Origin: Lachnospiraceae bacterium
GTDB taxonomy: Bacteria; Bacillota; Clostridia; Lachnospirales; Lachnospiraceae
Assembly: GCA_016286555.1 (NCBI GenBank)
Contig: JAEETA010000013.1
Span: 1 to 64,000 of the forward strand
DNA length: 64,000 nt
Reading direction: 5' to 3'
Below the pieces are notes generated by a model. That model was given only the letters and a program-made list of their open reading frames with translations, was not told the DNA's origin and made no database searches. Position numbers and translations under genes: made by a program. This document shows, piece after piece, positions 1-64,000 of the stretch. Position 1 is the first letter of the stretch; each line of letters begins with the position of its first letter.

Positions 1-56
1 TCGTTATGCGGCAGTACTCTCCGGATCGCGTTGTCTTCCATCCCCATTCCAGGCAT
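1..56 (-). CDS. dnaB: Replicative DNA helicase DnaB, N-terminal fragment (runs off window)
   Basis: Only the first 18 codons are inside the window, starting at the ATG whose complement ends at 56. They read MPGMGMEDNAIRRVLPHN; the segment RVLPHN matches the conserved start of DnaB, where it is normally followed by an EAEQ-type motif. A purine-rich AGGA lies about 9 bases upstream. The gene follows rplI at an 84-base distance, which is the widespread Firmicute order rplI-dnaB. DnaB is the hexameric ATPase that unwinds DNA at the replication fork. The call rests on a short fragment plus synteny, and one of the internal ATGs could be the real start. Confidence 0.72.
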   Translation of the reverse strand, partial: MPGMGMEDNAIRRVLPHN

Positions 57-99
57 ATTCTCAATTCCTATCTTCTCTGAATTTATCTAAGGATATGGT

Positions 100-125
100 A
101 AGCCTGCCACAGAGGTGACAGGCTT
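100..125 (-). other. Hairpin between rplI and dnaB
   Basis: An inverted repeat with 11-bp arms (AAGCCTGTCAC and GTGGCAGGCTT, one G-U pair) and a four-base loop lies just after the rplI stop. No U-run follows on either strand, so it is not a canonical intrinsic terminator. A processing or mRNA-stability hairpin inside an rplI-dnaB transcript fits better. Confidence 0.5.
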
Positions 126-140
126 AGCTTAAGTTACTTC

Positions 141-587
141 TTACTCTTCTTCCACCTTGACGGACAGCTTTGCGGTGACCTGAGGGTGCAGCTTGATGCT
201 GACCTCGTAGGATCCGATGTTCTTCAGCGCATCCTGCATCACGATCTTCTTCTTGTCCACTTCGATGCCGTGCTGATCCTTCAGCGCAGCGCCGATTTCC
301 TTAGAAGACACGGAACCGAAGGACTTTCCGCCGGCACCCGCCTTGATCCGGGTCACTACGGTGAGCTGTTCGATCTTCTCCGCCAGAGCCTTCGCCTCGT
401 CCAGCTGCTCCTGTGCAACCTTGTCCGCATTGGCCTTCTGAAGCTTCAGTTCGTTCATGTTCTTGGCGTTCGCTTCCACGCCGATCTTCTTGGGAAGGAC
501 GTAGTTTCTTGCGTATCCGTCGCTGACATCGATCAGATCGCCTTTCTTTCCAAGCTTCTTTTCATCCTGCAGTAAAATGATCTTCAT
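141..587 (-). CDS. rplI: 50S ribosomal protein L9
   Basis: The 148-residue protein has the usual length and architecture of bL9. The N-terminal RNA-binding domain (about residues 1-50) begins MKIILLQDEKKLGKKGD and includes the conserved GYARNYVLPK segment. A long charged connecting helix follows (about 45-80), then the C-terminal domain with a GSVSSKEI segment. bL9 binds 23S rRNA near the L1 stalk and helps frame maintenance. An AGGAG sits 8-9 bases before the ATG. The gene lies upstream of dnaB and downstream of a structured repeat that fills the gap after proS. Confidence 0.97.
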   Translation of the reverse strand: MKIILLQDEKKLGKKGDLIDVSDGYARNYVLPKKIGVEANAKNMNELKLQKANADKVAQEQLDEAKALAEKIEQLTVVTRIKAGAGGKSFGSVSSKEIGAALKDQHGIEVDKKKIVMQDALKNIGSYEVSIKLHPQVTAKLSVKVEEE

Positions 588-604
588 TGGTTTTCTCCTG
601 AGTT

Positions 605-768
605 TTTATTTTCTACACGGATTGCTCCGCAATCCTACAACCATTCGCAATCCGCTGATTCCCTGCTTCGCAGGAAATCGCTACTTGCTCATGTTTGTTC
701 GGGTCACCCGGCCGAAATTCTCGTTCATGCAAGCATGACTCGCATTTCGTCCTGTGCCCCTAGTATCA
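605..768 (-). repeat. Structured intergenic repeat, copy A (proS-rplI gap)
   Basis: On the minus strand this stretch holds the conserved core ATGAGCAAGTAGCGAT / ATCAGCGGATTGCGAAT (plus coordinates 642-693). The core flanks a hairpin whose arms here are TTCCTGC and GCAGGGA. A small 3' hairpin (GGATTGC/GCAATCC) is also present. The same core occurs at 2369-2414, 59952-59997 and 60115-60160. The element begins about 10 bases after the proS stop and ends just before the rplI ribosome-binding site, so it fills the whole gap. This is the most diverged copy; its 5' part differs from the others. Family not recognised. Confidence 0.75.
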
Positions 769-770
769 TA

Positions 771-2204
771 TTAGTATGCCCTTCCCCAGTAAAGCATTTT
801 ATTGGCGGGCTTGCCGCAGCAGACACAGGTGTCTGCGATGTGCTCCTGCTCGAAAGGAATGCAACGGCTGGTGACGGAGAGCTTCTCCTTGATCTGATCC
901 TCGCAGGCTCTGTCGCCGCACCACATCGCCTTCACGAAGCCGGACTTCTCGGTAAAGAGCTTCTCAAACTCTGCGAAATCATGCGCTACATAGGTGTGGG
1001 CATCGCGGTGCTTTCTGGCGCGCTCCAGCATCTCCTTCTGCATAAGCTCCAGGAGCTCTCCGGTGCGCTTCTCCACATCCGCCAGATCACACTCGATCTT
1101 CTCTCTGGTATCTCTGCGGACGATGACGCAGCGGCCCGCTTCCAGATCCTTGGGGCCGATCTCGATGCGCAGAGGATAGCCTCTCATCTCCGCCTCGGAG
1201 AATTTCCATCCGGGACTCTTGTCGGTGTCATCCACCTTTACGCGGCAGGAGACTTTCAGGCGGTCTCTGAGCTCATAGGCCTTGTCCAGGACGCCCTCCT
1301 TCTTCTGCTGAATGGGGATGATGCAGACCTGAACGGGTGCCACGCGGGGCGGCAGGACCAGACCCTCGTTGTCACCGTGAACCATGATGATGGCACCGAT
1401 GAGACGGGTGGTCATACCCCAGGAGGTCTGGAATACATACTTTAAGGTGTTGTCCTTGTCGGCATACTGAATGCCGAAGGCCTTTGCAAAGCCGTCGCCG
1501 AAATTGTGGCTGGTACCGGACTGCAGTGCCTTACCGTCGTGCATGAGAGCCTCGATGGTGTAGGTGGCCTCAGCACCGGCGAATTTCTCCTTCTCGGTCT
1601 TCTGACCCTTTACCACGGGGATGGCCAGAACCTCCTCGCAGAACTGCGCGTACACGTTCAGCATCTGAATGGTGCGTGCCTCAGCGTCCTCCATGGTAGC
1701 GTGAGCCGTGTGGCCTTCCTGCCACAGGAACTCTCTGGAACGGAGGAAAGGACGAGTCTCCTTCTCCCAACGGACCACGGAGCACCACTGGTTGTATACC
1801 TTGGGCAGGTCACGGTAGGAGTGGATATCATTTTTGTAAAAATCGCAGAAGAGGGTCTCGGAAGTAGGACGCACGCACAGGCGCTCCTGCAGAGGCTCCA
1901 GACCGCCGTGGGTGACCCAGGCCACCTCGGGTGCAAAGCCTTCCACATGATCCTTCTCCTTCTCCAGCAGGGACTCGGGGATGAACATGGGCAGGTAAAC
2001 ATTCTCCACCCCTGTCTCCTTGAACCGGGCATCCAGCTGCTTCTGGATCAGTTCCCAGATCGCATAGCCCGCGGGCTTGATCACCATACATCCCTTGACA
2101 CTGGTGTAGTCCACCAGCTCGGCCTTACGGACGATGTCGGTGTACCATTGGGCGAAATCCTCGTCCATGGATGTGATTTCTTCGACCATTTTTTTGTCTG
2201 CCAT
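771..2204 (-). CDS. proS: Prolyl-tRNA synthetase, archaeal/eukaryal (short) type
   Basis: The 477-residue class II aminoacyl-tRNA synthetase charges tRNA-Pro. Its length and lack of an inserted editing domain match the archaeal/eukaryal-type ProRS found in many Clostridia. Class II motif 2 is visible around [20 protein letters not shown], preceded by the [12 protein letters not shown] region. The anticodon-binding domain follows. The C-terminal zinc-type domain contains CGDRAC and CVCCGK and ends in YWGRAY, typical of this subtype, which ends in a conserved tyrosine. A GAGGAGAG ribosome-binding site precedes the ATG. Structured repeats lie on both sides, in the gaps to rplI and to the TPM gene. 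Confidence 0.95.
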
Positions 2205-2248
2205 ATCGGTACTCTCCTCTTTGAACTTGAATGATACTAAGATATTTT

Positions 2249-2482
2249 AAGCAAGCGAATCGCTTCGTTTCTTCGAAACTCTCGCGCTTCTCAGCGCAGC
2301 TTTCCTGTGAGAATTAATTGAAGCAAACGAATCGCTCCGTTTCTTCGAAACTCTCGCGCTTCTCAGAACATTCGGAATCCGCTGCTTCATTGCATGAAGC
2401 GCTACTTCCTCATGTTCTGGCGGGTCCCAAATTCAAAATCCTCATGCAAGCAAGCTTGCTTCGGATTTTGGCTTTGGTCCCC
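2249..2482 (-). repeat. Structured intergenic repeat, copy B (TPM gene-proS gap)
   Basis: On the minus strand the element starts 7 bases after the TPM-gene stop with GGGGACCAAAGCC. It forms a long stem (CAAAATCC paired with GGATTTTG) capped by a GCAAGCTTGC hairpin. The core follows (plus coordinates 2369-2414), with central arms CTTCAT/ATGAAG. The outer pair CAGAACAT/ATGTTCTG encloses the core. The 3' hairpin containing GAGTTTCGAAGAAACG occurs twice (2320-2365 and 2249-2294). The stems differ in sequence from copies C and D but keep pairing, which suggests selection on RNA structure. Confidence 0.8.
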
Positions 2483-2489
2483 TGGTGCT

Positions 2490-3347
2490 TCAAAACCTAT
2501 GCCCTCCGCCTCCTCCGCTGTGGTGACTTCCGCCGCTGCTGTGGTGGCTGCCTCCGCTGCTGTGACTGCTGTGGCTGCTTCCGGAGGATCTGTAGCTACT
2601 GCTGCTTCCGCCGGAAGAACTGCTCTCCACGGGGCTGTAGCGCTTGGTCTCCTTGTCAAAGACTTCCGAAGGATCGGTGATCTCCACGGATCTGGCCGCG
2701 GATGCAAGCATCTCCCTGACGCTGGCGCTCTTCAGACTGGAATTGATGGATACGATGATGAAGGCGATCAGCATGCCGATCATAATAGAGAACACAGCAT
2801 TACCAATATACTTCATCGGGCGGGGAATGTCACGCCCTTCCAGCAGTGCATAGACCTGTTCGAAAGCCTTGGACGCCGTCTTGTAGTAATCCTTATCGGA
2901 AGCGTAGGAATAGACGTTGTCCGTGATGGTATCCATCTCATCCTTGGTCACGGTCTGATAGATCAGACCATCCGAGTACATGTAGATGTACCGGTTGTCC
3001 ATGTCGATGAGGAACAGGATACCGCTGGCATTGCCGAAGGTCTTCTCATAGGAAGACTGGGCATAGAGCTCCGCGGAGGTGTAGTTCGTATCGATGCTCT
3101 CAAAGGCCGCGTTTCCGTATGCGGTGATGGGCTGCATCGTCTGCCGGAGCAGGGTCTCTTCCGACTCGGAAAGAAGATCCGCGTCATCGGCGATCTGGAC
3201 TCTATAGCCCGTATCCGGATTGGAGTACAGCGCAGTGGCACGGGCGGGAAGCGCGGAAGCCAGGGTGCTGAGGATCAGAGTCCCCAGAAGGGCCAGGGAA
3301 ATGCGGGCAACGGATCTGCGAAGTTTCATCATCATCTTAATGCTCAC
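2490..3347 (-). CDS. Secreted or membrane TPM-domain protein (YgcG-like) with Ser/Gly/His tail
   Basis: The protein has a signal peptide (hydrophobic SLALLGTLILSTLASALPARA), then a TPM domain of about 130 residues containing LLSESEETLLR, GNASGILFLIDMDNRYIYMY and a YYKTASKAF segment. A single membrane helix follows (YIGNAVFSIMIGMLIAFII). The cytoplasmic tail ends in a low-complexity stretch of Ser, Gly and His, a common ending for TPM proteins. I chose the GTG at 3347 because GGAGG lies 8 bases upstream; the ATG at 3353 would be only 2 bases from it. The start overlaps the end of the zinc-ribbon gene by about 11 bases, so the two are probably translationally coupled. TPM proteins are linked to membrane-protein quality control in some organisms, but the role here is unknown. 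Confidence 0.8.
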   Translation of the reverse strand: MSIKMMMKLRRSVARISLALLGTLILSTLASALPARATALYSNPDTGYRVQIADDADLLSESEETLLRQTMQPITAYGNAAFESIDTNYTSAELYAQSSYEKTFGNASGILFLIDMDNRYIYMYSDGLIYQTVTKDEMDTITDNVYSYASDKDYYKTASKAFEQVYALLEGRDIPRPMKYIGNAVFSIMIGMLIAFIIVSINSSLKSASVREMLASAARSVEITDPSEVFDKETKRYSPVESSSSGGSSSSYRSSGSSHSSHSSGGSHHSSGGSHHSGGGGGHRF

Positions 3348-4986
3348 TCTCATCACCTCCTCTTCTGTTAAACTGAGGAAGTTTTCTGGTACTGAGCATA
3401 TTGTGCTCCTGCACCACATCCCAGAAGGACCAGCCCACAAAGAACATGGAAGCCAGGGCTCCGCCCCAAAAATACATGTCGCTGACAGGGTTCATGATCA
3501 GAATTCCCAGTGCGATAAGTATACCGCAGATCGGCTTCCAGAGGACCTTCATCTTATCGGAACCGGAGGCCTTGACCTTCAACTTGGAGGATTTGGTCTT
3601 TACCAGGGTGGTATCCTTGCCTTCCTCCTTCCGAACCATACCGGCTGCCACCAGAAGGGCGATACCGATGATAGGGAAGACCAGAAGGAAAATGGCACCT
3701 ACAATGGTAAGAACGGTGGCGGAAGAAGTAACACCGGATTTCACGGCCTCTCCCGCGGATTTCTTTTCCTTCACCTTGACGCCGCTCTCCTCCTTCCGGG
3801 CCTTCAGCTCAGCAGGAGTCAGGGTCGAGGTGTATCCCTTATCATCCAGCATATTTTCCCGGGCGGCGATCCGGTTCAGCTGGCTGTTGGAAATGATGAG
3901 GCTCACCAGCGCCACTGCCATGGAAATGGTGGTGATGGTATTGGGGCGGAAAAAGGTGTTAAAGGTCAGCGCCAGGAACACCGGGATGGCAATGACCAGG
4001 CTCCCGATAAGATATTTCATGTAGGACACGGGAATGTCCGCAGCCACCTTACCGGTCTGGCCGTTGACCACGGCATAGCTGATGCGGTCTCCCACTCTGG
4101 TGGACAGGAACCACACAGGGAACATGGCCCGCTCGGAGGAGACGGAGTCTGCTGCCGCCGCATTTTTGACATCCTTATCGGAAATGGTGTACTTCCGGAA
4201 GCCGGGGGTGGTGCGCAGGGAACGGGTGAGGTCCGCTTCCATGGCCTCCCGGGACTCCTTCAGGTAGACTTCATGGTCCACATCCGCCGTATCGGCATAG
4301 AAGCCGCTGAGATAATTACTCTGAAAAGGAACCGCATCCTTAATATCGAAAGGTGCGATGGCAGAGCTCAGAGCATCGGAAAAGGAAGAGGATGCATCGT
4401 GAGAAATGCCGTCATAGTGTGCCCGCAGATTTCCTCTGAGTTTGTAATGCTTCGTATAAATGTAATCCCCGCGGCGCTGCTCGGTCTTGCCGGTCATCTC
4501 GAAATTGTGATCCGCATGGAGACCGTAGACCCAGTAGGGCATGTAGATGCCGCGGAAATTCTCCACGTTGCTGTCGGCCTGAAAATCCGTGGGGGCAAAA
4601 AGAGCGCTCTTGATCTTCTTTTTGTAAGCAGCTTCGCAGGCCTCTTTGCTGAGGGCGAAGGGGATCACCATCTTGGGCTTCATCTGGTCACTGAGTCTGG
4701 ATTCCAGGATGGTGGATGCTCCGCAGAAGGAGCAGAAGGTTGCAGCCGTGTCATCATAGCTGATGAGTTCGCCGCCGCACTGGGGGCAGGTAAAGACAAA
4801 GGCGCTGTAGGTATCCTCTTTGGAGTCCTTAGGGGTATTCTCCAGAGGCGTAGCCTCCTGCGCTTTGGCGTCGTGCTCTTCCTGCACCTCGTCGGGTGAG
4901 AACTCGGAGTCACAAAACTCACAGCGCATTTTCTGTGTGGCGGGGTCAAATTTCAGATTGGCGCCGCAATTGGGACATGAGATCAT
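3337..4986 (-). CDS. Zinc-ribbon membrane protein of unknown function
   Basis: This 549-residue protein begins with a zinc ribbon (CPNCG...CEFC, residues 4-25). A second ribbon (CPQCG...CSFCG) lies at about 66-90. A long soluble middle region contains YMPYWVYGL, a feature I associate with Clostridial 'TFIIB-type zinc ribbon' proteins. The C-terminal third has several hydrophobic helices (for example LIGSLVIAIPVFLALTF and a pair near the end) separated by charged linkers. The next gene overlaps its stop and encodes a TPM-domain membrane protein, so the products may act together at the membrane. No enzymatic motif is visible. Confidence 0.75.
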   Translation of the reverse strand: MISCPNCGANLKFDPATQKMRCEFCDSEFSPDEVQEEHDAKAQEATPLENTPKDSKEDTYSAFVFTCPQCGGELISYDDTAATFCSFCGASTILESRLSDQMKPKMVIPFALSKEACEAAYKKKIKSALFAPTDFQADSNVENFRGIYMPYWVYGLHADHNFEMTGKTEQRRGDYIYTKHYKLRGNLRAHYDGISHDASSSFSDALSSAIAPFDIKDAVPFQSNYLSGFYADTADVDHEVYLKESREAMEADLTRSLRTTPGFRKYTISDKDVKNAAAADSVSSERAMFPVWFLSTRVGDRISYAVVNGQTGKVAADIPVSYMKYLIGSLVIAIPVFLALTFNTFFRPNTITTISMAVALVSLIISNSQLNRIAARENMLDDKGYTSTLTPAELKARKEESGVKVKEKKSAGEAVKSGVTSSATVLTIVGAIFLLVFPIIGIALLVAAGMVRKEEGKDTTLVKTKSSKLKVKASGSDKMKVLWKPICGILIALGILIMNPVSDMYFWGGALASMFFVGWSFWDVVQEHNMLSTRKLPQFNRRGGDESEH

Positions 4987-5061
4987 TCGATTAACTTCCC
5001 TTCAAAGATACTTTTATTTCGAACCTGCTCCGGACCCCGCAGGATCCGGGAACAGTTTTCT

Positions 5062-5802
5062 TCAGGACAGCTTCTGCATTGCCCGCTCGGCGATCAGGAG
5101 TTCTCCGTGCTCCTTCAGGAGCTGGTCGCAGCCCTCTCCCGCAGCGCAGAATCCCGCATACTCGGTGCCCACGATGCAGGCCTTGCGGAAGCGCTCCAGG
5201 GACGCGGATCCCTTGGCTATGTGCAGGTAATACAGATCTTCCATCTTATAAAGCTCGGAAGTAAAGCGGAGTCTTCCGGGCAGTGCCTCCAGATAAGCCA
5301 TGACGTTTGCCATGCTGTTGAAGACCAGGACCACTTCCAGGAGTTCCTCGGGCCTGGGGCCGCCCACGGGGATCCTGGGTGCCGTCTCCGCCAGGGGCAG
5401 GAAGGGACCGGATTCTTCGGAACTGCCCATCAGGTCTTTCGTGGGATCATATTCGCCCACGCTGCCGCCCTGCTCTCCGGACATCTGGGAGAGATAGGAT
5501 TTTAACCGGTTCAGCAGATCCTTGACGTTCTGACTCTTGGTGGGATCGCTCAGATCGAAGGGATCCTTCTCAGAGAAGGTCAGGATCATGCCCTGCTCCA
5601 TCATGGTGATCTGGAGTTCAAAGGCCATCTGAGGCGGCTTGTAACCCACCTTTTCTCTGGCCTCTTCTATAATCTCACGCATGAGCTTCTGCGCTTTTTC
5701 CGAACGATAGATGAAATCCTTGTAGTCCACATGGTATTCCTGTAATTCTTCGACGGAAAGAAAGCATTTGATTGTCTGATTGTCTATTCTTTCTATCCTC
5801 AT
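5062..5802 (-). CDS. mecA: MecA-type adaptor protein
   Basis: The 246-residue protein opens with MRIERIDNQTIKCFLSVEEL, matching the N-terminal substrate-binding domain of MecA adaptors. An acidic, poorly conserved linker (about 105-145) follows. The C-terminal domain, which in the family binds ClpC, contains VVLVFNSMANVMAYL and a region around LYYLHIAKG. MecA delivers substrates such as ComK to ClpCP in Bacillus; targets in this lineage cannot be read from sequence. A GGAGGT ribosome-binding site lies upstream. It sits 59 bases downstream of tatD in the same direction. Confidence 0.85.
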   Translation of the reverse strand: MRIERIDNQTIKCFLSVEELQEYHVDYKDFIYRSEKAQKLMREIIEEAREKVGYKPPQMAFELQITMMEQGMILTFSEKDPFDLSDPTKSQNVKDLLNRLKSYLSQMSGEQGGSVGEYDPTKDLMGSSEESGPFLPLAETAPRIPVGGPRPEELLEVVLVFNSMANVMAYLEALPGRLRFTSELYKMEDLYYLHIAKGSASLERFRKACIVGTEYAGFCAAGEGCDQLLKEHGELLIAERAMQKLS

Positions 5803-5861
5803 ATTGGTACCTCCGTGCGGAAATGATCCGCTGCCGGTTCAAAACACCGAACCTGACAATG

Positions 5862-6647
5862 TTACACCAAAAACGGCAGACGGTAAAGTCTGTGTGCGTT
5901 TTCCCAGGTAATGCGCCGCACTTCCTCTTCCGAAGTCTGCTTGATCCGGGCGAGTTCAGCCACCACCAGTGGCAGGTAGGCGGAAGTGTTCCGCTTTCCT
6001 CTGTGGGGGGTGGGGGCCAGATAGGGGCAGTCCGTCTCCAGCACCATCCGCTCCAGGGGCAGGAACTCCGCTGTTTCTTTGAGTTTCACGGAATTGGCAA
6101 AGGTGAGCACGCCGCCGATGCCAAAGTAAAAATCCAGTTTTAAAAATTCCGCTGCCATTTCTCTGGAATAGGAATAGCAGTGGATGACACCGCCGATCTC
6201 CTCGGCATGCTGCTCTTTCAGGACGGCCAATGTGTCCGCCGCAGCATCCCGGGAGTGGATCACCACGGGCTTTTCACAGCGTCTCGCCAGATCCAGCTGA
6301 AGTTCAAAGGCTGCGCGCTGCTCCTCTTTTGTGGTGTCCTCCCAATGGTAGTCCAGTCCGATCTCTCCCACGGCCACACATTTGGGGTCCTGCCGGACCT
6401 GCTCCTCCAGCCAGGCGAGATTTTCTTCCGTCAGATCCCGGACCTCCGTAGGATGAGATCCTAAAGCGCAATAGAAAAAATCATTTTCCCGGGCCAGGGC
6501 CTGGGCTTTTTTGGAGGTTTCGATCCCCGCTCCGATGTCCACAACCCCTGCAATTCCGGCACTTTTCAGGGATTCGATGACATCCTCCCTGTCCTCGTCA
6601 AAAGCAGGGTCATCATAGTGGGCATGGGTATCAAAAATGGGGCTCAT
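5862..6647 (-). CDS. tatD: TatD family metal-dependent deoxyribonuclease
   Basis: The 261-residue TIM-barrel hydrolase shows the TatD signatures: DTHAHYDD at the N-terminus (metal-binding His8 and His10), AVGEIGLDYH, PVVIHSRDA, and VLETDCPYLAP near the C-terminus. The length is typical. TatD enzymes are 3'-5' exonucleases or DNases acting in DNA repair or nucleic-acid turnover in the cytosol. The gene is divergent from the tRNA-Lys gene. An AGGAGA precedes the ATG. The specific substrate is not deducible. Confidence 0.93.
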   Translation of the reverse strand: MSPIFDTHAHYDDPAFDEDREDVIESLKSAGIAGVVDIGAGIETSKKAQALARENDFFYCALGSHPTEVRDLTEENLAWLEEQVRQDPKCVAVGEIGLDYHWEDTTKEEQRAAFELQLDLARRCEKPVVIHSRDAAADTLAVLKEQHAEEIGGVIHCYSYSREMAAEFLKLDFYFGIGGVLTFANSVKLKETAEFLPLERMVLETDCPYLAPTPHRGKRNTSAYLPLVVAELARIKQTSEEEVRRITWENAHRLYRLPFLV

Positions 6648-6680
6648 GAAAGATCTCCTGAAAAAATTTTAAAAAAGTTC

Positions 6681-6709
6681 TTGCAATCTTTAAAACCTTG
6701 TGCTATTAT
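6681..6709 (+). promoter_or_regulatory. Sigma-70-type promoter of tRNA-Lys
   Basis: TTGCAA (-35, 6681-6686) and TATTAT (-10, 6704-6709) are separated by exactly 17 bases. The predicted start near 6716 lies about 15 bases before the mature tRNA. An A/T-rich stretch upstream (6661-6676) could act as an UP element. Confidence 0.8.
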
Positions 6710-6730
6710 TCCGTTGTTGTCTTAACAAAC

Positions 6731-6803
6731 GCACCGCTAGCTCAGTTGGTAGAGCACCTGACTCTTAATCAGGGTGTCCAGGGTTCGAGCCCCTGGCGGT
6801 GCA
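6731..6803 (+). tRNA. tRNA-Lys (anticodon CTT)
   Basis: The 73-base cloverleaf has acceptor arms GCACCGC/GCGGTGC with discriminator A. It has a D-arm with AGCTCAGTTGGTAGAGC, an anticodon stem CCTGA/TCAGG with loop CTCTTAA (anticodon CTT), and a T-arm with GGTTCGAGCCC. No CCA is encoded. It is flanked by a good promoter and a terminator, so it is probably transcribed alone. Confidence 0.97.
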
Positions 6804-6839
6804 TCTGAGCACTGTTTTTGGAAGCACAGACTTCTGGGG

Positions 6840-6895
6840 ACGGTGCTTTATCTTTGCCCTTTTTTACTTTCAGGGCCTTTCAAAAGCACCGTTTT
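6840..6895 (+). terminator. Intrinsic terminator after tRNA-Lys
   Basis: Arms ACGGTGCTTT and AAAGCACCGT enclose an inner GCCC/GGGC pair, and TTTT follows on the plus strand. On the minus strand the hairpin lies just beyond the trpS stop, so it may serve both transcripts, although the T-run there is weaker. Confidence 0.75.
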
Positions 6896-6911
6896 CCGTC
6901 TCTGTTACATC

Positions 6912-7925
6912 TCAGATCTGATAGAACCCCACCTTCTTGTAAACCTTGCGAAGGGTTTTGTTCGCTATATAGGAAGCTCTCTGTGCGCCCTGGGTGTAAA
7001 CCTCCTCCAGGTAAGCCTTGTCGGCGATGAGACGCTTTGCCTCTTCCCGGATGGGATTCAAAGTGTCGATAACGGCTTCCGCCACCGCAGGCTTGAAGAC
7101 GCCGTAGCCCTTGCCCTCAAACTCTGCCTCGATCTCGTCGTAGCTCTTTCCGGTGACTACGGAATAGATGCTCATGAGATTGGCAACGCCGGGCTTTGTC
7201 TTGGGATCGAAGTGTACGCAGTGCTCGGTATCGGAGTCGGTCACGGCGCGCTTGAACTTCTTTGCCACCACATCGGGCTCGTCCATGATGAAGACACAGC
7301 CGTCGGGCTGGGACTTGGACATTTTGTCTTCGGGAGTGGTGAGTCCGTAGATCCGGGCCCCAACCTTGGAGATCATGGGCTCGGGGATCTTAAACACGTC
7401 ACCGTAGATGCTGTTAAAACGCTGTGCAATGTCTCTGGTGAGCTCTACGTGCTGCTTCTGGTCCTCACCCACGGGCACGTAATCCGGCTGGTACAGAAGG
7501 ATATCTGCGGCCATCAGGACAGGGTAGGTGAAGAGACCAGCGTTGATATTGTCCTTGTGCTTTGCGGACTTGTCCTTGAACTGGGTCATGCGGGACAGCT
7601 CACCGTACATGGTATAGCAGTTCAGCACCCAGGAAAGCTGGGTGTGTGCAGGCACATGGGACTGCAAAAACAGGGTATTTTTCTCCGGATCCAGTCCGCA
7701 GGCAATGTACTGTGCCAGCTGCTGGATGGAACGGCGGCGCAGCTCTGCCGGATCCTGGCGCACGGTGATGGTGTGCATGTCCGCCATGAAATAGTAGCAT
7801 TCATACTCTTCCGCACGGTCCGCCCAGTTCTTGATGGCGCCCAGATAATTGCCCAGATGCAGGTCGCCGCTGGGCTGGATGCCGGAAAGCATTCTTTTTT
7901 TCTGTTCAGTGATCTTTTCTTCCAC
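6912..7925 (-). CDS. trpS: Tryptophanyl-tRNA synthetase
   Basis: This 337-residue class I synthetase charges tRNA-Trp. The HIGH-equivalent is GDLHLGNY within MLSGIQPSGDLHLGNYLG, and the KMSKS loop is at residues 201-205. Length and the C-terminal KVYKKVGFY segment fit bacterial TrpRS. The start is a GTG at 7925, with GGGGGAGG 5 bases upstream. A long inverted repeat (7947-7988) lies in the leader. The leader is far too short for a T-box, so regulation by uncharged tRNA is not supported. Confidence 0.97.
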   Translation of the reverse strand: MEEKITEQKKRMLSGIQPSGDLHLGNYLGAIKNWADRAEEYECYYFMADMHTITVRQDPAELRRRSIQQLAQYIACGLDPEKNTLFLQSHVPAHTQLSWVLNCYTMYGELSRMTQFKDKSAKHKDNINAGLFTYPVLMAADILLYQPDYVPVGEDQKQHVELTRDIAQRFNSIYGDVFKIPEPMISKVGARIYGLTTPEDKMSKSQPDGCVFIMDEPDVVAKKFKRAVTDSDTEHCVHFDPKTKPGVANLMSIYSVVTGKSYDEIEAEFEGKGYGVFKPAVAEAVIDTLNPIREEAKRLIADKAYLEEVYTQGAQRASYIANKTLRKVYKKVGFYQI

Positions 7926-7946
7926 AATAACCTCCCCCGGAACTTA

Positions 7947-7988
7947 CTCGTAAACTCCATCTTACCATAAATGGGAGTTCTTTACGAG
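7947..7988. promoter_or_regulatory. Inverted repeat in the trpS leader
   Basis: Outer arms CTCGTAAA and TTTACGAG (8 bp, perfect) and inner arms ACTCCAT/ATGGGAGT flank a 10-base centre. The repeat lies 22-63 bases upstream of the trpS start. There is no U-run, so it may be an operator or a leader hairpin rather than a terminator. Confidence 0.45.
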
Positions 7989-8022
7989 ATTGCTCCGTCT
8001 GTAATGACTTTTTGCCGCGTCC

Positions 8023-8970
8023 TTATTTCAGGAGCAGATAAGTAAAATATCCCACATATCCCAGGAGCATCACAATGCCGCCGGGTCTGGAAAGCCGCTT
8101 CTTCGGCAGGGTGCAGAGCCACAGCAGAACCCCCGCGCCAATGGCGATGACGGCATCCACACGGAATCCCGTGGCAAAATGTATGGGAATGATGAGGGAT
8201 GCGGTGCCCACAACGAAGAGCACATTGAAAATGTTGCTGCCCACGATGTTGCCGATGGCGATGTCCGCATTGCCCTTTCTGGCTGCGGTAACGGAAGTGA
8301 AAAGCTCCGGCAGGGATGTGCCCAGGGCTACGATGGTCAGACCGATAAAGCGCTCGCTCATGCCGAAAGCTGCTGCGATGGTGCTGGCAGCGTCCACGGC
8401 CACATCGGAGCCGATGACGATGGCTGCGATACCGCCCACGGTAAAGAGCAGAGACTTCCAGACCGGCAGGTCCTTCACTTCATCCCCGCTGTCCGCGGGA
8501 TTTTTCTTCGCCATAATGAACAGATAGACCAGGTACACCAGGAAAAGCGCCCAGAGGATCACACCGTCGAATCTGCTGATGGTGCCGTCCCAGCCCAGGA
8601 AGAGGAACAGGGTCATGATACCGATGAGGAAAGGCATCTCGATCCGCACGGTGGATTTTGCCACTGCGATGGTGATGATGGTGGCCGCCACGCCCAGAAT
8701 CACGCAGACGTTCATGATATTGCTGCCGATGACATTTCCGATGGAGATGTCCGCGTTGCCCTTTGCTGCGCCGGCGATGCTGACTGCAGCCTCAGGAGCG
8801 CTGGTACCCATGGCCACGATGGTGAGACCGATGACCAGCTCCGGGATGCCGAAGCGCTTGGCGATGCTTGCGGCACCGTCCACGAAAAAGTCCGCTCCCT
8901 TGACCAGGAGCACAAAGCCTACTACGAGAAGCAGGATCTCCAGTAACAGCTTTCCGATGGTAATGCTCAT
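8023..8970 (-). CDS. Calcium/sodium antiporter (CaCA family, YrbG-like)
   Basis: The 315-residue inner-membrane protein has two homologous halves of about five helices each, characteristic of K+-independent Na+/Ca2+ exchangers. Each half carries an alpha-repeat: [14 protein letters not shown] with [11 protein letters not shown] in the first, and [14 protein letters not shown] with [11 protein letters not shown] in the second. The acidic residues in the SAPE and SLPE motifs coordinate the cation in family members. It begins with ATG after AGGAAGTAGTAAGGAA. It is the last gene of the codirectional run from the nucleoside importer and hybrid kinase, 42 bases after the kinase. Confidence 0.93.
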
Positions 8971-9012
8971 TTCCTTACTACTTCCTTTCAGATTTCTATG
9001 ATGACCCAGTCA

Positions 9013-11301
9013 TTATTTTATGTATTTTTCGATCATGGCCTCCAGTTCCGCAGGCTTGAAGGGCTTCGCCAGATAATCGGTAAACCCTTCCTCCAGGTAC
9101 CGCTCGCTGGCACCGCGGATGGCATTGGCAGTGAGCATAATGACGGGCGTGTCATTATTTTTGCACTCCGGGATCTCATGCATCTTGTGAAGCACCTGCA
9201 CGCCGTCCATGCCCGGCATCATATGATCCAGGAAGATCAGATCGTATTTTTCCTGACACATTTTGTGCAGGGATTCCTCACCGGTCATGGCGGTATCCAC
9301 CTCCAGGCCGGAATTCTTCAGCATCATGCGGAAGACCTTCAGGTTCATCTCCACATCATCCACCGCCAGGATCCGGCCGGTTTTGCCGGTAAGGGTGGAA
9401 TGCACTTCGGTGTGCTCTCTGCCCTGGCGATCGCTGAGTTCAAATCTGCCCAGAGGTGTGTCATCCACGATCTGCTGCGGGATCCTGACGGTAAATACGG
9501 AACCTTTGCCGTAGGTGCTCTGCACTTCGATGGTACCCTCCATCAGATCCACGATCTGCTTCGTGATGGGCAGTCCCAGACCGGTGCCTTCCACCATTTT
9601 GGTGTGTTCGGGATCCACCCGCTTAAAGAGGTCAAAGATCCGGTCAATGTTCTCTTCTTTGATCCCGATGCCGGTGTCCTCCACGGAGCAGACCAGGGTG
9701 CATCGACCCGGCTCCCCGGCTTCCGCATGCATACGGAAGGTAACGGTGCCTTCTCTGGTGTATTTTACCGCATTGGTCAGGAGATTGATGAGCACCTGAC
9801 GGATGCGGACCATGTCTCCATAAAGGCCGGTGGGAACCTGCTCATCCACCAGCACATTGAAAAACAGTCCCGCGTCCCTGGCTCTGACAGCCACCATGGA
9901 AACGCTCTCCCGAAGCAGATCTCTGACACTGTAATTTCCGCAGGTCAGCTCCAGCCGGCCCGATTCCACCTTGGAAAAATCCAGGATGTCGTTGATGGTA
10001 TCCAGCAGGATCTGTGCGGATTCCTCCAGATCCTCGGCATACTCCCGGATGTTTGCCTCCCCCGTCTCCCGCATGATCATATTGTTCATACCCAGGATGG
10101 CATTGATGGGGGTGCGGATCTCGTGGGACATGTTGGCCAGGAAGTCACTCTTGGCTTTATTTGCGATCATGGCATCTCTTGAGAAGGCCTCGGCCCGATC
10201 GATCTGCTCCTGCATGCGGCGGTTGTTCCGTGCCTGGTACCGCAGTGCCTCCACGCGGGAAGTGTCGTCGATGAGCTCAATGAGATAGCCGTAGCAACGG
10301 TTCTTCATGGCGGGATTTGTAAGCTCCCGGAAGAAAAACCGCACGGACATCAGTCCCACATCCGCCAGCTGCCCGCCCCGCATCATCTCGGGCATGGGCT
10401 TGCCGTCCCTGAACTGCTTTAACGGCTCAAGGAAGGCTTCAAAGAGGGCGTAAGCATCCGTCTGCTCCACCAGCTTCGGGTCCATTTTGATCACATTTCC
10501 CATCCGGCAGTGATCCAGATAAGGGAAAGTCTTCCGTGCAAATACATTGGATCCCATGTAGCGGAGATTATGATCGAAGGCGATGTAGCCGTAGCGCTCC
10601 ATGTTCTCGTAGGCTTCCATCTCCACCTGGGTCATGTCATACATCTTCATCCTGCCCATGAGCATCACCAGGTTCGCCAGGCAGGCGCAGTAGGCAAAGG
10701 GGATGAGATTAACATGCAGGTGAAGCACCCGCTGGAGCCCGTAGCACCCAAAGGTAAAGATCATCATGGAAAAGAGATTCCATACCACATTCCTGGGCAC
10801 ATCCATCCGCCGGGCCAAAATGGTCCGGATGATGATATAGAGGCTGTACAGGATATTGACCAGCACCACGCACATGATCACGTAGTACCCGATCCCCGGG
10901 ACAAAATCCACGTAGGAATAGCCGTTTTCACGGATCAGCTCAGCGGAACGGAACAGATAAGGCCCCTTGTTGAGGGTCAGGACAAAGGCCGTCCCGATAC
11001 AGCAGAGCAAAAACAGCAGAGGACGGGTATAGTTCTTCAACCTGTACTTGCTGATCTTGGCAATGGAAAAGAGGATCATCATGGGAAGGAAAGTCCCGCC
11101 GAAATACACCACACCCTCAGCGAAGAGTGCCTCCTCCAGATCGGGGCTCAGACCCAGTGCCCAGTATCCGATATTGCAGATGACCACAGAGACCGCCAGG
11201 ATCACCGTTGTTGCATCCTGATCATCCCGTCCCATGTACAGGATGTACATTACGGACAGGAAGGGGAAGATCATTGCAAGTGTCAGAAAGAATTGTACCA
11301 T
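9013..11301 (-). CDS. 7TM hybrid histidine kinase with C-terminal receiver
   Basis: The 762-residue protein has about seven membrane helices (1-220), like the 'histidine kinase N-terminal 7TM' sensor module. A PAS-like segment follows (about 230-350), then HisKA with [10 protein letters not shown] (phospho-accepting His393). HATPase_c has its N-box near Asn510, DTGIGI at 542-547 and GTGLGL at 572-577. The receiver at about 642-762 has phospho-acceptor Asp692 in [10 protein letters not shown] and the Lys of YLAKPF. No Hpt or DNA-binding domain is present. The start is 8 bases after the preceding permease stop, so it is probably in the nucleoside-importer operon. The signal is unknown. Confidence 0.92.
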   Translation of the reverse strand: MVQFFLTLAMIFPFLSVMYILYMGRDDQDATTVILAVSVVICNIGYWALGLSPDLEEALFAEGVVYFGGTFLPMMILFSIAKISKYRLKNYTRPLLFLLCCIGTAFVLTLNKGPYLFRSAELIRENGYSYVDFVPGIGYYVIMCVVLVNILYSLYIIIRTILARRMDVPRNVVWNLFSMMIFTFGCYGLQRVLHLHVNLIPFAYCACLANLVMLMGRMKMYDMTQVEMEAYENMERYGYIAFDHNLRYMGSNVFARKTFPYLDHCRMGNVIKMDPKLVEQTDAYALFEAFLEPLKQFRDGKPMPEMMRGGQLADVGLMSVRFFFRELTNPAMKNRCYGYLIELIDDTSRVEALRYQARNNRRMQEQIDRAEAFSRDAMIANKAKSDFLANMSHEIRTPINAILGMNNMIMRETGEANIREYAEDLEESAQILLDTINDILDFSKVESGRLELTCGNYSVRDLLRESVSMVAVRARDAGLFFNVLVDEQVPTGLYGDMVRIRQVLINLLTNAVKYTREGTVTFRMHAEAGEPGRCTLVCSVEDTGIGIKEENIDRIFDLFKRVDPEHTKMVEGTGLGLPITKQIVDLMEGTIEVQSTYGKGSVFTVRIPQQIVDDTPLGRFELSDRQGREHTEVHSTLTGKTGRILAVDDVEMNLKVFRMMLKNSGLEVDTAMTGEESLHKMCQEKYDLIFLDHMMPGMDGVQVLHKMHEIPECKNNDTPVIMLTANAIRGASERYLEEGFTDYLAKPFKPAELEAMIEKYIK

Positions 11302-11309
11302 GCAGTCTC

Positions 11310-12251
11310 CTAACGCGCGCCCTTATCGTAAGGGATACCCTCTGCCTTGGGGGCTCTGGATCTCCCGGAAGTAAAGGCCAAAACAATGAGCGAGATGATG
11401 TAGGGTAACATATTGTAAACGGCTCCGGGGATGTTCAGTCCCAACAGGAAATCAAAGCCGAAGTACACATTGGAAAGGGCACGGAAAAATCCGAAGAGCA
11501 GTGCCGCAAGGGCAATGTTCTGAGGCTTCCACTTACCGAAGATCATCACGGCCAGGGACAGGAAGCCAAAGCCCGCAACACCGTACTCAAACTTCCATTC
11601 CGACACGCCTGTCGTAATATAGGTGATACCGCCCAGACCGCCCAGAGCACCGGAGATCAGGACGCCTGCCCAGCGCATACGGTAGACGTTGATGCCAACG
11701 GAATCCGCTGCCTGAGGGTGCTCGCCGCAGGCCATGAGCCGCAGTCCGAAGCGGGTGCGGTACAGAAGTACGGTGGCACAGATCAGAATCACCACGGTGA
11801 GGATCACGGGCCAGGAAAGTTCCATGCCGAAGATGTGCAGCACGAAGGCTTTCTTCTCCTCCACATACTGGATGATGGAGGAATGGTCATCGGGATTGCT
11901 TAAGGTGTTAACACTCTTCACGATAACGGTGGCCAGAGCCGCACCCAGCATGTTCATTGCGGTTCCCACCAGGGTCTGGTCCGCCTTAAAGTGGATGGCA
12001 GCCACGCCCAGCAACAGGGAGTAGAGCAGTCCCATACCGGCGCTGGCCAGCAGGGTCAGAACGACGATCACAAAAGGTGCGGTGCCGGAGGGAAGTGCCC
12101 GCATGGTGAGGGCTCCGCCCATGGCGCCCATGACCATGATACCTTCCAGTCCCAGGTTGATGACGCCGGAGTGCTCGGAGAAGCAGCCGCCCAGAGCCAC
12201 CAGACTCAGAATACATGCAAAAAGGAGTGTGTATTGGATCAGGAGTGTCAT
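11310..12251 (-). CDS. ABC transporter permease, Bmp-type nucleoside importer
   Basis: The 313-residue hydrophobic protein belongs to the BPD_transp_2 group. Near the N-terminus it has HSGVINLGLEGIMVMGA, a hallmark of YufQ/NupQ-type nucleoside permeases. The mid-region ACGEHPQAADSVGINVYRMR is also typical. It overlaps the previous permease by 4 bases (ATGA), indicating translational coupling. With its partner permease, the tandem ATPase and the Bmp lipoprotein it should form a complete importer for nucleosides or related compounds. Substrate is inferred from family. Confidence 0.92.
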   Translation of the reverse strand: MTLLIQYTLLFACILSLVALGGCFSEHSGVINLGLEGIMVMGAMGGALTMRALPSGTAPFVIVVLTLLASAGMGLLYSLLLGVAAIHFKADQTLVGTAMNMLGAALATVIVKSVNTLSNPDDHSSIIQYVEEKKAFVLHIFGMELSWPVILTVVILICATVLLYRTRFGLRLMACGEHPQAADSVGINVYRMRWAGVLISGALGGLGGITYITTGVSEWKFEYGVAGFGFLSLAVMIFGKWKPQNIALAALLFGFFRALSNVYFGFDFLLGLNIPGAVYNMLPYIISLIVLAFTSGRSRAPKAEGIPYDKGAR

Positions 12252-13392
12252 GCCTTCGCACCTCCTTTCTCCTCAGCTCCCGCAGGAGCAGCCGGACCGG
12301 CCGGGGCATCTCCCTTGCCCTCATCCTTGTCTGCCAGCATCCGGTTCATGGCGTATTTCAGGAATGCCACGAAGCTGCACAGATAAATGATGATGGCGGA
12401 GATCAGCTCGGAGATCTGGGATGCGTAAACACTCAGATCCACGAAGGCGCCGCCGTCGGTGATGTGCTGGATGAAGAAGGCGGAGAAGATGCAGCCGATG
12501 GGGTTCAGTCCACCCAGGAAAGCCACGGCGATGCCGTTAAAGCCCATAGCGGGAACGGAAGCCACCGTCACCTGCCACTGCTCCATATCCGTCAGATACA
12601 GGAACGCGCCACCCAGTCCCGCCAGCACGCCGCTGATCATCAGGGAGAGGATGATGTTGCGCTTCTGCGCCATACCGCTGTATTTTGCGGCATTTTTGTT
12701 AAAGCCCGTAGCCTTCAGCTCATAGCCGAAGCGGGTCTTGTTCAGCAGGATCTCCACCAGAACGGCGATGATCACGGACAGAGGGATTGCGATGGTCATG
12801 TACTTGTTGCCGTTCATGAGTCCCTGGAAAAAACCGGGGAGCAGGCCCTTCTGTCCTCTGGCTGCCAGAGCATAGGTGTAGGAGCTGGATGCGTCCTTGG
12901 CCCCCGCCAGCAGCATGTTGGTAAAATACAGGCCGATCCAGTTCAGCATGATACCGGAAATGACCTCGTTCACATTGCAATACGCCTTCAGAAGGCCCGT
13001 TACGGCGCCGTACGCACCGGCCACGACTGCTGCCAGCAGCAGACAGGGAAGCCATCCCCAGCCCCACACCAGGGCGGCGTAGAGGCTTGCACAGGAACCC
13101 ATGACATACTGGCCTGCGGCACCGATGTTAAAGAGACCTACCTTGTAGGAAAAAAGCACGGAAAGAGAGCACATCAGAAGGGGTGCTGTCTTTACCATGG
13201 TATTGCCCAGATACTTGATCCGGGACGCGGGCTTGCTGTAGCCCAGGAAATTCTTGGCCACCGCCAGGATCGCCTTACCGGCGCCGCTGGGCTCGATAAA
13301 GAGCAGGACGATGTAGCCCAAAAACATTCCCAGCAGAATACAGATCAGGGAGGCCAGGAAGGACTGGACGCCGCTGTTTTTCAATAATTTTT

Positions 13393-13396
<4 letters not shown>
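12248..13396 (-). CDS. ABC transporter permease, Bmp-type nucleoside importer
   Basis: The 382-residue permease is the larger partner (YufP/NupP-like). Motifs include GLFNIGAAGQYVMGS and ELKATGFNKNAAKYSGM, both typical of BPD_transp_2 permeases. About ten hydrophobic segments are present. The C-terminal tail is Ala/Pro/Gly/Lys-rich and low-complexity (about residues 355-382), probably cytoplasmic. It overlaps the ATPase gene upstream by 4 bases and the second permease by 4 bases. Confidence 0.92.
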
Positions 13397-14934
<1,538 letters not shown>

Positions 14935-15009
14935 AGTTTTCTCCGATGGGATCCGAGGATCCTAAGCTGCTCATAGTCCATTATATTTTACTACTTTTCA
15001 AGGCATAAT

Positions 15010-15044
15010 AAAAGACCTCACCGGGTGCACCGATGAGGTCTTTT
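15010..15044 (-). terminator. Attenuating terminator between bmp and the ABC ATPase gene
   Basis: Arms AAAGACCTCA and TGAGGTCTTT (10 bp) enclose a 13-base loop, and TTTTATTAT follows on the minus strand. It lies after the Bmp-lipoprotein stop. Such hairpins commonly allow the binding protein to be made in excess over the membrane subunits. Confidence 0.75.
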
Positions 15045-15071
15045 CTCAATTTTTCGAAGTTTCGGAAACGA

Positions 15072-16301
15072 TTACTTCAGGTTGCCCAGATCGTTCACAA
15101 CCACGTTGGTGGTAGCGGGCATTGCGGAAATATCGTTGGAAACCTTGATGGATCCGGAATGCATAGCGGCAACCATTGCCTTGTAGTCATCCTGGCTGAA
15201 GGAATCGGACCACTGGGTGTTGTCCATGGGGATCTGCACATAGTTTGCGGTAGGATCGTCACCGGAAACAAGGCCCAGAGTGGTGATCTTGCCTGCATAG
15301 TTGGACCAGTTGCCGTTCAGGATCACGTCGGTCAGGGTATCGTAGGTGGTAGGATACAGACCCTTCATAGCGGAAGTAACGGTCATACCCTCGCCGTACT
15401 TGGAATCGATGGTGCCCTTCTGGTCAACGTCAACGCCGATGACCTTGCCGCCAACCTTAGCTGCTGCCTCAGCTGCGGAGTTGAAGATGCCGCCGCCGCA
15501 AGCGAAGACAACCTCGGTGCCTGCACCGTACCAGGTATCCATAGCAGCGGTGATGTCAGCGTCGCCGTAGAACTGGTTGCCGTAAGCATAGTTGAGGTTC
15601 ACGGTCTTGCCAAGCTCTGCAGCTGCGTCGTTAGCGCCCTGCACGAAGCCGAAGCCGTAACGGATAACTGCGGGAACTGCCATGCCGCCCAGGAAGCCCA
15701 GCTCAGTGTAGCCCAGCTTCACTGCTGCGTAGCCTGCCATGTAACCGGAGAGCTCCTCCTGGTAAACCGCACAGTAGACATTGTCCATGTAGCAATAGTC
15801 GGTCAGAGTCCAGTTGTCGGGGTTGTAGTCATAGCTCTCGCCCTTTGCTGCAACACCTGCCTCCAGAATGTCGCCTGCTGCAACATCCAGAGCGATGAAC
15901 TTTACATCCTTGTAGGTTGCGGAAACCTCAACAAGGGTGCCGCCGAAAGCGTAACCGGGCATAACGATGACATTGTAGCCTGCGTCGATTGCCTGCTCAA
16001 CGGAAGCAACACGCTCAGCGGTGGAGTCACCGGTGGGCTTGTAGTAGTTGAACTGGATGCCGTTGGCCTCAGCAAATGCCTTGCATGCCTCGTAGGTGGT
16101 CTGGTTGAAGGACTGGTCGGTGATATCGCCGTAATCGGTGATCATGGCGATGCTGTACTCGGAACCGGTCGCGGTGCTGTCAGCAGCGGTAGTGGTGCTG
16201 TCTGCAGCAGGTGCGCTGGTGTCTGCGGAAGAACCGCATCCTGCCAGCATGGTAACAGCCATGGCTGCTGCCATAACGATGCTCATAATCTTTTTCTTCA
16301 T
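15072..16301 (-). CDS. BMP family nucleoside-binding lipoprotein
   Basis: From the ATG at 16301 (AAGGAGAGG upstream) the product is 409 residues. It begins MKKKIMSIVMAAAMAVTMLAGC, a lipoprotein signal with lipobox LAGC. A Ser/Thr/Ala-rich linker follows. The periplasmic-type binding domain has IAMITDYGDITDQSFNQTTY, the classic Bmp/Med motif in which the DxGxxxDxSFN segment contacts nucleoside. Further features are VIVMPGYAFGG and a GGGIFNSAAEAA segment. It captures nucleosides outside the membrane for the ABC importer encoded downstream. An in-frame upstream extension lacks a ribosome-binding site. Confidence 0.95.
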   Translation of the reverse strand: MKKKIMSIVMAAAMAVTMLAGCGSSADTSAPAADSTTTAADSTATGSEYSIAMITDYGDITDQSFNQTTYEACKAFAEANGIQFNYYKPTGDSTAERVASVEQAIDAGYNVIVMPGYAFGGTLVEVSATYKDVKFIALDVAAGDILEAGVAAKGESYDYNPDNWTLTDYCYMDNVYCAVYQEELSGYMAGYAAVKLGYTELGFLGGMAVPAVIRYGFGFVQGANDAAAELGKTVNLNYAYGNQFYGDADITAAMDTWYGAGTEVVFACGGGIFNSAAEAAAKVGGKVIGVDVDQKGTIDSKYGEGMTVTSAMKGLYPTTYDTLTDVILNGNWSNYAGKITTLGLVSGDDPTANYVQIPMDNTQWSDSFSQDDYKAMVAAMHSGSIKVSNDISAMPATTNVVVNDLGNLK

Positions 16302-16376
16302 AATAAATCCTCTCCTTGGTGCCCTGCTATTTGCTCCGGATTGCACCCCTCCGAAGAGTGCCGGCCACTCGGCACA

Positions 16377-18461
16377 TCATAGCAGATTTATCTCCTTCTG
16401 GCAAGAAATGTCCTCCCCCAGAACCATTTCAAATGCATTTCTGCCGATCAGGATACTGTATTCGCCCTCCGCTACCCGGAAACCGTGCTTGTCGATATCC
16501 CAGTAAGCAAAATCCGAGGGGCTTAAAGTGAAGGAAACTGTCTCCTCCTGTCCGGGCTCCAGATACACTTTGTCGAAAGCCCGGAGCTCTCTGACGGGAC
16601 GTTTGATCTCTCCGCCCTTCGGTGCCACATAGAGCTGCACCACCTCCCGACCGGCTTCCTTTCCGATGTTCTTCACATTGACGGTAACCTTGATGTTGCC
16701 GCCCTCCTTCAGATCCAGGGTATCGGCCTTCAGATCCGTGTAAACGAAGGTGGTATAGGAAAGTCCGTAGCCGAAGGGGAAGAGTACGGGCATTTTCTTG
16801 GTGGTGTAGTAGCGGTATCCGATGTAGACACCCTCCTGATAGGGAACCCTGTCGCCCTCTCCGGGGAAGGACAGGAAGCAGGGGGTATCCTCGATCTTCA
16901 TGGGGAAGGTCTCGGGAAGGCGTCCGCTGGGATTCACCTTACCAAAAAGCAGATTTGCGGTAGCTTCGCCCACGGTCTCGCCGCCCAGGTACAGCTCCAG
17001 CACTGCCTTTACGTTGCGGATCCAGGGCATGGCTACGGGGCTGCCGTTGCTCAGGACTACTACGGTATTGGGCTGGGCTGCTGACACAGCTTCGATAAGG
17101 GCATTGTGGCTGGGGGGCAGATCCAGACCCTTGCGGTCCTCGCCCTCGGACTCCATCAGCTCCGGAAGTCCGGCAAAAATGACAGCTACGTCGGAAGCCT
17201 TTGCGACCTCCACAGCCTCTGCGATGAGCTTCTCATCCGGCTCCAGGGATCTGCGCTCCGCTTCCTTCTGCTCGTTGTCTCCCGCCAGGTCCACGCCAAC
17301 CAGAAGTCTGGGCTTTGCAGCCTCGGGGTATCCTTGTGCATAGGTGATCTGCGCCAGCTTTCCGCACTCGTCGTATGCATTGGTAAGCTTGATGGGCGTT
17401 ACATGGGAGCTTCCGCCTCCCTGGTATCTGGGATCCCTTGCAAAGCCGCCGATGAAGGCCACCTTGCTGCCCTCCTGCAGAGGAAGGATCCGGTCCTTAT
17501 TTTTCAAAAGCACTGCGGACTGCTCTACGGCCTCCCGCATCACGGCACGCTCGGTGTCGTAGTCCACGGTCAGATCATCCCGGTGCGCTTCCACGCCGTC
17601 AAATACCATCTTCAGGATCTGTTCACAAGCGGTGTCCAGGTCCTTCTCATCCAGGATCCCGGCCTTCACAGCATTGGAGACCTCGTGATCCGTTTCGTTC
17701 ACGCCGGGCATGGTGAGAGCGGTGCCCGCCGCAACGGCAGCGGCTCTGTCGTGGGTAGCGCCCCAGTCGCTGATAACGCAGCCTTCATAGCCCCACTCGC
17801 CACGGAGGACGTCGGTCATAAAGTACTTATTTGCAGTGGCATAGGTGCCGTTGATCTTGTTGTAAGAAGACATGACCGCCATGGGCTTCGCATCCTTCAC
17901 GATGGACTCGAAGGCCTTCATGTAGATCTCCCGCAGGGTCCGCTCATCCACATCGGAAGAGGAAGTGAAACGGCGGGTCTCCTGGGAATTGGCCAGGTAA
18001 TGCTTTACGCAGGCACCCACGCCTGCGCTCTGAATGCCCTTGATATAGGCACCGCCCAGCTCGCCGGCCACGTAGGGATCCTCGGACATGTACTCGAAAT
18101 TCCGGCCGCACAGGGGACTGCGCTTCATGTTGACGCCGGGGCCCAGGATCAGGTGAACCTTCTTGCACTGTGCCTCTTTCCCCAGCTCAGCGCCGATGCG
18201 ATAAAGGAGGTCTCTGTCAAAGGAAGCGGCCATGGCGCACTCTGCGGGAAGGCTTACGGCAGGGAGGCTGTCGTTGATGTCCTTCACCTCCTGATAATTT
18301 TCCTGCTTCCGCAGGCCGTGAGGGCCGTCGCTCATCCACATGGAGGGGATGCCCAGGCGCTCGAATGCCTTATTTTTCCAGGGGCCGTCTCCGGAGGTCA
18401 GCTCCGCTTTCTCCTCCAGGGTCATCTGTGCTACCAGTTCTTTGATCTTTGCTTCTGTCAT
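16377..18461 (-). CDS. Glycoside hydrolase family 3 beta-glucosidase
   Basis: The 694-residue enzyme has the GH3 layout: an N-terminal (beta/alpha)8 domain, a C-terminal alpha/beta sandwich, then a fibronectin III-like domain (about 600-685). The catalytic nucleophile is Asp232 in VISDWGATHD. KHYLANSQETRR is also typical. No signal peptide is present, so it probably hydrolyses imported beta-glucosides or cello-oligosaccharides in the cytosol. It is 25 bases downstream of the GGDEF-EAL gene and 75 bases upstream of the Bmp lipoprotein start. Exact sugar specificity cannot be read. Confidence 0.94.
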   Translation of the reverse strand: MTEAKIKELVAQMTLEEKAELTSGDGPWKNKAFERLGIPSMWMSDGPHGLRKQENYQEVKDINDSLPAVSLPAECAMAASFDRDLLYRIGAELGKEAQCKKVHLILGPGVNMKRSPLCGRNFEYMSEDPYVAGELGGAYIKGIQSAGVGACVKHYLANSQETRRFTSSSDVDERTLREIYMKAFESIVKDAKPMAVMSSYNKINGTYATANKYFMTDVLRGEWGYEGCVISDWGATHDRAAAVAAGTALTMPGVNETDHEVSNAVKAGILDEKDLDTACEQILKMVFDGVEAHRDDLTVDYDTERAVMREAVEQSAVLLKNKDRILPLQEGSKVAFIGGFARDPRYQGGGSSHVTPIKLTNAYDECGKLAQITYAQGYPEAAKPRLLVGVDLAGDNEQKEAERRSLEPDEKLIAEAVEVAKASDVAVIFAGLPELMESEGEDRKGLDLPPSHNALIEAVSAAQPNTVVVLSNGSPVAMPWIRNVKAVLELYLGGETVGEATANLLFGKVNPSGRLPETFPMKIEDTPCFLSFPGEGDRVPYQEGVYIGYRYYTTKKMPVLFPFGYGLSYTTFVYTDLKADTLDLKEGGNIKVTVNVKNIGKEAGREVVQLYVAPKGGEIKRPVRELRAFDKVYLEPGQEETVSFTLSPSDFAYWDIDKHGFRVAEGEYSILIGRNAFEMVLGEDISCQKEINLL

Positions 18462-18486
18462 ACGATCCTTAAATCTCCAATCCGAC

Positions 18487-21021
18487 TCAGTTCTTATTAT
18501 CTGTCATGGCAAATGCCACGCCCTTTTCCTTTTCCGCTACGCGGAAGTTTGCAGCTTCCTCAGGCGGCAGGGGCTTGCTGAAATAGAAACCCTGGATGGC
18601 ATCCGCGCCGAAATCCTTCAGCCTCGTGTACTGCCATGCGTTTTCCACACCCTCTACGATCATGGTCTTGTTCAGGTCGTGGGCCAGCACCACGATGTCG
18701 CGGATGAAGGCATCCTTGCCCTCCTCCAGGTAAGCCAGCACCAGGGAACGATCCAGTTTCAGCACATCCACGGGGATGTAGGTCAGGTAGCTCAGGGAAG
18801 AGTACCCGGTTCCGAAATCGTCCATCAGGAGCTTGATGCCCATCTCCTGGAACTGTGCAAAGAGACGCTCTGCCTGGATGCTGTTGTCCATGTAGAGGCC
18901 CTCGGTGATCTCGATCTCGATGTACTTCGATTCGATGCCGTATTTTTCCAGAGTTTCCTTCAGGAAATCAGGATAGGTGGTGTCGTTGATCTGGTTGGAG
19001 GAGTAGTTGATGGAAACAGGCTTCAGCTCGATGCCCGCGTCTCTCCACTCCTTCAACTGGCGGATGGTCTTCTCCGTGGTCAGGCGGCCGATCTGGCTGA
19101 TGAGTCCGCTTTGCTCCGCCACGGGAATGAACTCTCCGGGAGATACGGACTGGTCCTTCAGACGAAGCAGCGCCTCGTATCCCACCAGTTCCATGGTGTT
19201 GACGTCGATCTTGGGTTGATAGACCATGAAAAATCCGTCACTCTCGATGGCATTCACCAGCTTGGAACGGATCTGTCCGGTGTTGCGTACCTTCTCCTGC
19301 AGCTCGTCCTCGAAGAAGGCATCCGTATTCTTGCCCCGCTCCTTGGCATCCTGCAGTGCCAGATCCGCTTCCACCATCAGGGTGGCCACATCCACGTTGT
19401 AATCCGCATTCACCACACCGATACTGACGGTGGTGCGCATCTCCTCCAGACCGATGAGCATGGGTGTCTTGAAGAGCTCGTGAATGTCCTCCAGCTCCTT
19501 ACTGTCCGCATGCAGATATCTGTCGGGAACGATGATCAGGAACTCATCGCCGCTGTAGCGGGCGAAGAAGAAGGAATTCCGCTCACAGTACTCCTCCAAA
19601 ATGCGGGATACGAACTTCAGGTAGTCGTCGCCGACTCTGTGTCCGTAGTTGTCGTTGATCATTTTGAAATTGTCGAGACCGATGCGCAGCACGGAATGGA
19701 TCTGCTCTGCGGCGATACGTACCCGCAGGATCTCTTCCGCCACACGGCTGTTGTAAATGCCCAGCAGCAGATCGTGCTCCGCCTTATAGATCAGCTCGTC
19801 CTCCACGGTATGGAGCTTGCGGTTCACGCGCTTCAGCATCATGTAGTTGATGACCACTGCCAGGAGGATCATCATGACGCCCACCAGCAGGATGATCACG
19901 GGGATCAGGACACCGCGGTAGGAAGCCCAGAAGTCCTGGGGCAGGTTCAGGATCTCCGCATTGGCAGGGAGCAGTTTCGTATCCAGGCCGAAGTGATCCA
20001 TCACCTGATAATCGAAGGAAACGATTCCGGGAGTGTCGTAATTCAGGGGGATCTCGGAGATGTTTTTCCGTCCGTAGAGCACATCGCTCATGACCTGACC
20101 GGCCATCTTACACTGGCCGGGGAAGTTCATCTGGGTACCGCCGGCAATGCCCAGTCCCTCGCCGCCCATGTAATTGCGGAATACGGGGATCAGTGCATGG
20201 TCCACGATAAAGCGGGAGCTCTCGGGGATGGTGTACTGGTTGCCGTCCAGATCCTCGAATGCGGTGAGATACATGAGGATGCAGTCACTGCCCAGGGACT
20301 CCAGGAGCTGCCCGAAGGCCTCTCTCGTGTAATTGGAGGTGTTGATCCCCATGAACTGATAGTCGGGGAACTCCTCCTGATAGCTGAAGAAGGTCACGGC
20401 ATCGCCTTTGCCGGTGACAGTGTTGTCATAAATACCGACGATCTTGTTGGCCTGGGGAATCAGCTTTCCGGCCAGGCGGAAGGTCTCATCCAGGTAGGTT
20501 TCCTCGGTAAAACCCGTCATCATGGGGTTATTCACCGCTTCCTCAGCCAGAGCGATGTTGTTGATGCCGTAGTACACGATGGGCAGATCCGGGAAGAGTT
20601 CCTCCTGGTGTTGCATCACAAAGGTCAGGGCCGCATCGTCTCCGGTGATGACACCGTCGTAATGCTTGTTGCTGTTCTCCAGCCTGTCCTTGAAAAAATC
20701 GTAGAATTTGTCGATCTCTTCCTGGCTGCCGTAGTTCTTGGTATCCATGTAGATCACATCATAGCTGATGTTGTTGGCATACAGGCCCGCTTTGATGCCG
20801 CTCTCCTGGGCGGGATAGGAAATGTGGGTGGGGGAATAGGAGTCCAGGAACAGGACCTTATAGGTGGGGGTATCAGGCTCGATGGGATTCCCGGCGACGA
20901 TCTGGGCATCGGACTGTTTTACGAAGGTTCTGATGAATAAAAAAACAGCCAAACAAATGCAGACCACGCCTGCAATGTTCAGCACATTTCTGACAATAAT
21001 ACCGTTTCTTCTGGTCATCAT
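18487..21021 (-). CDS. GGDEF-EAL protein with extracytoplasmic ABC-substrate-binding-like sensor
   Basis: The 844-residue protein has a membrane helix at about 11-33. Its extracytoplasmic domain (about 50-365) resembles the ABC_sub_bind/periplasmic-binding fold, with KVLFLDSYSPTHISYP and IVYYGINNIAL. A second helix is at 371-396. The GGDEF domain has SGDEF (490-494), a variant that can be active. The EAL domain has EALLRL (616-621), DDFGTGYSSL and QGFYFSKPLP, all consistent with an active c-di-GMP phosphodiesterase. It thus could make or degrade c-di-GMP in response to a small ligand. The codirectional run that begins here also encodes GH3 and the nucleoside importer. Confidence 0.92.
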   Translation of the reverse strand: MMTRRNGIIVRNVLNIAGVVCICLAVFLFIRTFVKQSDAQIVAGNPIEPDTPTYKVLFLDSYSPTHISYPAQESGIKAGLYANNISYDVIYMDTKNYGSQEEIDKFYDFFKDRLENSNKHYDGVITGDDAALTFVMQHQEELFPDLPIVYYGINNIALAEEAVNNPMMTGFTEETYLDETFRLAGKLIPQANKIVGIYDNTVTGKGDAVTFFSYQEEFPDYQFMGINTSNYTREAFGQLLESLGSDCILMYLTAFEDLDGNQYTIPESSRFIVDHALIPVFRNYMGGEGLGIAGGTQMNFPGQCKMAGQVMSDVLYGRKNISEIPLNYDTPGIVSFDYQVMDHFGLDTKLLPANAEILNLPQDFWASYRGVLIPVIILLVGVMMILLAVVINYMMLKRVNRKLHTVEDELIYKAEHDLLLGIYNSRVAEEILRVRIAAEQIHSVLRIGLDNFKMINDNYGHRVGDDYLKFVSRILEEYCERNSFFFARYSGDEFLIIVPDRYLHADSKELEDIHELFKTPMLIGLEEMRTTVSIGVVNADYNVDVATLMVEADLALQDAKERGKNTDAFFEDELQEKVRNTGQIRSKLVNAIESDGFFMVYQPKIDVNTMELVGYEALLRLKDQSVSPGEFIPVAEQSGLISQIGRLTTEKTIRQLKEWRDAGIELKPVSINYSSNQINDTTYPDFLKETLEKYGIESKYIEIEITEGLYMDNSIQAERLFAQFQEMGIKLLMDDFGTGYSSLSYLTYIPVDVLKLDRSLVLAYLEEGKDAFIRDIVVLAHDLNKTMIVEGVENAWQYTRLKDFGADAIQGFYFSKPLPPEEAANFRVAEKEKGVAFAMTDNKN

Positions 21022-21135
21022 GAAGTTTATGTATCCCCTATTTCTTAATCGTTTGAGACATACCCTCTTCTTTTATATCATATCGGCAGGATTTTCTCCA
21101 CAGGGAAAATGAAAAAGATGGGAACCGAAAAAGAA

Positions 21136-21161
21136 ACGGGGAGCCCTTTCGGGTCCCCCGT
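21136..21161 (-). terminator. Terminator after the DUF4214 gene
   Basis: Arms ACGGGG-GCCC and GGG-CCCCGT with a TTTC-type loop are followed by TTTCTTTTT on the minus strand. It lies about 50 bases past the DUF4214 stop and before the GGDEF-EAL gene, separating the two transcripts. Confidence 0.75.
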
Positions 21162-21212
21162 CTCAGGAAAAATCAAATTTTTGCGGAAACCCGCAGTTTT
21201 GATTTTGTTACC

Positions 21213-24053
21213 TTACTGCAGCTCATAGGTTGCCAGCAGATTGGTGAACTCCTGGGAAATGGTAAATCCGTATACCACGTCCGCTCTGGTGTTGGCCTCG
21301 TCTGCCAGGTACTCAATCCAGCCTGCCACTTCGTCCGCTGCGGGCGCTCTGCCCAGGATCGCAAGGTAGCAGTCGGTAATGAATTCAGCATCGGTCTTGT
21401 TCAGGTTCGTGTACTCGGGAGAACCGAAGAAATTTGCGGGGATGTCTCTGGGGCTCAGGCCTTCCAGCATCACCTTGTCTGCCCAGCCGTAGAAGCCGGC
21501 CTTCTCGGACTCACGTCCCAGGACCACTTCGTACATACGCTCCACGAATGCTCTCAGGCCTCTGGAGATCACGGTGCCATCGCTGTACATGCCACCTGCA
21601 TCCAGTCCCAGGTCCTCAAAATTCGCCTGTGCCTCGGGGCTGTTGACAAAACTTGCCAGGAGCTGTGGAATCGTCAGTTCGCCGGCATCCAGCTTTGCAA
21701 CCCATGCCGCAACCTCTCCTTCGGCAGGATCTCTCAGCAGGATCACCTGGTACATCATCGTAACCAGCTCGGTTCCGGTCATGCCCTTGTCCAATACCTC
21801 GGGACTCAGGAAGAAGCCCGCCAGGATGTTGGCAACACTCAGGGAATGATCATTCAGACCTTCGACCCAGTCATCCAGGCCTTCCGCATCGGGAACACGG
21901 CCCAGGATCTCATCGTAAAGCAGCTCCACGTAGAGCAGGTTTCCGCCTACCAGGACTGCATCTCCCAGGGTCTCGCCGCCGTTATAATTTGCAGCCTTAA
22001 CAACATATGCATCCGCGCTCAGAGGGAAGCCTTCGGCGCTGAAGGTACCGTCTGCATTTACAGCAGTGGTCCGGAATGCCAACAGCTCATCCTCTCCGGC
22101 GGTAACTGCGATGGCTACTGCCAGGACGCCTGCCTTAGCGGTACCGGTCACTCTCAGGTTGCCGTCTGCACCCACCAGGGTCAGCTCGGTGATGTCGCCG
22201 TCTCCCTCGACAGTGGAGATCACCTTCTCCTGAGGAGAAGCCTGCGAAGCGCGCGCGGAATCGGGAACGGGCAGATCCTCCTCCACACGGTAGCTGTCAT
22301 AATCATCGTAATAGGTGATGGTATAGCCCACACCTGCACCGGAACCGCCGAAGGTTCCTGCGTATGCCTCACTGTCCGCACCGGTGAAGGTAGCAGTGAA
22401 GTTCACAGCCTTCAGATCCGCAAGAGTAGCATCCTCCGCATCCACAATGTACTGGGAAGAACTGAGGTGTGCTCCGGCATATGCCGTGTATGCGTCAAGC
22501 AATATGATGTTCTGTCCGTCGGGGACATCCGCATCGTACTCTGCAGGCTCCAGGGTAGCGGTCACCACAGAACCGTCCGCATAGGTGAGAGCGGCCACCA
22601 TTTCGAAGTCTTCGTAGCCGTAGTCATCGGGATAGGTCAGGGTCGCACGAAGCTCTCTGTTGGCCTTACGACCGCCCTGCTGATCCTGGTTCTCTACGTA
22701 AGCATCCAGGAAATATCTGTGGACCAGTACATAACCGGTCTGACCGTCGGAGGTGCTTACAGCCAGAACCACATGGTCAAAATAGTTGGAGTTGAAGGTT
22801 ACGGTAAAGGCACCGTTATCATTCGTCACGGTTACTGCACCGGGATTTACATCCAGCGCGGTAACAGAGGTCAGAGTCGCGGTGGTATAAGGAGTCTTGG
22901 TAAAGTGCAGCTCGGACTCTGCGATGTAGGTATCGATCATCTCCCAGTCCGTGGGGGTGGTGCCGCTCAGATCTCTGGACAGGGAATTGAAGGTGGGATC
23001 CCAACGCAAAGGGATATAACCGTAGCCGTCCTCGCTCTCGCTGAAAGCGATGCCCCATGCAGCGTCATTGTAGATGGTTGCACGGAAGTTTCTGTCAGCG
23101 TTGGTGCAGAAGGTATTCTTTCCGCTGACCGCACCGGTAGGATCCAACTGCACGCCCATATCCATCTCACCGTCGCCGAAGATGAATGCCTCATTCAGCT
23201 TCGCAGGATCGGGCGTACCCGCAGTAGCGCCGTCCAGATCTGCTGCCAGTACCCAGTTGTAGGTGTCATATCCGCCGATGGTAAAATCAGCGTCATTGCC
23301 GCTCTGGTCAGTCACGTCCTCTTCCGCGAAATAGTTCACGGGAACGGAGCCGTCCTGACCGCGCTGATATTCCAGATCGGAGAAATAGTGATAGCAAACA
23401 TCATCACCGTTCATCCAAACCAGGTATGCGGTTCCGTCAAAGTTTCCGGGCTGAGGGCCGGGGCCGGGCTGGTCGCCGCCGCCACCGCCACCGTTACCGG
23501 GGTTGTAAGAAACCTCACAGTTGATGAAGGTTCCGTTTCCATTCAGGGAGTCGATCAGATCCTGAAGGGTGGTGGTGTAGTAAAACGCCGTGTCATATTC
23601 ACCGGGTGTCAGCTGTACCTGCTGTCCGTTGATGAAAAGGGAAACGCCCTCCGTGATCTTCGTCTGATAATTCGAATCAGAGAAGAAAATGAAGTTAAAT
23701 CTTACCGTACTGGTATCATCAATCCCAACGGTTGTGTATTGAGAAAGATCTGCATCCAGCGCGCCAACATCGTAAAACTGCGCATCACCCTGAGATGCAG
23801 TGGGGATTCTTCTAAAATCTGCGCCGGCACCGCCGCTTCCCTCCGCAGGGGCGATGGAGATGCCCACTTCCGCAACGCCGATGACGGAAGCATCGGGGAA
23901 TCCGTTGGCAAATCCGAATCCCAGGTGATACCGCTGATAGTCATCGTTGGCCACGATTGCCTGCGCTCTCATGGGCGCAGCACCGATACAGCCGGCGATC
24001 ATGGCCAGACTCAGCAGTGCGCTCAACCACTTTCCTTTCCTAAAAAATCCCAT
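21213..24053 (-). CDS. Large secreted protein with C-terminal DUF4214 repeats
   Basis: I chose the ATG at 24053: AAGGAGGG is 9 bases upstream of it but only 1 base from the earlier ATG. The 946-residue product has a signal peptide ending near MRAQA, then several beta-rich extracellular modules. A Gly/Pro-rich linker (GGGGGGDQPGPGPQPG) lies at about 190-205. The last 260 residues hold about four helical DUF4214 units with recurring LGR-P-xxxGxxxW motifs (ILGRVPDAEGLDDW, VILLRDPAEGEVAAW, VVLGRESEKAGFYGW, AILGRAPAADEVAGW). DUF4214 occurs in surface and S-layer-type proteins. No LPXTG or SLH anchor is visible. Function unknown; surface binding is an inference. Confidence 0.82.
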   Translation of the reverse strand: MGFFRKGKWLSALLSLAMIAGCIGAAPMRAQAIVANDDYQRYHLGFGFANGFPDASVIGVAEVGISIAPAEGSGGAGADFRRIPTASQGDAQFYDVGALDADLSQYTTVGIDDTSTVRFNFIFFSDSNYQTKITEGVSLFINGQQVQLTPGEYDTAFYYTTTLQDLIDSLNGNGTFINCEVSYNPGNGGGGGGDQPGPGPQPGNFDGTAYLVWMNGDDVCYHYFSDLEYQRGQDGSVPVNYFAEEDVTDQSGNDADFTIGGYDTYNWVLAADLDGATAGTPDPAKLNEAFIFGDGEMDMGVQLDPTGAVSGKNTFCTNADRNFRATIYNDAAWGIAFSESEDGYGYIPLRWDPTFNSLSRDLSGTTPTDWEMIDTYIAESELHFTKTPYTTATLTSVTALDVNPGAVTVTNDNGAFTVTFNSNYFDHVVLAVSTSDGQTGYVLVHRYFLDAYVENQDQQGGRKANRELRATLTYPDDYGYEDFEMVAALTYADGSVVTATLEPAEYDADVPDGQNIILLDAYTAYAGAHLSSSQYIVDAEDATLADLKAVNFTATFTGADSEAYAGTFGGSGAGVGYTITYYDDYDSYRVEEDLPVPDSARASQASPQEKVISTVEGDGDITELTLVGADGNLRVTGTAKAGVLAVAIAVTAGEDELLAFRTTAVNADGTFSAEGFPLSADAYVVKAANYNGGETLGDAVLVGGNLLYVELLYDEILGRVPDAEGLDDWVEGLNDHSLSVANILAGFFLSPEVLDKGMTGTELVTMMYQVILLRDPAEGEVAAWVAKLDAGELTIPQLLASFVNSPEAQANFEDLGLDAGGMYSDGTVISRGLRAFVERMYEVVLGRESEKAGFYGWADKVMLEGLSPRDIPANFFGSPEYTNLNKTDAEFITDCYLAILGRAPAADEVAGWIEYLADEANTRADVVYGFTISQEFTNLLATYELQ

Positions 24054-24296
24054 TCTTTTCATCCCTCCTTATTTTCCGAACAAAAATCCGGTACCTCTGT
24101 CTCAACCCGCCTCCTTACCACTTGAGGTATTTTGGGAAAGCCGCACCGGAACTGCCGGATCATTTTATGGTATCTTGAATTATACCCACAGTTGTCTGAC
24201 ACTTCCACAAAACGCGAGAGATTTTAGAAAAATTTCCCATTTGGAAACCGAATGTTCAGAATGGGTTTATGCATCATACAGAGAAAATCCGATTTG

Positions 24297-24941
24297 TCAC
24301 CCCGTTGCCTCCATCAGCTCCGCCGGCTCCACATTCAGCGCATTTGCCAGCGCGATCACATACTCCGCTCTGGCGCGGTTGATGGATTTTTGCCGCTGCT
24401 CATACTGCTGGATCGTCCGCACCGGGATCCCCGTCAACTCTGCCAGTTCGCTCTGGCTAAAGCCACACCGCTCCCGGTACATTCTCAGGTACGTATACAT
24501 GCGTTTTTCCTGCCGCAATTCGTTCATTCGTTCCGCAAAATGCGAAATGTCCATCTCATGGTATTTGTCATACATCCGCAGGATCGCGGAGATCGGCACC
24601 TCCTCCTGCAGCCTTGCAAAGGAGCAGCCACTGTACCACTGATAATATGCAAGAGCCCAGCCCGCCCAGTACTCCGGACTCTTGCCGGAAAGGTAGATCC
24701 GCTCCTTCTGTTCATATTCTCCGGTGCAGGCCTCCACCACTTTAAGGGCCAGTTCTGCTCCGGACATCCCCGCCACATAACGCGGATCTCCGTTCTCAAA
24801 CTTTGCGGCGATCCCGCTGCGGAGGAACATTGTAAAATACTCCTCCGGGGAATATCCCAGCGTATACACGGCATAGTCAAGGCTGTTGGCCAGATTCTTT
24901 CTGGCAGTCTTCAGATATAGCTCATTGTAAGCGCGGATCAT
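24297..24941 (-). CDS. Xre-type HTH protein, putative antitoxin/autoregulator
   Basis: The 214-residue protein has a helical N-terminal region (1-140) including AGMSGAELALKVVEAC. The C-terminal helix-turn-helix of the Cro/C1 type has CGFSQSELAELTGIPVRTIQQYEQ. Its start overlaps the 3' end of the toxin-like gene by 20 bases, with AGGAGG 9 bases upstream inside the toxin reading frame, so translation is probably coupled. It presumably represses the operon by binding the palindrome at 25633-25652 and may neutralise the upstream product. Both roles are inferred from gene order and fold. Confidence 0.82.
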   Translation of the reverse strand: MIRAYNELYLKTARKNLANSLDYAVYTLGYSPEEYFTMFLRSGIAAKFENGDPRYVAGMSGAELALKVVEACTGEYEQKERIYLSGKSPEYWAGWALAYYQWYSGCSFARLQEEVPISAILRMYDKYHEMDISHFAERMNELRQEKRMYTYLRMYRERCGFSQSELAELTGIPVRTIQQYEQRQKSINRARAEYVIALANALNVEPAELMEATG

Positions 24942-25593
24942 CCGGCTTCACCTCCTCGTCCAGGATACGGATCATGTACAGCTCCCCTGGGATATATGCC
25001 TCCTTGTTTATGGTATGATAGGCAGCTCGCGCCTTTGTGTCCCGCTCCGCCTTCCGCCGGTACCATTCCTCGGCGCTCACCGGTTCGCTCCCCAGATACT
25101 CCAATGCAGCGAAAGCTCTCCTGCTGCGCAAAAACACCTGCTCCCCCAGTTCTCCCAACTTCAGGGCTGCGGAAAGTTGTGACACGGAGATGATCCCTTC
25201 CACAAAGTCACTTGCAAAAGAAAAAAAGCTGTCATCCGCCCGATAGCCCACGATCACGTCGACACCCTGCAGATCGACGGAAAAATGCTCGCAAAGGTAC
25301 CGATACGCTTCCCTGGCAAGAGGCGTCTCCAGATCAAACTGCCTGTTCTGCAATAGCAGTGTGATCCAGTGCAAAACGCAATACTCATGAGATCCCAGGT
25401 GCAGGATATTCAGGCCGCTCTCCTCCAAACGGTACCGGTTCACATAGCCGTCCAGGTGCTCATCCACCGCCCATTCCTTTGCCATCTCCTCATGCTCGGT
25501 GCAGTAAAAGCCCCGGCCGTAATCGTTATTCTTTTTTCCTTTTCCGTATGCCGGTTTCTCGATGATATGTGCAGATCCATGGTAAAGCAGCAT
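24922..25593 (-). CDS. DUF3990 protein, putative ADP-ribosyltransferase-fold toxin
   Basis: The 223-residue protein matches the DUF3990 pattern: LLYHGSAHIIEKP at the N-terminus (His5), then NDYGRGFYCTEHEEMAKEWA (25-45). In ADP-ribosyltransferase folds the His-Gly and the Y-G-x-G-F-Y-x-T segments help bind NAD. VDVIVGYRADDSFF lies mid-protein. DUF3990 is grouped with ADP-ribosyltransferase-like folds, and members occur beside small regulators in toxin-antitoxin-like pairs. It is the first gene of a two-gene operon whose promoter overlaps a palindrome. NAD-dependent activity and toxicity are inferred, not shown. Confidence 0.8.
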   Translation of the reverse strand: MLLYHGSAHIIEKPAYGKGKKNNDYGRGFYCTEHEEMAKEWAVDEHLDGYVNRYRLEESGLNILHLGSHEYCVLHWITLLLQNRQFDLETPLAREAYRYLCEHFSVDLQGVDVIVGYRADDSFFSFASDFVEGIISVSQLSAALKLGELGEQVFLRSRRAFAALEYLGSEPVSAEEWYRRKAERDTKARAAYHTINKEAYIPGELYMIRILDEEVKPDDPRLQ

Positions 25594-25630
25594 ATTTCCT
25601 GCCCCCCTGTTATATGTGATGATCAGTTTT

Positions 25631-25659
25631 ATTATACTCCCAGAGGAGTATAGTGTCGA
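25631..25659 (-). promoter_or_regulatory. Promoter of the toxin-antitoxin-like operon
   Basis: On the minus strand TCGACA (-35, plus coordinates 25654-25659) and TATAAT (-10, 25631-25636) are separated by 17 bases. The predicted start near 25624 is about 30 bases before the toxin ATG. A palindrome covers the spacer and part of the -10. Confidence 0.8.
25633..25652. promoter_or_regulatory. Palindromic operator overlapping the toxin promoter
   Basis: Perfect arms TATACTCC and GGAGTATA are separated by 4 bases. The site covers most of the promoter spacer and four bases of the -10, ideally placed for autorepression by the Xre-type protein encoded in the operon. It also lies about 90 bases upstream of the divergent radical SAM gene. 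Confidence 0.7.
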
Positions 25660-25693
25660 GCAGGAAAGTCATTCCCCCAACGCCCCATTTTTG

Positions 25694-25702
25694 TGTTATA
25701 TT
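25694..25702 (+). promoter_or_regulatory. Probable extended -10 promoter for the radical SAM cluster
   Basis: TGT followed by TATATT (25697-25702) forms an extended -10, about 40 bases before the radical SAM ATG. No good -35 is present at the expected distance. Confidence 0.45.
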
Positions 25703-25740
25703 GATGGTTAGTGAAAACCTGATAACGAAAGGAACCTGCC

Positions 25741-26736
25741 ATGCCTGTCAAAATCAATAATTTCATGGGAAAATTCGGCTGGAACGCGAGAAAGTATTTT
25801 CCGAACCTGGCCAGCAACGCTTACCTGAAGCTGCAGTTCATCACCCGCAGCCGCTCCCAGAAAAAATATGTGGATTACTTCATGAACAGCCCGGAGATCC
25901 CGCAGCCCAACGTGGTGAACATTGAGACCGTGAACCGCTGCAACTCCACCTGTGCTTTCTGTACCGCCAATATCCACGCGGAGAAGCGCCCCTACATGGA
26001 GATCCCGGAGGAGCTGTACCACTCCATCATCGACCAGCTCTCAGACTGGGGCTATAAGGGGCATCTGACCTTATATGGCAACAACGAGCCCTGGCTGGAC
26101 AAGCGCATCGTGGAATTCCACAAATACGCCAGAGAAAAGCTTCCCGAGAGCTTTATCTTCATGTCCACCAACGGACTGCTCCTGAACCTGGAGCGCCTGA
26201 ATGCCATCAAACCCTACATCAACCAGCTCATCATCAACAATTACGCCAACGAGATGAAGCTCCATCCGAATCTGGAGAAGCTGGTGGCCTATGTGAAGGA
26301 ACATCCCGATGAGTACGCGGACCTGGACATCCAGATCCAGATGCGCTACCTCCAGGAGGTGCTGACCAACCGCGCCGGCAGCGCACCCAATAAGGCTGCC
26401 ACGGAAAAGGTGATCCGGGAGACCTGCCTGCTGCCCTTCACGGATATGTGGATCATGCCCAATGGCAAAATGGGACTGTGCTGCTGTGACAATTTCGAGG
26501 TCACGGACATGGCGGATCTGACGAAGGTATCCCTGAAGGAGGGCTGGGCCAGCCCGAAATTCATGGAGATCCGTAAGAAGATCGCGGAAGGCCGCCAGGA
26601 ATATCCCTTCTGTAAGCACTGTGACTTCATCGACGCCGGCTTCCGCATGCAGATCGTCAATGCGATCCTGGCAGGAGATCAGGACGCCGCGCACCACCTG
26701 GGCGGCGAGGAAAAGAACAAGCTCCGCAGAAAATAA
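25741..26736 (+). CDS. Radical SAM protein with SPASM-like C-terminus
   Basis: The 331-residue protein has the radical SAM cysteine motif CNSTCAFC (Cys67, Cys71, Cys74), which binds a 4Fe-4S cluster and S-adenosylmethionine. LTLYGNNEPWLD and FMSTNGLLLN follow, as in the radical SAM barrel. Near the C-terminus are GLCCCDNF and CKHCDF, cysteine groups resembling a SPASM/twitch auxiliary-cluster domain. AAAGGAA precedes the ATG. The stop is 3 bases before the MBOAT gene, so the genes are cotranscribed. The substrate is unknown; a surface-polymer modification role is only suggested by the neighbours. Confidence 0.85.
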   Translation: MPVKINNFMGKFGWNARKYFPNLASNAYLKLQFITRSRSQKKYVDYFMNSPEIPQPNVVNIETVNRCNSTCAFCTANIHAEKRPYMEIPEELYHSIIDQLSDWGYKGHLTLYGNNEPWLDKRIVEFHKYAREKLPESFIFMSTNGLLLNLERLNAIKPYINQLIINNYANEMKLHPNLEKLVAYVKEHPDEYADLDIQIQMRYLQEVLTNRAGSAPNKAATEKVIRETCLLPFTDMWIMPNGKMGLCCCDNFEVTDMADLTKVSLKEGWASPKFMEIRKKIAEGRQEYPFCKHCDFIDAGFRMQIVNAILAGDQDAAHHLGGEEKNKLRRK

Positions 26737-26739
26737 GCC

Positions 26740-28221
26740 ATGCTTTTTAATTCCGTCTTTTTCATCACAATCTTTTTGCCGATGGCTGTCCTCGGCTTCT
26801 ATCTGCTGCAACGCCTCAGGAGTCCGCTCCCGGGGCGTGTATTTCTGACGCTGATGTCACTGTGGTTCTACGGGTATTACAACCCGAAGTACCTGGCGGT
26901 GCTCATCGGCAGCCTCCTGTTCAACCATTTTGTGAGCCTCCTGATCCGGAGTGGGAAGCATCTCCGCCTCCTGGAGCTCATCGGCGTTACAGGCAATCTC
27001 CTGCTCCTCTTTGTGTTCAAATACTTCGGATTTTTCCTGGAAAATGTGAATTACCTGCTCCATGCGGACATCACGGTGGAGCGCATCGCCCTGCCCCTGG
27101 GCATCAGCTTTTTTACCTTCCAGCAGATCTCCTTCATCGTAGATCGCTGCAGGGGGAAGGCGGATTACTACAGCTTCACGGACTATGCCTGTTTCGTGAC
27201 CTTCTTCCCGCAGCTCATCGCAGGTCCCATCGTGCTGCACTCGGAATTCCTGCCGCAGCTCACGGCGCGGGAGAACCGCAGACCGGATGCAGAGAAGGTC
27301 TACCGCGGCCTGGCCCTCTTTACCCTGGGGCTCTCCAAAAAGGTGCTGCTGGCGGATACCCTGGCGCAGCTGGTCAATGCGGAATACGCAGCTCTCGCCT
27401 ATCTGGACGCCCTTTCCGCCTGGGTGACCATCATTTTCTACATGCTGGAGCTGTACTTTGATTTCAGCGGCTACACGGATATGGCAAGGGGAATCGGACT
27501 GCTCTTTGGATTTACCCTGCCGGAGAACTTTAACGCGCCTCTCACCGCGGTCTCCGTGAAGGATTTCTGGCGCAGATGGCACATCACCCTCTCCCGCTTC
27601 TTCGGCACCTATGTCTATATCCCGCTGGGGGGCAACCGCAAAGGCATAGCCATTCAGTGCAGAAATCTGTTTATCGTCTTTCTGCTGAGCGGCATCTGGC
27701 ACGGAGCAGGCTGGACCTTCATCGTCTGGGGCATCATGCACGGGATCTGCGTCATCTTCGAGACCCTGGTGCCACCGATGAAAGCGGAGGATCCCCGGAG
27801 TCCTCGCTGCAGGATACTGACATTGCTTCGCAAGGTACGTACCTTCCTGCTGGTGACCCTGTCCTTCTCCATCTTCCGGGCGGAATCCCTGGGGGATGCC
27901 GGGATCCTGTGGAAGCGTCTCTTCGCAGGAGGCTGGAACGGCATGCTGCTGGGTATCAGCGGGAGCATTTCCCTGCCGGAGTTCTATGTGATCCAGAAGC
28001 TCATCGCCATGAAGGCCCCGGGACTGGCAGTGCCTTTCTGCATGGCAGTGATAGTGGGGCTTCTGCTCTTAAGTCTTCTTCTCATCACAGGGCCAAAGGC
28101 GGAATCGTGGATCCAAAAGCACGGTACAAAGATCGGGAGCGCGCTGCTCCTTGCGGTACTCTTCCTGTGGTCCTTCGCATCCCTATCCCAGGTGAGCACC
28201 TTCCTGTATTTTGATTTCTGA
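26740..28221 (+). CDS. MBOAT family O-acyltransferase (AlgI/DltB-like)
   Basis: The 493-residue membrane protein starts MLFNSVFFITIFLP, the typical AlgI-family opening. It has about ten to twelve helices. SFFTFQQISFIVD, QLIAGPI and FDFSGYTDMARG are family hallmarks. The catalytic region is GIWHGAGWTFIVWGIMHG, with His321 and His334. MBOAT proteins pass acyl groups, usually acetyl, across the membrane to surface polymers together with a periplasmic partner. The next gene encodes an SGNH-like candidate partner. The acceptor polymer is unknown. Confidence 0.92.
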   Translation: MLFNSVFFITIFLPMAVLGFYLLQRLRSPLPGRVFLTLMSLWFYGYYNPKYLAVLIGSLLFNHFVSLLIRSGKHLRLLELIGVTGNLLLLFVFKYFGFFLENVNYLLHADITVERIALPLGISFFTFQQISFIVDRCRGKADYYSFTDYACFVTFFPQLIAGPIVLHSEFLPQLTARENRRPDAEKVYRGLALFTLGLSKKVLLADTLAQLVNAEYAALAYLDALSAWVTIIFYMLELYFDFSGYTDMARGIGLLFGFTLPENFNAPLTAVSVKDFWRRWHITLSRFFGTYVYIPLGGNRKGIAIQCRNLFIVFLLSGIWHGAGWTFIVWGIMHGICVIFETLVPPMKAEDPRSPRCRILTLLRKVRTFLLVTLSFSIFRAESLGDAGILWKRLFAGGWNGMLLGISGSISLPEFYVIQKLIAMKAPGLAVPFCMAVIVGLLLLSLLLITGPKAESWIQKHGTKIGSALLLAVLFLWSFASLSQVSTFLYFDF

Positions 28222-28246
28222 CGAACGTGTCATTTTAAGGAACTAT

Positions 28247-29335
28247 ATGAAACGTGGTGAAGTAACCTCCACAAGTGCATATCGAAAACCGCTGCTCAGA
28301 CTCATCGCCTTCCTGCTGACTGGCGCAATGCTGATGGCAGGGATCACCTGGCTCTTCGATCCCTTCTACCTCTACCACGAGCCCTTCTTTGGGCTCCCTG
28401 CGGTTCTGGACGACCGGGACAACCAGATGCCGGGCACCGTGCGGAATTTTACCTACGACAGTGTGCTGGTGGGATCCTCCGTGGCGGAGAATTTCGACAC
28501 GGAAAGGATCGACGGGATCTACGGCGGCACCACCCTCAAGGTGATCCGATCCACGGGATCCGCGGCGGACCTGCTCTATTACCTGGACATGGCGGAGGAG
28601 GATCACAACCTGCAACAGGTAATCTGGTGTCTGGATCTCTTCGCCCTGCTCTCCGCTCCGGAGCCAACGCTGCCGGAAGCCGGAGTCTCCTACGTGCAGT
28701 CGAAAACGGTGTTGGATGACGTACCCTATCTCTTCAACAAGGAGATCCTCTTTAAGACCATTCCCACCATGCTGGGGAAGGCCATGCAGGGGAAAAACAC
28801 GGGAGGAGGCGCCTACAACTGGGTGGAGGGAAAGGACTTTTCCCCGGCGGGAGCAATGCGACATTATGACAGGCCTGTCGGAATCGTGTTCCCCACGGAT
28901 CAGTCACCTCTCACAGAGGATCGGAAAGAAGTGGTGGATGAGAACCAAAAATCCCTTCTTGATTACGTGGATGCACACCCGGATACGGAATTCGTCTTCC
29001 TTTATCCCCCCTATTCCCTGCTGTACTGGGACAGCATCTACATCAACGGCATCAGCGCAGAATACCTCTATGCCAAGGAAGCTTCCATGGAAGGCTTGCT
29101 GGCCAGACCAAACGTCCGGGTCTTTGACTTCCAGACAGAAAGGTACGTCACGGATCTGAACCTCTACATGGACATGATGCACTATGCTCCTTCCGTCAAC
29201 GACCACATGCTGGACTGCCTGGAGACGGGAGAATGTGAAGTATTCGAAGGTGCCGTCCCGGAGCGTATAGATGCCCTGAAAGCCCTGATGGAAGAAATTT
29301 CAGGAGAATCCATTTACCGGTATTATCCGGAGTAA
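28247..29335 (+). CDS. Membrane-anchored SGNH-like protein, probable MBOAT partner
   Basis: From the ATG at 28247 (AAGGAAC 6 bases upstream) the product is 362 residues; an earlier in-frame start overlaps the MBOAT gene and lacks a ribosome-binding site. A single N-terminal membrane helix (LIAFLLTGAMLMAGITWLF) places the rest outside. VLVGSSVAENFD carries the likely Ser nucleophile, and DMMHYAPSVNDHML near the C-terminus supplies the Asp/His pair. This layout is that of DltD/AlgX-type proteins that transfer or remove acyl groups together with an MBOAT protein. Function is inferred from fold and context. Confidence 0.78.
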   Translation: MKRGEVTSTSAYRKPLLRLIAFLLTGAMLMAGITWLFDPFYLYHEPFFGLPAVLDDRDNQMPGTVRNFTYDSVLVGSSVAENFDTERIDGIYGGTTLKVIRSTGSAADLLYYLDMAEEDHNLQQVIWCLDLFALLSAPEPTLPEAGVSYVQSKTVLDDVPYLFNKEILFKTIPTMLGKAMQGKNTGGGAYNWVEGKDFSPAGAMRHYDRPVGIVFPTDQSPLTEDRKEVVDENQKSLLDYVDAHPDTEFVFLYPPYSLLYWDSIYINGISAEYLYAKEASMEGLLARPNVRVFDFQTERYVTDLNLYMDMMHYAPSVNDHMLDCLETGECEVFEGAVPERIDALKALMEEISGESIYRYYPE

Positions 29336-29390
29336 ATTCCGAATATCAAAAAAACTGCAGACACGATACCCGATTCCGAATGGGTACAAC

Positions 29391-29435
29391 AAAAATCCCC
29401 TGCCGCCTCATTTGAAGCAACAGGGGATTTTTCAT
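29391..29435. terminator. Bidirectional terminator between the MBOAT cluster and uxuB
   Basis: Arms AAAAATCCCCTG and CAGGGGATTTTT (12 bp) flank an 18-base loop, with T-rich sequence on either strand. It can end the plus-strand SGNH gene and the minus-strand uxuB transcript, which converge here. Confidence 0.88.
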
Positions 29436-29445
29436 CTCGTCTTTT

Positions 29446-31074
29446 TTATGCCAGCACTTTCCTGATCTGCGCACGCACGGCGCCGGAACCTGCCAGCATC
29501 GCCGTAAAGTGCTCCGCTACGGTATCCGCAAGTCCTGCCTGCTCCAGATCTGTGCCGAAGATCTTCTCATTCTTCAGCAGGTCACCGAGGGCGGCTTTCG
29601 CATCAGAGGCAGTGATCTGCTGTCCCAGGGAGAAAGCACTCATAATGGGACGAAGCTGCTCGATCATGGGATCGGGGCTCAGCTCGAAAGCATTGCCGTT
29701 ATCGTCCACCGCCAGAAGGTATCTGAGCCAGCCGCCCAGTACCAGGGGGATGCAATGCAGATCAGCTACATTCAGCTCAGCGGAAGCGGCGTAGGCCTTG
29801 ATGGTCTCGCCGAAGCGGATGGCCAGCTTCTGAGAGGTATCCGTTGCGATGCGCTGCGGGGTATCCGGCATGAAGGGATTGGGGATGCGGACATCCACCA
29901 CGGTGTCGATGAACTCCTTCGGTGCGATGACCCCGGGATCCGTCACCACCGGGAGTCCCTCGATGTAGCCGATGCGGCGCACCAGTTCCTTCAGGTCGGC
30001 ATCCTTCATCTCCTCCGAGATCTTGGTATAGCCCAGGAGGCATCCGAAGACCGCCAGTGCGGTGTGGAGAGGATTCAGGCAGGTGCAGACCTTCATGCGC
30101 TCCACACGGTTCACGGTATCCCGGTCCGTGAGGATGAGGCCGCCCTTTTCCAGCGCGGGTCTCCCGTTCGGGAAGTGATCCTCGATGACCAGATACTCGC
30201 TCTCCTCCGCATTGACGAAGGGCGCTACATAGGTATTTTTCGAAGTGATGATGGGATCCAGTCCCTGGAGACCGTCCTTCCGCAGAAGCTCCTCCACGGA
30301 GGCGTCGGGTCTGGGGGTGATCTTGTCGATCATGGACCAGGGGAAGGATACCTTCTTCTCATCCTCCACATAGGCAAGGAATCCGGCATCCGCTACACCG
30401 TTGTCCACCCAGCCCTTTGCGAAGGTGTGGACTGCGGCATAGAGCTTCTCTCCGTTGTGAGAGCAGTTGTCCATGGAAACAAAAGCGATGGGCTTTGCAC
30501 CGGAGACAAAACGATGATAGAGGAGGGAAACTACCTTGCCCAGGTAACTGCCGGGGCAGGCGGGACCTGCCTGGATATCCGCTGCCACTGCGGGGAACAT
30601 CACGCCCTTTGCATCGGCAACCTGGTAGCCCTTCTCGGTGATGGTAAAGCTCACCATCTGCAGGGCATCGTTTGCAAAGATCTCCTTCAGCCGGTCGTAC
30701 TCAGCCGGTCTGTCGGAATCCAGGATGCAGGACTCAGCGATGCTGCCGATGACGGTTTTTTCCACATTGCCGTCCGCCTTCAGGGTCACCAGGATGGAGT
30801 AGTTGTCCTGGGGACGGTAGCTCTTCTCGATGATCTCGTAGTCAAAACCTTCCGCCACGATGAGGCCCGTATCCATGTCGCCCTGCTCGATCAGGTGCTG
30901 TACCACATTGGCCTGAAAGGCACGGAAGATGTTGCCTGCGCCGAAATGGATCCAGCGGGGCGCCGCCTTGGTGCGGGCGATCATCTGCGCTCTGTCAAAT
31001 CCGGGCAGACGGTATCCGGCCGCTTCCCAAGCCTGTCTGTCTTTCAGTCCCTCTTCGGATAAAACCAGTCCCAT
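29446..31074 (-). CDS. uxuB: D-mannonate oxidoreductase (fructuronate reductase)
   Basis: The 542-residue protein belongs to the long-chain mannitol dehydrogenase family. The N-terminal NAD-binding region reads WIHFGAGNIFRAFQ. The catalytic motif MKVCTCLNPLHTALA holds the conserved Lys, Asn and His. UxuB reversibly reduces D-fructuronate to D-mannonate in glucuronate catabolism. The gene lies 109 bases downstream of uxuA, whose product uses D-mannonate, which supports this member of the family over mannitol or altronate dehydrogenases. AGGAGG precedes the ATG. Confidence 0.9.
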   Translation of the reverse strand: MGLVLSEEGLKDRQAWEAAGYRLPGFDRAQMIARTKAAPRWIHFGAGNIFRAFQANVVQHLIEQGDMDTGLIVAEGFDYEIIEKSYRPQDNYSILVTLKADGNVEKTVIGSIAESCILDSDRPAEYDRLKEIFANDALQMVSFTITEKGYQVADAKGVMFPAVAADIQAGPACPGSYLGKVVSLLYHRFVSGAKPIAFVSMDNCSHNGEKLYAAVHTFAKGWVDNGVADAGFLAYVEDEKKVSFPWSMIDKITPRPDASVEELLRKDGLQGLDPIITSKNTYVAPFVNAEESEYLVIEDHFPNGRPALEKGGLILTDRDTVNRVERMKVCTCLNPLHTALAVFGCLLGYTKISEEMKDADLKELVRRIGYIEGLPVVTDPGVIAPKEFIDTVVDVRIPNPFMPDTPQRIATDTSQKLAIRFGETIKAYAASAELNVADLHCIPLVLGGWLRYLLAVDDNGNAFELSPDPMIEQLRPIMSAFSLGQQITASDAKAALGDLLKNEKIFGTDLEQAGLADTVAEHFTAMLAGSGAVRAQIRKVLA

Positions 31075-31183
31075 GCTTTCCTCCTGTCCGGCGCATTTGC
31101 CGGCTTCTTTTGCTTCATATATTTTCCGCCGGCCCTAAAAGACCGGCGGATGGTTGCTGCTTATGATGCGCGCCCGGCGCGCT

Positions 31184-32272
31184 TTAGGGCTGCGAAGGTG
31201 CGCCGCGATGGGCTGCCTTGTCGATGGCCTCCCAGAGGCCGTTCAGATAGGTGGCGCCCAGGGCTCTGTCGTAGAGGCCGTAGCCGGGCATTGCCTTCTC
31301 TCCCCAGATCATACGACCGTGGTCGGGACGGATGGGGCCGTCGAAGCCGGTCTCGTACAGAGCACGCATGATCTCGTACATATCAAAGGTTCCGTCGGAG
31401 GACAGATGTGCGCTCTCCTCGAAATCATCGGGGGAGTTGAACTTCAGGTTCCGGACATGGGCGAAGTGGATCCTGCCCTTCAGCGCCCGGATCATCTCCG
31501 GCAGATTGTTCTCCAGATTGGTTCCGTAGGAACCGGAGCAGAAGGTGACGCCGTTGTGGACATCATCCACTGCGTTCATCATCCGCAGGATGTTCTCCTT
31601 GTTGATGATGATACGGGGCAGGCCGAACACGCTCCAGGCGGGATCGTCGGGGTGAATGGCCATCTTGATGTCATACTCGTTGCAGACGGGCATGATCTTT
31701 TTCAGGAAATACACCAGGTTCTCAAAGAGCTTCTCGCTGTCGATGTCCGCGTACATCTCGAAGAGCTCCTTCACGTGAGCCATGCGCTCCGGCTCCCAGC
31801 CGGGCATGATGGTTCCGTTGGAGTCGCCGCTGATGGACTCAAACATCTTCGTGGGATCCAGGGCATCTACGGCTGCCTGGCTGTATGCCAGCACCGTGGA
31901 GCCGTCGGGGCGCTTTCTTGCAAGCTCCGTTCTGGTCCAGTCAAAGACGGGCATGAAATTGTAGCAAACGAGGTGAATGTCTTCCTTTCCCAGATTTTCC
32001 AGGGTCTCGATATAATTGGCGATGTGCTGATCCCGCTCGGGACTGCCAACCTTGATGGCATCGCTGATGTTGACGCTCTCAATGCCGGAGATGTGCAGGC
32101 CTGCAGCCTCCACCTCTTCCTTCAGGGCCCGGATCTCCTCCCGGGTCCAGAGCTCCCCGGCCTGCTTGTTGTAAAGGGTGGTGATCACCCCCGTCACGCC
32201 CGGGATCTGGCGGATCTGCTCAAGGGTCACGGTGTCGTAATCCTTGCCATAGTACCTGAGTGTCATTTCCAT
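31184..32272 (-). CDS. uxuA: Mannonate dehydratase
   Basis: From the ATG at 32272 (AGGAGA upstream) the 362-residue product begins MEMTLRYYGKDYDTVTLEQI and continues with RQIPGVTGV, matching the start of UxuA. MAIHPDDPAWSVFGLPRI and FCSGSYGTNLENN are also family features. It dehydrates D-mannonate to 2-keto-3-deoxygluconate. A longer in-frame start would add 14 poorly conserved residues. uxaC and the KDG kinase are not in the window. Confidence 0.95.
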   Translation of the reverse strand: MEMTLRYYGKDYDTVTLEQIRQIPGVTGVITTLYNKQAGELWTREEIRALKEEVEAAGLHISGIESVNISDAIKVGSPERDQHIANYIETLENLGKEDIHLVCYNFMPVFDWTRTELARKRPDGSTVLAYSQAAVDALDPTKMFESISGDSNGTIMPGWEPERMAHVKELFEMYADIDSEKLFENLVYFLKKIMPVCNEYDIKMAIHPDDPAWSVFGLPRIIINKENILRMMNAVDDVHNGVTFCSGSYGTNLENNLPEMIRALKGRIHFAHVRNLKFNSPDDFEESAHLSSDGTFDMYEIMRALYETGFDGPIRPDHGRMIWGEKAMPGYGLYDRALGATYLNGLWEAIDKAAHRGAPSQP

Positions 32273-32409
32273 AAAGCTATTTTCTCCTGTTCGTTCCTTA
32301 GGGGCATTTTGCACCCTGCAGAGTATTATACCGATTTTTTTCGGAATCTGCCATTGCGAAATGTAACATATTTCTACTTCTTAGTCCCATTCTCCGTCAA
32401 AAAACAAGT

Positions 32410-34782
32410 TCAGTTCACGATCCGGATATCCGTCAGGGCGCACTGATCTCCGGTGAGGGCCACATACACATCCCCCGTATCCTTCTCCGTGGCGGTGATG
32501 TTCTTGATGGCGATGCCCGCATTCTCCGTGATGGTGGTGATGCGGTTCCCGCGCTTGTGGAAGTCCACCACGCACTCCATGCCCTTCTTGTTCAGGGTCT
32601 TCCACTCATCCCAGCTCTCGAACTGGTCGTTCTTGATGACCTGCATACGGTTTTCCGCATGCTCGCCGGAGTCCTCGATCTCGCCGTCGAAACGGATCAG
32701 GACAAATTCCCTGTAGTTCGGTCCGTTCACCTCTCCGTTATCGGAGGAGTAGAGCAGGACATAAGGGCAGTGCCACACCAGGCTGGCGGTGGGCATGCTC
32801 CGGGTATGGAATACCAGACGCAGGTCCTCCTTCACCTTGACGCCGGTGGTAAAGGCGGAGCGGTACCGGTCGATCTGCACGTTCTTCACATCGGATTCCA
32901 GGCGGTCGATATAGGTGATCTCCTCCGCGATGCGGGGGATGTCGCCCTCCTGGATCTTGTTTCCGGTTTTTTCGACATTGATGTCGTAAATGTGACAATG
33001 CTCGCCGGTGAGGCTGATGTAGGTATAGCGGGTACTGTCGGGCAGGGCGGCGATGATCGTGGTCCGCTTGCCCTTTGCGTTAACGATGACACGGGCATGG
33101 TCCATAAATCTGCAGGAGATGATCTCGTACTCATTCTCCGCCAGACCCGTATCCACCTCTTCCACGGTGGTGTCCATATTCCGGGCACGGTTGCACACAG
33201 CGTGGCCGTCGAACCAGACCTCGCCGTACTCCGTGTAGCCATTGGCCTCGATCATGCCCTCGGTAGTGTGGACCCTGCCGTCCAGGGAGTCAAAGAGAAG
33301 CAGTGCAGGCACCGCAAATTCTCCCTCGCCCTCCACCATGGGAACGCATTTTAAGGAGATCCGGCGCTCGTTCTCGGAGATGGAAATGCCCAGAGATACC
33401 TCGCTGCGGTAGCTGTCGCAATACAGCTCGCTCTGCAGGGTATCCGCCTGCTCGGACGAGTTTTCCCGCATGTGATAATCGGGATCCTCCTCCATGAGGT
33501 GCAGCATGGCTTTCGTATAGGTGGGATCAAAGCGCTGTCCCTCCTCCTTCACCAGCTCCTCCCGGACACGGGTCTGGGGCAGAGGTTCTCTGCGGTCACG
33601 GTAGGAGGTCATGGCATCATAGGCATCCGCCACGGCAATGATCCGGGCGCTGACGGGGATCTCCTCCCCCTTCAGTCCGTCGGGATAGCCCTTGCCGTCA
33701 TAACGCTCATGGTGATAGTGGGCACCCTCGCTCAGGTAGGAATACTCGCTGATCTCGGCGAGGATATGTTCTCCTGCCGTGGTATGGGAGCGGTAGATCT
33801 GCTGCTCCTCCTCCGTCAGCTCGCCGCCCTTGCCCAGGATCTCGTCCGGGACACTGAGCTTACCGATGTCATGGAGGAGTGCCGCAAAGTACACACGCTC
33901 ACTCTCATCCTTGATCATCCCGCTCAAAGTCGCGATGCGTCTCGCATAATCCGCCACACGGACGGAGTGACCCCTGGCGTGGATCTTGCTTTCGTCAATG
34001 GCATTTGCCAGGGCGACGGAGGTCTGCTCGAAGAGACGGGTCATGCTCTCTTGCTTCTCTTTCAGATATTCCAGCTCCTGTTTGTGTGCCTTCTCCGCGT
34101 TGTGGTTCATGTCCACCAGAGCAAAGATATACAGCACCACCGTCATCAGCACGCTGCTGAGATTGATGAGAGAAAGTCCGTAGAGAAACATCTGCGCAAC
34201 CGCTGCTACGAGGGGCGCAAAATCAAACAAAAACACGGGGATACGGATGGCAGGACTGAGACGTTTGCCATACTCTACAATGACCCACAGGGATACGATC
34301 ATGCAGACCATGGGGATCAGATAGCAGATGACAAATCCCGGCGCACGCTGATACCGGTTCTGGTCATCAAAGGTGTAATAGAGACCGGTAAACTGCGATA
34401 CGATCAGGAGCACCATACCGAAGAAGACCAGCCGGTTCATGTGAACCAGTCGTCGGGGGGCCCTCTCCAGCTTTCCCTCGTGGAGCAGCAGGTCGATGAG
34501 ATACAGATTAAAGGTCAGCAGGATCGCCAGGGACAGGAAGAAGACCATGAAGTTGGTGATCCTGACCATCCACCAGCCCAGGCGGGACACATCGCCCCGG
34601 TAGATGTAGGCAAAGCGGTCGGAAAACACGATCAGGAAGGCTTCCATTTCCAGAGAAAAGAGCAGGAGCTTCCGCCTGCGACTGGTGGCGTTGGTGATCA
34701 GGACATACAGTGCCGTGACACCGATGATACCGCACAGAACCAGCATGATATTCAATTGATGCGCGCGCAGAAAATCGGCCAT
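32410..34782 (-). CDS. 7TM HD-GYP phosphodiesterase with C-terminal beta-rich tandem domain
   Basis: The 790-residue protein has about seven N-terminal helices (1-225), a coiled linker, then an HD-GYP domain. The HD pair is His304-Asp305 in LLHDIGKLSVPDEIL, and HHERYDGKGYPDG carries the GYP motif. These are the features of c-di-GMP hydrolases. The last 330 residues (about 450-790) are beta-rich. They contain two similar units, one ending YISLTGEHCHIYDINVEK and the other YVALTGDQCALTDIRIVN, so a duplicated jelly-roll-like domain is likely. It follows the double-receiver gene by 58 bases and may be its output partner. Confidence 0.88.
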   Translation of the reverse strand: MADFLRAHQLNIMLVLCGIIGVTALYVLITNATSRRRKLLLFSLEMEAFLIVFSDRFAYIYRGDVSRLGWWMVRITNFMVFFLSLAILLTFNLYLIDLLLHEGKLERAPRRLVHMNRLVFFGMVLLIVSQFTGLYYTFDDQNRYQRAPGFVICYLIPMVCMIVSLWVIVEYGKRLSPAIRIPVFLFDFAPLVAAVAQMFLYGLSLINLSSVLMTVVLYIFALVDMNHNAEKAHKQELEYLKEKQESMTRLFEQTSVALANAIDESKIHARGHSVRVADYARRIATLSGMIKDESERVYFAALLHDIGKLSVPDEILGKGGELTEEEQQIYRSHTTAGEHILAEISEYSYLSEGAHYHHERYDGKGYPDGLKGEEIPVSARIIAVADAYDAMTSYRDRREPLPQTRVREELVKEEGQRFDPTYTKAMLHLMEEDPDYHMRENSSEQADTLQSELYCDSYRSEVSLGISISENERRISLKCVPMVEGEGEFAVPALLLFDSLDGRVHTTEGMIEANGYTEYGEVWFDGHAVCNRARNMDTTVEEVDTGLAENEYEIISCRFMDHARVIVNAKGKRTTIIAALPDSTRYTYISLTGEHCHIYDINVEKTGNKIQEGDIPRIAEEITYIDRLESDVKNVQIDRYRSAFTTGVKVKEDLRLVFHTRSMPTASLVWHCPYVLLYSSDNGEVNGPNYREFVLIRFDGEIEDSGEHAENRMQVIKNDQFESWDEWKTLNKKGMECVVDFHKRGNRITTITENAGIAIKNITATEKDTGDVYVALTGDQCALTDIRIVN

Positions 34783-34840
34783 GCCATTCTCCCTGCCTTC
34801 CGCCCCATAGTTTCGTCCGGAAGGCTAAATCCTTATTTCT

Positions 34841-35602
34841 TCATGATTTCTTCATGATGAAAAATTCTCTGAGGTTTGCCAGCAGTTCGTCTCTGCCAAT
34901 GGTCTTCAGGAAGTATCCTTCCGGCTTTAAGGCCACCACCGCCATTACGCTCTGCTTGTCGCTCTTACCCGTCAAAAACATGACGGGGATGCTCTGGGTC
35001 TCGGGATCGCTCCGCAACATCTCCAGCACCTGGGGGCCGCTGGTCACGGGCATCTCGTGGTCCAGAAGGATCAGGTCCGCCTTGTTTTTGCCCAGCCATT
35101 TGATGGCCTGAAGTCCGGAGGTCACCACCGTGACCTTGTAAGCCATCTTCAGCCAGTCACGGACCAGGTTCAGATAGTTTGGATCGTCATCCACCACCAG
35201 AATGGATTTCCGGAATTCACCGGCCTGCATGCGATTCAGCAGATCCGTAACGGTTCTGACATACTCGTCATTATCCAGAGGTCTCGGAAAGGTGCGATAG
35301 ATCAGCTCCGGCGGGATCCGGCCGGTGAGATCCTGGAGATCCACCTTTTCTCCCACGGCGATCATCTGCAGACCTTCGTCATGCATTTTGTCCTTGAGGA
35401 AATAGACCACCTTGTCGGGAGGTCTGCGCTCGTCGTCCATATAGAGAGTGATCAGAGCGGTGCCTTCCCATTTTGCATTGATGTGATCCACGTCCCATGG
35501 TACGAAGACACAGGGAACCGCCGCATCCGTCAGCTTCTTCATCAAGACGCGGATCAGGAAGGTCTCCTTTTCTCCGATCACCATAATCCGATTGTTTGAC
35601 AT
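34841..35602 (-). CDS. Response regulator with a pseudo-receiver and a receiver domain
   Basis: The 253-residue protein has an N-terminal receiver-like domain (1-115) that lacks the usual acidic pair and clear phospho-acceptor. A canonical receiver follows (about 130-250), with SILVVDDDPNYLN, acceptor Asp in LILLDHEMPVTSG, and FLTGKSD. There is no output domain. It probably relays phosphate from the large hybrid kinase encoded 16 bases upstream, acting through a partner such as the 7TM-HD-GYP protein downstream. Confidence 0.87.
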   Translation of the reverse strand: MSNNRIMVIGEKETFLIRVLMKKLTDAAVPCVFVPWDVDHINAKWEGTALITLYMDDERRPPDKVVYFLKDKMHDEGLQMIAVGEKVDLQDLTGRIPPELIYRTFPRPLDNDEYVRTVTDLLNRMQAGEFRKSILVVDDDPNYLNLVRDWLKMAYKVTVVTSGLQAIKWLGKNKADLILLDHEMPVTSGPQVLEMLRSDPETQSIPVMFLTGKSDKQSVMAVVALKPEGYFLKTIGRDELLANLREFFIMKKS

Positions 35603-35618
35603 GTGTACCTACCCCCTT

Positions 35619-38600
35619 TTAATTTCCTTCGCCGATGAGTGCTTCCATGGCATCCCAGTCCAGCTTCTTGGAAAGTTCGGTCAGTTTCTTGATGCGCGCC
35701 GCATCCGCCTCGGGCAGCTTGTATTCCCGGAGCTGCTCCAGGATCATTTCCACCGCGTCGATGTCCATCATGGGGATCACTTCACGCAGGGCACCGTAGG
35801 CTTCCTTCAGCTCCTCCTCGGGGATCTCCTCCTTGCCTTCGTCCGACTCCTCCTTTTGCAGAGGCGCGAACTTCTCCTTGAAGGAACGGTAATCCGAAAG
35901 GAAACGTTCGTTGTTTGCGTTGATAAATTCGAGGTTCTGCTTGTTGCCCGCTTCCTCCAGCTGCTCTGCCAGTTTCGACAGATCGGCGGCACCGATGATC
36001 CGGGCGGATGTCTTCATGGCGTGAACCTTCACGGTGTAGAGACGGATGTCCCCCTCCGCCAGGGCCTTCTCCACCACCTCGGCATTCTCGTCGATGGTCT
36101 CGTAGAAAAGCTGCAGGGAGAAGATATAGGATCCCACACCGCCGGCGTTCTTGATACCGTCCTCCGTGGAGATCTCCGGGATCTCCTTCACCCAGTTCAT
36201 GTCCTCCGGCAGCTCCGTGGGCTCTGCCTCCAGGATCTCCTCCGCCGTGGTCATGACGCTCTCCGGCGGCAGATGTTTCAAAATCGTACGCTCCAATGTC
36301 ATGGAGTCGATGGGCTTTGCCAGGTAGCCGTTGAAGCCGTGGGAGACGTAGAATTCCTCTCCCAGGGTCGCATTGGCGGTGAGGGCGTACACCGGCAGGT
36401 CGGGATGATCCTCCCGGATCCGGGCCATGGTCTCGATGCCGTCCATACCGGGCATCATGTGATCCAGCAGCACCACGTCGTAGTTGCCGTAGCGGATCTT
36501 CTCCAGACATTCCTCGCCGCTCTCCGCGGTGGTAACGAACATCTTCGTTGCCTTCAGCAGGTTCTTGGCCACCACCAGGTTCATGGGGTTGTCGTCCACC
36601 ACCAGGACCTCCGCATCCGGCGCGATGAACTGCGGCACGTAAGGTCCCTTGACGGCCACGTCCTCGTGCTCGCGGAAGACGCCCAGAGGCTTGCGGTCCA
36701 TAATGCGCTGCTCCACGGTAATGGTGAACTCGGAGCCCTTGCCGTACTCACTGGTACACTTGATCTCACTGCCCATGAGCTCCGCGAATTTCTGGGAAAT
36801 GTTCAGTCCCAGACCGGTGCCCTGGATGGCGCTGTTTTTCTCCTCATCCAGACGCTCGTAAGCGGTGAAGAGCTTCTCGATGTCCTCCTCCTTCACACCC
36901 ATGCCGGTGTCCTTGACGGAGAAGAGGATCCTTGCGGTATCGTTGGTCTTTTCCTCCACAAAGACCTTCAGGGTAAAGCCGCCGTTTGCGGTGTACTTTA
37001 CGGCATTGGTCAGGAGGTTTAAGAGGATCTGACGGATCTTGCCCTGGTCGCCGTAGAGTCTGACGGGCAGGGACTGGTCAATGTCCAGATCGAAGTACAG
37101 ATCCTTCTGCCTAGCACGGACGGTGATCATGGAGACGATGCCCCGTAAAAAGTCACCCGTGTCATATTCCTGCTCCACCAGATTCATTTTGCCGGACTCG
37201 ATCTTGGACATATCCAGCAGCTCGTTAATGAGAGTCAGCAGGGATTCGGAAGCACTGCGGATGTCCATGGCGTAATTCATGATGGACATAAAGTACCCCT
37301 TGGGCACATCCTTGGGCTCCTCACGCATGATCATTTCATCCATACCGATGATGGTGTTGATGGGGGTACGGATCTCGTGGGACATATTGGCCAGGAAACG
37401 GGACTTGGCGGAATTCGCGCGCTCCGCTTCCTCCTTCGCCTGGCGGATCTCCTCATACTGTCTGCGGATGACGGTCCCGGACATGAAGCGCCACACGAAG
37501 AGGCCCACCAGCAGCGCCCCCAGGAGGGCGGAGATGATGCGGACCATGTTCAGCTCCCAGAACCTCGGCACCTTCCGGATGGGGAAGGCCTCGTCCCGAA
37601 GCACCTCTCCCGTATTGTCATCCAGGATCTGAATGTGGAATTTGTAATCGCCGTAGCGCAGCCCCGTGTACTCCAGGGAGGTCATCTTGCTGCGCAGGGT
37701 GGTGACACCGTCGTCCTTGCTGCCTTCCAGGTACAGACGCACCGTGGGATTGGCCAGGGAGTAGTCAAATACCGCAGGCACCAGAGTGATACGTTCCACA
37801 TCACTCTCGATGGTGTATTTACCGTCGTTATCCGGGCGGATCTCCTGACCGTCGCAGTAGATGGCCGCCACTGCCAGCTTCGTGTCGGTGGAGATGCTGG
37901 CGAAATTGTTCACATTCACCCGCACCACGCCGGTTCTTGCGGGGATGTAGAGATTGCCGTTCCCATCCAGATCCCCCACACCGTTAGCGGTGGGCGTGGT
38001 GGGCAGACCGTTGGCGGAGGTGTAGAGCTTGTAATCGTCCACACTGTCGTTGATCACATCCCCTGCGGGCACACAGTAAATGCCGTAGGAGGAGAGGATC
38101 CACAGATAGCCGCTGTCATCGGAATAGATGTCGTAGTTGTTGTTGTAGGGGAAGGTCTTGACCTCGGTGATCTGACCGTCCTTCAGATACTCGATGGAGT
38201 TGGAGGTGACAATCCAGATCAGTCCCCTGGTCTCGTCCTTCCGCATCCGCAGGATCACGTCGCTGGTGAGGCCGTCGTCTCTGCCGATGTGCTCCACGTT
38301 GTGCCCCTTGATGACATAGATGCCGTCGCCGTCGGAGCCTGCCAGCACATCGCCGTTAAAGCCTTCCACAACCGTCAGAAAGACCGTATTTTTCACGCCG
38401 TCCTCGTGGCCCACGGTGTATTGCACCACATCGTCTTTCAGCACTGCGAGGCCGCCGTTGGTGCCTACCAGGAGCCTGCCGTCGGCGGCAGGGATGGCAC
38501 AGCGCACCTCATTGCTGGGCATAGCGGAATGCTCGGTGAAGCTCTTGATGTTCCCCAGATTGTCCACCCGAACCAGACCCTTGCCGTTGTTAAAGCAGCA

Positions 38601-39866
38601 GATCCAGAGATTTCCCTCCTTGTCACTGCTGATGCAGCGGATACGGGTACCGTTCAGATATTTGGTCAGCTTGTTGGTGTAGGGCTCCATGTGGGCGTCC
38701 AGGATCTGCAGCCCCTTGTCGGTACCGATGTAGAGCATGCCCTTGTACATGTGGGTGGCGTTGATGACATCGGACTCCAGATCGGCCATCTGGGTGAGGT
38801 TGCAGAAATTGGTGGTAACGATCTTCATGATGCCCTGGGTGGAAGAGGCCAGCCAGAGATTCCCCTGGAAATCGGAGGTGATCATCTCAATGGCGCTGTT
38901 CATGGGCAGGTTGTTCAGGATGTGGAAAGCATTGTCCTGATCCAGATATCCCACAAAGCCGGTGGAACAGATCCAGACGCGGCCGCACTCATACTCGATC
39001 CACTGCACCCTGTTCAGGGGCTCGGTGGAAATGGGAGTCAGTTCCTCCGCAGTAAGACCCAGATCGCCATAGTAAACAGGCCCTCCCTCGGGGCACAGAT
39101 AGAGCTTACCCACGGCGTTCGGATCCGCCTCGATGGAGCTGAGGGTTTCCATCCCCAGATCCCTGCTGTCATAGATCTCCGCGATCTCGCAATCCCTGAT
39201 GGAAAAAACCACACCGTTCTTGGTGATGCCGTAGATGGTGCCTGCGGCGTCCTTAGTCAGCTTCAGTACCCGGTCCTCGGCGATGCGCTCGTCGGAATCC
39301 AGCACATGGATCTGCTGTCTGCTGTCAAAATAGCAGACGCCTGCGGTGGTACCCACATAGATGTTGCCCTCGTTGTCCTCTTCAAATACGCGGATGGAAG
39401 AGGCGGGGAGGCCGTCCTTGTAGGTGTAGTGCATCTGCAGGTCGCCGTTCATCATAACGACACCATTGTCATTTGTACCCACCCAGATGCGTCCCTTGCT
39501 GTCCTCGAAAAGACAGCGTCCGCTGGTCATACCGCCGGAGGTGTCCAGGCGCTCGAAATTCGTTCCGTCGTAGCGGATAATACCGCTGTAGCCGCCGATC
39601 CAAACATAGCCGTCGGAGGTACCCATGACATAGTTGGCGTCGGAGGTTGGCAGACCGCTGCTCGCATCGTAGAGCTGGGCGGAATACATGGCGCCCTCGA
39701 TCTGACCGCTGGCCGCATAGCCGCCGCCGTAGTTGGCAGATTGCGGGCTTCCCGTCGAAACCTCCGTGGCCTGAACGGTCAGCGCCGCTCCGGACAGGGA
39801 TGCTGTCAGCAATATTGCCGCAGCCAGAGCTGCCGCTTTTTGCATTTTCTTTCCGCTTCTGATCAT
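35619..39866 (-). CDS. Propeller-sensor hybrid histidine kinase with receiver and Hpt domains
   Basis: The 1415-residue protein has a signal sequence and a long extracytoplasmic region of Reg_prop-type units (for example [38 protein letters not shown] and SGYLWILSS). A Y_Y_Y-like domain follows at about 690-770, then one membrane helix. The HisKA domain has His830 in [10 protein letters not shown]. HATPase has DTGMGV and GTGLGL. The receiver has Asp1135 in [11 protein letters not shown], and the C-terminal Hpt has His1282 in [14 protein letters not shown]. It is a complete phosphorelay in one chain. Similar propeller sensors in gut bacteria often sense oligosaccharides; the ligand here is unknown. 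It lies 17 bases after the HD-GYP gene. Confidence 0.93.
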
Positions 39867-39883
39867 CGCGCTATGCGCCTCCG

Positions 39884-42016
39884 TCAGCTTTCCTGGTACT
39901 TCTTCAAGACTTCCTTCACCTGGGGCAGAGAGTCCATAAAGACCTCCACCACCTTGGGATCGAACTGGGTCCCGGCACCTTCCTCCAGGATCTGCAGAGC
40001 TTTTTCCAGAGGAAATGCGGGCTTGTAGACTCTGGGAGAGGTGAGGGCATCAAACACATCCGCCACTGCCATGACCCGGGCGGAGAGAGGGATGACCTCG
40101 CCGTGGAGTCCCTCGGGGTAGCCCTTGCCGTCCCAGCGCTCGTGGTGGTATCCCGCCATGTTCCGGGCTTCCTTCAGATAGCTCTCGCCCTTGACGGTAC
40201 TGATGGCCTTTTCCATGATGTTCTTGCCGGCGGTGGTATGGGTCTTCATGATCTCGAACTCTTCCTCCGTCAGCTTCCCGGGCTTGTTCAGCACAGCGTC
40301 GGGAATGTTGATCTTGCCCACGTCATGCAGAGGCGCGGACATGACCACTGCCTCCATGTACTTGGGGGTCAGTTTCTCGGGATAGTAGCCTTTCTTTTTC
40401 AGGCCGTCCAGAATGATCCGGACATAGGCTGCCGTCTTTTGGACATGAGCGCCGGTATCGGAGTCTCTGCTCTCCACCATGTCCGCCATGGTGATGATCA
40501 GACCACTCTGCATCTGGGCGGTTGCCTCGGAGTAATGGCGGATCTCCCGCAGCTGCTCCGACATTCCCGCAGCCATCTCGCAGGCGGCGTAGTAGAGCTT
40601 CTCCACCTCGTCGCCGGTTTGAATGTTCAACTTTCGCAGGTCCCGGACATAAGTGTCCAGCTGCTTTTGATCGTCCCCCGCCTTGGAATACTGGTCCAGC
40701 CTCGCTGTGATGCTGTTAACGGGATAAACGGTGTAATAGTCCGTGATCCAGCTGCCCGTGACTACGATGAGGATCACAAAGCCGGCGATGATCAGCAGTA
40801 CGCGGATCACCAGGTTCCGGACATACTCGGTCATGTATTGCAGGGACACGTCCGCTCCCATGTAAGCCGCGGTGTGGCCGTTCCGGTCCCGGATGGGTGA
40901 ATAGGTAGTCAGCATCCAGCCAAAGTTACCCACGGACTCCACAGGAGGGATTTCCTCTCCTGCCAACAAAAGCTCCATTTCGGACATAAAGCCTTCTTCA
41001 AATTCCACGATTTCACCGGGCTGATAACCCTCCATATCCTCCGTCTCCAGATCCAGCACAAAATGGCATCCGTCCTCCCGGATCTGCAGCACATAGAGGT
41101 ACTGGATGGAGGGTGCCAGAGCCTTGATCTCCTCCATGACCTCGTAGCTCTCCACATAGCCCTCGGCTTCCCAGCCTTCCCGGAGATAATCGTCGATCCG
41201 GTCTCCGTCGATGAGAGAAGCCGCGTACTTTACCAGCTCGATAGCCTTTTCCTTCTCCTGCTCCTTGGAGTAGTTAAAGTACAGGACATAGGCCGCGATG
41301 GCCAGGATCGTTACCAGGGAGAGGGAGATGAAAAGGATCATGGCGGTGATCCTGGAGTGGAGCTTGTGCCGCACATCGGAGCCCCATTCCTTCAGGTTTT
41401 TCAGCTCCTCCGGCGACAGAGGGCGCTGACGCCAGTTGCTCTGGATGATCCTTTCCCGCAGGCTCGCCGGGATCAGCCGCACCAGAAGGGCGGAGCCGAA
41501 GATGGTGATGGTCTTGTCAAAGAGATTTACCAGGAAATTGATAACAAAGAAGATCCCCACTCTGGGCAGACCGAAACGCTCATTGACCACGTTCACTGCC
41601 TCGTTGATGGCCTCGATCTGGGGTCTGCCGAAGAGGACCCACTGCACCAGGCCGCTGAAAAACGTGGAGATCAAAACGGAGCCCAGGATAAAGCGCACCA
41701 GGGCACGGACGTTCTTTTGTTCAAAATTGCGGGAATAACGGGCCGCGAAGAGGGCCAGCAATGCATTGACGGAAGCAAAGTACAGAGATTGCTTGTTGAA
41801 AGACACACAAAAAATATTGGATACTACGGCCGTGAGAACCCCGGGGAAGGTACCGCCCAAAGCGGCCACCATAAAGGTTCCGATGGTATCCAGGTACAGG
41901 GGCAGATTGAAGCGCTGCGCCAGATATGCAAATACGATGTTGATGAGAATACCGACAGACACCGCAAAAATACTAGTAACGGTGCTCTTTTCCGGTTTGA
42001 TCCTTGGAATCTTCAC
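39884..42016 (-). CDS. HD-GYP phosphodiesterase with ECF-S-like membrane N-terminus
   Basis: The 710-residue protein starts at a GTG (GGAGG 8 bases upstream). The first 190 residues form about six helices resembling an ECF-transporter S component (for example [24 protein letters not shown]). A helix, an extracytoplasmic sensor segment (about 250-390), another helix and a HAMP-like linker follow. The HD-GYP domain has His564-Asp565 in [14 protein letters not shown] and [13 protein letters not shown]. These features fit a c-di-GMP hydrolase gated by an external cue. It heads the four-gene signalling operon. Confidence 0.88.
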
Positions 42017-42150
42017 CCTTTCAACCTCCAGCCGGCGGATCGTAGTATATGCCTATATTATTTTATCCGTTCAGAGCAGGAGATTCAAGGAATTTCAGCC
42101 GATCAGGGCCGTTTCCGGTCGAGTTTTAGAAAAAATTTATAGATACAGAA

Positions 42151-42178
42151 AAAACCCGCAGGAATCGCGGGTTTTTCT
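42151..42178 (-). terminator. Terminator after the SulP gene
   Basis: Arms AAAACCCGC and GCGGGTTTT with a 7-base loop are followed by T-rich sequence. It lies past the SulP stop and upstream of the HD-GYP signalling operon. Confidence 0.82.
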
Positions 42179-42227
42179 TGATCTTTTTTATGTCGTTTTC
42201 GACGGATTTTAAGCAGCGTCACCGGAC

Positions 42228-43883
42228 TTATTTGGAAGCCAGTTCCTCGGCACGATGCAGAGCGTCGTCGATGTGAGGACAGAAGTTGCCTTCGCCGATC
42301 CTGGCATCGTATCCGGCCTTGCGGATAACGGTCATGGGCTGCTCGTTTACGTGGGAAAGGACGATGGAAATGCCCTTCTTTTCACAATCCTCCCAGAGCT
42401 GCTCCAGGTTGTGCATTGCGGTGGCATCGATGGCGTTCACGCTTCTCATACGCAGCACCAGCACCTTCGTGTCGGGCTTAAAGGCGATCTGCAGGATCTT
42501 GCCTGCTGCCGCGAAGAACATGGGACCGGAGATCTCATACACCAGCACGTGCTCCGGGATCTGACGCAGGGAGATGGAATCGGGATCGTTCTCCTCGTCC
42601 ACTTCCTTCCAGCCCTCCACCTGGGTCACGTCGCTCATGCGCTTCATGAACAGCACTGCTGCCAGCAGGATGCCCACCTCGATGGCCACTACCAGATCAA
42701 AGATCACGGTGAGGGCGAAGGTGGTAACCAGCACCAGGATGTCACTCTTGGGAGAGGACTTGCAGAGCTTCGCAAAATTCCTCCAGCCGCTCATATTGTA
42801 AGCCACCTGGAACAGGATGGCAGCAATGCAGGGCATGGGGATCAGTTTTGCAAAGGGCATGAGGAACACCACCACCAGCACCAGGGTGATGGAATGAACC
42901 ATTCCCGCGATGGGAGTGCGGCCGCCGCTCTTAATGTTGGCTGCGGTACGGGCGATGGCGCCGGTAGCGGGGATACCGCCGAAGCAGGCGGATCCGATGT
43001 TACCGAGACCCTGTGCGATGAGCTCCATGTTGGAGCGATGCTTTGAACCCACCATGCTGTCTGCCACCACGGCGGAAAGCAGGGACTCGATCCCGGCCAG
43101 AAGTGCGATGGTCACCGCGTTCATGAGCTGGGAGCGGATCATGGACAGAGAGAAGAGGGACGCGTTCAATGTCAGTTTCGGCAGACCCGTGCGGATGTCC
43201 GTAAAGGCCTTTCCGATGGTGTTAACATCCAGATGTGCCAGCTCCACGATGGCTGCGGTGACAATGACCGCGATGAGGGAACCGGGGATCTTCTTGAAAA
43301 ATTTCGGCCAGATGATGAGGATCGCCAGGGACAGGGCCCCGATGAGCACCGCCATCCAGTTGATGGTAGAGAGGTTGGCGACGAGGGCCGAGATCTTCTC
43401 CGCCGTCTCGATGGGCTTCTCCCCGTGCTCGTAGACGATGCCGGTGAAGTCCTTGATCTGCCCGATAAAGAGGGTCACAGCGATGCCTGCGGTAAAGCCG
43501 GTGGTGATGGTATAGGGAATGTACTTCAGCAGGTTACCGAAGCGGAAAAATCCCATGAGGATCAGGAAAAAACCGGCCAGGATCGTTGCCACCATCAGTC
43601 CGTCGGTACCGTCTCTGGCCACGATCCCCGCCACGATGGTGGCAAAGGCTGCGGTGGGCCCTGCGATCTGTACACGGCTGCCGCCGAAAAAGGCCACCAG
43701 GAAACCTGCGATGATGGCAGTGTAGACACCTGCCTCAGGTCCCACGCCGGAGGCGATGGCCAGTGCGATGGAGAGGGGCAGGGCGATGATGGCGACGATG
43801 ATGCCCGCCACAATGTCCTTTACCAGCTGCTCCTTGGTGTAGGTCTTCATGACCGAAAATAGCTTGGGTTTTAATTTGTCCAT
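42228..43883 (-). CDS. SulP family anion transporter with STAS domain
   Basis: The 551-residue protein has the SulP core (ALPLSIALAIASGVGPEAGVYTAIIAGF near the N-terminus) with about a dozen helices. ACFGGIPATGAIARTAANIKSGGRTPIAG is a strong family motif. A cytoplasmic STAS domain lies at about 440-545 (VLVYEISGPMFF, VLRMRSVNAIDATAM). SulP proteins carry sulfate, bicarbonate or dicarboxylates; the substrate is unclear from sequence. It stands alone between two terminators. A 17-base palindrome (43918-43934) lies 35 bases upstream of the start. Confidence 0.93.
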   Translation of the reverse strand: MDKLKPKLFSVMKTYTKEQLVKDIVAGIIVAIIALPLSIALAIASGVGPEAGVYTAIIAGFLVAFFGGSRVQIAGPTAAFATIVAGIVARDGTDGLMVATILAGFFLILMGFFRFGNLLKYIPYTITTGFTAGIAVTLFIGQIKDFTGIVYEHGEKPIETAEKISALVANLSTINWMAVLIGALSLAILIIWPKFFKKIPGSLIAVIVTAAIVELAHLDVNTIGKAFTDIRTGLPKLTLNASLFSLSMIRSQLMNAVTIALLAGIESLLSAVVADSMVGSKHRSNMELIAQGLGNIGSACFGGIPATGAIARTAANIKSGGRTPIAGMVHSITLVLVVVFLMPFAKLIPMPCIAAILFQVAYNMSGWRNFAKLCKSSPKSDILVLVTTFALTVIFDLVVAIEVGILLAAVLFMKRMSDVTQVEGWKEVDEENDPDSISLRQIPEHVLVYEISGPMFFAAAGKILQIAFKPDTKVLVLRMRSVNAIDATAMHNLEQLWEDCEKKGISIVLSHVNEQPMTVIRKAGYDARIGEGNFCPHIDDALHRAEELASK

Positions 43884-43917
43884 GATAGTGTGGTCCTTCC
43901 GGATGATGTCTTCTCGT

Positions 43918-43934
43918 CATGTCCCGGGGACATG
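43918..43934. promoter_or_regulatory. Palindrome upstream of the SulP gene, possible operator
   Basis: CATGTCCC and GGGACATG form a perfect inverted repeat around a single central base. It is 35-51 bases before the SulP ATG, where an operator could overlap the promoter or leader. Confidence 0.4.
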
Positions 43935-43985
43935 CAGGGAGTATTTTAGGCGATGAAGCGAAAAATGGCAACCATAAAATAGGCA

Positions 43986-44005
43986 GGGGTGCCGGAAAGC
44001 ACCCC
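43986..44005 (-). terminator. Terminator after the FecR/InlB-repeat operon
   Basis: Arms GGGGTGC and GCACCCC with a 6-base loop, then TGCCTATTTTAT on the minus strand. It closes the 44-57.8 kb operon. Confidence 0.6.
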
Positions 44006-44046
44006 CACCGAAGATTCTGTTGTCCGGATTCCTTTCAGGTTACGGC

Positions 44047-47000
44047 TTACAGCGTATTGAAGGGAGCCGGGTTGATCACGAGCTGCGGATATGCAGTTGC
44101 ACCTGTAGTATCAAACGCAAGCATGAGATAGATATCTGTGGAGTTTGGTCCTCCTGCCTGGTTCTGCAAGACACCGTTTGCGTAAGTGTCATATGAAGGA
44201 ATCGTTATCTGATATGCATCCATATTTACAAAGTTCGGACCACCCCCCGGGTTGTTGTAGTTCACGGTTGTCAGTCCGCTGTTGGAATAGAATCCCAACA
44301 GTGTGTTTTCATCGAACAACGGGAGAAGGTATACATTATTGCCGTCTATGTAAAACAGATTTGTGGCATCGGCATCAACATAGTAGGTACCACCATTCTG
44401 AGGATCCGGATCCGTACAGTTCACTACATTATGCCCGTTATTCGCCTGGGCTTCCAGAGTGATCGATTCAGCATAGTTCCCTGCACCGGCGCTCGGTAAA
44501 GTCGTCATGCTGTTAATCTCATAAGAGTAGATATAGATATAAATCTCTCCGGTAGTTCCTGCAGGGATCATGTTGTTCATGGAATTCCCGTTGGCGTCGT
44601 AGTATCCCTTTACATAGTACCCGGTGCCATTATTCGGAAGATTGACTGCATCAAGAGCAGGCAAAACAGTGTCCGTCTCGGAATAGGAGTAGGTGGTACT
44701 CAGGGTCACGCCGGAGATCGTAATGCTCCCCGATCCTGCCAGTATGGAAGTATTGACCTGAGATCCATAATGGTAGTTCCTTTGATAGAAGTTGATCTTG
44801 AAGGTCTTGGCCGTAGCCTCTCCGTAAATGGTCAGATCCCCCGTCTGGGTAGTGGAGACTGCCGTCAGAGCCGCAGACAGTGCCGCATCGGAATACCAGC
44901 AGTTGAAATCATACCCGTTGTGGGTGGGAACCGTCAGCGCCGCTCCCGTGCCATAGGTATAGGTGGTGGGCAGGTTATAGGCCGCAGGGTCGAAATTCGT
45001 GATGCCGGTGACATCGTAGGTGATGGCATAGGTTGCGACAGTCGCCTGTCCGTAGAGAGTCACATCCCCGGTCCGGGTTGCTGCGATCTCGGTGATGGCG
45101 GCAGTCAGTCCCGCATCGGTATACCAGCCGGCAAAATTGTGGCCGGTGATGGCAGGGGCCGTGAGGGTAACTGCGGTTCCGTAGGTATACTCCGTAGGCA
45201 GATTGTAAGCCGCTGCGTCAAAGCCGTTCATACCCGTCACGCTGTAGGTGATGGCGTAGGTATTGTTGGTCACGCTGCCGTAGACCGTCACATCCCCCGT
45301 CCGGGTAGCGGCGATCTCGGTGATCGCGGTAGTCAGTCCCGCATCGGCATACCAGCCGTTAAAGGTGCGTCCCTCCAGAGTGATGCCGGAAAGGGTCGCG
45401 CCCGTACCGTAGGTGTAGGCAGTGGGCAGGTTGTATGCCGCGGGATCAAAGTCGTTCAGTCCCGTGACATTGTAGGAAATGGTATAGGCATTCGCCGTGG
45501 CAATGCCGTAGACCGTCACATCCCCCTTCTGCTCCGCAGAGATGGCGTCCATACGCGCGGTTCGGCCCGCATCGGCATACCAGCCGTCAAAGGTATAGCC
45601 CGTGATGGCGGGGATGGTAAGCCCTGAGCCCACACCTTCCGTGTAGGTCAGAGGGCACGCGTAATCGGAAGGATTAAATCCCGCGAGGCCCTCCACCACA
45701 TAATTGATGTGGCTGACGACCACTTCATCCTCGTCGTCTTCCGCCTTCACGGCAATGCCATAGAGACCGATGTCTCCGACGGTATCGGCGGGGATGTAGG
45801 ATACCGCCTCCTTCATGGTGTTGTCCCGGTACCAGCCGTAGAAATCATAGCCCCAGATGGAAGGACTGGGGATATCGATCTCGGAGCCCACCTTGTAGGT
45901 CATGGGCATGCCGTACCCTGCGGCATCGAAGCTGCTGATACCGTCCACTGCGTAGGAGATCTTATATTCGTGCGGGATGAACCTGCCGTACAGCCGGACA
46001 TTGCCCACCTGTTCCTCGGAGATGGCGGAGGTGGCGTGTTTCATGGCCTCGTCCTCATACCACCCGTCGAAGGTATAACCCGGCTTCTCGGGCTTTACCA
46101 GTGCGGTCTCCTCGCCGCTGACATAGGAAGTGACGAGCTTGAATTCTCCTGCGCTGAAGGACTTCAGACCCGTGACGGAATAGAGTACGGAATAGGTCTC
46201 GCCCACCTCGGTGCCGTCCTCGAGCCAGGTGCCGTAGAAGGTCCTGTCGCCTTCATCCTTCGCACCGATGGCAGAGGCAGAGGTGGTCAGATCCGCATCC
46301 TCATACCAGCCGTCAAAGGTATAGCCCTCTCTGGTGGGAGAAGGGAATCCGGAGAGGCCCTCGCCGTAGACGTAGGAATCCGGATAATCACCGCCGGACA
46401 TGACACTGCCGTCAATGATCCAGGTGAGGCCGTAGGTCACTCCTGCTTCGGGCTCAGTCTCCGGTGCTACCGGCTGATCGGTCACATCACCGGTGTCCTC
46501 CGGGAAGAGCCATTCGTCAAAGTCATCCGGCACCCAGCCGGTGTCCTCCAGGATCCTGGCTCGCAGAGGAGCCAGCTCCGGATCCTCCCGCAGGATCTGA
46601 CGCAGACGCTCGGGCAAATCGTGAGGCTGCACTTCTTCCACGAAAAAGTCCACGCTGTCGGTTCCGGTCTTGTCATCAAAGAGATAGACTCTGATATGCT
46701 GACCAGCGGTAATGTCGGTCTCCCTGGTACCGCCGGTGTTCGGATTGATCCCCGTGATATGAAGGTTGCCGTCCAACAGATAGAGGTCTGAGGTGTCCGC
46801 ATCCATCCAGGCGCTGGTTCCGCGGATACCCACGATCATGGTGGAGGTGCGGATATCAAAGGATTCGTCGTCGTTTAATTTCTCAGTCACGTTAAAGAGC
46901 AGACTGCCCTGTTGCAGATCCAGAGAAAGGGCTTTGCCCGATTTCTCGATGACCGCTCTGGAATCTTCCACCATGGTAATGATCTTCGTGGCATCCATGT

Positions 47001-47289
47001 CCAGTTTCAGGAGTCCATCGGATCCCGTGGTCAGCAGGCTTCCGCTGTTTAAGCGCATGTTGTCCAGGAGCTCCCGTGCGGCGCCCTTTTCATCCTGCAT
47101 AGCCACGGTTCCGTCCCGCTCAATGAGACGGATCACCACGGCGCTCAGTTTGTTTTTCCCATTCAGCAACAGTACTGCCGCCACAACCCCGGCGATCAGC
47201 AGGACCGCACACAGGATGATGGGAATCAGTTTTTTACTCCGTTTCTTATCTTCCTCAGGCGCATTTTGCAGTTTGGTCTCTTCTGCCAT
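44047..47289 (-). CDS. FecR-domain membrane protein with InlB-type B-repeats (paralog 3)
   Basis: The 1080-residue protein has a short cytoplasmic head, one helix (about 24-46), and an extracytoplasmic FecR domain (about 50-190, with SFDIRTSTMIVGIRGTSAWM). A conserved DDFDEWLFPED segment and an acidic linker follow. Then come seven InlB B-repeat/Flg_new units, each about 65-75 residues with an FxGWYxD core (TFDGWYEDADL, DFYGWYRDNTM, NFAGWYTDAGL). The unique C-terminal domain of about 220 residues has no anchor. The orientation implies a type II membrane protein with repeats outside. It follows the CHASE2-cyclase by 66 bases. Function unknown; adhesion or sensing is inferred. Confidence 0.85.
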   Translation of the reverse strand: MAEETKLQNAPEEDKKRSKKLIPIILCAVLLIAGVVAAVLLLNGKNKLSAVVIRLIERDGTVAMQDEKGAARELLDNMRLNSGSLLTTGSDGLLKLDMDATKIITMVEDSRAVIEKSGKALSLDLQQGSLLFNVTEKLNDDESFDIRTSTMIVGIRGTSAWMDADTSDLYLLDGNLHITGINPNTGGTRETDITAGQHIRVYLFDDKTGTDSVDFFVEEVQPHDLPERLRQILREDPELAPLRARILEDTGWVPDDFDEWLFPEDTGDVTDQPVAPETEPEAGVTYGLTWIIDGSVMSGGDYPDSYVYGEGLSGFPSPTREGYTFDGWYEDADLTTSASAIGAKDEGDRTFYGTWLEDGTEVGETYSVLYSVTGLKSFSAGEFKLVTSYVSGEETALVKPEKPGYTFDGWYEDEAMKHATSAISEEQVGNVRLYGRFIPHEYKISYAVDGISSFDAAGYGMPMTYKVGSEIDIPSPSIWGYDFYGWYRDNTMKEAVSYIPADTVGDIGLYGIAVKAEDDEDEVVVSHINYVVEGLAGFNPSDYACPLTYTEGVGSGLTIPAITGYTFDGWYADAGRTARMDAISAEQKGDVTVYGIATANAYTISYNVTGLNDFDPAAYNLPTAYTYGTGATLSGITLEGRTFNGWYADAGLTTAITEIAATRTGDVTVYGSVTNNTYAITYSVTGMNGFDAAAYNLPTEYTYGTAVTLTAPAITGHNFAGWYTDAGLTAAITEIAATRTGDVTLYGQATVATYAITYDVTGITNFDPAAYNLPTTYTYGTGAALTVPTHNGYDFNCWYSDAALSAALTAVSTTQTGDLTIYGEATAKTFKINFYQRNYHYGSQVNTSILAGSGSITISGVTLSTTYSYSETDTVLPALDAVNLPNNGTGYYVKGYYDANGNSMNNMIPAGTTGEIYIYIYSYEINSMTTLPSAGAGNYAESITLEAQANNGHNVVNCTDPDPQNGGTYYVDADATNLFYIDGNNVYLLPLFDENTLLGFYSNSGLTTVNYNNPGGGPNFVNMDAYQITIPSYDTYANGVLQNQAGGPNSTDIYLMLAFDTTGATAYPQLVINPAPFNTL
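45811..45916 (-). repeat. Near-identical 106-base block shared by the three FecR paralogs (paralog 3)
   Basis: This block encodes the DFYGWYRDNTMKEAV repeat and part of the unit before the next FxGWY. It is nearly identical to 50932-51037 and 53992-54097, with long runs unchanged even at third codon positions. That points to recent duplication or gene conversion. Confidence 0.75.
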
Positions 47290-47355
47290 AAATGGCTCCT
47301 TCCCCTTTTCGGTTCCGGACGTTTCGGATCCGGCCCCTCAGTGAGACTCTGTACT

Positions 47356-49191
47356 TCAGTTCTCTTTCCAATATCCCTTATAGCCCTCCAGGCTGTCCAG
47401 GGTCAAAACTTCAAATCCTTCTGCCTTACCTTTCAGCTTAATGGTGCCTCCCAGAGAGGTGGTCTGCGCCCGGTCACCCAACGCATCCGCCACACTGCGG
47501 CTGATGTAGATCATCTCCCTCGGCGCATTTGCCTCCAGTCTGGCGGCAGTGTTCACGGTATCACCGATGGCGGTAAAGTCCATGCGGCTCTCGGCACCGA
47601 TGTTACCCACGACCGCAGGACCGAAGTTCACGCCCACGCCGCAGTGAATAGACTCACCGATGGTCTCCTCGAGGCGTTTCGAGATCTCCTGCGCACCGGC
47701 CTGGATGTCAAGGGCCGTCTGACAGGCGAGATAGCAGGGATCTTCCTGGGGCAGAGGTGCGCCCCAGAATGCCATGGTGCAGTCACCCACAAATTTATCC
47801 AGGGTTCCCTTGTGACGGTGGATCACATCACTGGTCATTCCCAGGTATTCGTTCAAAATGCTGACCACGGTCTCGGGATCCATGCGTTCGGACATGGTGG
47901 TAAATCCGCGGATATCCACAAAAAGGACAGCAATGTCACAAAGTCTGCCCTGCAGTCCCAGGCTGTCGGTGCCTTCCCGCAGGATCTCGTTGACGATCTC
48001 GGGATCCACATAGCGGTTGAACATGCGCTGCACTCGCAAGCGCTCGGCTCTGGTCTGGAAGTACTGGATCAGCACGGAAGCCACATAGATGATGATGGCA
48101 CCGGCCGGGATCCACAGAGGATGCACGATGAGCCCGCTGCGGTACAGCAATACATCCGCCGCAATGCTGACCAGGACGATCCCGCCAAGGAGCAGGGCGG
48201 AGAGCTTCACCTCGAGCTTTCGGAACAGAAGAAATGCTGCCGATAAAACGACGAACAGGGTGAGGGCCTGGAGCAGATCCGAAGCCTCTCTCTTATAATC
48301 GCCGGACAGGAGCATCTCGATCACATTGGCCTGATACTCCACACCGTACATCTGTTTAGCGCGTTCCACGGAGGTGTAGATGGAGTCCTGGAGGCCGGCC
48401 GCATAAGGGCCGATGAGGACGATCTTCCCTGCGTAATAATCCGCGGGCACGCTCCCCGCCACCAAATCGGCGATGGAAATGCCGTCGTAAAAATCGCCGG
48501 GCAGGGCGGTGTAGGACACATAGAAATGCCCTCTGGCATCGGTCACAGGCATGGTCAGGGCTTCGCCCTGCTGCTCCAGGTACATGCCTGCTGCCGTGGC
48601 AGCCATGGAAGAAACCCTTTCTCCTCCGGGAACATCGATATAAGCCACCGCATGGCGCATGATCCCATCGGCGTCATACATGGCATTGATGTGGCCCTGT
48701 TTCGTCACGGCCTTCAGCTCCGGGAAGGATTCCTCAAAGCCCAGGACGGCATACATGTTGACGGTGTAGGTGCCGTTCTCGGAAATGCCGCGCTCCGAGC
48801 CGAAATTTGCCGACGCGGCTGTCACAACGCAGCCCAGATCCTTTGCTGCCTGCACCAGGTGCGCATCTGCTTCGGGAGTGGAGGTACCGGAGTAGAGCGT
48901 ATCGATGGCGACCACTGCCGGGCGCTTCTCCGGATCAGAGCCCAGGCTTTCCAGCGCCTGCGCCATGACGTCTCTGGTCCAGGTACCGTAGGGACCCAGT
49001 TCCTCCATGGCTCTCTCATCAATGCCGATGACCACCACATCTCCGGAGATGGCTCCCGGCTTCTGGAACAGGGAGTCCTCCAGCCAACGGTCCAACCGAC
49101 GGAAGATGCCCAGATATGCCACCAGCGCGATGGCGGCCGAAGCCGCCACGCACAAGAGGATCTGAAGCGTTTTCTTCTGCTTCCCCTTCAT
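47356..49191 (-). CDS. CHASE2-domain class III adenylate cyclase
   Basis: The 611-residue protein has an N-terminal helix, an extracytoplasmic CHASE2 domain (about 35-300, with DVVVIGIDERAMEELGPYGTW), three membrane helices, and a cytoplasmic cyclase domain (about 400-595). The two metal-binding aspartates are Asp426 (LFVDIRGFTT) and Asp470 (KFVGD). The substrate-specifying pair is Lys466/Thr540, the ATP-type pair seen in cyanobacterial cyclases, and Asn547/Arg551 are the transition-state residues. All required residues are present, so it should make cAMP. It sits between two FecR/InlB-repeat genes, 24 bases from the upstream one. Confidence 0.93.
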   Translation of the reverse strand: MKGKQKKTLQILLCVAASAAIALVAYLGIFRRLDRWLEDSLFQKPGAISGDVVVIGIDERAMEELGPYGTWTRDVMAQALESLGSDPEKRPAVVAIDTLYSGTSTPEADAHLVQAAKDLGCVVTAASANFGSERGISENGTYTVNMYAVLGFEESFPELKAVTKQGHINAMYDADGIMRHAVAYIDVPGGERVSSMAATAAGMYLEQQGEALTMPVTDARGHFYVSYTALPGDFYDGISIADLVAGSVPADYYAGKIVLIGPYAAGLQDSIYTSVERAKQMYGVEYQANVIEMLLSGDYKREASDLLQALTLFVVLSAAFLLFRKLEVKLSALLLGGIVLVSIAADVLLYRSGLIVHPLWIPAGAIIIYVASVLIQYFQTRAERLRVQRMFNRYVDPEIVNEILREGTDSLGLQGRLCDIAVLFVDIRGFTTMSERMDPETVVSILNEYLGMTSDVIHRHKGTLDKFVGDCTMAFWGAPLPQEDPCYLACQTALDIQAGAQEISKRLEETIGESIHCGVGVNFGPAVVGNIGAESRMDFTAIGDTVNTAARLEANAPREMIYISRSVADALGDRAQTTSLGGTIKLKGKAEGFEVLTLDSLEGYKGYWKEN

Positions 49192-49215
49192 TTGTTCCTC
49201 TCTTTCAAACCTTAC

Positions 49216-52200
49216 TTAGTTTGGATTGAGCACGGAGTCGCTCAGGTATCCCTGCACACCGCCGCCGGAAGGATTGGCCACATCGTAGATGAAGGCCATG
49301 TAGAAACTGTCCTGGCCACTGAGGGTCCCTGTCTGAGGGTCATAATTCCTGTAAGCGGTGATTTCGGTCTGTAATCCTTTGGTGTTTGTTCCGGGCTCCT
49401 CCGTATAGTTCCTTCTGTCGATGCCGCCGGTTTCCGTCACCGCGCCCAGGAGAGTCGTTCCATCCCATGCGGTGAACAGATGGACGCCATTCCGCGCATC
49501 CACGGTAAAGATATCCGAGTTGGCCGACAGATCCACGTAGCAGCCGGTACCGCCGGCAGTCCTGCATTCGAGAATGGTTGAGGTCGTCAGTCGCACGCTG
49601 GACAGCATTTCGGTGCCCTGATCCAATGCATCCCTGAGGACGTAGGCCCTGACATAAATATCGATGTTTCCGTCGGTTCCCGCAGGGATAGAGGTGATGG
49701 GATTGCTGTTCTCGTCCAGGAACTGCATATAGTAGGTATAGGTGGAGGCAGCATTACCGGTTCCGGCCACGATCTTGTTCAGATCGGGAAGGGCGGTGCC
49801 CGTGGTTTCGGAATAATCGTAGGTCACCGGTACCGTTACGCCTGCAATCTCGGGCTGCGCTGCATTCAAGGCAAGATCACCGGTAGCGGACTGCTGAGCG
49901 AATTCATACACCGTCTGCTTATAGGTGATGGTAAAGGTTCTGGCCGTTGCGGAACCGTAAAGTGCCAGATCTCCCCTGGTGTCTGCCGGGATCTCCGAGA
50001 TGGGCATGGTGAGGTTCGCATCGGTGTACCAGCAGTCAAAGTCATAACCATTGGAGGTGGGCTGCGGCAGCGCCGTTACCGTACCGCCGGTATAGGTGGT
50101 GGGCAGGTTGTAGGTTGCGGCATCAAAGTTCGTGATACCGGTCACTGTGTAGGTGACATTGTAGGTCAGCGCCGTCACCTGACCGTAGCATGTCACATCT
50201 CCCGTCTGGGTTGCGGAGATCCGGGTAAGGGACGTGGTCAGTCCCGCATCGGAGTACCAGCCGTTAAAGTCATAGCCCGCGATGGCAGGTGCGGAAAGAT
50301 CCACCGCCGTACCATAGGTGTAGGTGACGGGCAGATTGTAAGCCGTCGGATCGAAGGAATTTAATCCGTCGATGGAATAGATGATGTTGTAGGTATTGTT
50401 GGTCGCTCTGCCGTAAACCGTTACATTTCCGGTACTGGTAGCAGGGATCTCGGTGATCCGGGTGGTCCGGGCACCGTCGGAATACCAGCCGTCCAGGGTT
50501 TTTCCTTCGAGCTGAGGAACCGTCAGGGCCACAGCCGTTCCGGAGGTGTAGCTGGTGGGCAGGCCATAGGTAGCGGGATCAAATCCGCCCATACCCAGGA
50601 CCTGATAGGAGATGGTAAAGCTTGTTGCCGTTGCGACACCGTAGACCGTCACATCCTCTTTTTCTGCCGCAGAGATCGCACTGATGGGTGCAGTACGGCC
50701 CGCATCCGCATACCAGCCGTCAAAGGTATATCCCGGGATGGAAGGGATAGTCAGTCCGGAGCCGACCCCTTCCGTGTAGGTCAGGGGCAGTCCGTAATCT
50801 CCGGGGTTAAAGCCCTGGATGCCTTCCACCACGTAGAAGATATTGTGGGTCTTCTCATCCGCAGTCTTCACGGCGATGCCGTAGAGGCCGATGTCTCCCA
50901 CGGTGTCCTCGGGCAGCGTGGAGACTGCCTCCTTCATGGTTTTGTCGGTGTACCAACCGTAGAAATCATAGCCCCAGATGGAAGGACTGGGGATATCGAT
51001 CTCGGAGCCCACCTTGTAGGTCATGGGCATGCCGTAGCCGGCGGCGTCAAAGCTTGCGATGCCGTCCACTGCATAGGAGATCTTAAACTCCATGGGCGTA
51101 AACTTTCCGTAGAGACGGATATTACCGACCTCTTCTTCGGAGATGGCAGTTACGGACTGCTTCAATCCCTCGTCCGCATACCAGCCGTCAAAGATATAAC
51201 CGGGCTTCTCGGGCTTTACCAGGGCAGCCCCCTCGCCGCTGACATAGGTAGTGACGAGTTTAAATTCTCCTGCATTAAAGGACTTCAGTCCCGTAACGGT
51301 ATAGAGCACGGAGTAGGTCTCGCCAAGCTTGTCGCCGTCCTCGATCCAGGCGCCGTAGAATGTCCTGTCGCCTTCATCATCCTTGCCGATGGCTCCTGCG
51401 GAGGTGGTCAGATCCGCATCCTCGTACCAGCCGTCAAAGGTATACCCTTCCTTTGCAGGAGAAGGGAAGCCGGCGAGGCCCTCTCCGTAGACATAGGAAT
51501 CGGGGTAGTCGCCGCCGGACATGACACTGCCGTCAATGATCCAGGTAAGGCCGTAGGTCACACCGGGCTCCTCCTCTGGCTCCGTGGGCTCTTCCACAGT
51601 GTCCACGGGATTCTCATCCTCGGGGAAGAGCCAGTCATCGAATTCATCGGGCACCCAGCCGGTATCCTCCAGGATCCTCTTCCGCAGAGGCTCCAGTTCC
51701 GGATCCTGCCGCAGGAGCTGACGCAGGCGCTCCGGCAGGTCATGAGGGTTTACGTTTTCCACGAAAAAGTCCACACTGTCCTCTCCCTCCTTGTCATCGA
51801 AGAGATAGACATGGACATGCTGCCCGGCCACGATATCGATCTCCTTGGTCGCGCCGGTCTTCGGGTTGGTACCGACGATATGAAGCTTGCCGTCCAGGAG
51901 GTATACATCTCCGGAAGAAGAATCGATCCAGGCGCTGGTTCCGCGGATACCCACGATCATGGTAGAGGTGCGGATATCAAAGGATTCGTCGTCGTTGAGC
52001 TTTTCGGTCACGTTAAAGAGCAGGCTCCCCTGCTGCAGATCCAGGGCCAGAGCCTTGCCGGATTTATTGATCGCCAGGCGGGAATCCTCTACCATGGTGA
52101 CGATCTTCGTGGTATCCATGTCCAGCTTCAGCTCACCGTCAGCTCCTGTGTTCAGAAGACTGCCGCTGTTTAAGCGCATGTTGTCCAGAAGCTCTCTGTC

Positions 52201-52413
52201 CGCTCCCTTCTCGTCCTGCAATGCCACGGTGCCGTTTCGTTCAATGAGACGGATCACCACCGCTGACAGGTCGTTTTTACCGTTCAGGAGGAAAATCGCC
52301 GCCACAATACCGGCGATGACGAGCAGCGCGCACAGAATGATGATGATGATGCGCTTTTTACTGCCTTTCTTTCCCTCGTCCTTCGTTTGTTGCAGTTTGG
52401 TCTCTTCTGCCAT
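49216..52413 (-). CDS. FecR-domain membrane protein with InlB-type B-repeats (paralog 2)
   Basis: The 1065-residue paralog keeps the same order: short cytoplasmic head, helix, FecR domain (SFDIRTSTMIVGIRGTSAWI), DWLFPED segment, acidic linker, seven FxGWYxD repeats, and a unique C-terminal domain of about 230 residues. The FecR half is very close to paralog 3, while the distal repeats and C-termini differ strongly. Repeats are typical of extracellular InlB/Flg_new modules. It lies 40 bases after paralog 1 and 24 bases before the cyclase, so the genes are probably cotranscribed. The variable C-terminus may determine ligand choice. Confidence 0.85.
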   Translation of the reverse strand: MAEETKLQQTKDEGKKGSKKRIIIIILCALLVIAGIVAAIFLLNGKNDLSAVVIRLIERNGTVALQDEKGADRELLDNMRLNSGSLLNTGADGELKLDMDTTKIVTMVEDSRLAINKSGKALALDLQQGSLLFNVTEKLNDDESFDIRTSTMIVGIRGTSAWIDSSSGDVYLLDGKLHIVGTNPKTGATKEIDIVAGQHVHVYLFDDKEGEDSVDFFVENVNPHDLPERLRQLLRQDPELEPLRKRILEDTGWVPDEFDDWLFPEDENPVDTVEEPTEPEEEPGVTYGLTWIIDGSVMSGGDYPDSYVYGEGLAGFPSPAKEGYTFDGWYEDADLTTSAGAIGKDDEGDRTFYGAWIEDGDKLGETYSVLYTVTGLKSFNAGEFKLVTTYVSGEGAALVKPEKPGYIFDGWYADEGLKQSVTAISEEEVGNIRLYGKFTPMEFKISYAVDGIASFDAAGYGMPMTYKVGSEIDIPSPSIWGYDFYGWYTDKTMKEAVSTLPEDTVGDIGLYGIAVKTADEKTHNIFYVVEGIQGFNPGDYGLPLTYTEGVGSGLTIPSIPGYTFDGWYADAGRTAPISAISAAEKEDVTVYGVATATSFTISYQVLGMGGFDPATYGLPTSYTSGTAVALTVPQLEGKTLDGWYSDGARTTRITEIPATSTGNVTVYGRATNNTYNIIYSIDGLNSFDPTAYNLPVTYTYGTAVDLSAPAIAGYDFNGWYSDAGLTTSLTRISATQTGDVTCYGQVTALTYNVTYTVTGITNFDAATYNLPTTYTGGTVTALPQPTSNGYDFDCWYTDANLTMPISEIPADTRGDLALYGSATARTFTITYKQTVYEFAQQSATGDLALNAAQPEIAGVTVPVTYDYSETTGTALPDLNKIVAGTGNAASTYTYYMQFLDENSNPITSIPAGTDGNIDIYVRAYVLRDALDQGTEMLSSVRLTTSTILECRTAGGTGCYVDLSANSDIFTVDARNGVHLFTAWDGTTLLGAVTETGGIDRRNYTEEPGTNTKGLQTEITAYRNYDPQTGTLSGQDSFYMAFIYDVANPSGGGVQGYLSDSVLNPN
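50932..51037 (-). repeat. Near-identical 106-base block shared by the three FecR paralogs (paralog 2)
   Basis: Encodes the DFYGWYTDKTMKEAV repeat. It matches the blocks at 45811-45916 and 53992-54097 with few changes, most of them in the first 25 bases. Confidence 0.7.
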
Positions 52414-52452
52414 GATGCTTCCCTTCCTTGTTTACCGGATCATGAATCCGAT

Positions 52453-55400
52453 TTAATTGTTTACCAATGCATCCAGATAAAGATAAGAGGACAGGTGCGG
52501 CGGATTAGAAATCGTTGTGTCATAGCCGATCGCTAAATACATCACCCACGTTCCCGTAAACGAAGCGTCAGTGTAAAACTCGACTGTCGTCTCGTATGCC
52601 TGCACATTCGGATTACTCTGAGGAGAGGTTCCGCTCCAACCGGAGGCATCCACGATCTCAGTGGATCCGTTATTGTCCCGCAGAAGGCCCACCAGTGCCT
52701 GATCATTCCATATGGTGAGCATGTGGTAATCTCCCTGCACGTCCCGGATAAAATATTGGGGTCCGTGCGTCTGATCCACGAACAGTTGCTGTGGACCTCC
52801 TCCGATCGCGACCTGCGCGCCCGTATCGAAGATCAACAGATCTCCCTGCTGATTGATGCTTGTGAAATATCCATTGGTATCTCCCCAGGGATCCTCGACC
52901 TGATAGGACTTCACGTACAGATCCACATCCGCATCGGTGCCGGCAGGAATGGATGTGACCCGATTCCCGTTGGCATCATAGAAGCCTTCATAGAACAACG
53001 TCGGCTCATATCCGGCACCGGCCGCAACCCACCCAACATACGAGAGGGCCGGCAAAGCCGTATCCGTTTCGGAGTATGTGAACTCCACGGGTACCTCCAC
53101 ATCTCCGATCTTCGGAGTTGCAGCGCCTGCCAGATTCATATCGGCAGGGGCCGATGCAGCCTGCTGTAACTGATATGTGGTCGCATAGTAGGTGATCGTA
53201 TGGGTGTGTGCCGTCACCGTACCGTAGAGCGTCAGGTCTCCTGTCTGCGTAGCCGGGATCTCGGTAATGGCCACGGTCCGACCCGTGTCGGAATACCAGC
53301 CTGCGAAATCGTGACCCGTGATGACCGGCGCAGTGAGGGAACTCGCCGTTCCGTAAGTATACTCTACAGGCAGGTTGTAAGCTGCTGCGTCGAAATGATT
53401 TACCCCCGTTACATCATAGGAGATGGCATAGGTATTGTTGGTCACGCTGCCATAGACCGTCACGTTTCCGGTCATGGTAGCGGCGATCTCGGTGATCGCC
53501 GTGGTCATGCCCGCATCGGCATACCAGCCGTCAAAGGTACGTCCCTCCAGGGTGATGGCGGAGAGGGTCGCTCCCACACCGTAGGTGTAGGCAGTGGGCA
53601 GGTTGTATGCCGCGGGATCAAAGTCATTCAGTCCCGTGACATTGTAGGAAATGGTATAGGCATTCGCAGTGGCAATGCCGTAGACCGTCACATCCCCCTT
53701 CTGCTCCGGGGAGATGGAATCCATGCGCACGGCGCGGCCCGCATCGGCATACCAGCCGTCAAAGGTGTGGCCGGTGATGGCAGGGATGGTAAGCCCGGAG
53801 CCCACACCTTCCGTGTAGGTCAGAGGGCACGCGTAATCGGAAGGATCAAAGTCCGCAAAGCCCTCCACAACATAGTGGATGTTGCTGACGACCACTTCAT
53901 CCTCGTCGTCATCGTCGTCCTCCGCCTTCACGGCTATGCCGTAGAGGCCGATGTCTCCGATGGTTTCGGCGGGGATGTAGGATACCGCCTCCTTCATGGT
54001 GTTGTCCCGGTACCAGCCGTAGAAATCATAGCCCCAGATGGAAGGGCTGGGGATATCGATCTCGGAGCCCACCTTGTAAGTCATGGGCATGCCGTACCCG
54101 GCGGCATCGAAGCTGCCGATACCATCAACGGTGTAAGAGATCCTGTATTCATGAGGGATGAACCTGCCATACAGCCGGACATTCCCCACCTGCTCCCCGG
54201 AGATGGCGGAGGCAGCTTTCTTCATAGCCTCGTCCTCGTACCATCCGTCGAAGGTATAGCCGGGCTTTTCGGGCTTTACCAGTGCGGTCTCCTCGCCGCT
54301 GACATAGGAAGTGACCAGCTGAAAATCTCCAACACTAAAGGACTTCAGACCGGTGACGGTATAGAGCACGGAATAGGTCTCACCGACCGCATCTCCGTCA
54401 GAGATCCAGGTGCCATAGAAGGTCAGGTCGCCCTCCTCATCCTTTGCAATGGCAGCAGCAGAGACCGTCAGCTCCGGGTCCAGATACCATCCGTCAAAGG
54501 TAAAGCCTTCCCTCACGGGAGACGGGAATCCGGAAAGACCCACACCGGGCTTGTAGGAATCGGGATAGTCCGCGCCTTTCATGACAGTTCCATCGATCAG
54601 CCAGGTAATGACACAGGTCAGATCGCCCCCATCAATGGGCGCTTTTGTGACTTCATCAGAGTCGTTCCCATCATGCCACGGAGCCCCTTCGGGGAAGAGC
54701 CAATCATCGAAATCGTCCGGTTGCCAGCCGGTATCCTGAAGGACTCTCTCTCGTAAGGATTCCAGATCCGTGTCCTCTCTCAGAACCTGACGGAGTCTCT
54801 CCGGCAGATCATGCGGCTGAACGTCCTCTACGAAAAAAGCGACACTGTCGTCACCGTCTTTATCATCAAAAAGGAACACCTTCACATGCTGACCGGCCTG
54901 AATATCGATCTCTTTCGTCGCACCGGTTTTGGGGTTTGTGCCGATGATGTGGAGCATGCCATCCAGAAGGAACACTTCCTCCGCATCGGCATCCACCCAG
55001 GCTGAGGTACCGCGGATGCCCACCATCATGTTGGAGGTGCGGATGTCGAAGCTTTCGTCATCGTTCAGATGCTCGGTAACATTGAAGAGCAGATTGCCGC
55101 CAAGCAGATCCAGCGTCAGTGCCTTCCCGTCCTTATGGATCTCCAGACGGGAATTTTCCACCATGGTAAGGATCCTGGTGGTGTCCATGTCCAGCTTGAG
55201 TAAACCGTCTGCACCGGTGGACAGGATGCTGCCGCCGGAGAGGCGCATATTGTCCAGGAGTTCTCTGTCCGATCCCTTCTCATCCTGCAATGCCACAGTG
55301 CCGTCGCGCTCAATGAGACGGATCACCACCGCAGAGAGATCATCTTTTCCGTTCAGCAGGAAGATCGCCGCCAAAGTGCCCGCGACGAGCAGGAGAGCGC

Positions 55401-55476
55401 ACAGCAGGATCCATATGAACTTTTTGCTCTTTCCTCTCTCATTTTCTGAGGACTGCAGTGCTTTCTCATCACTCAT
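52453..55476 (-). CDS. FecR-domain membrane protein with InlB-type B-repeats (paralog 1)
   Basis: The 1007-residue paralog has a cytoplasmic head of about 18 residues, one helix (FIWILLCALLLVAGTLAAIFLL), FecR domain (SFDIRTSNMMVGIRGTSAWV), DDWLFPEG segment, and six FxGWYxD repeats, one fewer than the others. The C-terminal domain (about 250 residues) is unrelated by eye to those of paralogs 2 and 3. It is the first FecR gene in the operon, 57 bases after the GAF-HD-GYP gene. In other bacteria FecR domains act in transmembrane signalling, or occur as stand-alone domains near CHASE2 cyclases. No sigma factor is nearby, so the classical FecI/FecR mechanism is unlikely. Confidence 0.85.
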   Translation of the reverse strand: MSDEKALQSSENERGKSKKFIWILLCALLLVAGTLAAIFLLNGKDDLSAVVIRLIERDGTVALQDEKGSDRELLDNMRLSGGSILSTGADGLLKLDMDTTRILTMVENSRLEIHKDGKALTLDLLGGNLLFNVTEHLNDDESFDIRTSNMMVGIRGTSAWVDADAEEVFLLDGMLHIIGTNPKTGATKEIDIQAGQHVKVFLFDDKDGDDSVAFFVEDVQPHDLPERLRQVLREDTDLESLRERVLQDTGWQPDDFDDWLFPEGAPWHDGNDSDEVTKAPIDGGDLTCVITWLIDGTVMKGADYPDSYKPGVGLSGFPSPVREGFTFDGWYLDPELTVSAAAIAKDEEGDLTFYGTWISDGDAVGETYSVLYTVTGLKSFSVGDFQLVTSYVSGEETALVKPEKPGYTFDGWYEDEAMKKAASAISGEQVGNVRLYGRFIPHEYRISYTVDGIGSFDAAGYGMPMTYKVGSEIDIPSPSIWGYDFYGWYRDNTMKEAVSYIPAETIGDIGLYGIAVKAEDDDDDEDEVVVSNIHYVVEGFADFDPSDYACPLTYTEGVGSGLTIPAITGHTFDGWYADAGRAVRMDSISPEQKGDVTVYGIATANAYTISYNVTGLNDFDPAAYNLPTAYTYGVGATLSAITLEGRTFDGWYADAGMTTAITEIAATMTGNVTVYGSVTNNTYAISYDVTGVNHFDAAAYNLPVEYTYGTASSLTAPVITGHDFAGWYSDTGRTVAITEIPATQTGDLTLYGTVTAHTHTITYYATTYQLQQAASAPADMNLAGAATPKIGDVEVPVEFTYSETDTALPALSYVGWVAAGAGYEPTLFYEGFYDANGNRVTSIPAGTDADVDLYVKSYQVEDPWGDTNGYFTSINQQGDLLIFDTGAQVAIGGGPQQLFVDQTHGPQYFIRDVQGDYHMLTIWNDQALVGLLRDNNGSTEIVDASGWSGTSPQSNPNVQAYETTVEFYTDASFTGTWVMYLAIGYDTTISNPPHLSSYLYLDALVNN
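53992..54097 (-). repeat. Near-identical 106-base block shared by the three FecR paralogs (paralog 1)
   Basis: Encodes the DFYGWYRDNTMKEAV repeat. It is closest to the copy at 45811-45916, with only a handful of differences. Paralogs 1 and 3 share much of their flanking repeats as well. Confidence 0.75.
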
Positions 55477-55533
55477 GGGCGATACCTCTTCCGCCTGTAA
55501 TCGTCCCGGCGGGATCGTGTCTGCTACATGGGT

Positions 55534-56988
55534 TTATGCTTCGTCCTTCTTCCAGGCGCCGCTCCTCTCAAAGAGATCCAGGATCTCTCCGTCCAGCTTG
55601 CCTTCTTCCTGCATGCTGTGCAGGATCCCCAGTGCCTTCTCACAGGGCATGGGAGGCTTGTAGGGCCTGTCCTCTGCCGTGAGGGCATCGTAGATATCGA
55701 TGATGGTAAGGAGGCGAACCTCTTTCGGAAGGTCCTCCGCCTTCAGATGCTTCGGATAGCCGGAGCCGTCCAGCAGCTCGTGGTGGCCGCCGGCCCACTC
55801 GGGTACTTTCAGGTAGGAACCGCTGAACTTCATGCGGGAGAGCATCTCTGCGGTGCGGACCACATGGCTCTGCATGATCTGCCGCTCCTCGTCCGTCAGG
55901 GTACCCTTCTGGATCAGCATGCAGTGCAGCTCCGTCTCGTTCAGCATGGGCACGGGATTTCCTTCGGAATCCAGCACATTGTGTTCTCCCATGGCACGGA
56001 TCTGTGCCATCACGTCATCCGGCAGGAAGCCGGCGCTGTTTTTGGCAAGGATCAGGTCTCTGGACTCTTCGATGTAACGGATCTCTTCCTCCGCTGCATC
56101 CTTCTCCTCAGGATGCTCCAGCAGACGGATCCGTTGCATCAGGATTGCCACCTCCAGCTTGTGCATGAGGCCGGTGACATTCACCCCCAGACGGTCTGCT
56201 TTGTCCATGACCTCCAGCGGGATCACCAGTTTTCCCACGTCATGGAGCCAGACGCTCATGAGGAAGGGATCGATGGCATCCTCGGCAAATTTCCACTCGC
56301 TGTCGGAAGCATTCAGCCACTCGATGAAACGCTGGCCGTAGCGCACCATACTGCGGGTGTGATTGGCGTTGTAGGGACTCCTCATGTCGATGGCGCTTGC
56401 CATAACCTGCACGAAGGAATGGAGGATATCAAACACTTCCTGAGCCAGCCTGCGGTTGTTCATACTCACCGCAGCCAGGGAGGACAGCGCGTAGATGGTT
56501 CTCTCGTACTCCTCCGAGAAAGGAATGACATTGCCGTCAGAATCCATAGCGTTCAGGAGCTGCAGCACACCGATGACATTTCCCTTGTCATCCTCCATGG
56601 GAAGGACCAGCAGGGAAGTGGTTCTGTAATTGTTCAGTGCATCGTATTTTTTGGGACCTGAGAAATCATATTCGGTGGATTCATAAACGTCCGGGACATT
56701 GATGCGTCTCTTTTCCCGGGCACAGATGGCACAGATATTACCCGCATCCAGCGATACGGGAGGCAGTGTGACGTTCCCCTGGCTCTTGGACATGTGGAAG
56801 TTCTTGGAACGGGTCACCACGTTATGGAAATGCAGAAATCCGTCTTCCAGACTATAGACGGTACCGCCGTCGCAGCCTGTCAGATCCATGGCCTCGCCGA
56901 TGATGTGATCCAGCACCAGGTCAATGTTTTTCTGCGCAGACAGCTCAATGGCGATCTGAATCAGACGGTCATTTGAAAGTTCCCTCAC
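55534..56988 (-). CDS. GAF-HD-GYP phosphodiesterase
   Basis: I chose the GTG at 56988 because AGGAGG lies 6 bases upstream; an earlier in-frame start would overlap the MBL gene. The 484-residue product has an N-terminal GAF domain (about 10-165, TGCDGGTVYSLEDGFLHF) and an HD-GYP domain with His249-Asp250 in LHDVGKLVIPLEVM. The GYP-type region reads GGHHELLDGSGYPKHL. An insertion of about 110 residues separates the HD motif from the later helices, longer than usual. It is a likely c-di-GMP hydrolase controlled by a small ligand, or it may act on another cyclic nucleotide. It is cotranscribed with the FecR and cyclase genes. Confidence 0.87.
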   Translation of the reverse strand: MRELSNDRLIQIAIELSAQKNIDLVLDHIIGEAMDLTGCDGGTVYSLEDGFLHFHNVVTRSKNFHMSKSQGNVTLPPVSLDAGNICAICAREKRRINVPDVYESTEYDFSGPKKYDALNNYRTTSLLVLPMEDDKGNVIGVLQLLNAMDSDGNVIPFSEEYERTIYALSSLAAVSMNNRRLAQEVFDILHSFVQVMASAIDMRSPYNANHTRSMVRYGQRFIEWLNASDSEWKFAEDAIDPFLMSVWLHDVGKLVIPLEVMDKADRLGVNVTGLMHKLEVAILMQRIRLLEHPEEKDAAEEEIRYIEESRDLILAKNSAGFLPDDVMAQIRAMGEHNVLDSEGNPVPMLNETELHCMLIQKGTLTDEERQIMQSHVVRTAEMLSRMKFSGSYLKVPEWAGGHHELLDGSGYPKHLKAEDLPKEVRLLTIIDIYDALTAEDRPYKPPMPCEKALGILHSMQEEGKLDGEILDLFERSGAWKKDEA

Positions 56989-56999
56989 GTTCTCCCTCC

Positions 57000-57788
57000 T
57001 CAAATCTCGATCACCTGAAGTCTCTTTGCGTAAGCCGCATCCGGGCATTTGGCCTGCAGGGCCTGTTCCCGTTTTGCCAGCATCTCGTCCGTATGTCTGG
57101 GATCGTGGTGGGTCAGAAGGAGCTTCTTCGCCCCCGCTTCCGCCATGATCCGTAATCCCATCTCCGGGGTGGAATGACCAAATCCCGCCCTGGAAGGGTA
57201 TTCTTCTTCAAAATACTGCCCGTCGTAGATCAGGAGGTCACACCCTTCTGCGAACTCCGCCAGTCTTTCCTCCAGATCCCCGGAATGTTCAAAGTCCGTG
57301 GCATAGACCAGGGATTTGCTTTCGTGCGTAATGCGAAAGATCGTGCATCCGCCGGGATGAACCCCCTCCATGGTATCCACCCGGACATTCCCCAGGAAAA
57401 AGGTATCCTTTACCTCGGAAAAACGCAGGTCCGCGGGGAAGGACTCCACCATCACCGGCCACAGCGGCGGAGAGAAGAGATGGTCTACCTGCGCCTGCAC
57501 ATCTCCGATGGTTCTGCGGACGCCGTAGATGGTCACCACCTTGTCCGCCACGAAGAGGTGCCGGAAAAAGCACAGTCCCATCATATGGTCCAGGTGCGGA
57601 TGAGTCAGCAGTACGCTGACATGTCCCTCCAGATGCTCCGGCGCTGCCATGAGGCCACTGCCCGCATCCAGAAAAATGGTCTGTCCTGCTGCCTCCAGGA
57701 GATATGCGGAGGTGGCTCCGCCATAGATTGTAAATTCGGGTCCGTCCACGGGAATGGATCCCCGGGCTCCCAAAACTGTCAGCCTCAT
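57000..57788 (-). CDS. MBL-fold metallo-hydrolase
   Basis: The 262-residue protein has the metallo-beta-lactamase metal motif THPHLDHMMG (His63, His65, Asp67, His68). Further ligands lie in VYATDFEHSG and LLLTHHDP. It opens MRLTVLGARGSIPVDGPEF, typical of MBL phosphodiesterase-like proteins. It is the first gene of the FecR-cyclase operon, with the GAF-HD-GYP start 11 bases after its stop. Given a cyclase in the same operon, cyclic-nucleotide hydrolysis is an attractive guess, but the substrate is not visible in the sequence. Confidence 0.85.
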   Translation of the reverse strand: MRLTVLGARGSIPVDGPEFTIYGGATSAYLLEAAGQTIFLDAGSGLMAAPEHLEGHVSVLLTHPHLDHMMGLCFFRHLFVADKVVTIYGVRRTIGDVQAQVDHLFSPPLWPVMVESFPADLRFSEVKDTFFLGNVRVDTMEGVHPGGCTIFRITHESKSLVYATDFEHSGDLEERLAEFAEGCDLLIYDGQYFEEEYPSRAGFGHSTPEMGLRIMAEAGAKKLLLTHHDPRHTDEMLAKREQALQAKCPDAAYAKRLQVIEI

Positions 57789-57852
57789 ATACCTGTTGCC
57801 CCCGAAATACGTATATTCCGCCCCATCTTAAAAACAGACATACTCGGTTACA

Positions 57853-57890
57853 TTAAATCACATTTGTTGTCAAAAGAAAAGGCATTGTTG
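57853..57890 (-). promoter_or_regulatory. Tandem TGACAACA repeats upstream of the MBL-FecR-cyclase operon
   Basis: On the minus strand TGACAACAATG and TGACAACAAATG occur as direct repeats, 21 bases start to start (two helical turns), roughly 80-100 bases before the MBL ATG. The second contains a TTGACA that could be a -35, but no good -10 follows at 17 bases. An activator site is possible. Confidence 0.35.
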
Positions 57891-57940
57891 TCATGTTTTT
57901 CTCAAATAGGCAGTTTTCTGCATTTTTATGGAAACGCAAA

Positions 57941-57972
57941 CCCCGGAAAGCGCGATTTTGCGTTTCCGGGGG
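57941..57972 (-). terminator. Terminator after the ABC exporter operon
   Basis: Arms CCCCGGAAA and TTTCCGGGG, extended by CGC/GCG, form a strong hairpin about 25 bases beyond the ABC exporter stop. T-rich sequence follows in short runs only, so efficiency is uncertain. Confidence 0.55.
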
Positions 57973-57995
57973 TCTATTTTTCAGTATTTATGGGA

Positions 57996-59852
57996 TCATG
58001 ACACCGCATCCACGTAATACTTGGCCTGCGCGGCGAACATCTCGGCATAGATTCCGCCGGGGAGATTCACCAGCTCGTCGTGGGTACCGTATTCTTTAAT
58101 GGTTTTGTCGGAAAAGACTGCGATGTGGTCACAGAATTTACAGCTGGAAAGCCTGTGGGAAATGTAGATGGCAGACTTCCCGCCGACAAGCGTGTCAAAT
58201 TTGCGGTAGATATCATACTCTGCCAAAGGATCCAGGGCCGCGGTGGGCTCGTCCAGGATCACGATGGGCGCGCTGCGATAAAGAGCGCGGCTGATGGCAG
58301 TCTTCTGCTGCTGTCCGCCGGAGAGTTCCGTTCCGTCCTCGTCGAAGCCCTTAAAGAGGGTGGTATCATAACCTTTGGGCAGCTTCTGCGCATCTTCATA
58401 GAGGCCGGAGAGCTTCAGGGTCTCCTCGAAGAAGGCATCGTCCGCCGGCCGCAGACAGTCTCCCGCTTCGACGTTTTCCCGCAGGGAGAAGGGGAAGAGC
58501 TTAAAGTCCTGGAAGACCACGGCGAAGTGTCTGCGATATTCCGCCTCGTCGTACTCCCGGATATCCACGCCGTCCAGCAGGATCCGCCCTTCCGTCACAT
58601 CGTAGAGCCGGCACAGGAGCTTGATCATGGTGGTCTTACCGGCGCCGTTGAGGCCCACCACGGAAAGGTGTTCCCCGGGGCGGATGGTGAGGTTCACGTC
58701 CCGCAGCACATCCTCCTCACTTCTGGGATACCGGAAAGAGACATGATCAAAGACGATGGTGTGTTCCCCCTCCTGCTTTACGGGTTTCTCTCCCTTCAGC
58801 AGTGCATCGGGATACTCCAGATACTTCAGGAACTGGTACGCGTAGCTGCACTTCTGGGTAAGATCCTGGAGGTTACCTCCGATGCCCATGAGGCTGCCGT
58901 AGAGACGGCTGGCGGCGGAGGCGCACATGGTAAAATCACCCACAGTGATGATTCCCTTCAAAGCACGGAGTCCCATGTAGAGGTAGCTGACCCCATCCCG
59001 GATGGCATTGGCTAGGTTCGACTTGTAGGTATTTTTCCGCTGGATGAGGCTCTGCTCATGCCAGAGATCGATCTGCTCCCCGGCAAAGTCTCCGCCCCTT
59101 TCACCGAACATTTCCGCGCAGTCGTAGAGTCTGGTGTCCATACCGTGGCGATAGGAAGGTACATCGAAGAAAAAGTATCCGAAGAGGCGGTTGGACTTGG
59201 CCAGCTTCAGAAAGAATTCCACATTTACCTTCTGGTTTTTCACGTTGTAGTAGCAGACTGCCGCCATGGCCAAGACCTGCACCGGAATGAGCAGAGGGCA
59301 ATAGAAAGCGATGAGGGTCACCACACTGCAGAGGAGGACGAGATTGTACACCACCTCATAGAAGCACCGAAGGACGCCGATGACGCCGCCGGAATACCAG
59401 GAGATGCCCTCCTTTGCCTTGTTCTGCTGGTCCAGCACCGTGGGATCCTCGGTATATTGGAAATCCATCTCCATGGACTTGGTGCATAGGCGGTACTGCA
59501 GGACTCTGTCAAAATAGGCGGAGTACCAGTTTAAGGAGGAGTCCGCAGTGTTTCCCAGGAAGCGGGAAAGGAGCTCCGCCCCCACGGTCAGACCCACATA
59601 CAGAAGGATGCGCTGCATATGGTCCTCTAAAGGAAGCCCGCTCTTGATGGCCATGATCTCATCCACCAGGAGTTTGGGCAGGAGCAGGACTTTCAACTCC
59701 GACAGTGCGGCACCGAAAAATTTCAGGATGTAGAGGAAGAAAACGCTCTTTTTCTCGGTCCATGCGATCTTTAACATATAGCCCAGGGATCGTTTGGTCA
59801 TGTGCCATACGCTGGGGCCTTTTTCCATTTGAGATTCGTATTCTTTGATCAT
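57996..59852 (-). CDS. ABC exporter half-transporter (permease-ATPase fusion)
   Basis: The 618-residue protein has six membrane helices (1-345), then an ATPase domain with Walker A GLNGAGKTT (Lys406), signature ELSGGQQQK and Walker B IVILDEPTAALDP. The switch His is in ISHRLSSCKFC. AAGGAG precedes the ATG. It is separated from a homologous half-transporter by 374 bases of structured repeats, and the two probably form a heterodimer. Close relatives export peptides or drugs; substrate unknown. Confidence 0.92.
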   Translation of the reverse strand: MIKEYESQMEKGPSVWHMTKRSLGYMLKIAWTEKKSVFFLYILKFFGAALSELKVLLLPKLLVDEIMAIKSGLPLEDHMQRILLYVGLTVGAELLSRFLGNTADSSLNWYSAYFDRVLQYRLCTKSMEMDFQYTEDPTVLDQQNKAKEGISWYSGGVIGVLRCFYEVVYNLVLLCSVVTLIAFYCPLLIPVQVLAMAAVCYYNVKNQKVNVEFFLKLAKSNRLFGYFFFDVPSYRHGMDTRLYDCAEMFGERGGDFAGEQIDLWHEQSLIQRKNTYKSNLANAIRDGVSYLYMGLRALKGIITVGDFTMCASAASRLYGSLMGIGGNLQDLTQKCSYAYQFLKYLEYPDALLKGEKPVKQEGEHTIVFDHVSFRYPRSEEDVLRDVNLTIRPGEHLSVVGLNGAGKTTMIKLLCRLYDVTEGRILLDGVDIREYDEAEYRRHFAVVFQDFKLFPFSLRENVEAGDCLRPADDAFFEETLKLSGLYEDAQKLPKGYDTTLFKGFDEDGTELSGGQQQKTAISRALYRSAPIVILDEPTAALDPLAEYDIYRKFDTLVGGKSAIYISHRLSSCKFCDHIAVFSDKTIKEYGTHDELVNLPGGIYAEMFAAQAKYYVDAVS

Positions 59853-59879
59853 GAATGATCTCCTTATTGTGTGTCATAC

Positions 59880-60050
59880 GGATGGCTCCGTTTCTTCGAA
59901 ACTCCCGCCATCCTCCTAGTACAACAGACCGCTTTGCGCTCTGTTGTCATGCATTCGCAATCCGCTGATTCACTTCGTGAATCGCTACTTGCTCATGCCC
60001 GGGAGGGTCCCAAAGTCTCAATGCTCCTCTTGCAAGCAAGATCGCATTGT
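59880..60050 (-). repeat. Structured intergenic repeat, copy C (distal member of tandem pair)
   Basis: On the minus strand this copy has the CAATGC/GCATTG stem with a CTTGCTTGCAAG cap, the core (plus coordinates 59952-59997) with GATTCAC/GTGAATC arms, an extra hairpin (ACAACAGA/TCTGTTGT, 59921-59948) and the 3' hairpin GGATGGC...GCCATCC (59880-59913) enclosing GTTTCGAAGAAAC. It lacks the 5' GGGGACCAAGG segment of copy D. The 374-base gap between the ABC genes contains only copies C and D. Confidence 0.8.
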
Positions 60051-60074
60051 ATGCTTGTTTTTTGTGTGGAATAC

Positions 60075-60226
60075 GGATGGCTCCGTTTCTTCGAAACTCC
60101 CGCCATCCTCCGTCCATTCGCAATCCGCTGATTCACTTCGTGAATCGCTACTTGCTCATGTCCGGGCGGGTCCCAAAGTCTCAATGCTCCTCTTGCAAGC
60201 AAGATCGCATTGTGACCTTGGTCCCC
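60075..60226 (-). repeat. Structured intergenic repeat, copy D (proximal member of tandem pair)
   Basis: The minus-strand element begins immediately after the ABC stop with GGGGACCAAGGTC. This pairs with GACTTTGGGACCC through an internal loop of tandem G-A pairs and encloses the CAATGC/GCATTG stem. The core (plus coordinates 60115-60160) and the 3' hairpin GGATGGC/GCCATCC (60075-60108) follow. It is the most complete copy and the best reference for a model. Confidence 0.82.
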
Positions 60227-62053
60227 TTATTCCACATAGTACTGAGCTTGAACACGGAACATTTCGCTGTATGCGCCGCCCTGTTCCAGGAGGCTTTCGT
60301 GGGTGCCGTACTCCGCCAGCGCCGCATCCTTAAACATGGCCACATGATCGCAGAACTGTGTGGAGCTGAGTCTGTGGCTGATGTAGATGGCTGTCTTGCC
60401 CGAGACCAGACGGTCGAATTCCCGATAGAGTCTGGACTCTGCCAGAGCGTCCAACGCAGCGGTTGGCTCATCCAGCACGATCACGGGAGCATCCTTGTAG
60501 AGAGCTCTGGCCAGTGCGATCTTCTGCTTTTCGCCGCCGGAAAAATCGACACCGTCGTCATAAATCACCTTCAGCACTTCCGTGTCGACGCCCTTTTCCA
60601 GCTCCGCCACCTTCTCCTCCATTCCCGCATCCGCCAGGCTCTTTAGAGCCCGGTCCTTATCCGTTGCTTCGGGGGTGGTCATGGAGACATTGTTGCTTAA
60701 GGGGAAGGCGAAGAGACACACCTCCTGGAAGGCGGGGGAAAAGAGTCTGTAATAGTCTCTCCGGTCAAAGGTGGATACGTCGATACCGTTTAAGAGGATC
60801 CGTCCTTTGGTGGGCTCATAGAGCCGCAACAGGAGCTTGATGAAGGTGGATTTTCCGGCGCCGTTCTGTCCCACCACCGCCAGTTTTTCTCCGGCCTTCA
60901 CCGTGAGATTCAGTCCTTTGACGGCATACTCCTCGGCATTCGGATATTTGAACCACACATCCTCAAAGGTAAATTCATAAGTATCATATTTCGGAATGGG
61001 ATCGCCGCCCTCCTTCAGGTCGGAATCGATGTCCATGAAGCTGCGGAAATCGTCCACTTCTCTGTTTCTTGCCAGCAGGTCCGTGATATTGCCCAGGACG
61101 CTGACCATGTAGCTGAAAAAGGTGGCTGCAGAGCCCAGGTAAAGGGTAAAGTTACCCACGCTCAGATCCTTATGGATCACACAGTAGATCAGCCATGCGT
61201 AGAGTCCCACCTGAGCGACGGCCCAGAGGAGATTGCCGATCTGACCGCAGACCCACCAGCGCAGCTCGTTTTCCTTCGCTGCTGCCAGGCGCTCTTCTCC
61301 CAGGGCTTTGTATTTTTTCATGAGGAAGTCTTTGAGACCGTACATGCGGATGTCCTTCGCCGCGGAAAAATCGGTGAAGGTGTAAGACATGTAATTATCC
61401 TTCCGCCACCAGGTGGCCAGAGGATCCCAGATCTTTTTCTTGCAGACTTTGTTGGTGTGATTCTGGACCAGAGCCTGAAGCACGGCGATGCCCGCCATGC
61501 CCAACACCACGGGAAGGCTAAGCGTACCCATGATCACGAGGCCTGCGATAACAACCGACAGATTTGTCAGAAATCGCTCCGTGACCCGCATCATGCCCTC
61601 CACGCCGTTATCATTGTTGTTGGTGGCGTTTCCGGCCTTCTGATAACAGTCCATCACATCCTTGTCCTCCAGATTCTGGAAGCGTTGGGTCATGAACTTG
61701 CGATTTTTCTCGAAGATCAGAAAGAATCTGGAATTGATGTAACGATACCAGTTCTCACTGTATCCGTAACTTTCACTGACAGTAAAGAGTACCTGGATCA
61801 GGAAAAGGATGCCGATGGTGACGAGGAGCCCCTTAGGGTCCTGTCCTTCCGTGATGGCATCGATGACGAATTTTGAGATAAAAGTCCAAAGATATCTGGT
61901 GACGGTGACAGAAATAACGAGCACCAGCCAGACAAATTTCAATTTCGGCTCCGTCCGGAACATGGATCCCAGAACATAATCCATGTTGGACTTCAGGCCG
62001 TACACATGGTGCAGCCTGTTCTTTGCTTCTTCGTTTTCTTTTTTTCTCCCCAT
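60227..62053 (-). CDS. ABC exporter half-transporter (permease-ATPase fusion)
   Basis: The 608-residue partner has six helices, then an ATPase with Walker A GQNGAGKST (Lys401), signature DFSGGEKQK, Walker B VIVLDEPTAALDA and ISHRLSSTQFC. Its ATPase half is clearly related to the downstream transporter, but the membrane half is diverged, as expected for heterodimeric exporters. It lies 120 bases after the MATE gene. No lantibiotic or peptide gene is visible nearby, so the cargo is unknown. Confidence 0.92.
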   Translation of the reverse strand: MGRKKENEEAKNRLHHVYGLKSNMDYVLGSMFRTEPKLKFVWLVLVISVTVTRYLWTFISKFVIDAITEGQDPKGLLVTIGILFLIQVLFTVSESYGYSENWYRYINSRFFLIFEKNRKFMTQRFQNLEDKDVMDCYQKAGNATNNNDNGVEGMMRVTERFLTNLSVVIAGLVIMGTLSLPVVLGMAGIAVLQALVQNHTNKVCKKKIWDPLATWWRKDNYMSYTFTDFSAAKDIRMYGLKDFLMKKYKALGEERLAAAKENELRWWVCGQIGNLLWAVAQVGLYAWLIYCVIHKDLSVGNFTLYLGSAATFFSYMVSVLGNITDLLARNREVDDFRSFMDIDSDLKEGGDPIPKYDTYEFTFEDVWFKYPNAEEYAVKGLNLTVKAGEKLAVVGQNGAGKSTFIKLLLRLYEPTKGRILLNGIDVSTFDRRDYYRLFSPAFQEVCLFAFPLSNNVSMTTPEATDKDRALKSLADAGMEEKVAELEKGVDTEVLKVIYDDGVDFSGGEKQKIALARALYKDAPVIVLDEPTAALDALAESRLYREFDRLVSGKTAIYISHRLSSTQFCDHVAMFKDAALAEYGTHESLLEQGGAYSEMFRVQAQYYVE

Positions 62054-62173
62054 ACCCTCATTCCTTTCGGCGCCCCGCCCCCCCCTTTAGAAGCGGGTGC
62101 CGCAATATGTGTCCATTTCTTTCGGCCTCGTCCCTCAGAGCAGACACCGCAAGCTTCGCTCATTTCTGTCCTT

Positions 62174-63574
62174 TCAAGCCGGCTGTTTTCCGGTGGAGAT
62201 CTTCTTCACCCACTTGCCGGTCTGCAGTCTGTGATAGCTCCAGAAGGTCTTGATGATCTGATCGGACTTCAGGGCCACATAGATCCAGAAGGGATCCAGC
62301 TTCAGCACAAAGGCTGTGATGAGTCCCAGGGGGATGGAGACGACCCAGAGGAAAATATTGTCCGTGATCATCAGCATTTTCGTATCGCCGCCGCCTCGCA
62401 GGACGCCCTTGGTCATGATGCTGTTGGTGGCCTGGAAAATGATGATGACGCTGAGCGCGATCATGAGCTGCTCCGCGATGGCTTTGGTATCCTCCGCCAG
62501 TCCCGAATAGGAGCCAATGACGGGATTTTTGATCAGCATGATGATGAGCGCGGAGATCAGCCCCAGACCAATGCCCAGTCCGAAGAAGAGATACCCCTGC
62601 CGCATGGTTTTTTCCCTGTCTCCCGTGCCAAGGGTCTGGCCGGTGACGATGGCGCCGGACTGGCTGACACCGGAAACCACCACGGAACTGAGCTGCTGGG
62701 TCACTGCGGTGATGGCAACCGCCGCCACCATTTTGGTGCCCACATGTCCGATGATGATGGACACGGTATTGTTACCGATGGCCAGAATGCCGTCGCTGAT
62801 GAGTACGGGAATGCAGATCCGGATGTACTCTCCCAGGAGGGAGCCGGTCTTCATGAACATGTGCTCAAAGCGGAACTCAATCTCCTTATCCCGCACCAGA
62901 AGATAACCCACGATGATGGCCGCCTCAAAGATCCGGGCGATGAGGGTACCGATGGCGGCACCTGCCACCTCCATGCGGGGCGCGCCCAGCTTACCGAAGA
63001 TAAAGGCATAATTTGCCAGGATGTTTACGAAAAAGGCGCCGAAGGAGACCAGCAGCGGGAGCCGCACCTGCCGCACGGAGCGCAGGGCGATGGTGGTGGT
63101 AAGAGACGCTCCCAGGAAAAAGTAGCTCAGCACAGACCATCGGAAATAGGTGGTGCCCAGCGCCACGATGTGCTCCTCCGTGGTGTAGGTCCGCATGATG
63201 AATTCCGGGAAAAATGCGGTGGCCAGAGCGAAGAGGAGTGCCAGGGCCAGGGTGAGCCGCAGCATGAGGCACACGGTCTGCCGCAGGGCGGTCTCCGCCT
63301 TCTCCGGCGCATCTCCCGCGGATTTCATGCCGTAATACCGGGACACCAGCACCGATGCTCCCATGCCCAAACCCATGCAGAAAATGTGGTAAATGGTGAT
63401 GAAGGAATTGGCCAGGGAGGTGGCGCTCAGGGCATCCTCCGACAGGCTTCCCACCATGATGGTGTCGATCATATTCACACCGATGGTCACCAGACTCTGG
63501 AGAGCGATGGGCAGTGCCAGGGTAAAGACATTGCGGTAAAAATGCGGATCCTTGTCGAAAAGTTTATGCTTCAT
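62174..63574 (-). CDS. MATE family efflux transporter
   Basis: The 466-residue protein (ATG at 63574; a TTG 24 bases upstream overlaps the preceding gene) has about twelve helices in two related halves. NMIDTIMVGSLSEDALSATSLANS and GMGASVLVSRYYG are MATE hallmarks, and QSGAIVTGQTLG marks the second half. It couples Na+ or H+ entry to export of cationic compounds. It starts 4 bases after the GH51 stop. Confidence 0.92.
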   Translation of the reverse strand: MKHKLFDKDPHFYRNVFTLALPIALQSLVTIGVNMIDTIMVGSLSEDALSATSLANSFITIYHIFCMGLGMGASVLVSRYYGMKSAGDAPEKAETALRQTVCLMLRLTLALALLFALATAFFPEFIMRTYTTEEHIVALGTTYFRWSVLSYFFLGASLTTTIALRSVRQVRLPLLVSFGAFFVNILANYAFIFGKLGAPRMEVAGAAIGTLIARIFEAAIIVGYLLVRDKEIEFRFEHMFMKTGSLLGEYIRICIPVLISDGILAIGNNTVSIIIGHVGTKMVAAVAITAVTQQLSSVVVSGVSQSGAIVTGQTLGTGDREKTMRQGYLFFGLGIGLGLISALIIMLIKNPVIGSYSGLAEDTKAIAEQLMIALSVIIIFQATNSIMTKGVLRGGGDTKMLMITDNIFLWVVSIPLGLITAFVLKLDPFWIYVALKSDQIIKTFWSYHRLQTGKWVKKISTGKQPA

Positions 63575-63578
63575 GGGT

Positions 63579-64000
63579 TCAATCTTTCTCGAAAACAAAC
63601 ACGTTCCAGGAGAGAGGCTTTACATGTGCCTTCAGCTCTCCGTTCTCAAAGCTGCAGTCCGCGATCTCCGCAGGACTGATGCGCGTGTCATTTTCGTAGG
63701 TATTTTTCTCCTCGAGATCACCGGCGCGGAGCTGCGTCGCCTTCGCGATGTGATACCCTTCAAAGCCCTTCACGTCCAGGGTCAGGGGGTACTCCGTCTC
63801 CTCATTCCGGTTGATGACAAAGACGGTGAGGCGATCCTGCTCTTTATTCCAGGCGGAAGCAGCATCGATGTAGGGCACGCCCTCCATGCCGGTGTACTGG
63901 GAAGTGTCCTCGATGGCGTAACCCGGCATATCGTAAGTCTCACAGGCCACCTTCGTCTCCATGGATGTTCCCTTTGCGTAGGTCAGAAGATCCAGGAATG
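63579..64000 (-). CDS. Alpha-L-arabinofuranosidase GH51, C-terminal fragment
   Basis: Reading continues to the window edge: TYAKGTSMETKV precedes ACETYDMPGYAIED. PYIDAASAWNKEQDRLTVFVINRNEE and the ending SWNVFVFEKD match the C-terminal beta-sandwich of GH51 arabinofuranosidases. The catalytic domain is outside the window. The enzyme releases arabinose from arabinoxylan or arabinan fragments, in line with a plant-polysaccharide-degrading gut or rumen lifestyle. The 4-base gap to the MATE gene suggests cotranscription. Confidence 0.82.
   Translation of the reverse strand, partial: FLDLLTYAKGTSMETKVACETYDMPGYAIEDTSQYTGMEGVPYIDAASAWNKEQDRLTVFVINRNEETEYPLTLDVKGFEGYHIAKATQLRAGDLEEKNTYENDTRISPAEIADCSFENGELKAHVKPLSWNVFVFEKD

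Follow-up and report, generated by a model that had tools for sequence, protein, structure and literature searches.

A candidate operon-encoded relay from surface FecR proteins through cAMP to c-di-GMP in a Lachnospiraceae bacterium

Six genes around a CHASE2 cyclase

The window analysed here is a stretch of 64,000 nucleotides from a Lachnospiraceae bacterium, a Firmicute probably of gut origin. It contains six codirectional genes on the minus strand, ordered in the ORF table as MBL, GAF-HD-GYP, FecR1, FecR2, cyclase, and FecR3 (Table 1). A preliminary description of the sequence had reported these genes with gaps of 11–66 nt. Both points stand: Pfam returns the same identities (MBL hydrolase, GAF-HD-GYP protein, three FecR proteins, and CHASE2 cyclase), and the gaps computed from coordinates are 11, 57, 39, 24, and 66 nt. 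The first gap is 11 nt because a GTG start at 56988 is taken for GAF-HD-GYP; the longest open reading frame starts at 57048, within MBL, and the orthologue in the nearest relative, G010, begins with the identical residues VRELSND. The stem downstream of FecR3 is a possible operon end. The evidence for it is weak, since a consensus scan of the region found 17 terminator-like sites where shuffled sequence gave 10.2 on average.

Table 1. Features of the six-gene locus, in window coordinates
Feature	Position	Strand	Evidence
MBL-fold hydrolase, probable cAMP phosphodiesterase (atypical class-II, PF12706; YhfI/Rv1339-like)	57000..57788	-	Pfam, NCBIfam, PDB sequence match
GAF-HD-GYP, probable cAMP-gated c-di-GMP phosphodiesterase	55534..56988	-	Pfam, PDB sequence matches, AF2 model
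FecR1: TM + FecR domain + 6 InlB-type repeats + tip	52453..55476	-	ORF, Pfam, blastp
FecR domain of FecR1	54976..55224	-	Pfam, residues 85-167
FecR1 tip region, homologous to other two tips	52456..53244	-	blastp, alignment
FecR2: TM + FecR domain + 7 InlB-type repeats + tip	49216..52413	-	ORF, Pfam, blastp
FecR domain of FecR2	51901..52155	-	Pfam, residues 87-171
FecR2 tip region, all-beta model	49219..49968	-	AF2 model
CHASE2 class III nucleotide cyclase, 4 TM	47356..49191	-	Pfam, catalytic residues kept
FecR3: TM + FecR domain + 7 InlB-type repeats + tip	44047..47289	-	ORF, Pfam, blastp
FecR domain of FecR3	46789..47034	-	Pfam, residues 86-167
FecR3 tip region	44050..44784	-	blastp, alignment
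Terminator-like stem, 12 pairs, downstream of FecR3	43982..44009	-	consensus scan, weak

The cyclase has four hydrophobic segments and matches CHASE2 (E 1.7e-38) and Guanylate_cyc (E 1e-24) in Pfam. Its residues D426, K466, D470, T540, N547, and R551, which we take to be the two metal Asp, the Lys/Thr adenine pair, and the active-site Asn and Arg, are invariant in 13 cyclases and conserved in 90% or more of a set of 32. The six catalytic residues named earlier are thus all present, and judged by them the enzyme looks active. A profile search of the genome (89.84% complete) found it to be the sole PF00211 cyclase.

The MBL protein matches Lactamase_B_2 (E 2e-19). H63, H65, D67, H68, H144, D165, and H227, presumably the metal ligands, are invariant in 10 sequences and make up the full PF12706 metal site. 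Profile scores are nearly level for RNase Z (66.0 bits) and YhfI (66.7 bits), and the NCBIfam model NF041851 gives E 3.5e-16 but 59.3 bits, below its cut-off of 400. With Rv1339/YhfI, described as atypical class-II phosphodiesterases in the relevant passages of PMC9293780, the protein has in common the PF12706 MBL fold, near full-length similarity, and the PDB relative 6kns, which is its first PDB sequence match. It is a probable cAMP phosphodiesterase, assigned from sequence and lying far under the NCBIfam cut-off.

Each FecR protein has a single N-terminal hydrophobic segment, a FecR domain above the Pfam cut-off, and Flg_new/InlB-type repeat stretches (six in FecR1, seven each in FecR2 and FecR3), as previously noted. 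Internalins combine such repeats with leucine-rich repeats, whereas here the repeats occur without them: no internalin-type LRR was matched by Pfam in the three proteins. Similarly, an ECF sigma factor and a TonB receptor adjoin FecR in FecI/FecR/FecA iron signalling, but neither was found by Pfam among the nine genes at 35619–57788.

The preliminary description, sound as to genes, domains, and catalytic residues, erred in calling the C-termini of these proteins unrelated. The tips align in blastp (E 1e-30, 7e-13, and 2e-8), which rules that reading out, and they appear to be fast-diverging homologues. Against G010, dN/dS is 0.32–0.34 in the tips, 0.12–0.16 in the shaft, and 0.09–0.10 in the FecR region; in the cyclase it is 0.25 for CHASE2 and 0.04 for the catalytic domain. 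Positive selection on the tips was considered and rejected, as all pairwise values are below 1; the tips are therefore fast-evolving but constrained. The FecR2 tip, matched in 2 of 59 genomes (the window's own and G010), was modelled by AF2 from five sequences as all-beta, with a best pLDDT of 77 and two of the five models at 56 and 43. In Foldseek, no PDB entry matched this model at E ≤ 0.001, the nearest being the pilus tip protein Mfa5 (E 0.055).

FecR and CHASE2 across the phylum

FecR next to CHASE2 is common in the phylum rather than peculiar to this locus. Of 299 genomes drawn from across the phylum, 38 had CHASE2, and FecR was present in 32 of these (no match in the other six); among the 261 genomes without CHASE2 it was present in 6 (Fisher p 6e-31, ancestry ignored). 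It lay within 10 kb of CHASE2 in 24 of the 38, on the same strand every time. Within the genus, 24 genomes with CHASE2 averaged 3.3 FecR matches against 0.7 in seven without (p 4e-4; mean completeness equal), although four of those seven still had a match. By eye, several genus FecR genes adjoin genes judged to be housekeeping.

Two further sets of loci were compared. The first (L085–L164) comprises the best 80 of at least 579 matches, chosen by likeness to the window cyclase; the second comprises 34 loci. FecR lay within 8 kb of CHASE2 in 53/80 and 24/34, respectively, many contigs being cut. The two sets are not independent, because at least seven loci are apparently shared (for example, L085/L045, L128/L035, and L150/L055). 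Among the 41 loci of the similarity-chosen set with at least 6 kb on either side, 35 had FecR and 31 MBL. Counts of FecR, MBL, and receptors were scored on all stop-to-stop frames, as the ORF table hides MBL in L039 and the cyclase in L119, L120, L122, and L124 under long antisense ORFs.

Gene-by-gene listings of relative loci rest partly on that antisense-prone table. According to these listings, InlB-repeat FecR proteins adjoin CHASE2 in L032, L055, L062, L092, L108, and L166, and so does an InlB-repeat ORF in L100, L126, and L134, where it reaches the locus end and any FecR part falls outside view. The layout is thus not peculiar to the window. CHASE2-HD-GYP fusions adjoin FecR in L061–L063, showing FecR-CHASE2 with a different output.

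FecR is co-inherited with the cyclase. In a mirror-tree comparison of 72 pairs, which include near-duplicates, FecR distances track the cyclase catalytic domain (partial rank correlation 0.55) and CHASE2 (0.48). CHASE2 could not be singled out as the FecR contact in this way, the correlation being equally good for the catalytic domain; direct contact between FecR and CHASE2 is presumed.

Many surface proteins carry InlB-type repeats, and the genus also has solitary FecR genes. The FecR-InlB proteins might then be adhesins or wall organisers that are targets of the cyclase, or passengers in one operon, rather than inputs. For Sinorhizobium, the relevant part of PMC5498481 names the FecR protein gene smc02177 as a target of the cAMP regulator Clr. 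This is nevertheless unlikely. Most FecR partners in the phylum draw are ORFs of 262–419 aa with no repeats detected, just downstream of the cyclase, and FecR is rare without CHASE2. It also adjoins CHASE2-HD-GYP proteins and, from passages of PMC5192318, CHASE2 histidine kinases.

The cyclic-nucleotide receptor and its exchange

HD-GYP proteins break down c-di-GMP and GGDEF proteins synthesise it. The window's GAF-HD-GYP protein matches HD_5 (E 9.2e-31) and GAF (E 8.3e-12), and its HD, HDxGK, distal His, HHE, and GYP motifs are all present. The motif residues (H230, H269 D270 K273, H395, H422 H423 E424, G430 Y431 P432, and D451) are invariant in 12 sequences. Its AF2 model (pLDDT 83) has 4mcw as top fold match, and the HD fold matches are the HD-GYP enzymes 4mcw, 9rbz, and 4r8z.

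The GAF domain shows sequence kinship to cyclic-nucleotide GAFs such as those of Tlr0485, Lcd1, and CyaB2. The 21 best PDB matches of its profile comprise 4mcw and 20 from cyclic-nucleotide cyclases or phosphodiesterases or Lcd1 (5w10, titled in Foldseek as Lcd1 GAF with cAMP). 4mcw ranks second, so that kinship to it and to the cyclic-nucleotide GAFs is about equally close; we know of no cAMP ligand for this GAF-HD-GYP protein. NKFDE, a motif of cyclic-nucleotide GAFs, is degenerate in the window protein, where N and E remain but K and D do not; three GGDEF variants keep the NK. The protein is probably a cAMP receptor joining cAMP and c-di-GMP.

It could instead be a cAMP phosphodiesterase itself, feedback-controlled through GAF as in mammalian PDEs, with c-di-GMP uninvolved and MBL acting on another nucleotide. 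In its GAF-HD order the protein resembles PDE2/5/6, themselves among the PDB matches, and the distal His lies about 125 residues from the HD pair, a longer spacing than we know for HD-GYP enzymes. Against this improbable alternative are the invariant HD-GYP residues and HD-GYP fold matches, the replacement of HD by GGDEF in other loci, and MBL being the better candidate for cAMP hydrolysis.

Receptors are exchanged among CHASE2 loci. In 37 phylum-wide loci, with no apparent overlap with the 80-locus set, a cNMP-binding (CNB) protein was nearby in 22 (20 with a CRP-like HTH), GAF-HD in 8, both in none, and neither in 7 (exclusion p 1.7e-4). MBL occurred in four, every one with GAF-HD (p 0.001). 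FecR lay within 8 kb in 19/22 CNB loci versus 2/8 GAF-HD loci, so GAF-HD loci are strongly linked to FecR only nearer the window. In nearer relatives, GAF is joined to HD-GYP or GGDEF: among the 41 loci above, 17 had GAF-HD, 15 GAF-GGDEF, and 37 some cyclic-nucleotide receptor, while MBL-GAF-GGDEF fusions occur in 14 of the 80 similarity-chosen loci. HD and GGDEF were exchanged in at least three changes on a FastTree cyclase tree, in which 31 of 102 inner branches are poorly supported and long branches are flagged.

It is very unlikely that co-location is all there is, that is, signalling genes of separate pathways gathered by chance or shared expression. The genome is admittedly rich in c-di-GMP genes (44 GGDEF matches, 1 PilZ). 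However, the linkage survives rearranged gene order and receptor exchange in many loci, and GAF-HD-GYP is the sole full-length GAF-HD match in its genome. No CNB domain exceeded the cut-off there; one more candidate cAMP receptor is a 764-aa protein whose CNB match is sub-threshold.

A possible two-messenger relay

We consider an operon-encoded relay from surface FecR to cAMP to c-di-GMP the best reading, at a probability of roughly 0.55. Three single-pass membrane proteins would hold their FecR domains near the membrane while an InlB-type shaft carries a fast-evolving, possibly ligand-sensing tip outward. The FecR proteins would control CHASE2, the extracytoplasmic domain of the genome's sole detected class III cyclase, and this enzyme would make cAMP. 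cAMP would bind the GAF of GAF-HD-GYP, altering c-di-GMP breakdown, and the MBL enzyme would hydrolyse cAMP, resetting the relay. In the window's clade, a surface signal would most likely lower c-di-GMP; in sister clades, where a related GAF carries GGDEF, it would raise it. The earlier interpretation named a lack of conserved linkage in relatives as grounds for refutation, and on this test it stands: relatives keep the FecR-CHASE2 linkage. Its cyclase residues also hold, as does cAMP with c-di-GMP as the likely output, enzyme activity being read from sequence. Its unrelated C-termini are given up, and FecR beside CHASE2 is common in the phylum.

A wider reading, held tentatively and at somewhat less than even odds, is that FecR proteins are the CHASE2 input and that the pair fronts cAMP signalling in much of the phylum. 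The receptor would be exchangeable: a CRP regulator, GAF-HD-GYP, GAF-GGDEF, or a CNB fused to a Na+/H+ antiporter or SpoIIE phosphatase. In gut lineages this sensor would have come to convert cAMP into a c-di-GMP signal, with about three reversals of sign, and the lineage of the window would have expanded its FecR input to several giants, divergent in their tips, that feed a single cyclase.

To our knowledge, cAMP signalling in gut anaerobes has been little studied. One open-access library was searched: no description of the assembled relay was found, nothing on CHASE2 with adenylate cyclase in Firmicutes, and only unrelated matter on FecR, adenylate cyclase, and MBL together. FecR-CHASE2 co-occurrence across the phylum names a testable answer to what CHASE2 senses, its ligand having been stated as unknown in 2016 (PMC5192318, in part). 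The presence of CRP-type regulators, GAF-HD-GYP, or GAF-GGDEF in this neighbourhood suggests that gut anaerobes have a compact natural device for converting cAMP into c-di-GMP signals, and the sign of the c-di-GMP response could be predicted from gene content.

Each step of the proposed relay has a known counterpart: the Campylobacterota CHASE2-FecR-PDE cluster, Tlr0485, Lcd1, and Rv1339. The Campylobacterota cluster, as outlined in passages of PMC9239204, shares with the window a CHASE2 adenylate cyclase, a FecR-domain protein, and a cAMP phosphodiesterase (here the candidate is MBL). In contrast, the window's FecR proteins are giant and single-pass, and GAF-HD-GYP is added; TPR, a feature of that cluster, was not matched by Pfam (E ≤ 0.01) in any of the nine genes at 35619–57788. 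The Burkholderia BiofilmReg operon likewise sets a FecR protein beside a CHASE2 sensor, but that sensor is a histidine kinase, its output is a two-component system, and its FecR carries LysM (PMC5192318, same passages). Tlr0485 of Thermosynechococcus, a cAMP-gated GAF type, is likened here by its description in the review PMC8846402, whose relevant passages mention no FecR-CHASE2 operon. Lcd1 of Leptospira, a GAF-GGDEF protein activated by cAMP (passages of PMC8846402 and PMC11800159; PDB 5w10), gates a c-di-GMP enzyme through GAF with cAMP, as proposed for the window. Its output is opposite in sign to that of the window's HD-GYP, and the GAF-GGDEF variants of the sister clades have the same domain order.

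The six-gene run and a proposed relay

The minus-strand run of six genes described at the outset was confirmed. In order, it encodes a metallo-beta-lactamase-fold (MBL) hydrolase, a GAF-HD-GYP protein, FecR1, FecR2, a CHASE2 cyclase and FecR3, with spacers of 11–66 nt. The spacer between the MBL and GAF-HD-GYP genes is 11 nt provided that the latter begins at a GTG, a start common to the nearest relative (genome G010). A terminator-like stem lies 3' of FecR3, ahead of a SulP transporter gene. Each FecR protein has a single N-terminal hydrophobic segment, and the cyclase has one ahead of CHASE2 and three behind. All six catalytic residues previously listed for the cyclase are present and conserved. 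The genes that come next downstream of the SulP transporter encode a 1415-aa hybrid histidine kinase of the propeller type and another membrane HD-GYP protein, whose N-terminus resembles ECF-S at a score below cut-off. The window also carries three copies of the Clostridiales-1 sRNA (RF01699; 84–124 bits).

Most likely, the CHASE2 cyclase would receive from the FecR proteins a signal that arises at the wall or beyond it; its cAMP would pass to the GAF domain, c-di-GMP would then change, and the MBL hydrolase would clear cAMP. The parts of such a relay are already known from two precedents. A Campylobacterota cluster shares FecR adjoining a CHASE2 cyclase with a cAMP phosphodiesterase, for which the MBL is the candidate in the window (PMC9239204). 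A Burkholderia system shares FecR adjoining CHASE2, there with LysM on FecR and a kinase output (PMC5192318). Searches of one open-access library found no published description of the relay as a whole, of the exchange of receptors or of how widely it occurs in the phylum.

FecR proteins and the CHASE2 cyclase

The suspected association of FecR with CHASE2 was borne out across genomes. In a phylum-wide draw of 299 genomes, CHASE2 occurred in 38 and FecR in 38 at E<=0.001 (33 of these over the FecR cut-off). Both were present in 32 of the 38 CHASE2 genomes, compared with FecR in 6 of the 261 without CHASE2 (Fisher p 6e-31, kinship ignored). FecR lay within 10 kb of CHASE2 in 24 of the 38, on the same strand in every case. 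Within the genus, a FecR match was found in 23/24 genomes with CHASE2 versus 4/7 without, the mean number of matches being 3.3 and 0.7, respectively. Stand-alone FecR genes in the genus adjoin genes judged by eye to be housekeeping; one cyclase may therefore serve FecR proteins encoded elsewhere in the genome.

A PF00211 profile search found one cyclase in the window genome and matches in 24 of 31 genus genomes, with two in G018 and exactly one in each of the other 23, where by position it is the CHASE2 cyclase. Ten genus loci (L036, L037, L041, L044, L046–L049, L051, L056) have a [FeFe]-hydrogenase-like gene, assigned by a Pfam run on the L037 copy, directly 3' of the cyclase. It is absent beside the window cyclase, and two genomes that lack a CHASE2 match, G002 and G026, also carry close homologues (89% and 97%). 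Seven loci (L055, L126, L129, L131, L134, L136, L140) encode, between the FecR/InlB gene and the cyclase, a propeller protein with NHL repeats that is apparently exported; the Pfam assignment comes from the L055 copy.

The C-termini of FecR1–3, initially called unrelated, are in fact homologous. The paralogues are 62–85% identical in the FecR region and shaft and 26–33% in the tips. Compared with G010, the FecR2 shaft is 88–94% identical and its tip 71%; for FecR3 and its likely orthologue, split over two contigs, the values are 92–98% and 39%. The tips thus evolve faster than the rest of these proteins, although their pairwise dN/dS against G010 stays at 0.32–0.34. A search with the FecR2 tip matched 2 of 59 genomes, the window genome and G010, and its model is all-beta, with no confident structural match. 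Against relative loci L039 and L165, dS is 0.10–0.34 in the InlB shaft and 0.53–1.46 in the FecR region, tip, cyclase and GAF-HD, as if the shaft had undergone homogenisation or exchange.

Candidate hydrolase and cAMP receptor

The window MBL matches PF12706 with invariant metal-site residues. Its best PDB sequence match is 6kns, B. subtilis YhfI, which served as template for Rv1339, an atypical class-II cyclic-nucleotide phosphodiesterase, according to the Rv1339 paper (PMC9293780). NF041851 matches nearly full-length at a score far under cut-off, and by profile score RNase Z is about as close as the YhfI-type enzyme. From sequence, we infer cAMP as the probable substrate.

A GAF profile built from one HD-type and three GGDEF-type domains ranked 1ykd (CyaB2), 4mcw (PmGH), PDE5, PDE10, PDE2, PDE6 and 5w10 ahead of other PDB GAFs. 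The AF2 model of GAF-HD-GYP (pLDDT 83) has 4mcw as its best fold match, then PDE and 1ykd GAFs, and also 5w10, entitled as the Lcd1 GAF with cAMP. A review lists as cAMP-responsive both Lcd1, a GAF-GGDEF protein, and Tlr0485, which is GAF-HD-GYP like the window protein (PMC8846402). In the window GAF, the NKFDE motif is only partly kept, a point against its being cAMP-responsive.

The window genome has 44 GGDEF matches and one PilZ, a large c-di-GMP network. It has no cNMP-binding domain (CNB) protein over cut-off, the nearest being a sub-threshold domain in one 764-aa protein, which fits GAF-HD-GYP as its main cAMP receptor; at 89.84% completeness, such absences are provisional.

Receptors near CHASE2 loci

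Loci of named relatives were ranked by similarity to the window cyclase, and the best 80 of 579 were read; they come from Lachnospiraceae, Oscillospiraceae, Selenomonadaceae, unplaced Clostridia and others, often of ruminant origin. Same-strand genes within 8 kb included FecR in 53, MBL in 47 and GAF-HD in 28. GAF-GGDEF occurred in 20, 14 of them MBL-GAF-GGDEF fusions, and never together with GAF-HD; CNB occurred in six, one an overlap case (L112). Where at least 6 kb was available on both sides (41 of these 80), FecR was found in 35, MBL in 31 and any receptor in 37. Mapped onto a FastTree built from 105 cyclases, the switch between HD and GGDEF requires at least three changes (43 rows with neither state excluded). 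Pfam matched GGDEF in L101, L152 and L094, and GAF over cut-off in the latter two, L101 falling just under (27.3 of 28.6 bits). The L101 fusion has a Pfam MBL match, and its MBL weakly matches Apyc1.

In 37 phylum-wide loci, picked regardless of neighbours and read over the same span, a cNMP-binding protein occurred in 22, GAF-HD in eight and both in none (p 1.7e-4); the seven with neither include some on short contigs. A home-made profile found a CRP-like HTH C-terminus in 20 of the 22, and Pfam named HTH_Crp_2 in all five of those scanned. A putative cAMP receptor thus often adjoins the cyclase, its type varying between loci. MBL occurred in four loci, each with GAF-HD (p 0.001). FecR occurred in 23, comprising 19/22 CNB loci versus only 2/8 GAF-HD loci, so its close link to GAF-HD is a trait of nearer relatives. 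Unusual neighbours in single loci are included in the table.

Positions of features in the window and in loci of relatives (L-numbers)
Sequence	Position	Strand	Feature
Window	44047-57788	minus	Six-gene run
Window	56988	minus	GTG start of GAF-HD-GYP
Window	44047-55476		Stretch compared for dS
Window	35619-42016	minus	Hybrid histidine kinase and second HD-GYP protein
Window	611-768	minus	Clostridiales-1 sRNA
Window	2319-2492	minus	Clostridiales-1 sRNA
Window	60067-60234	minus	Clostridiales-1 sRNA
L061	10657-12711		CHASE2 fused to inserted HD-GYP, adjoining FecR, without cyclase domain
L062	3914-5953		Same HD-GYP type and arrangement
L063	4101-6140		Same HD-GYP type and arrangement
L060	1330-5084		Na+/H+ antiporter with a fused CNB; the CHASE2 cyclase gene follows immediately downstream (overlap between the longest ORFs); FecR-like gene below Pfam cut-off nearby
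L066	906-5092		Single-domain cNMP-binding protein flanked by RCK-type channel-like and D-Ala-D-Ala ligase-like genes
L076	3160-12186		Look-alike of the L066 trio, as judged by its starts; a FecR/InlB/LRR protein of 1557 aa is encoded divergently beside it
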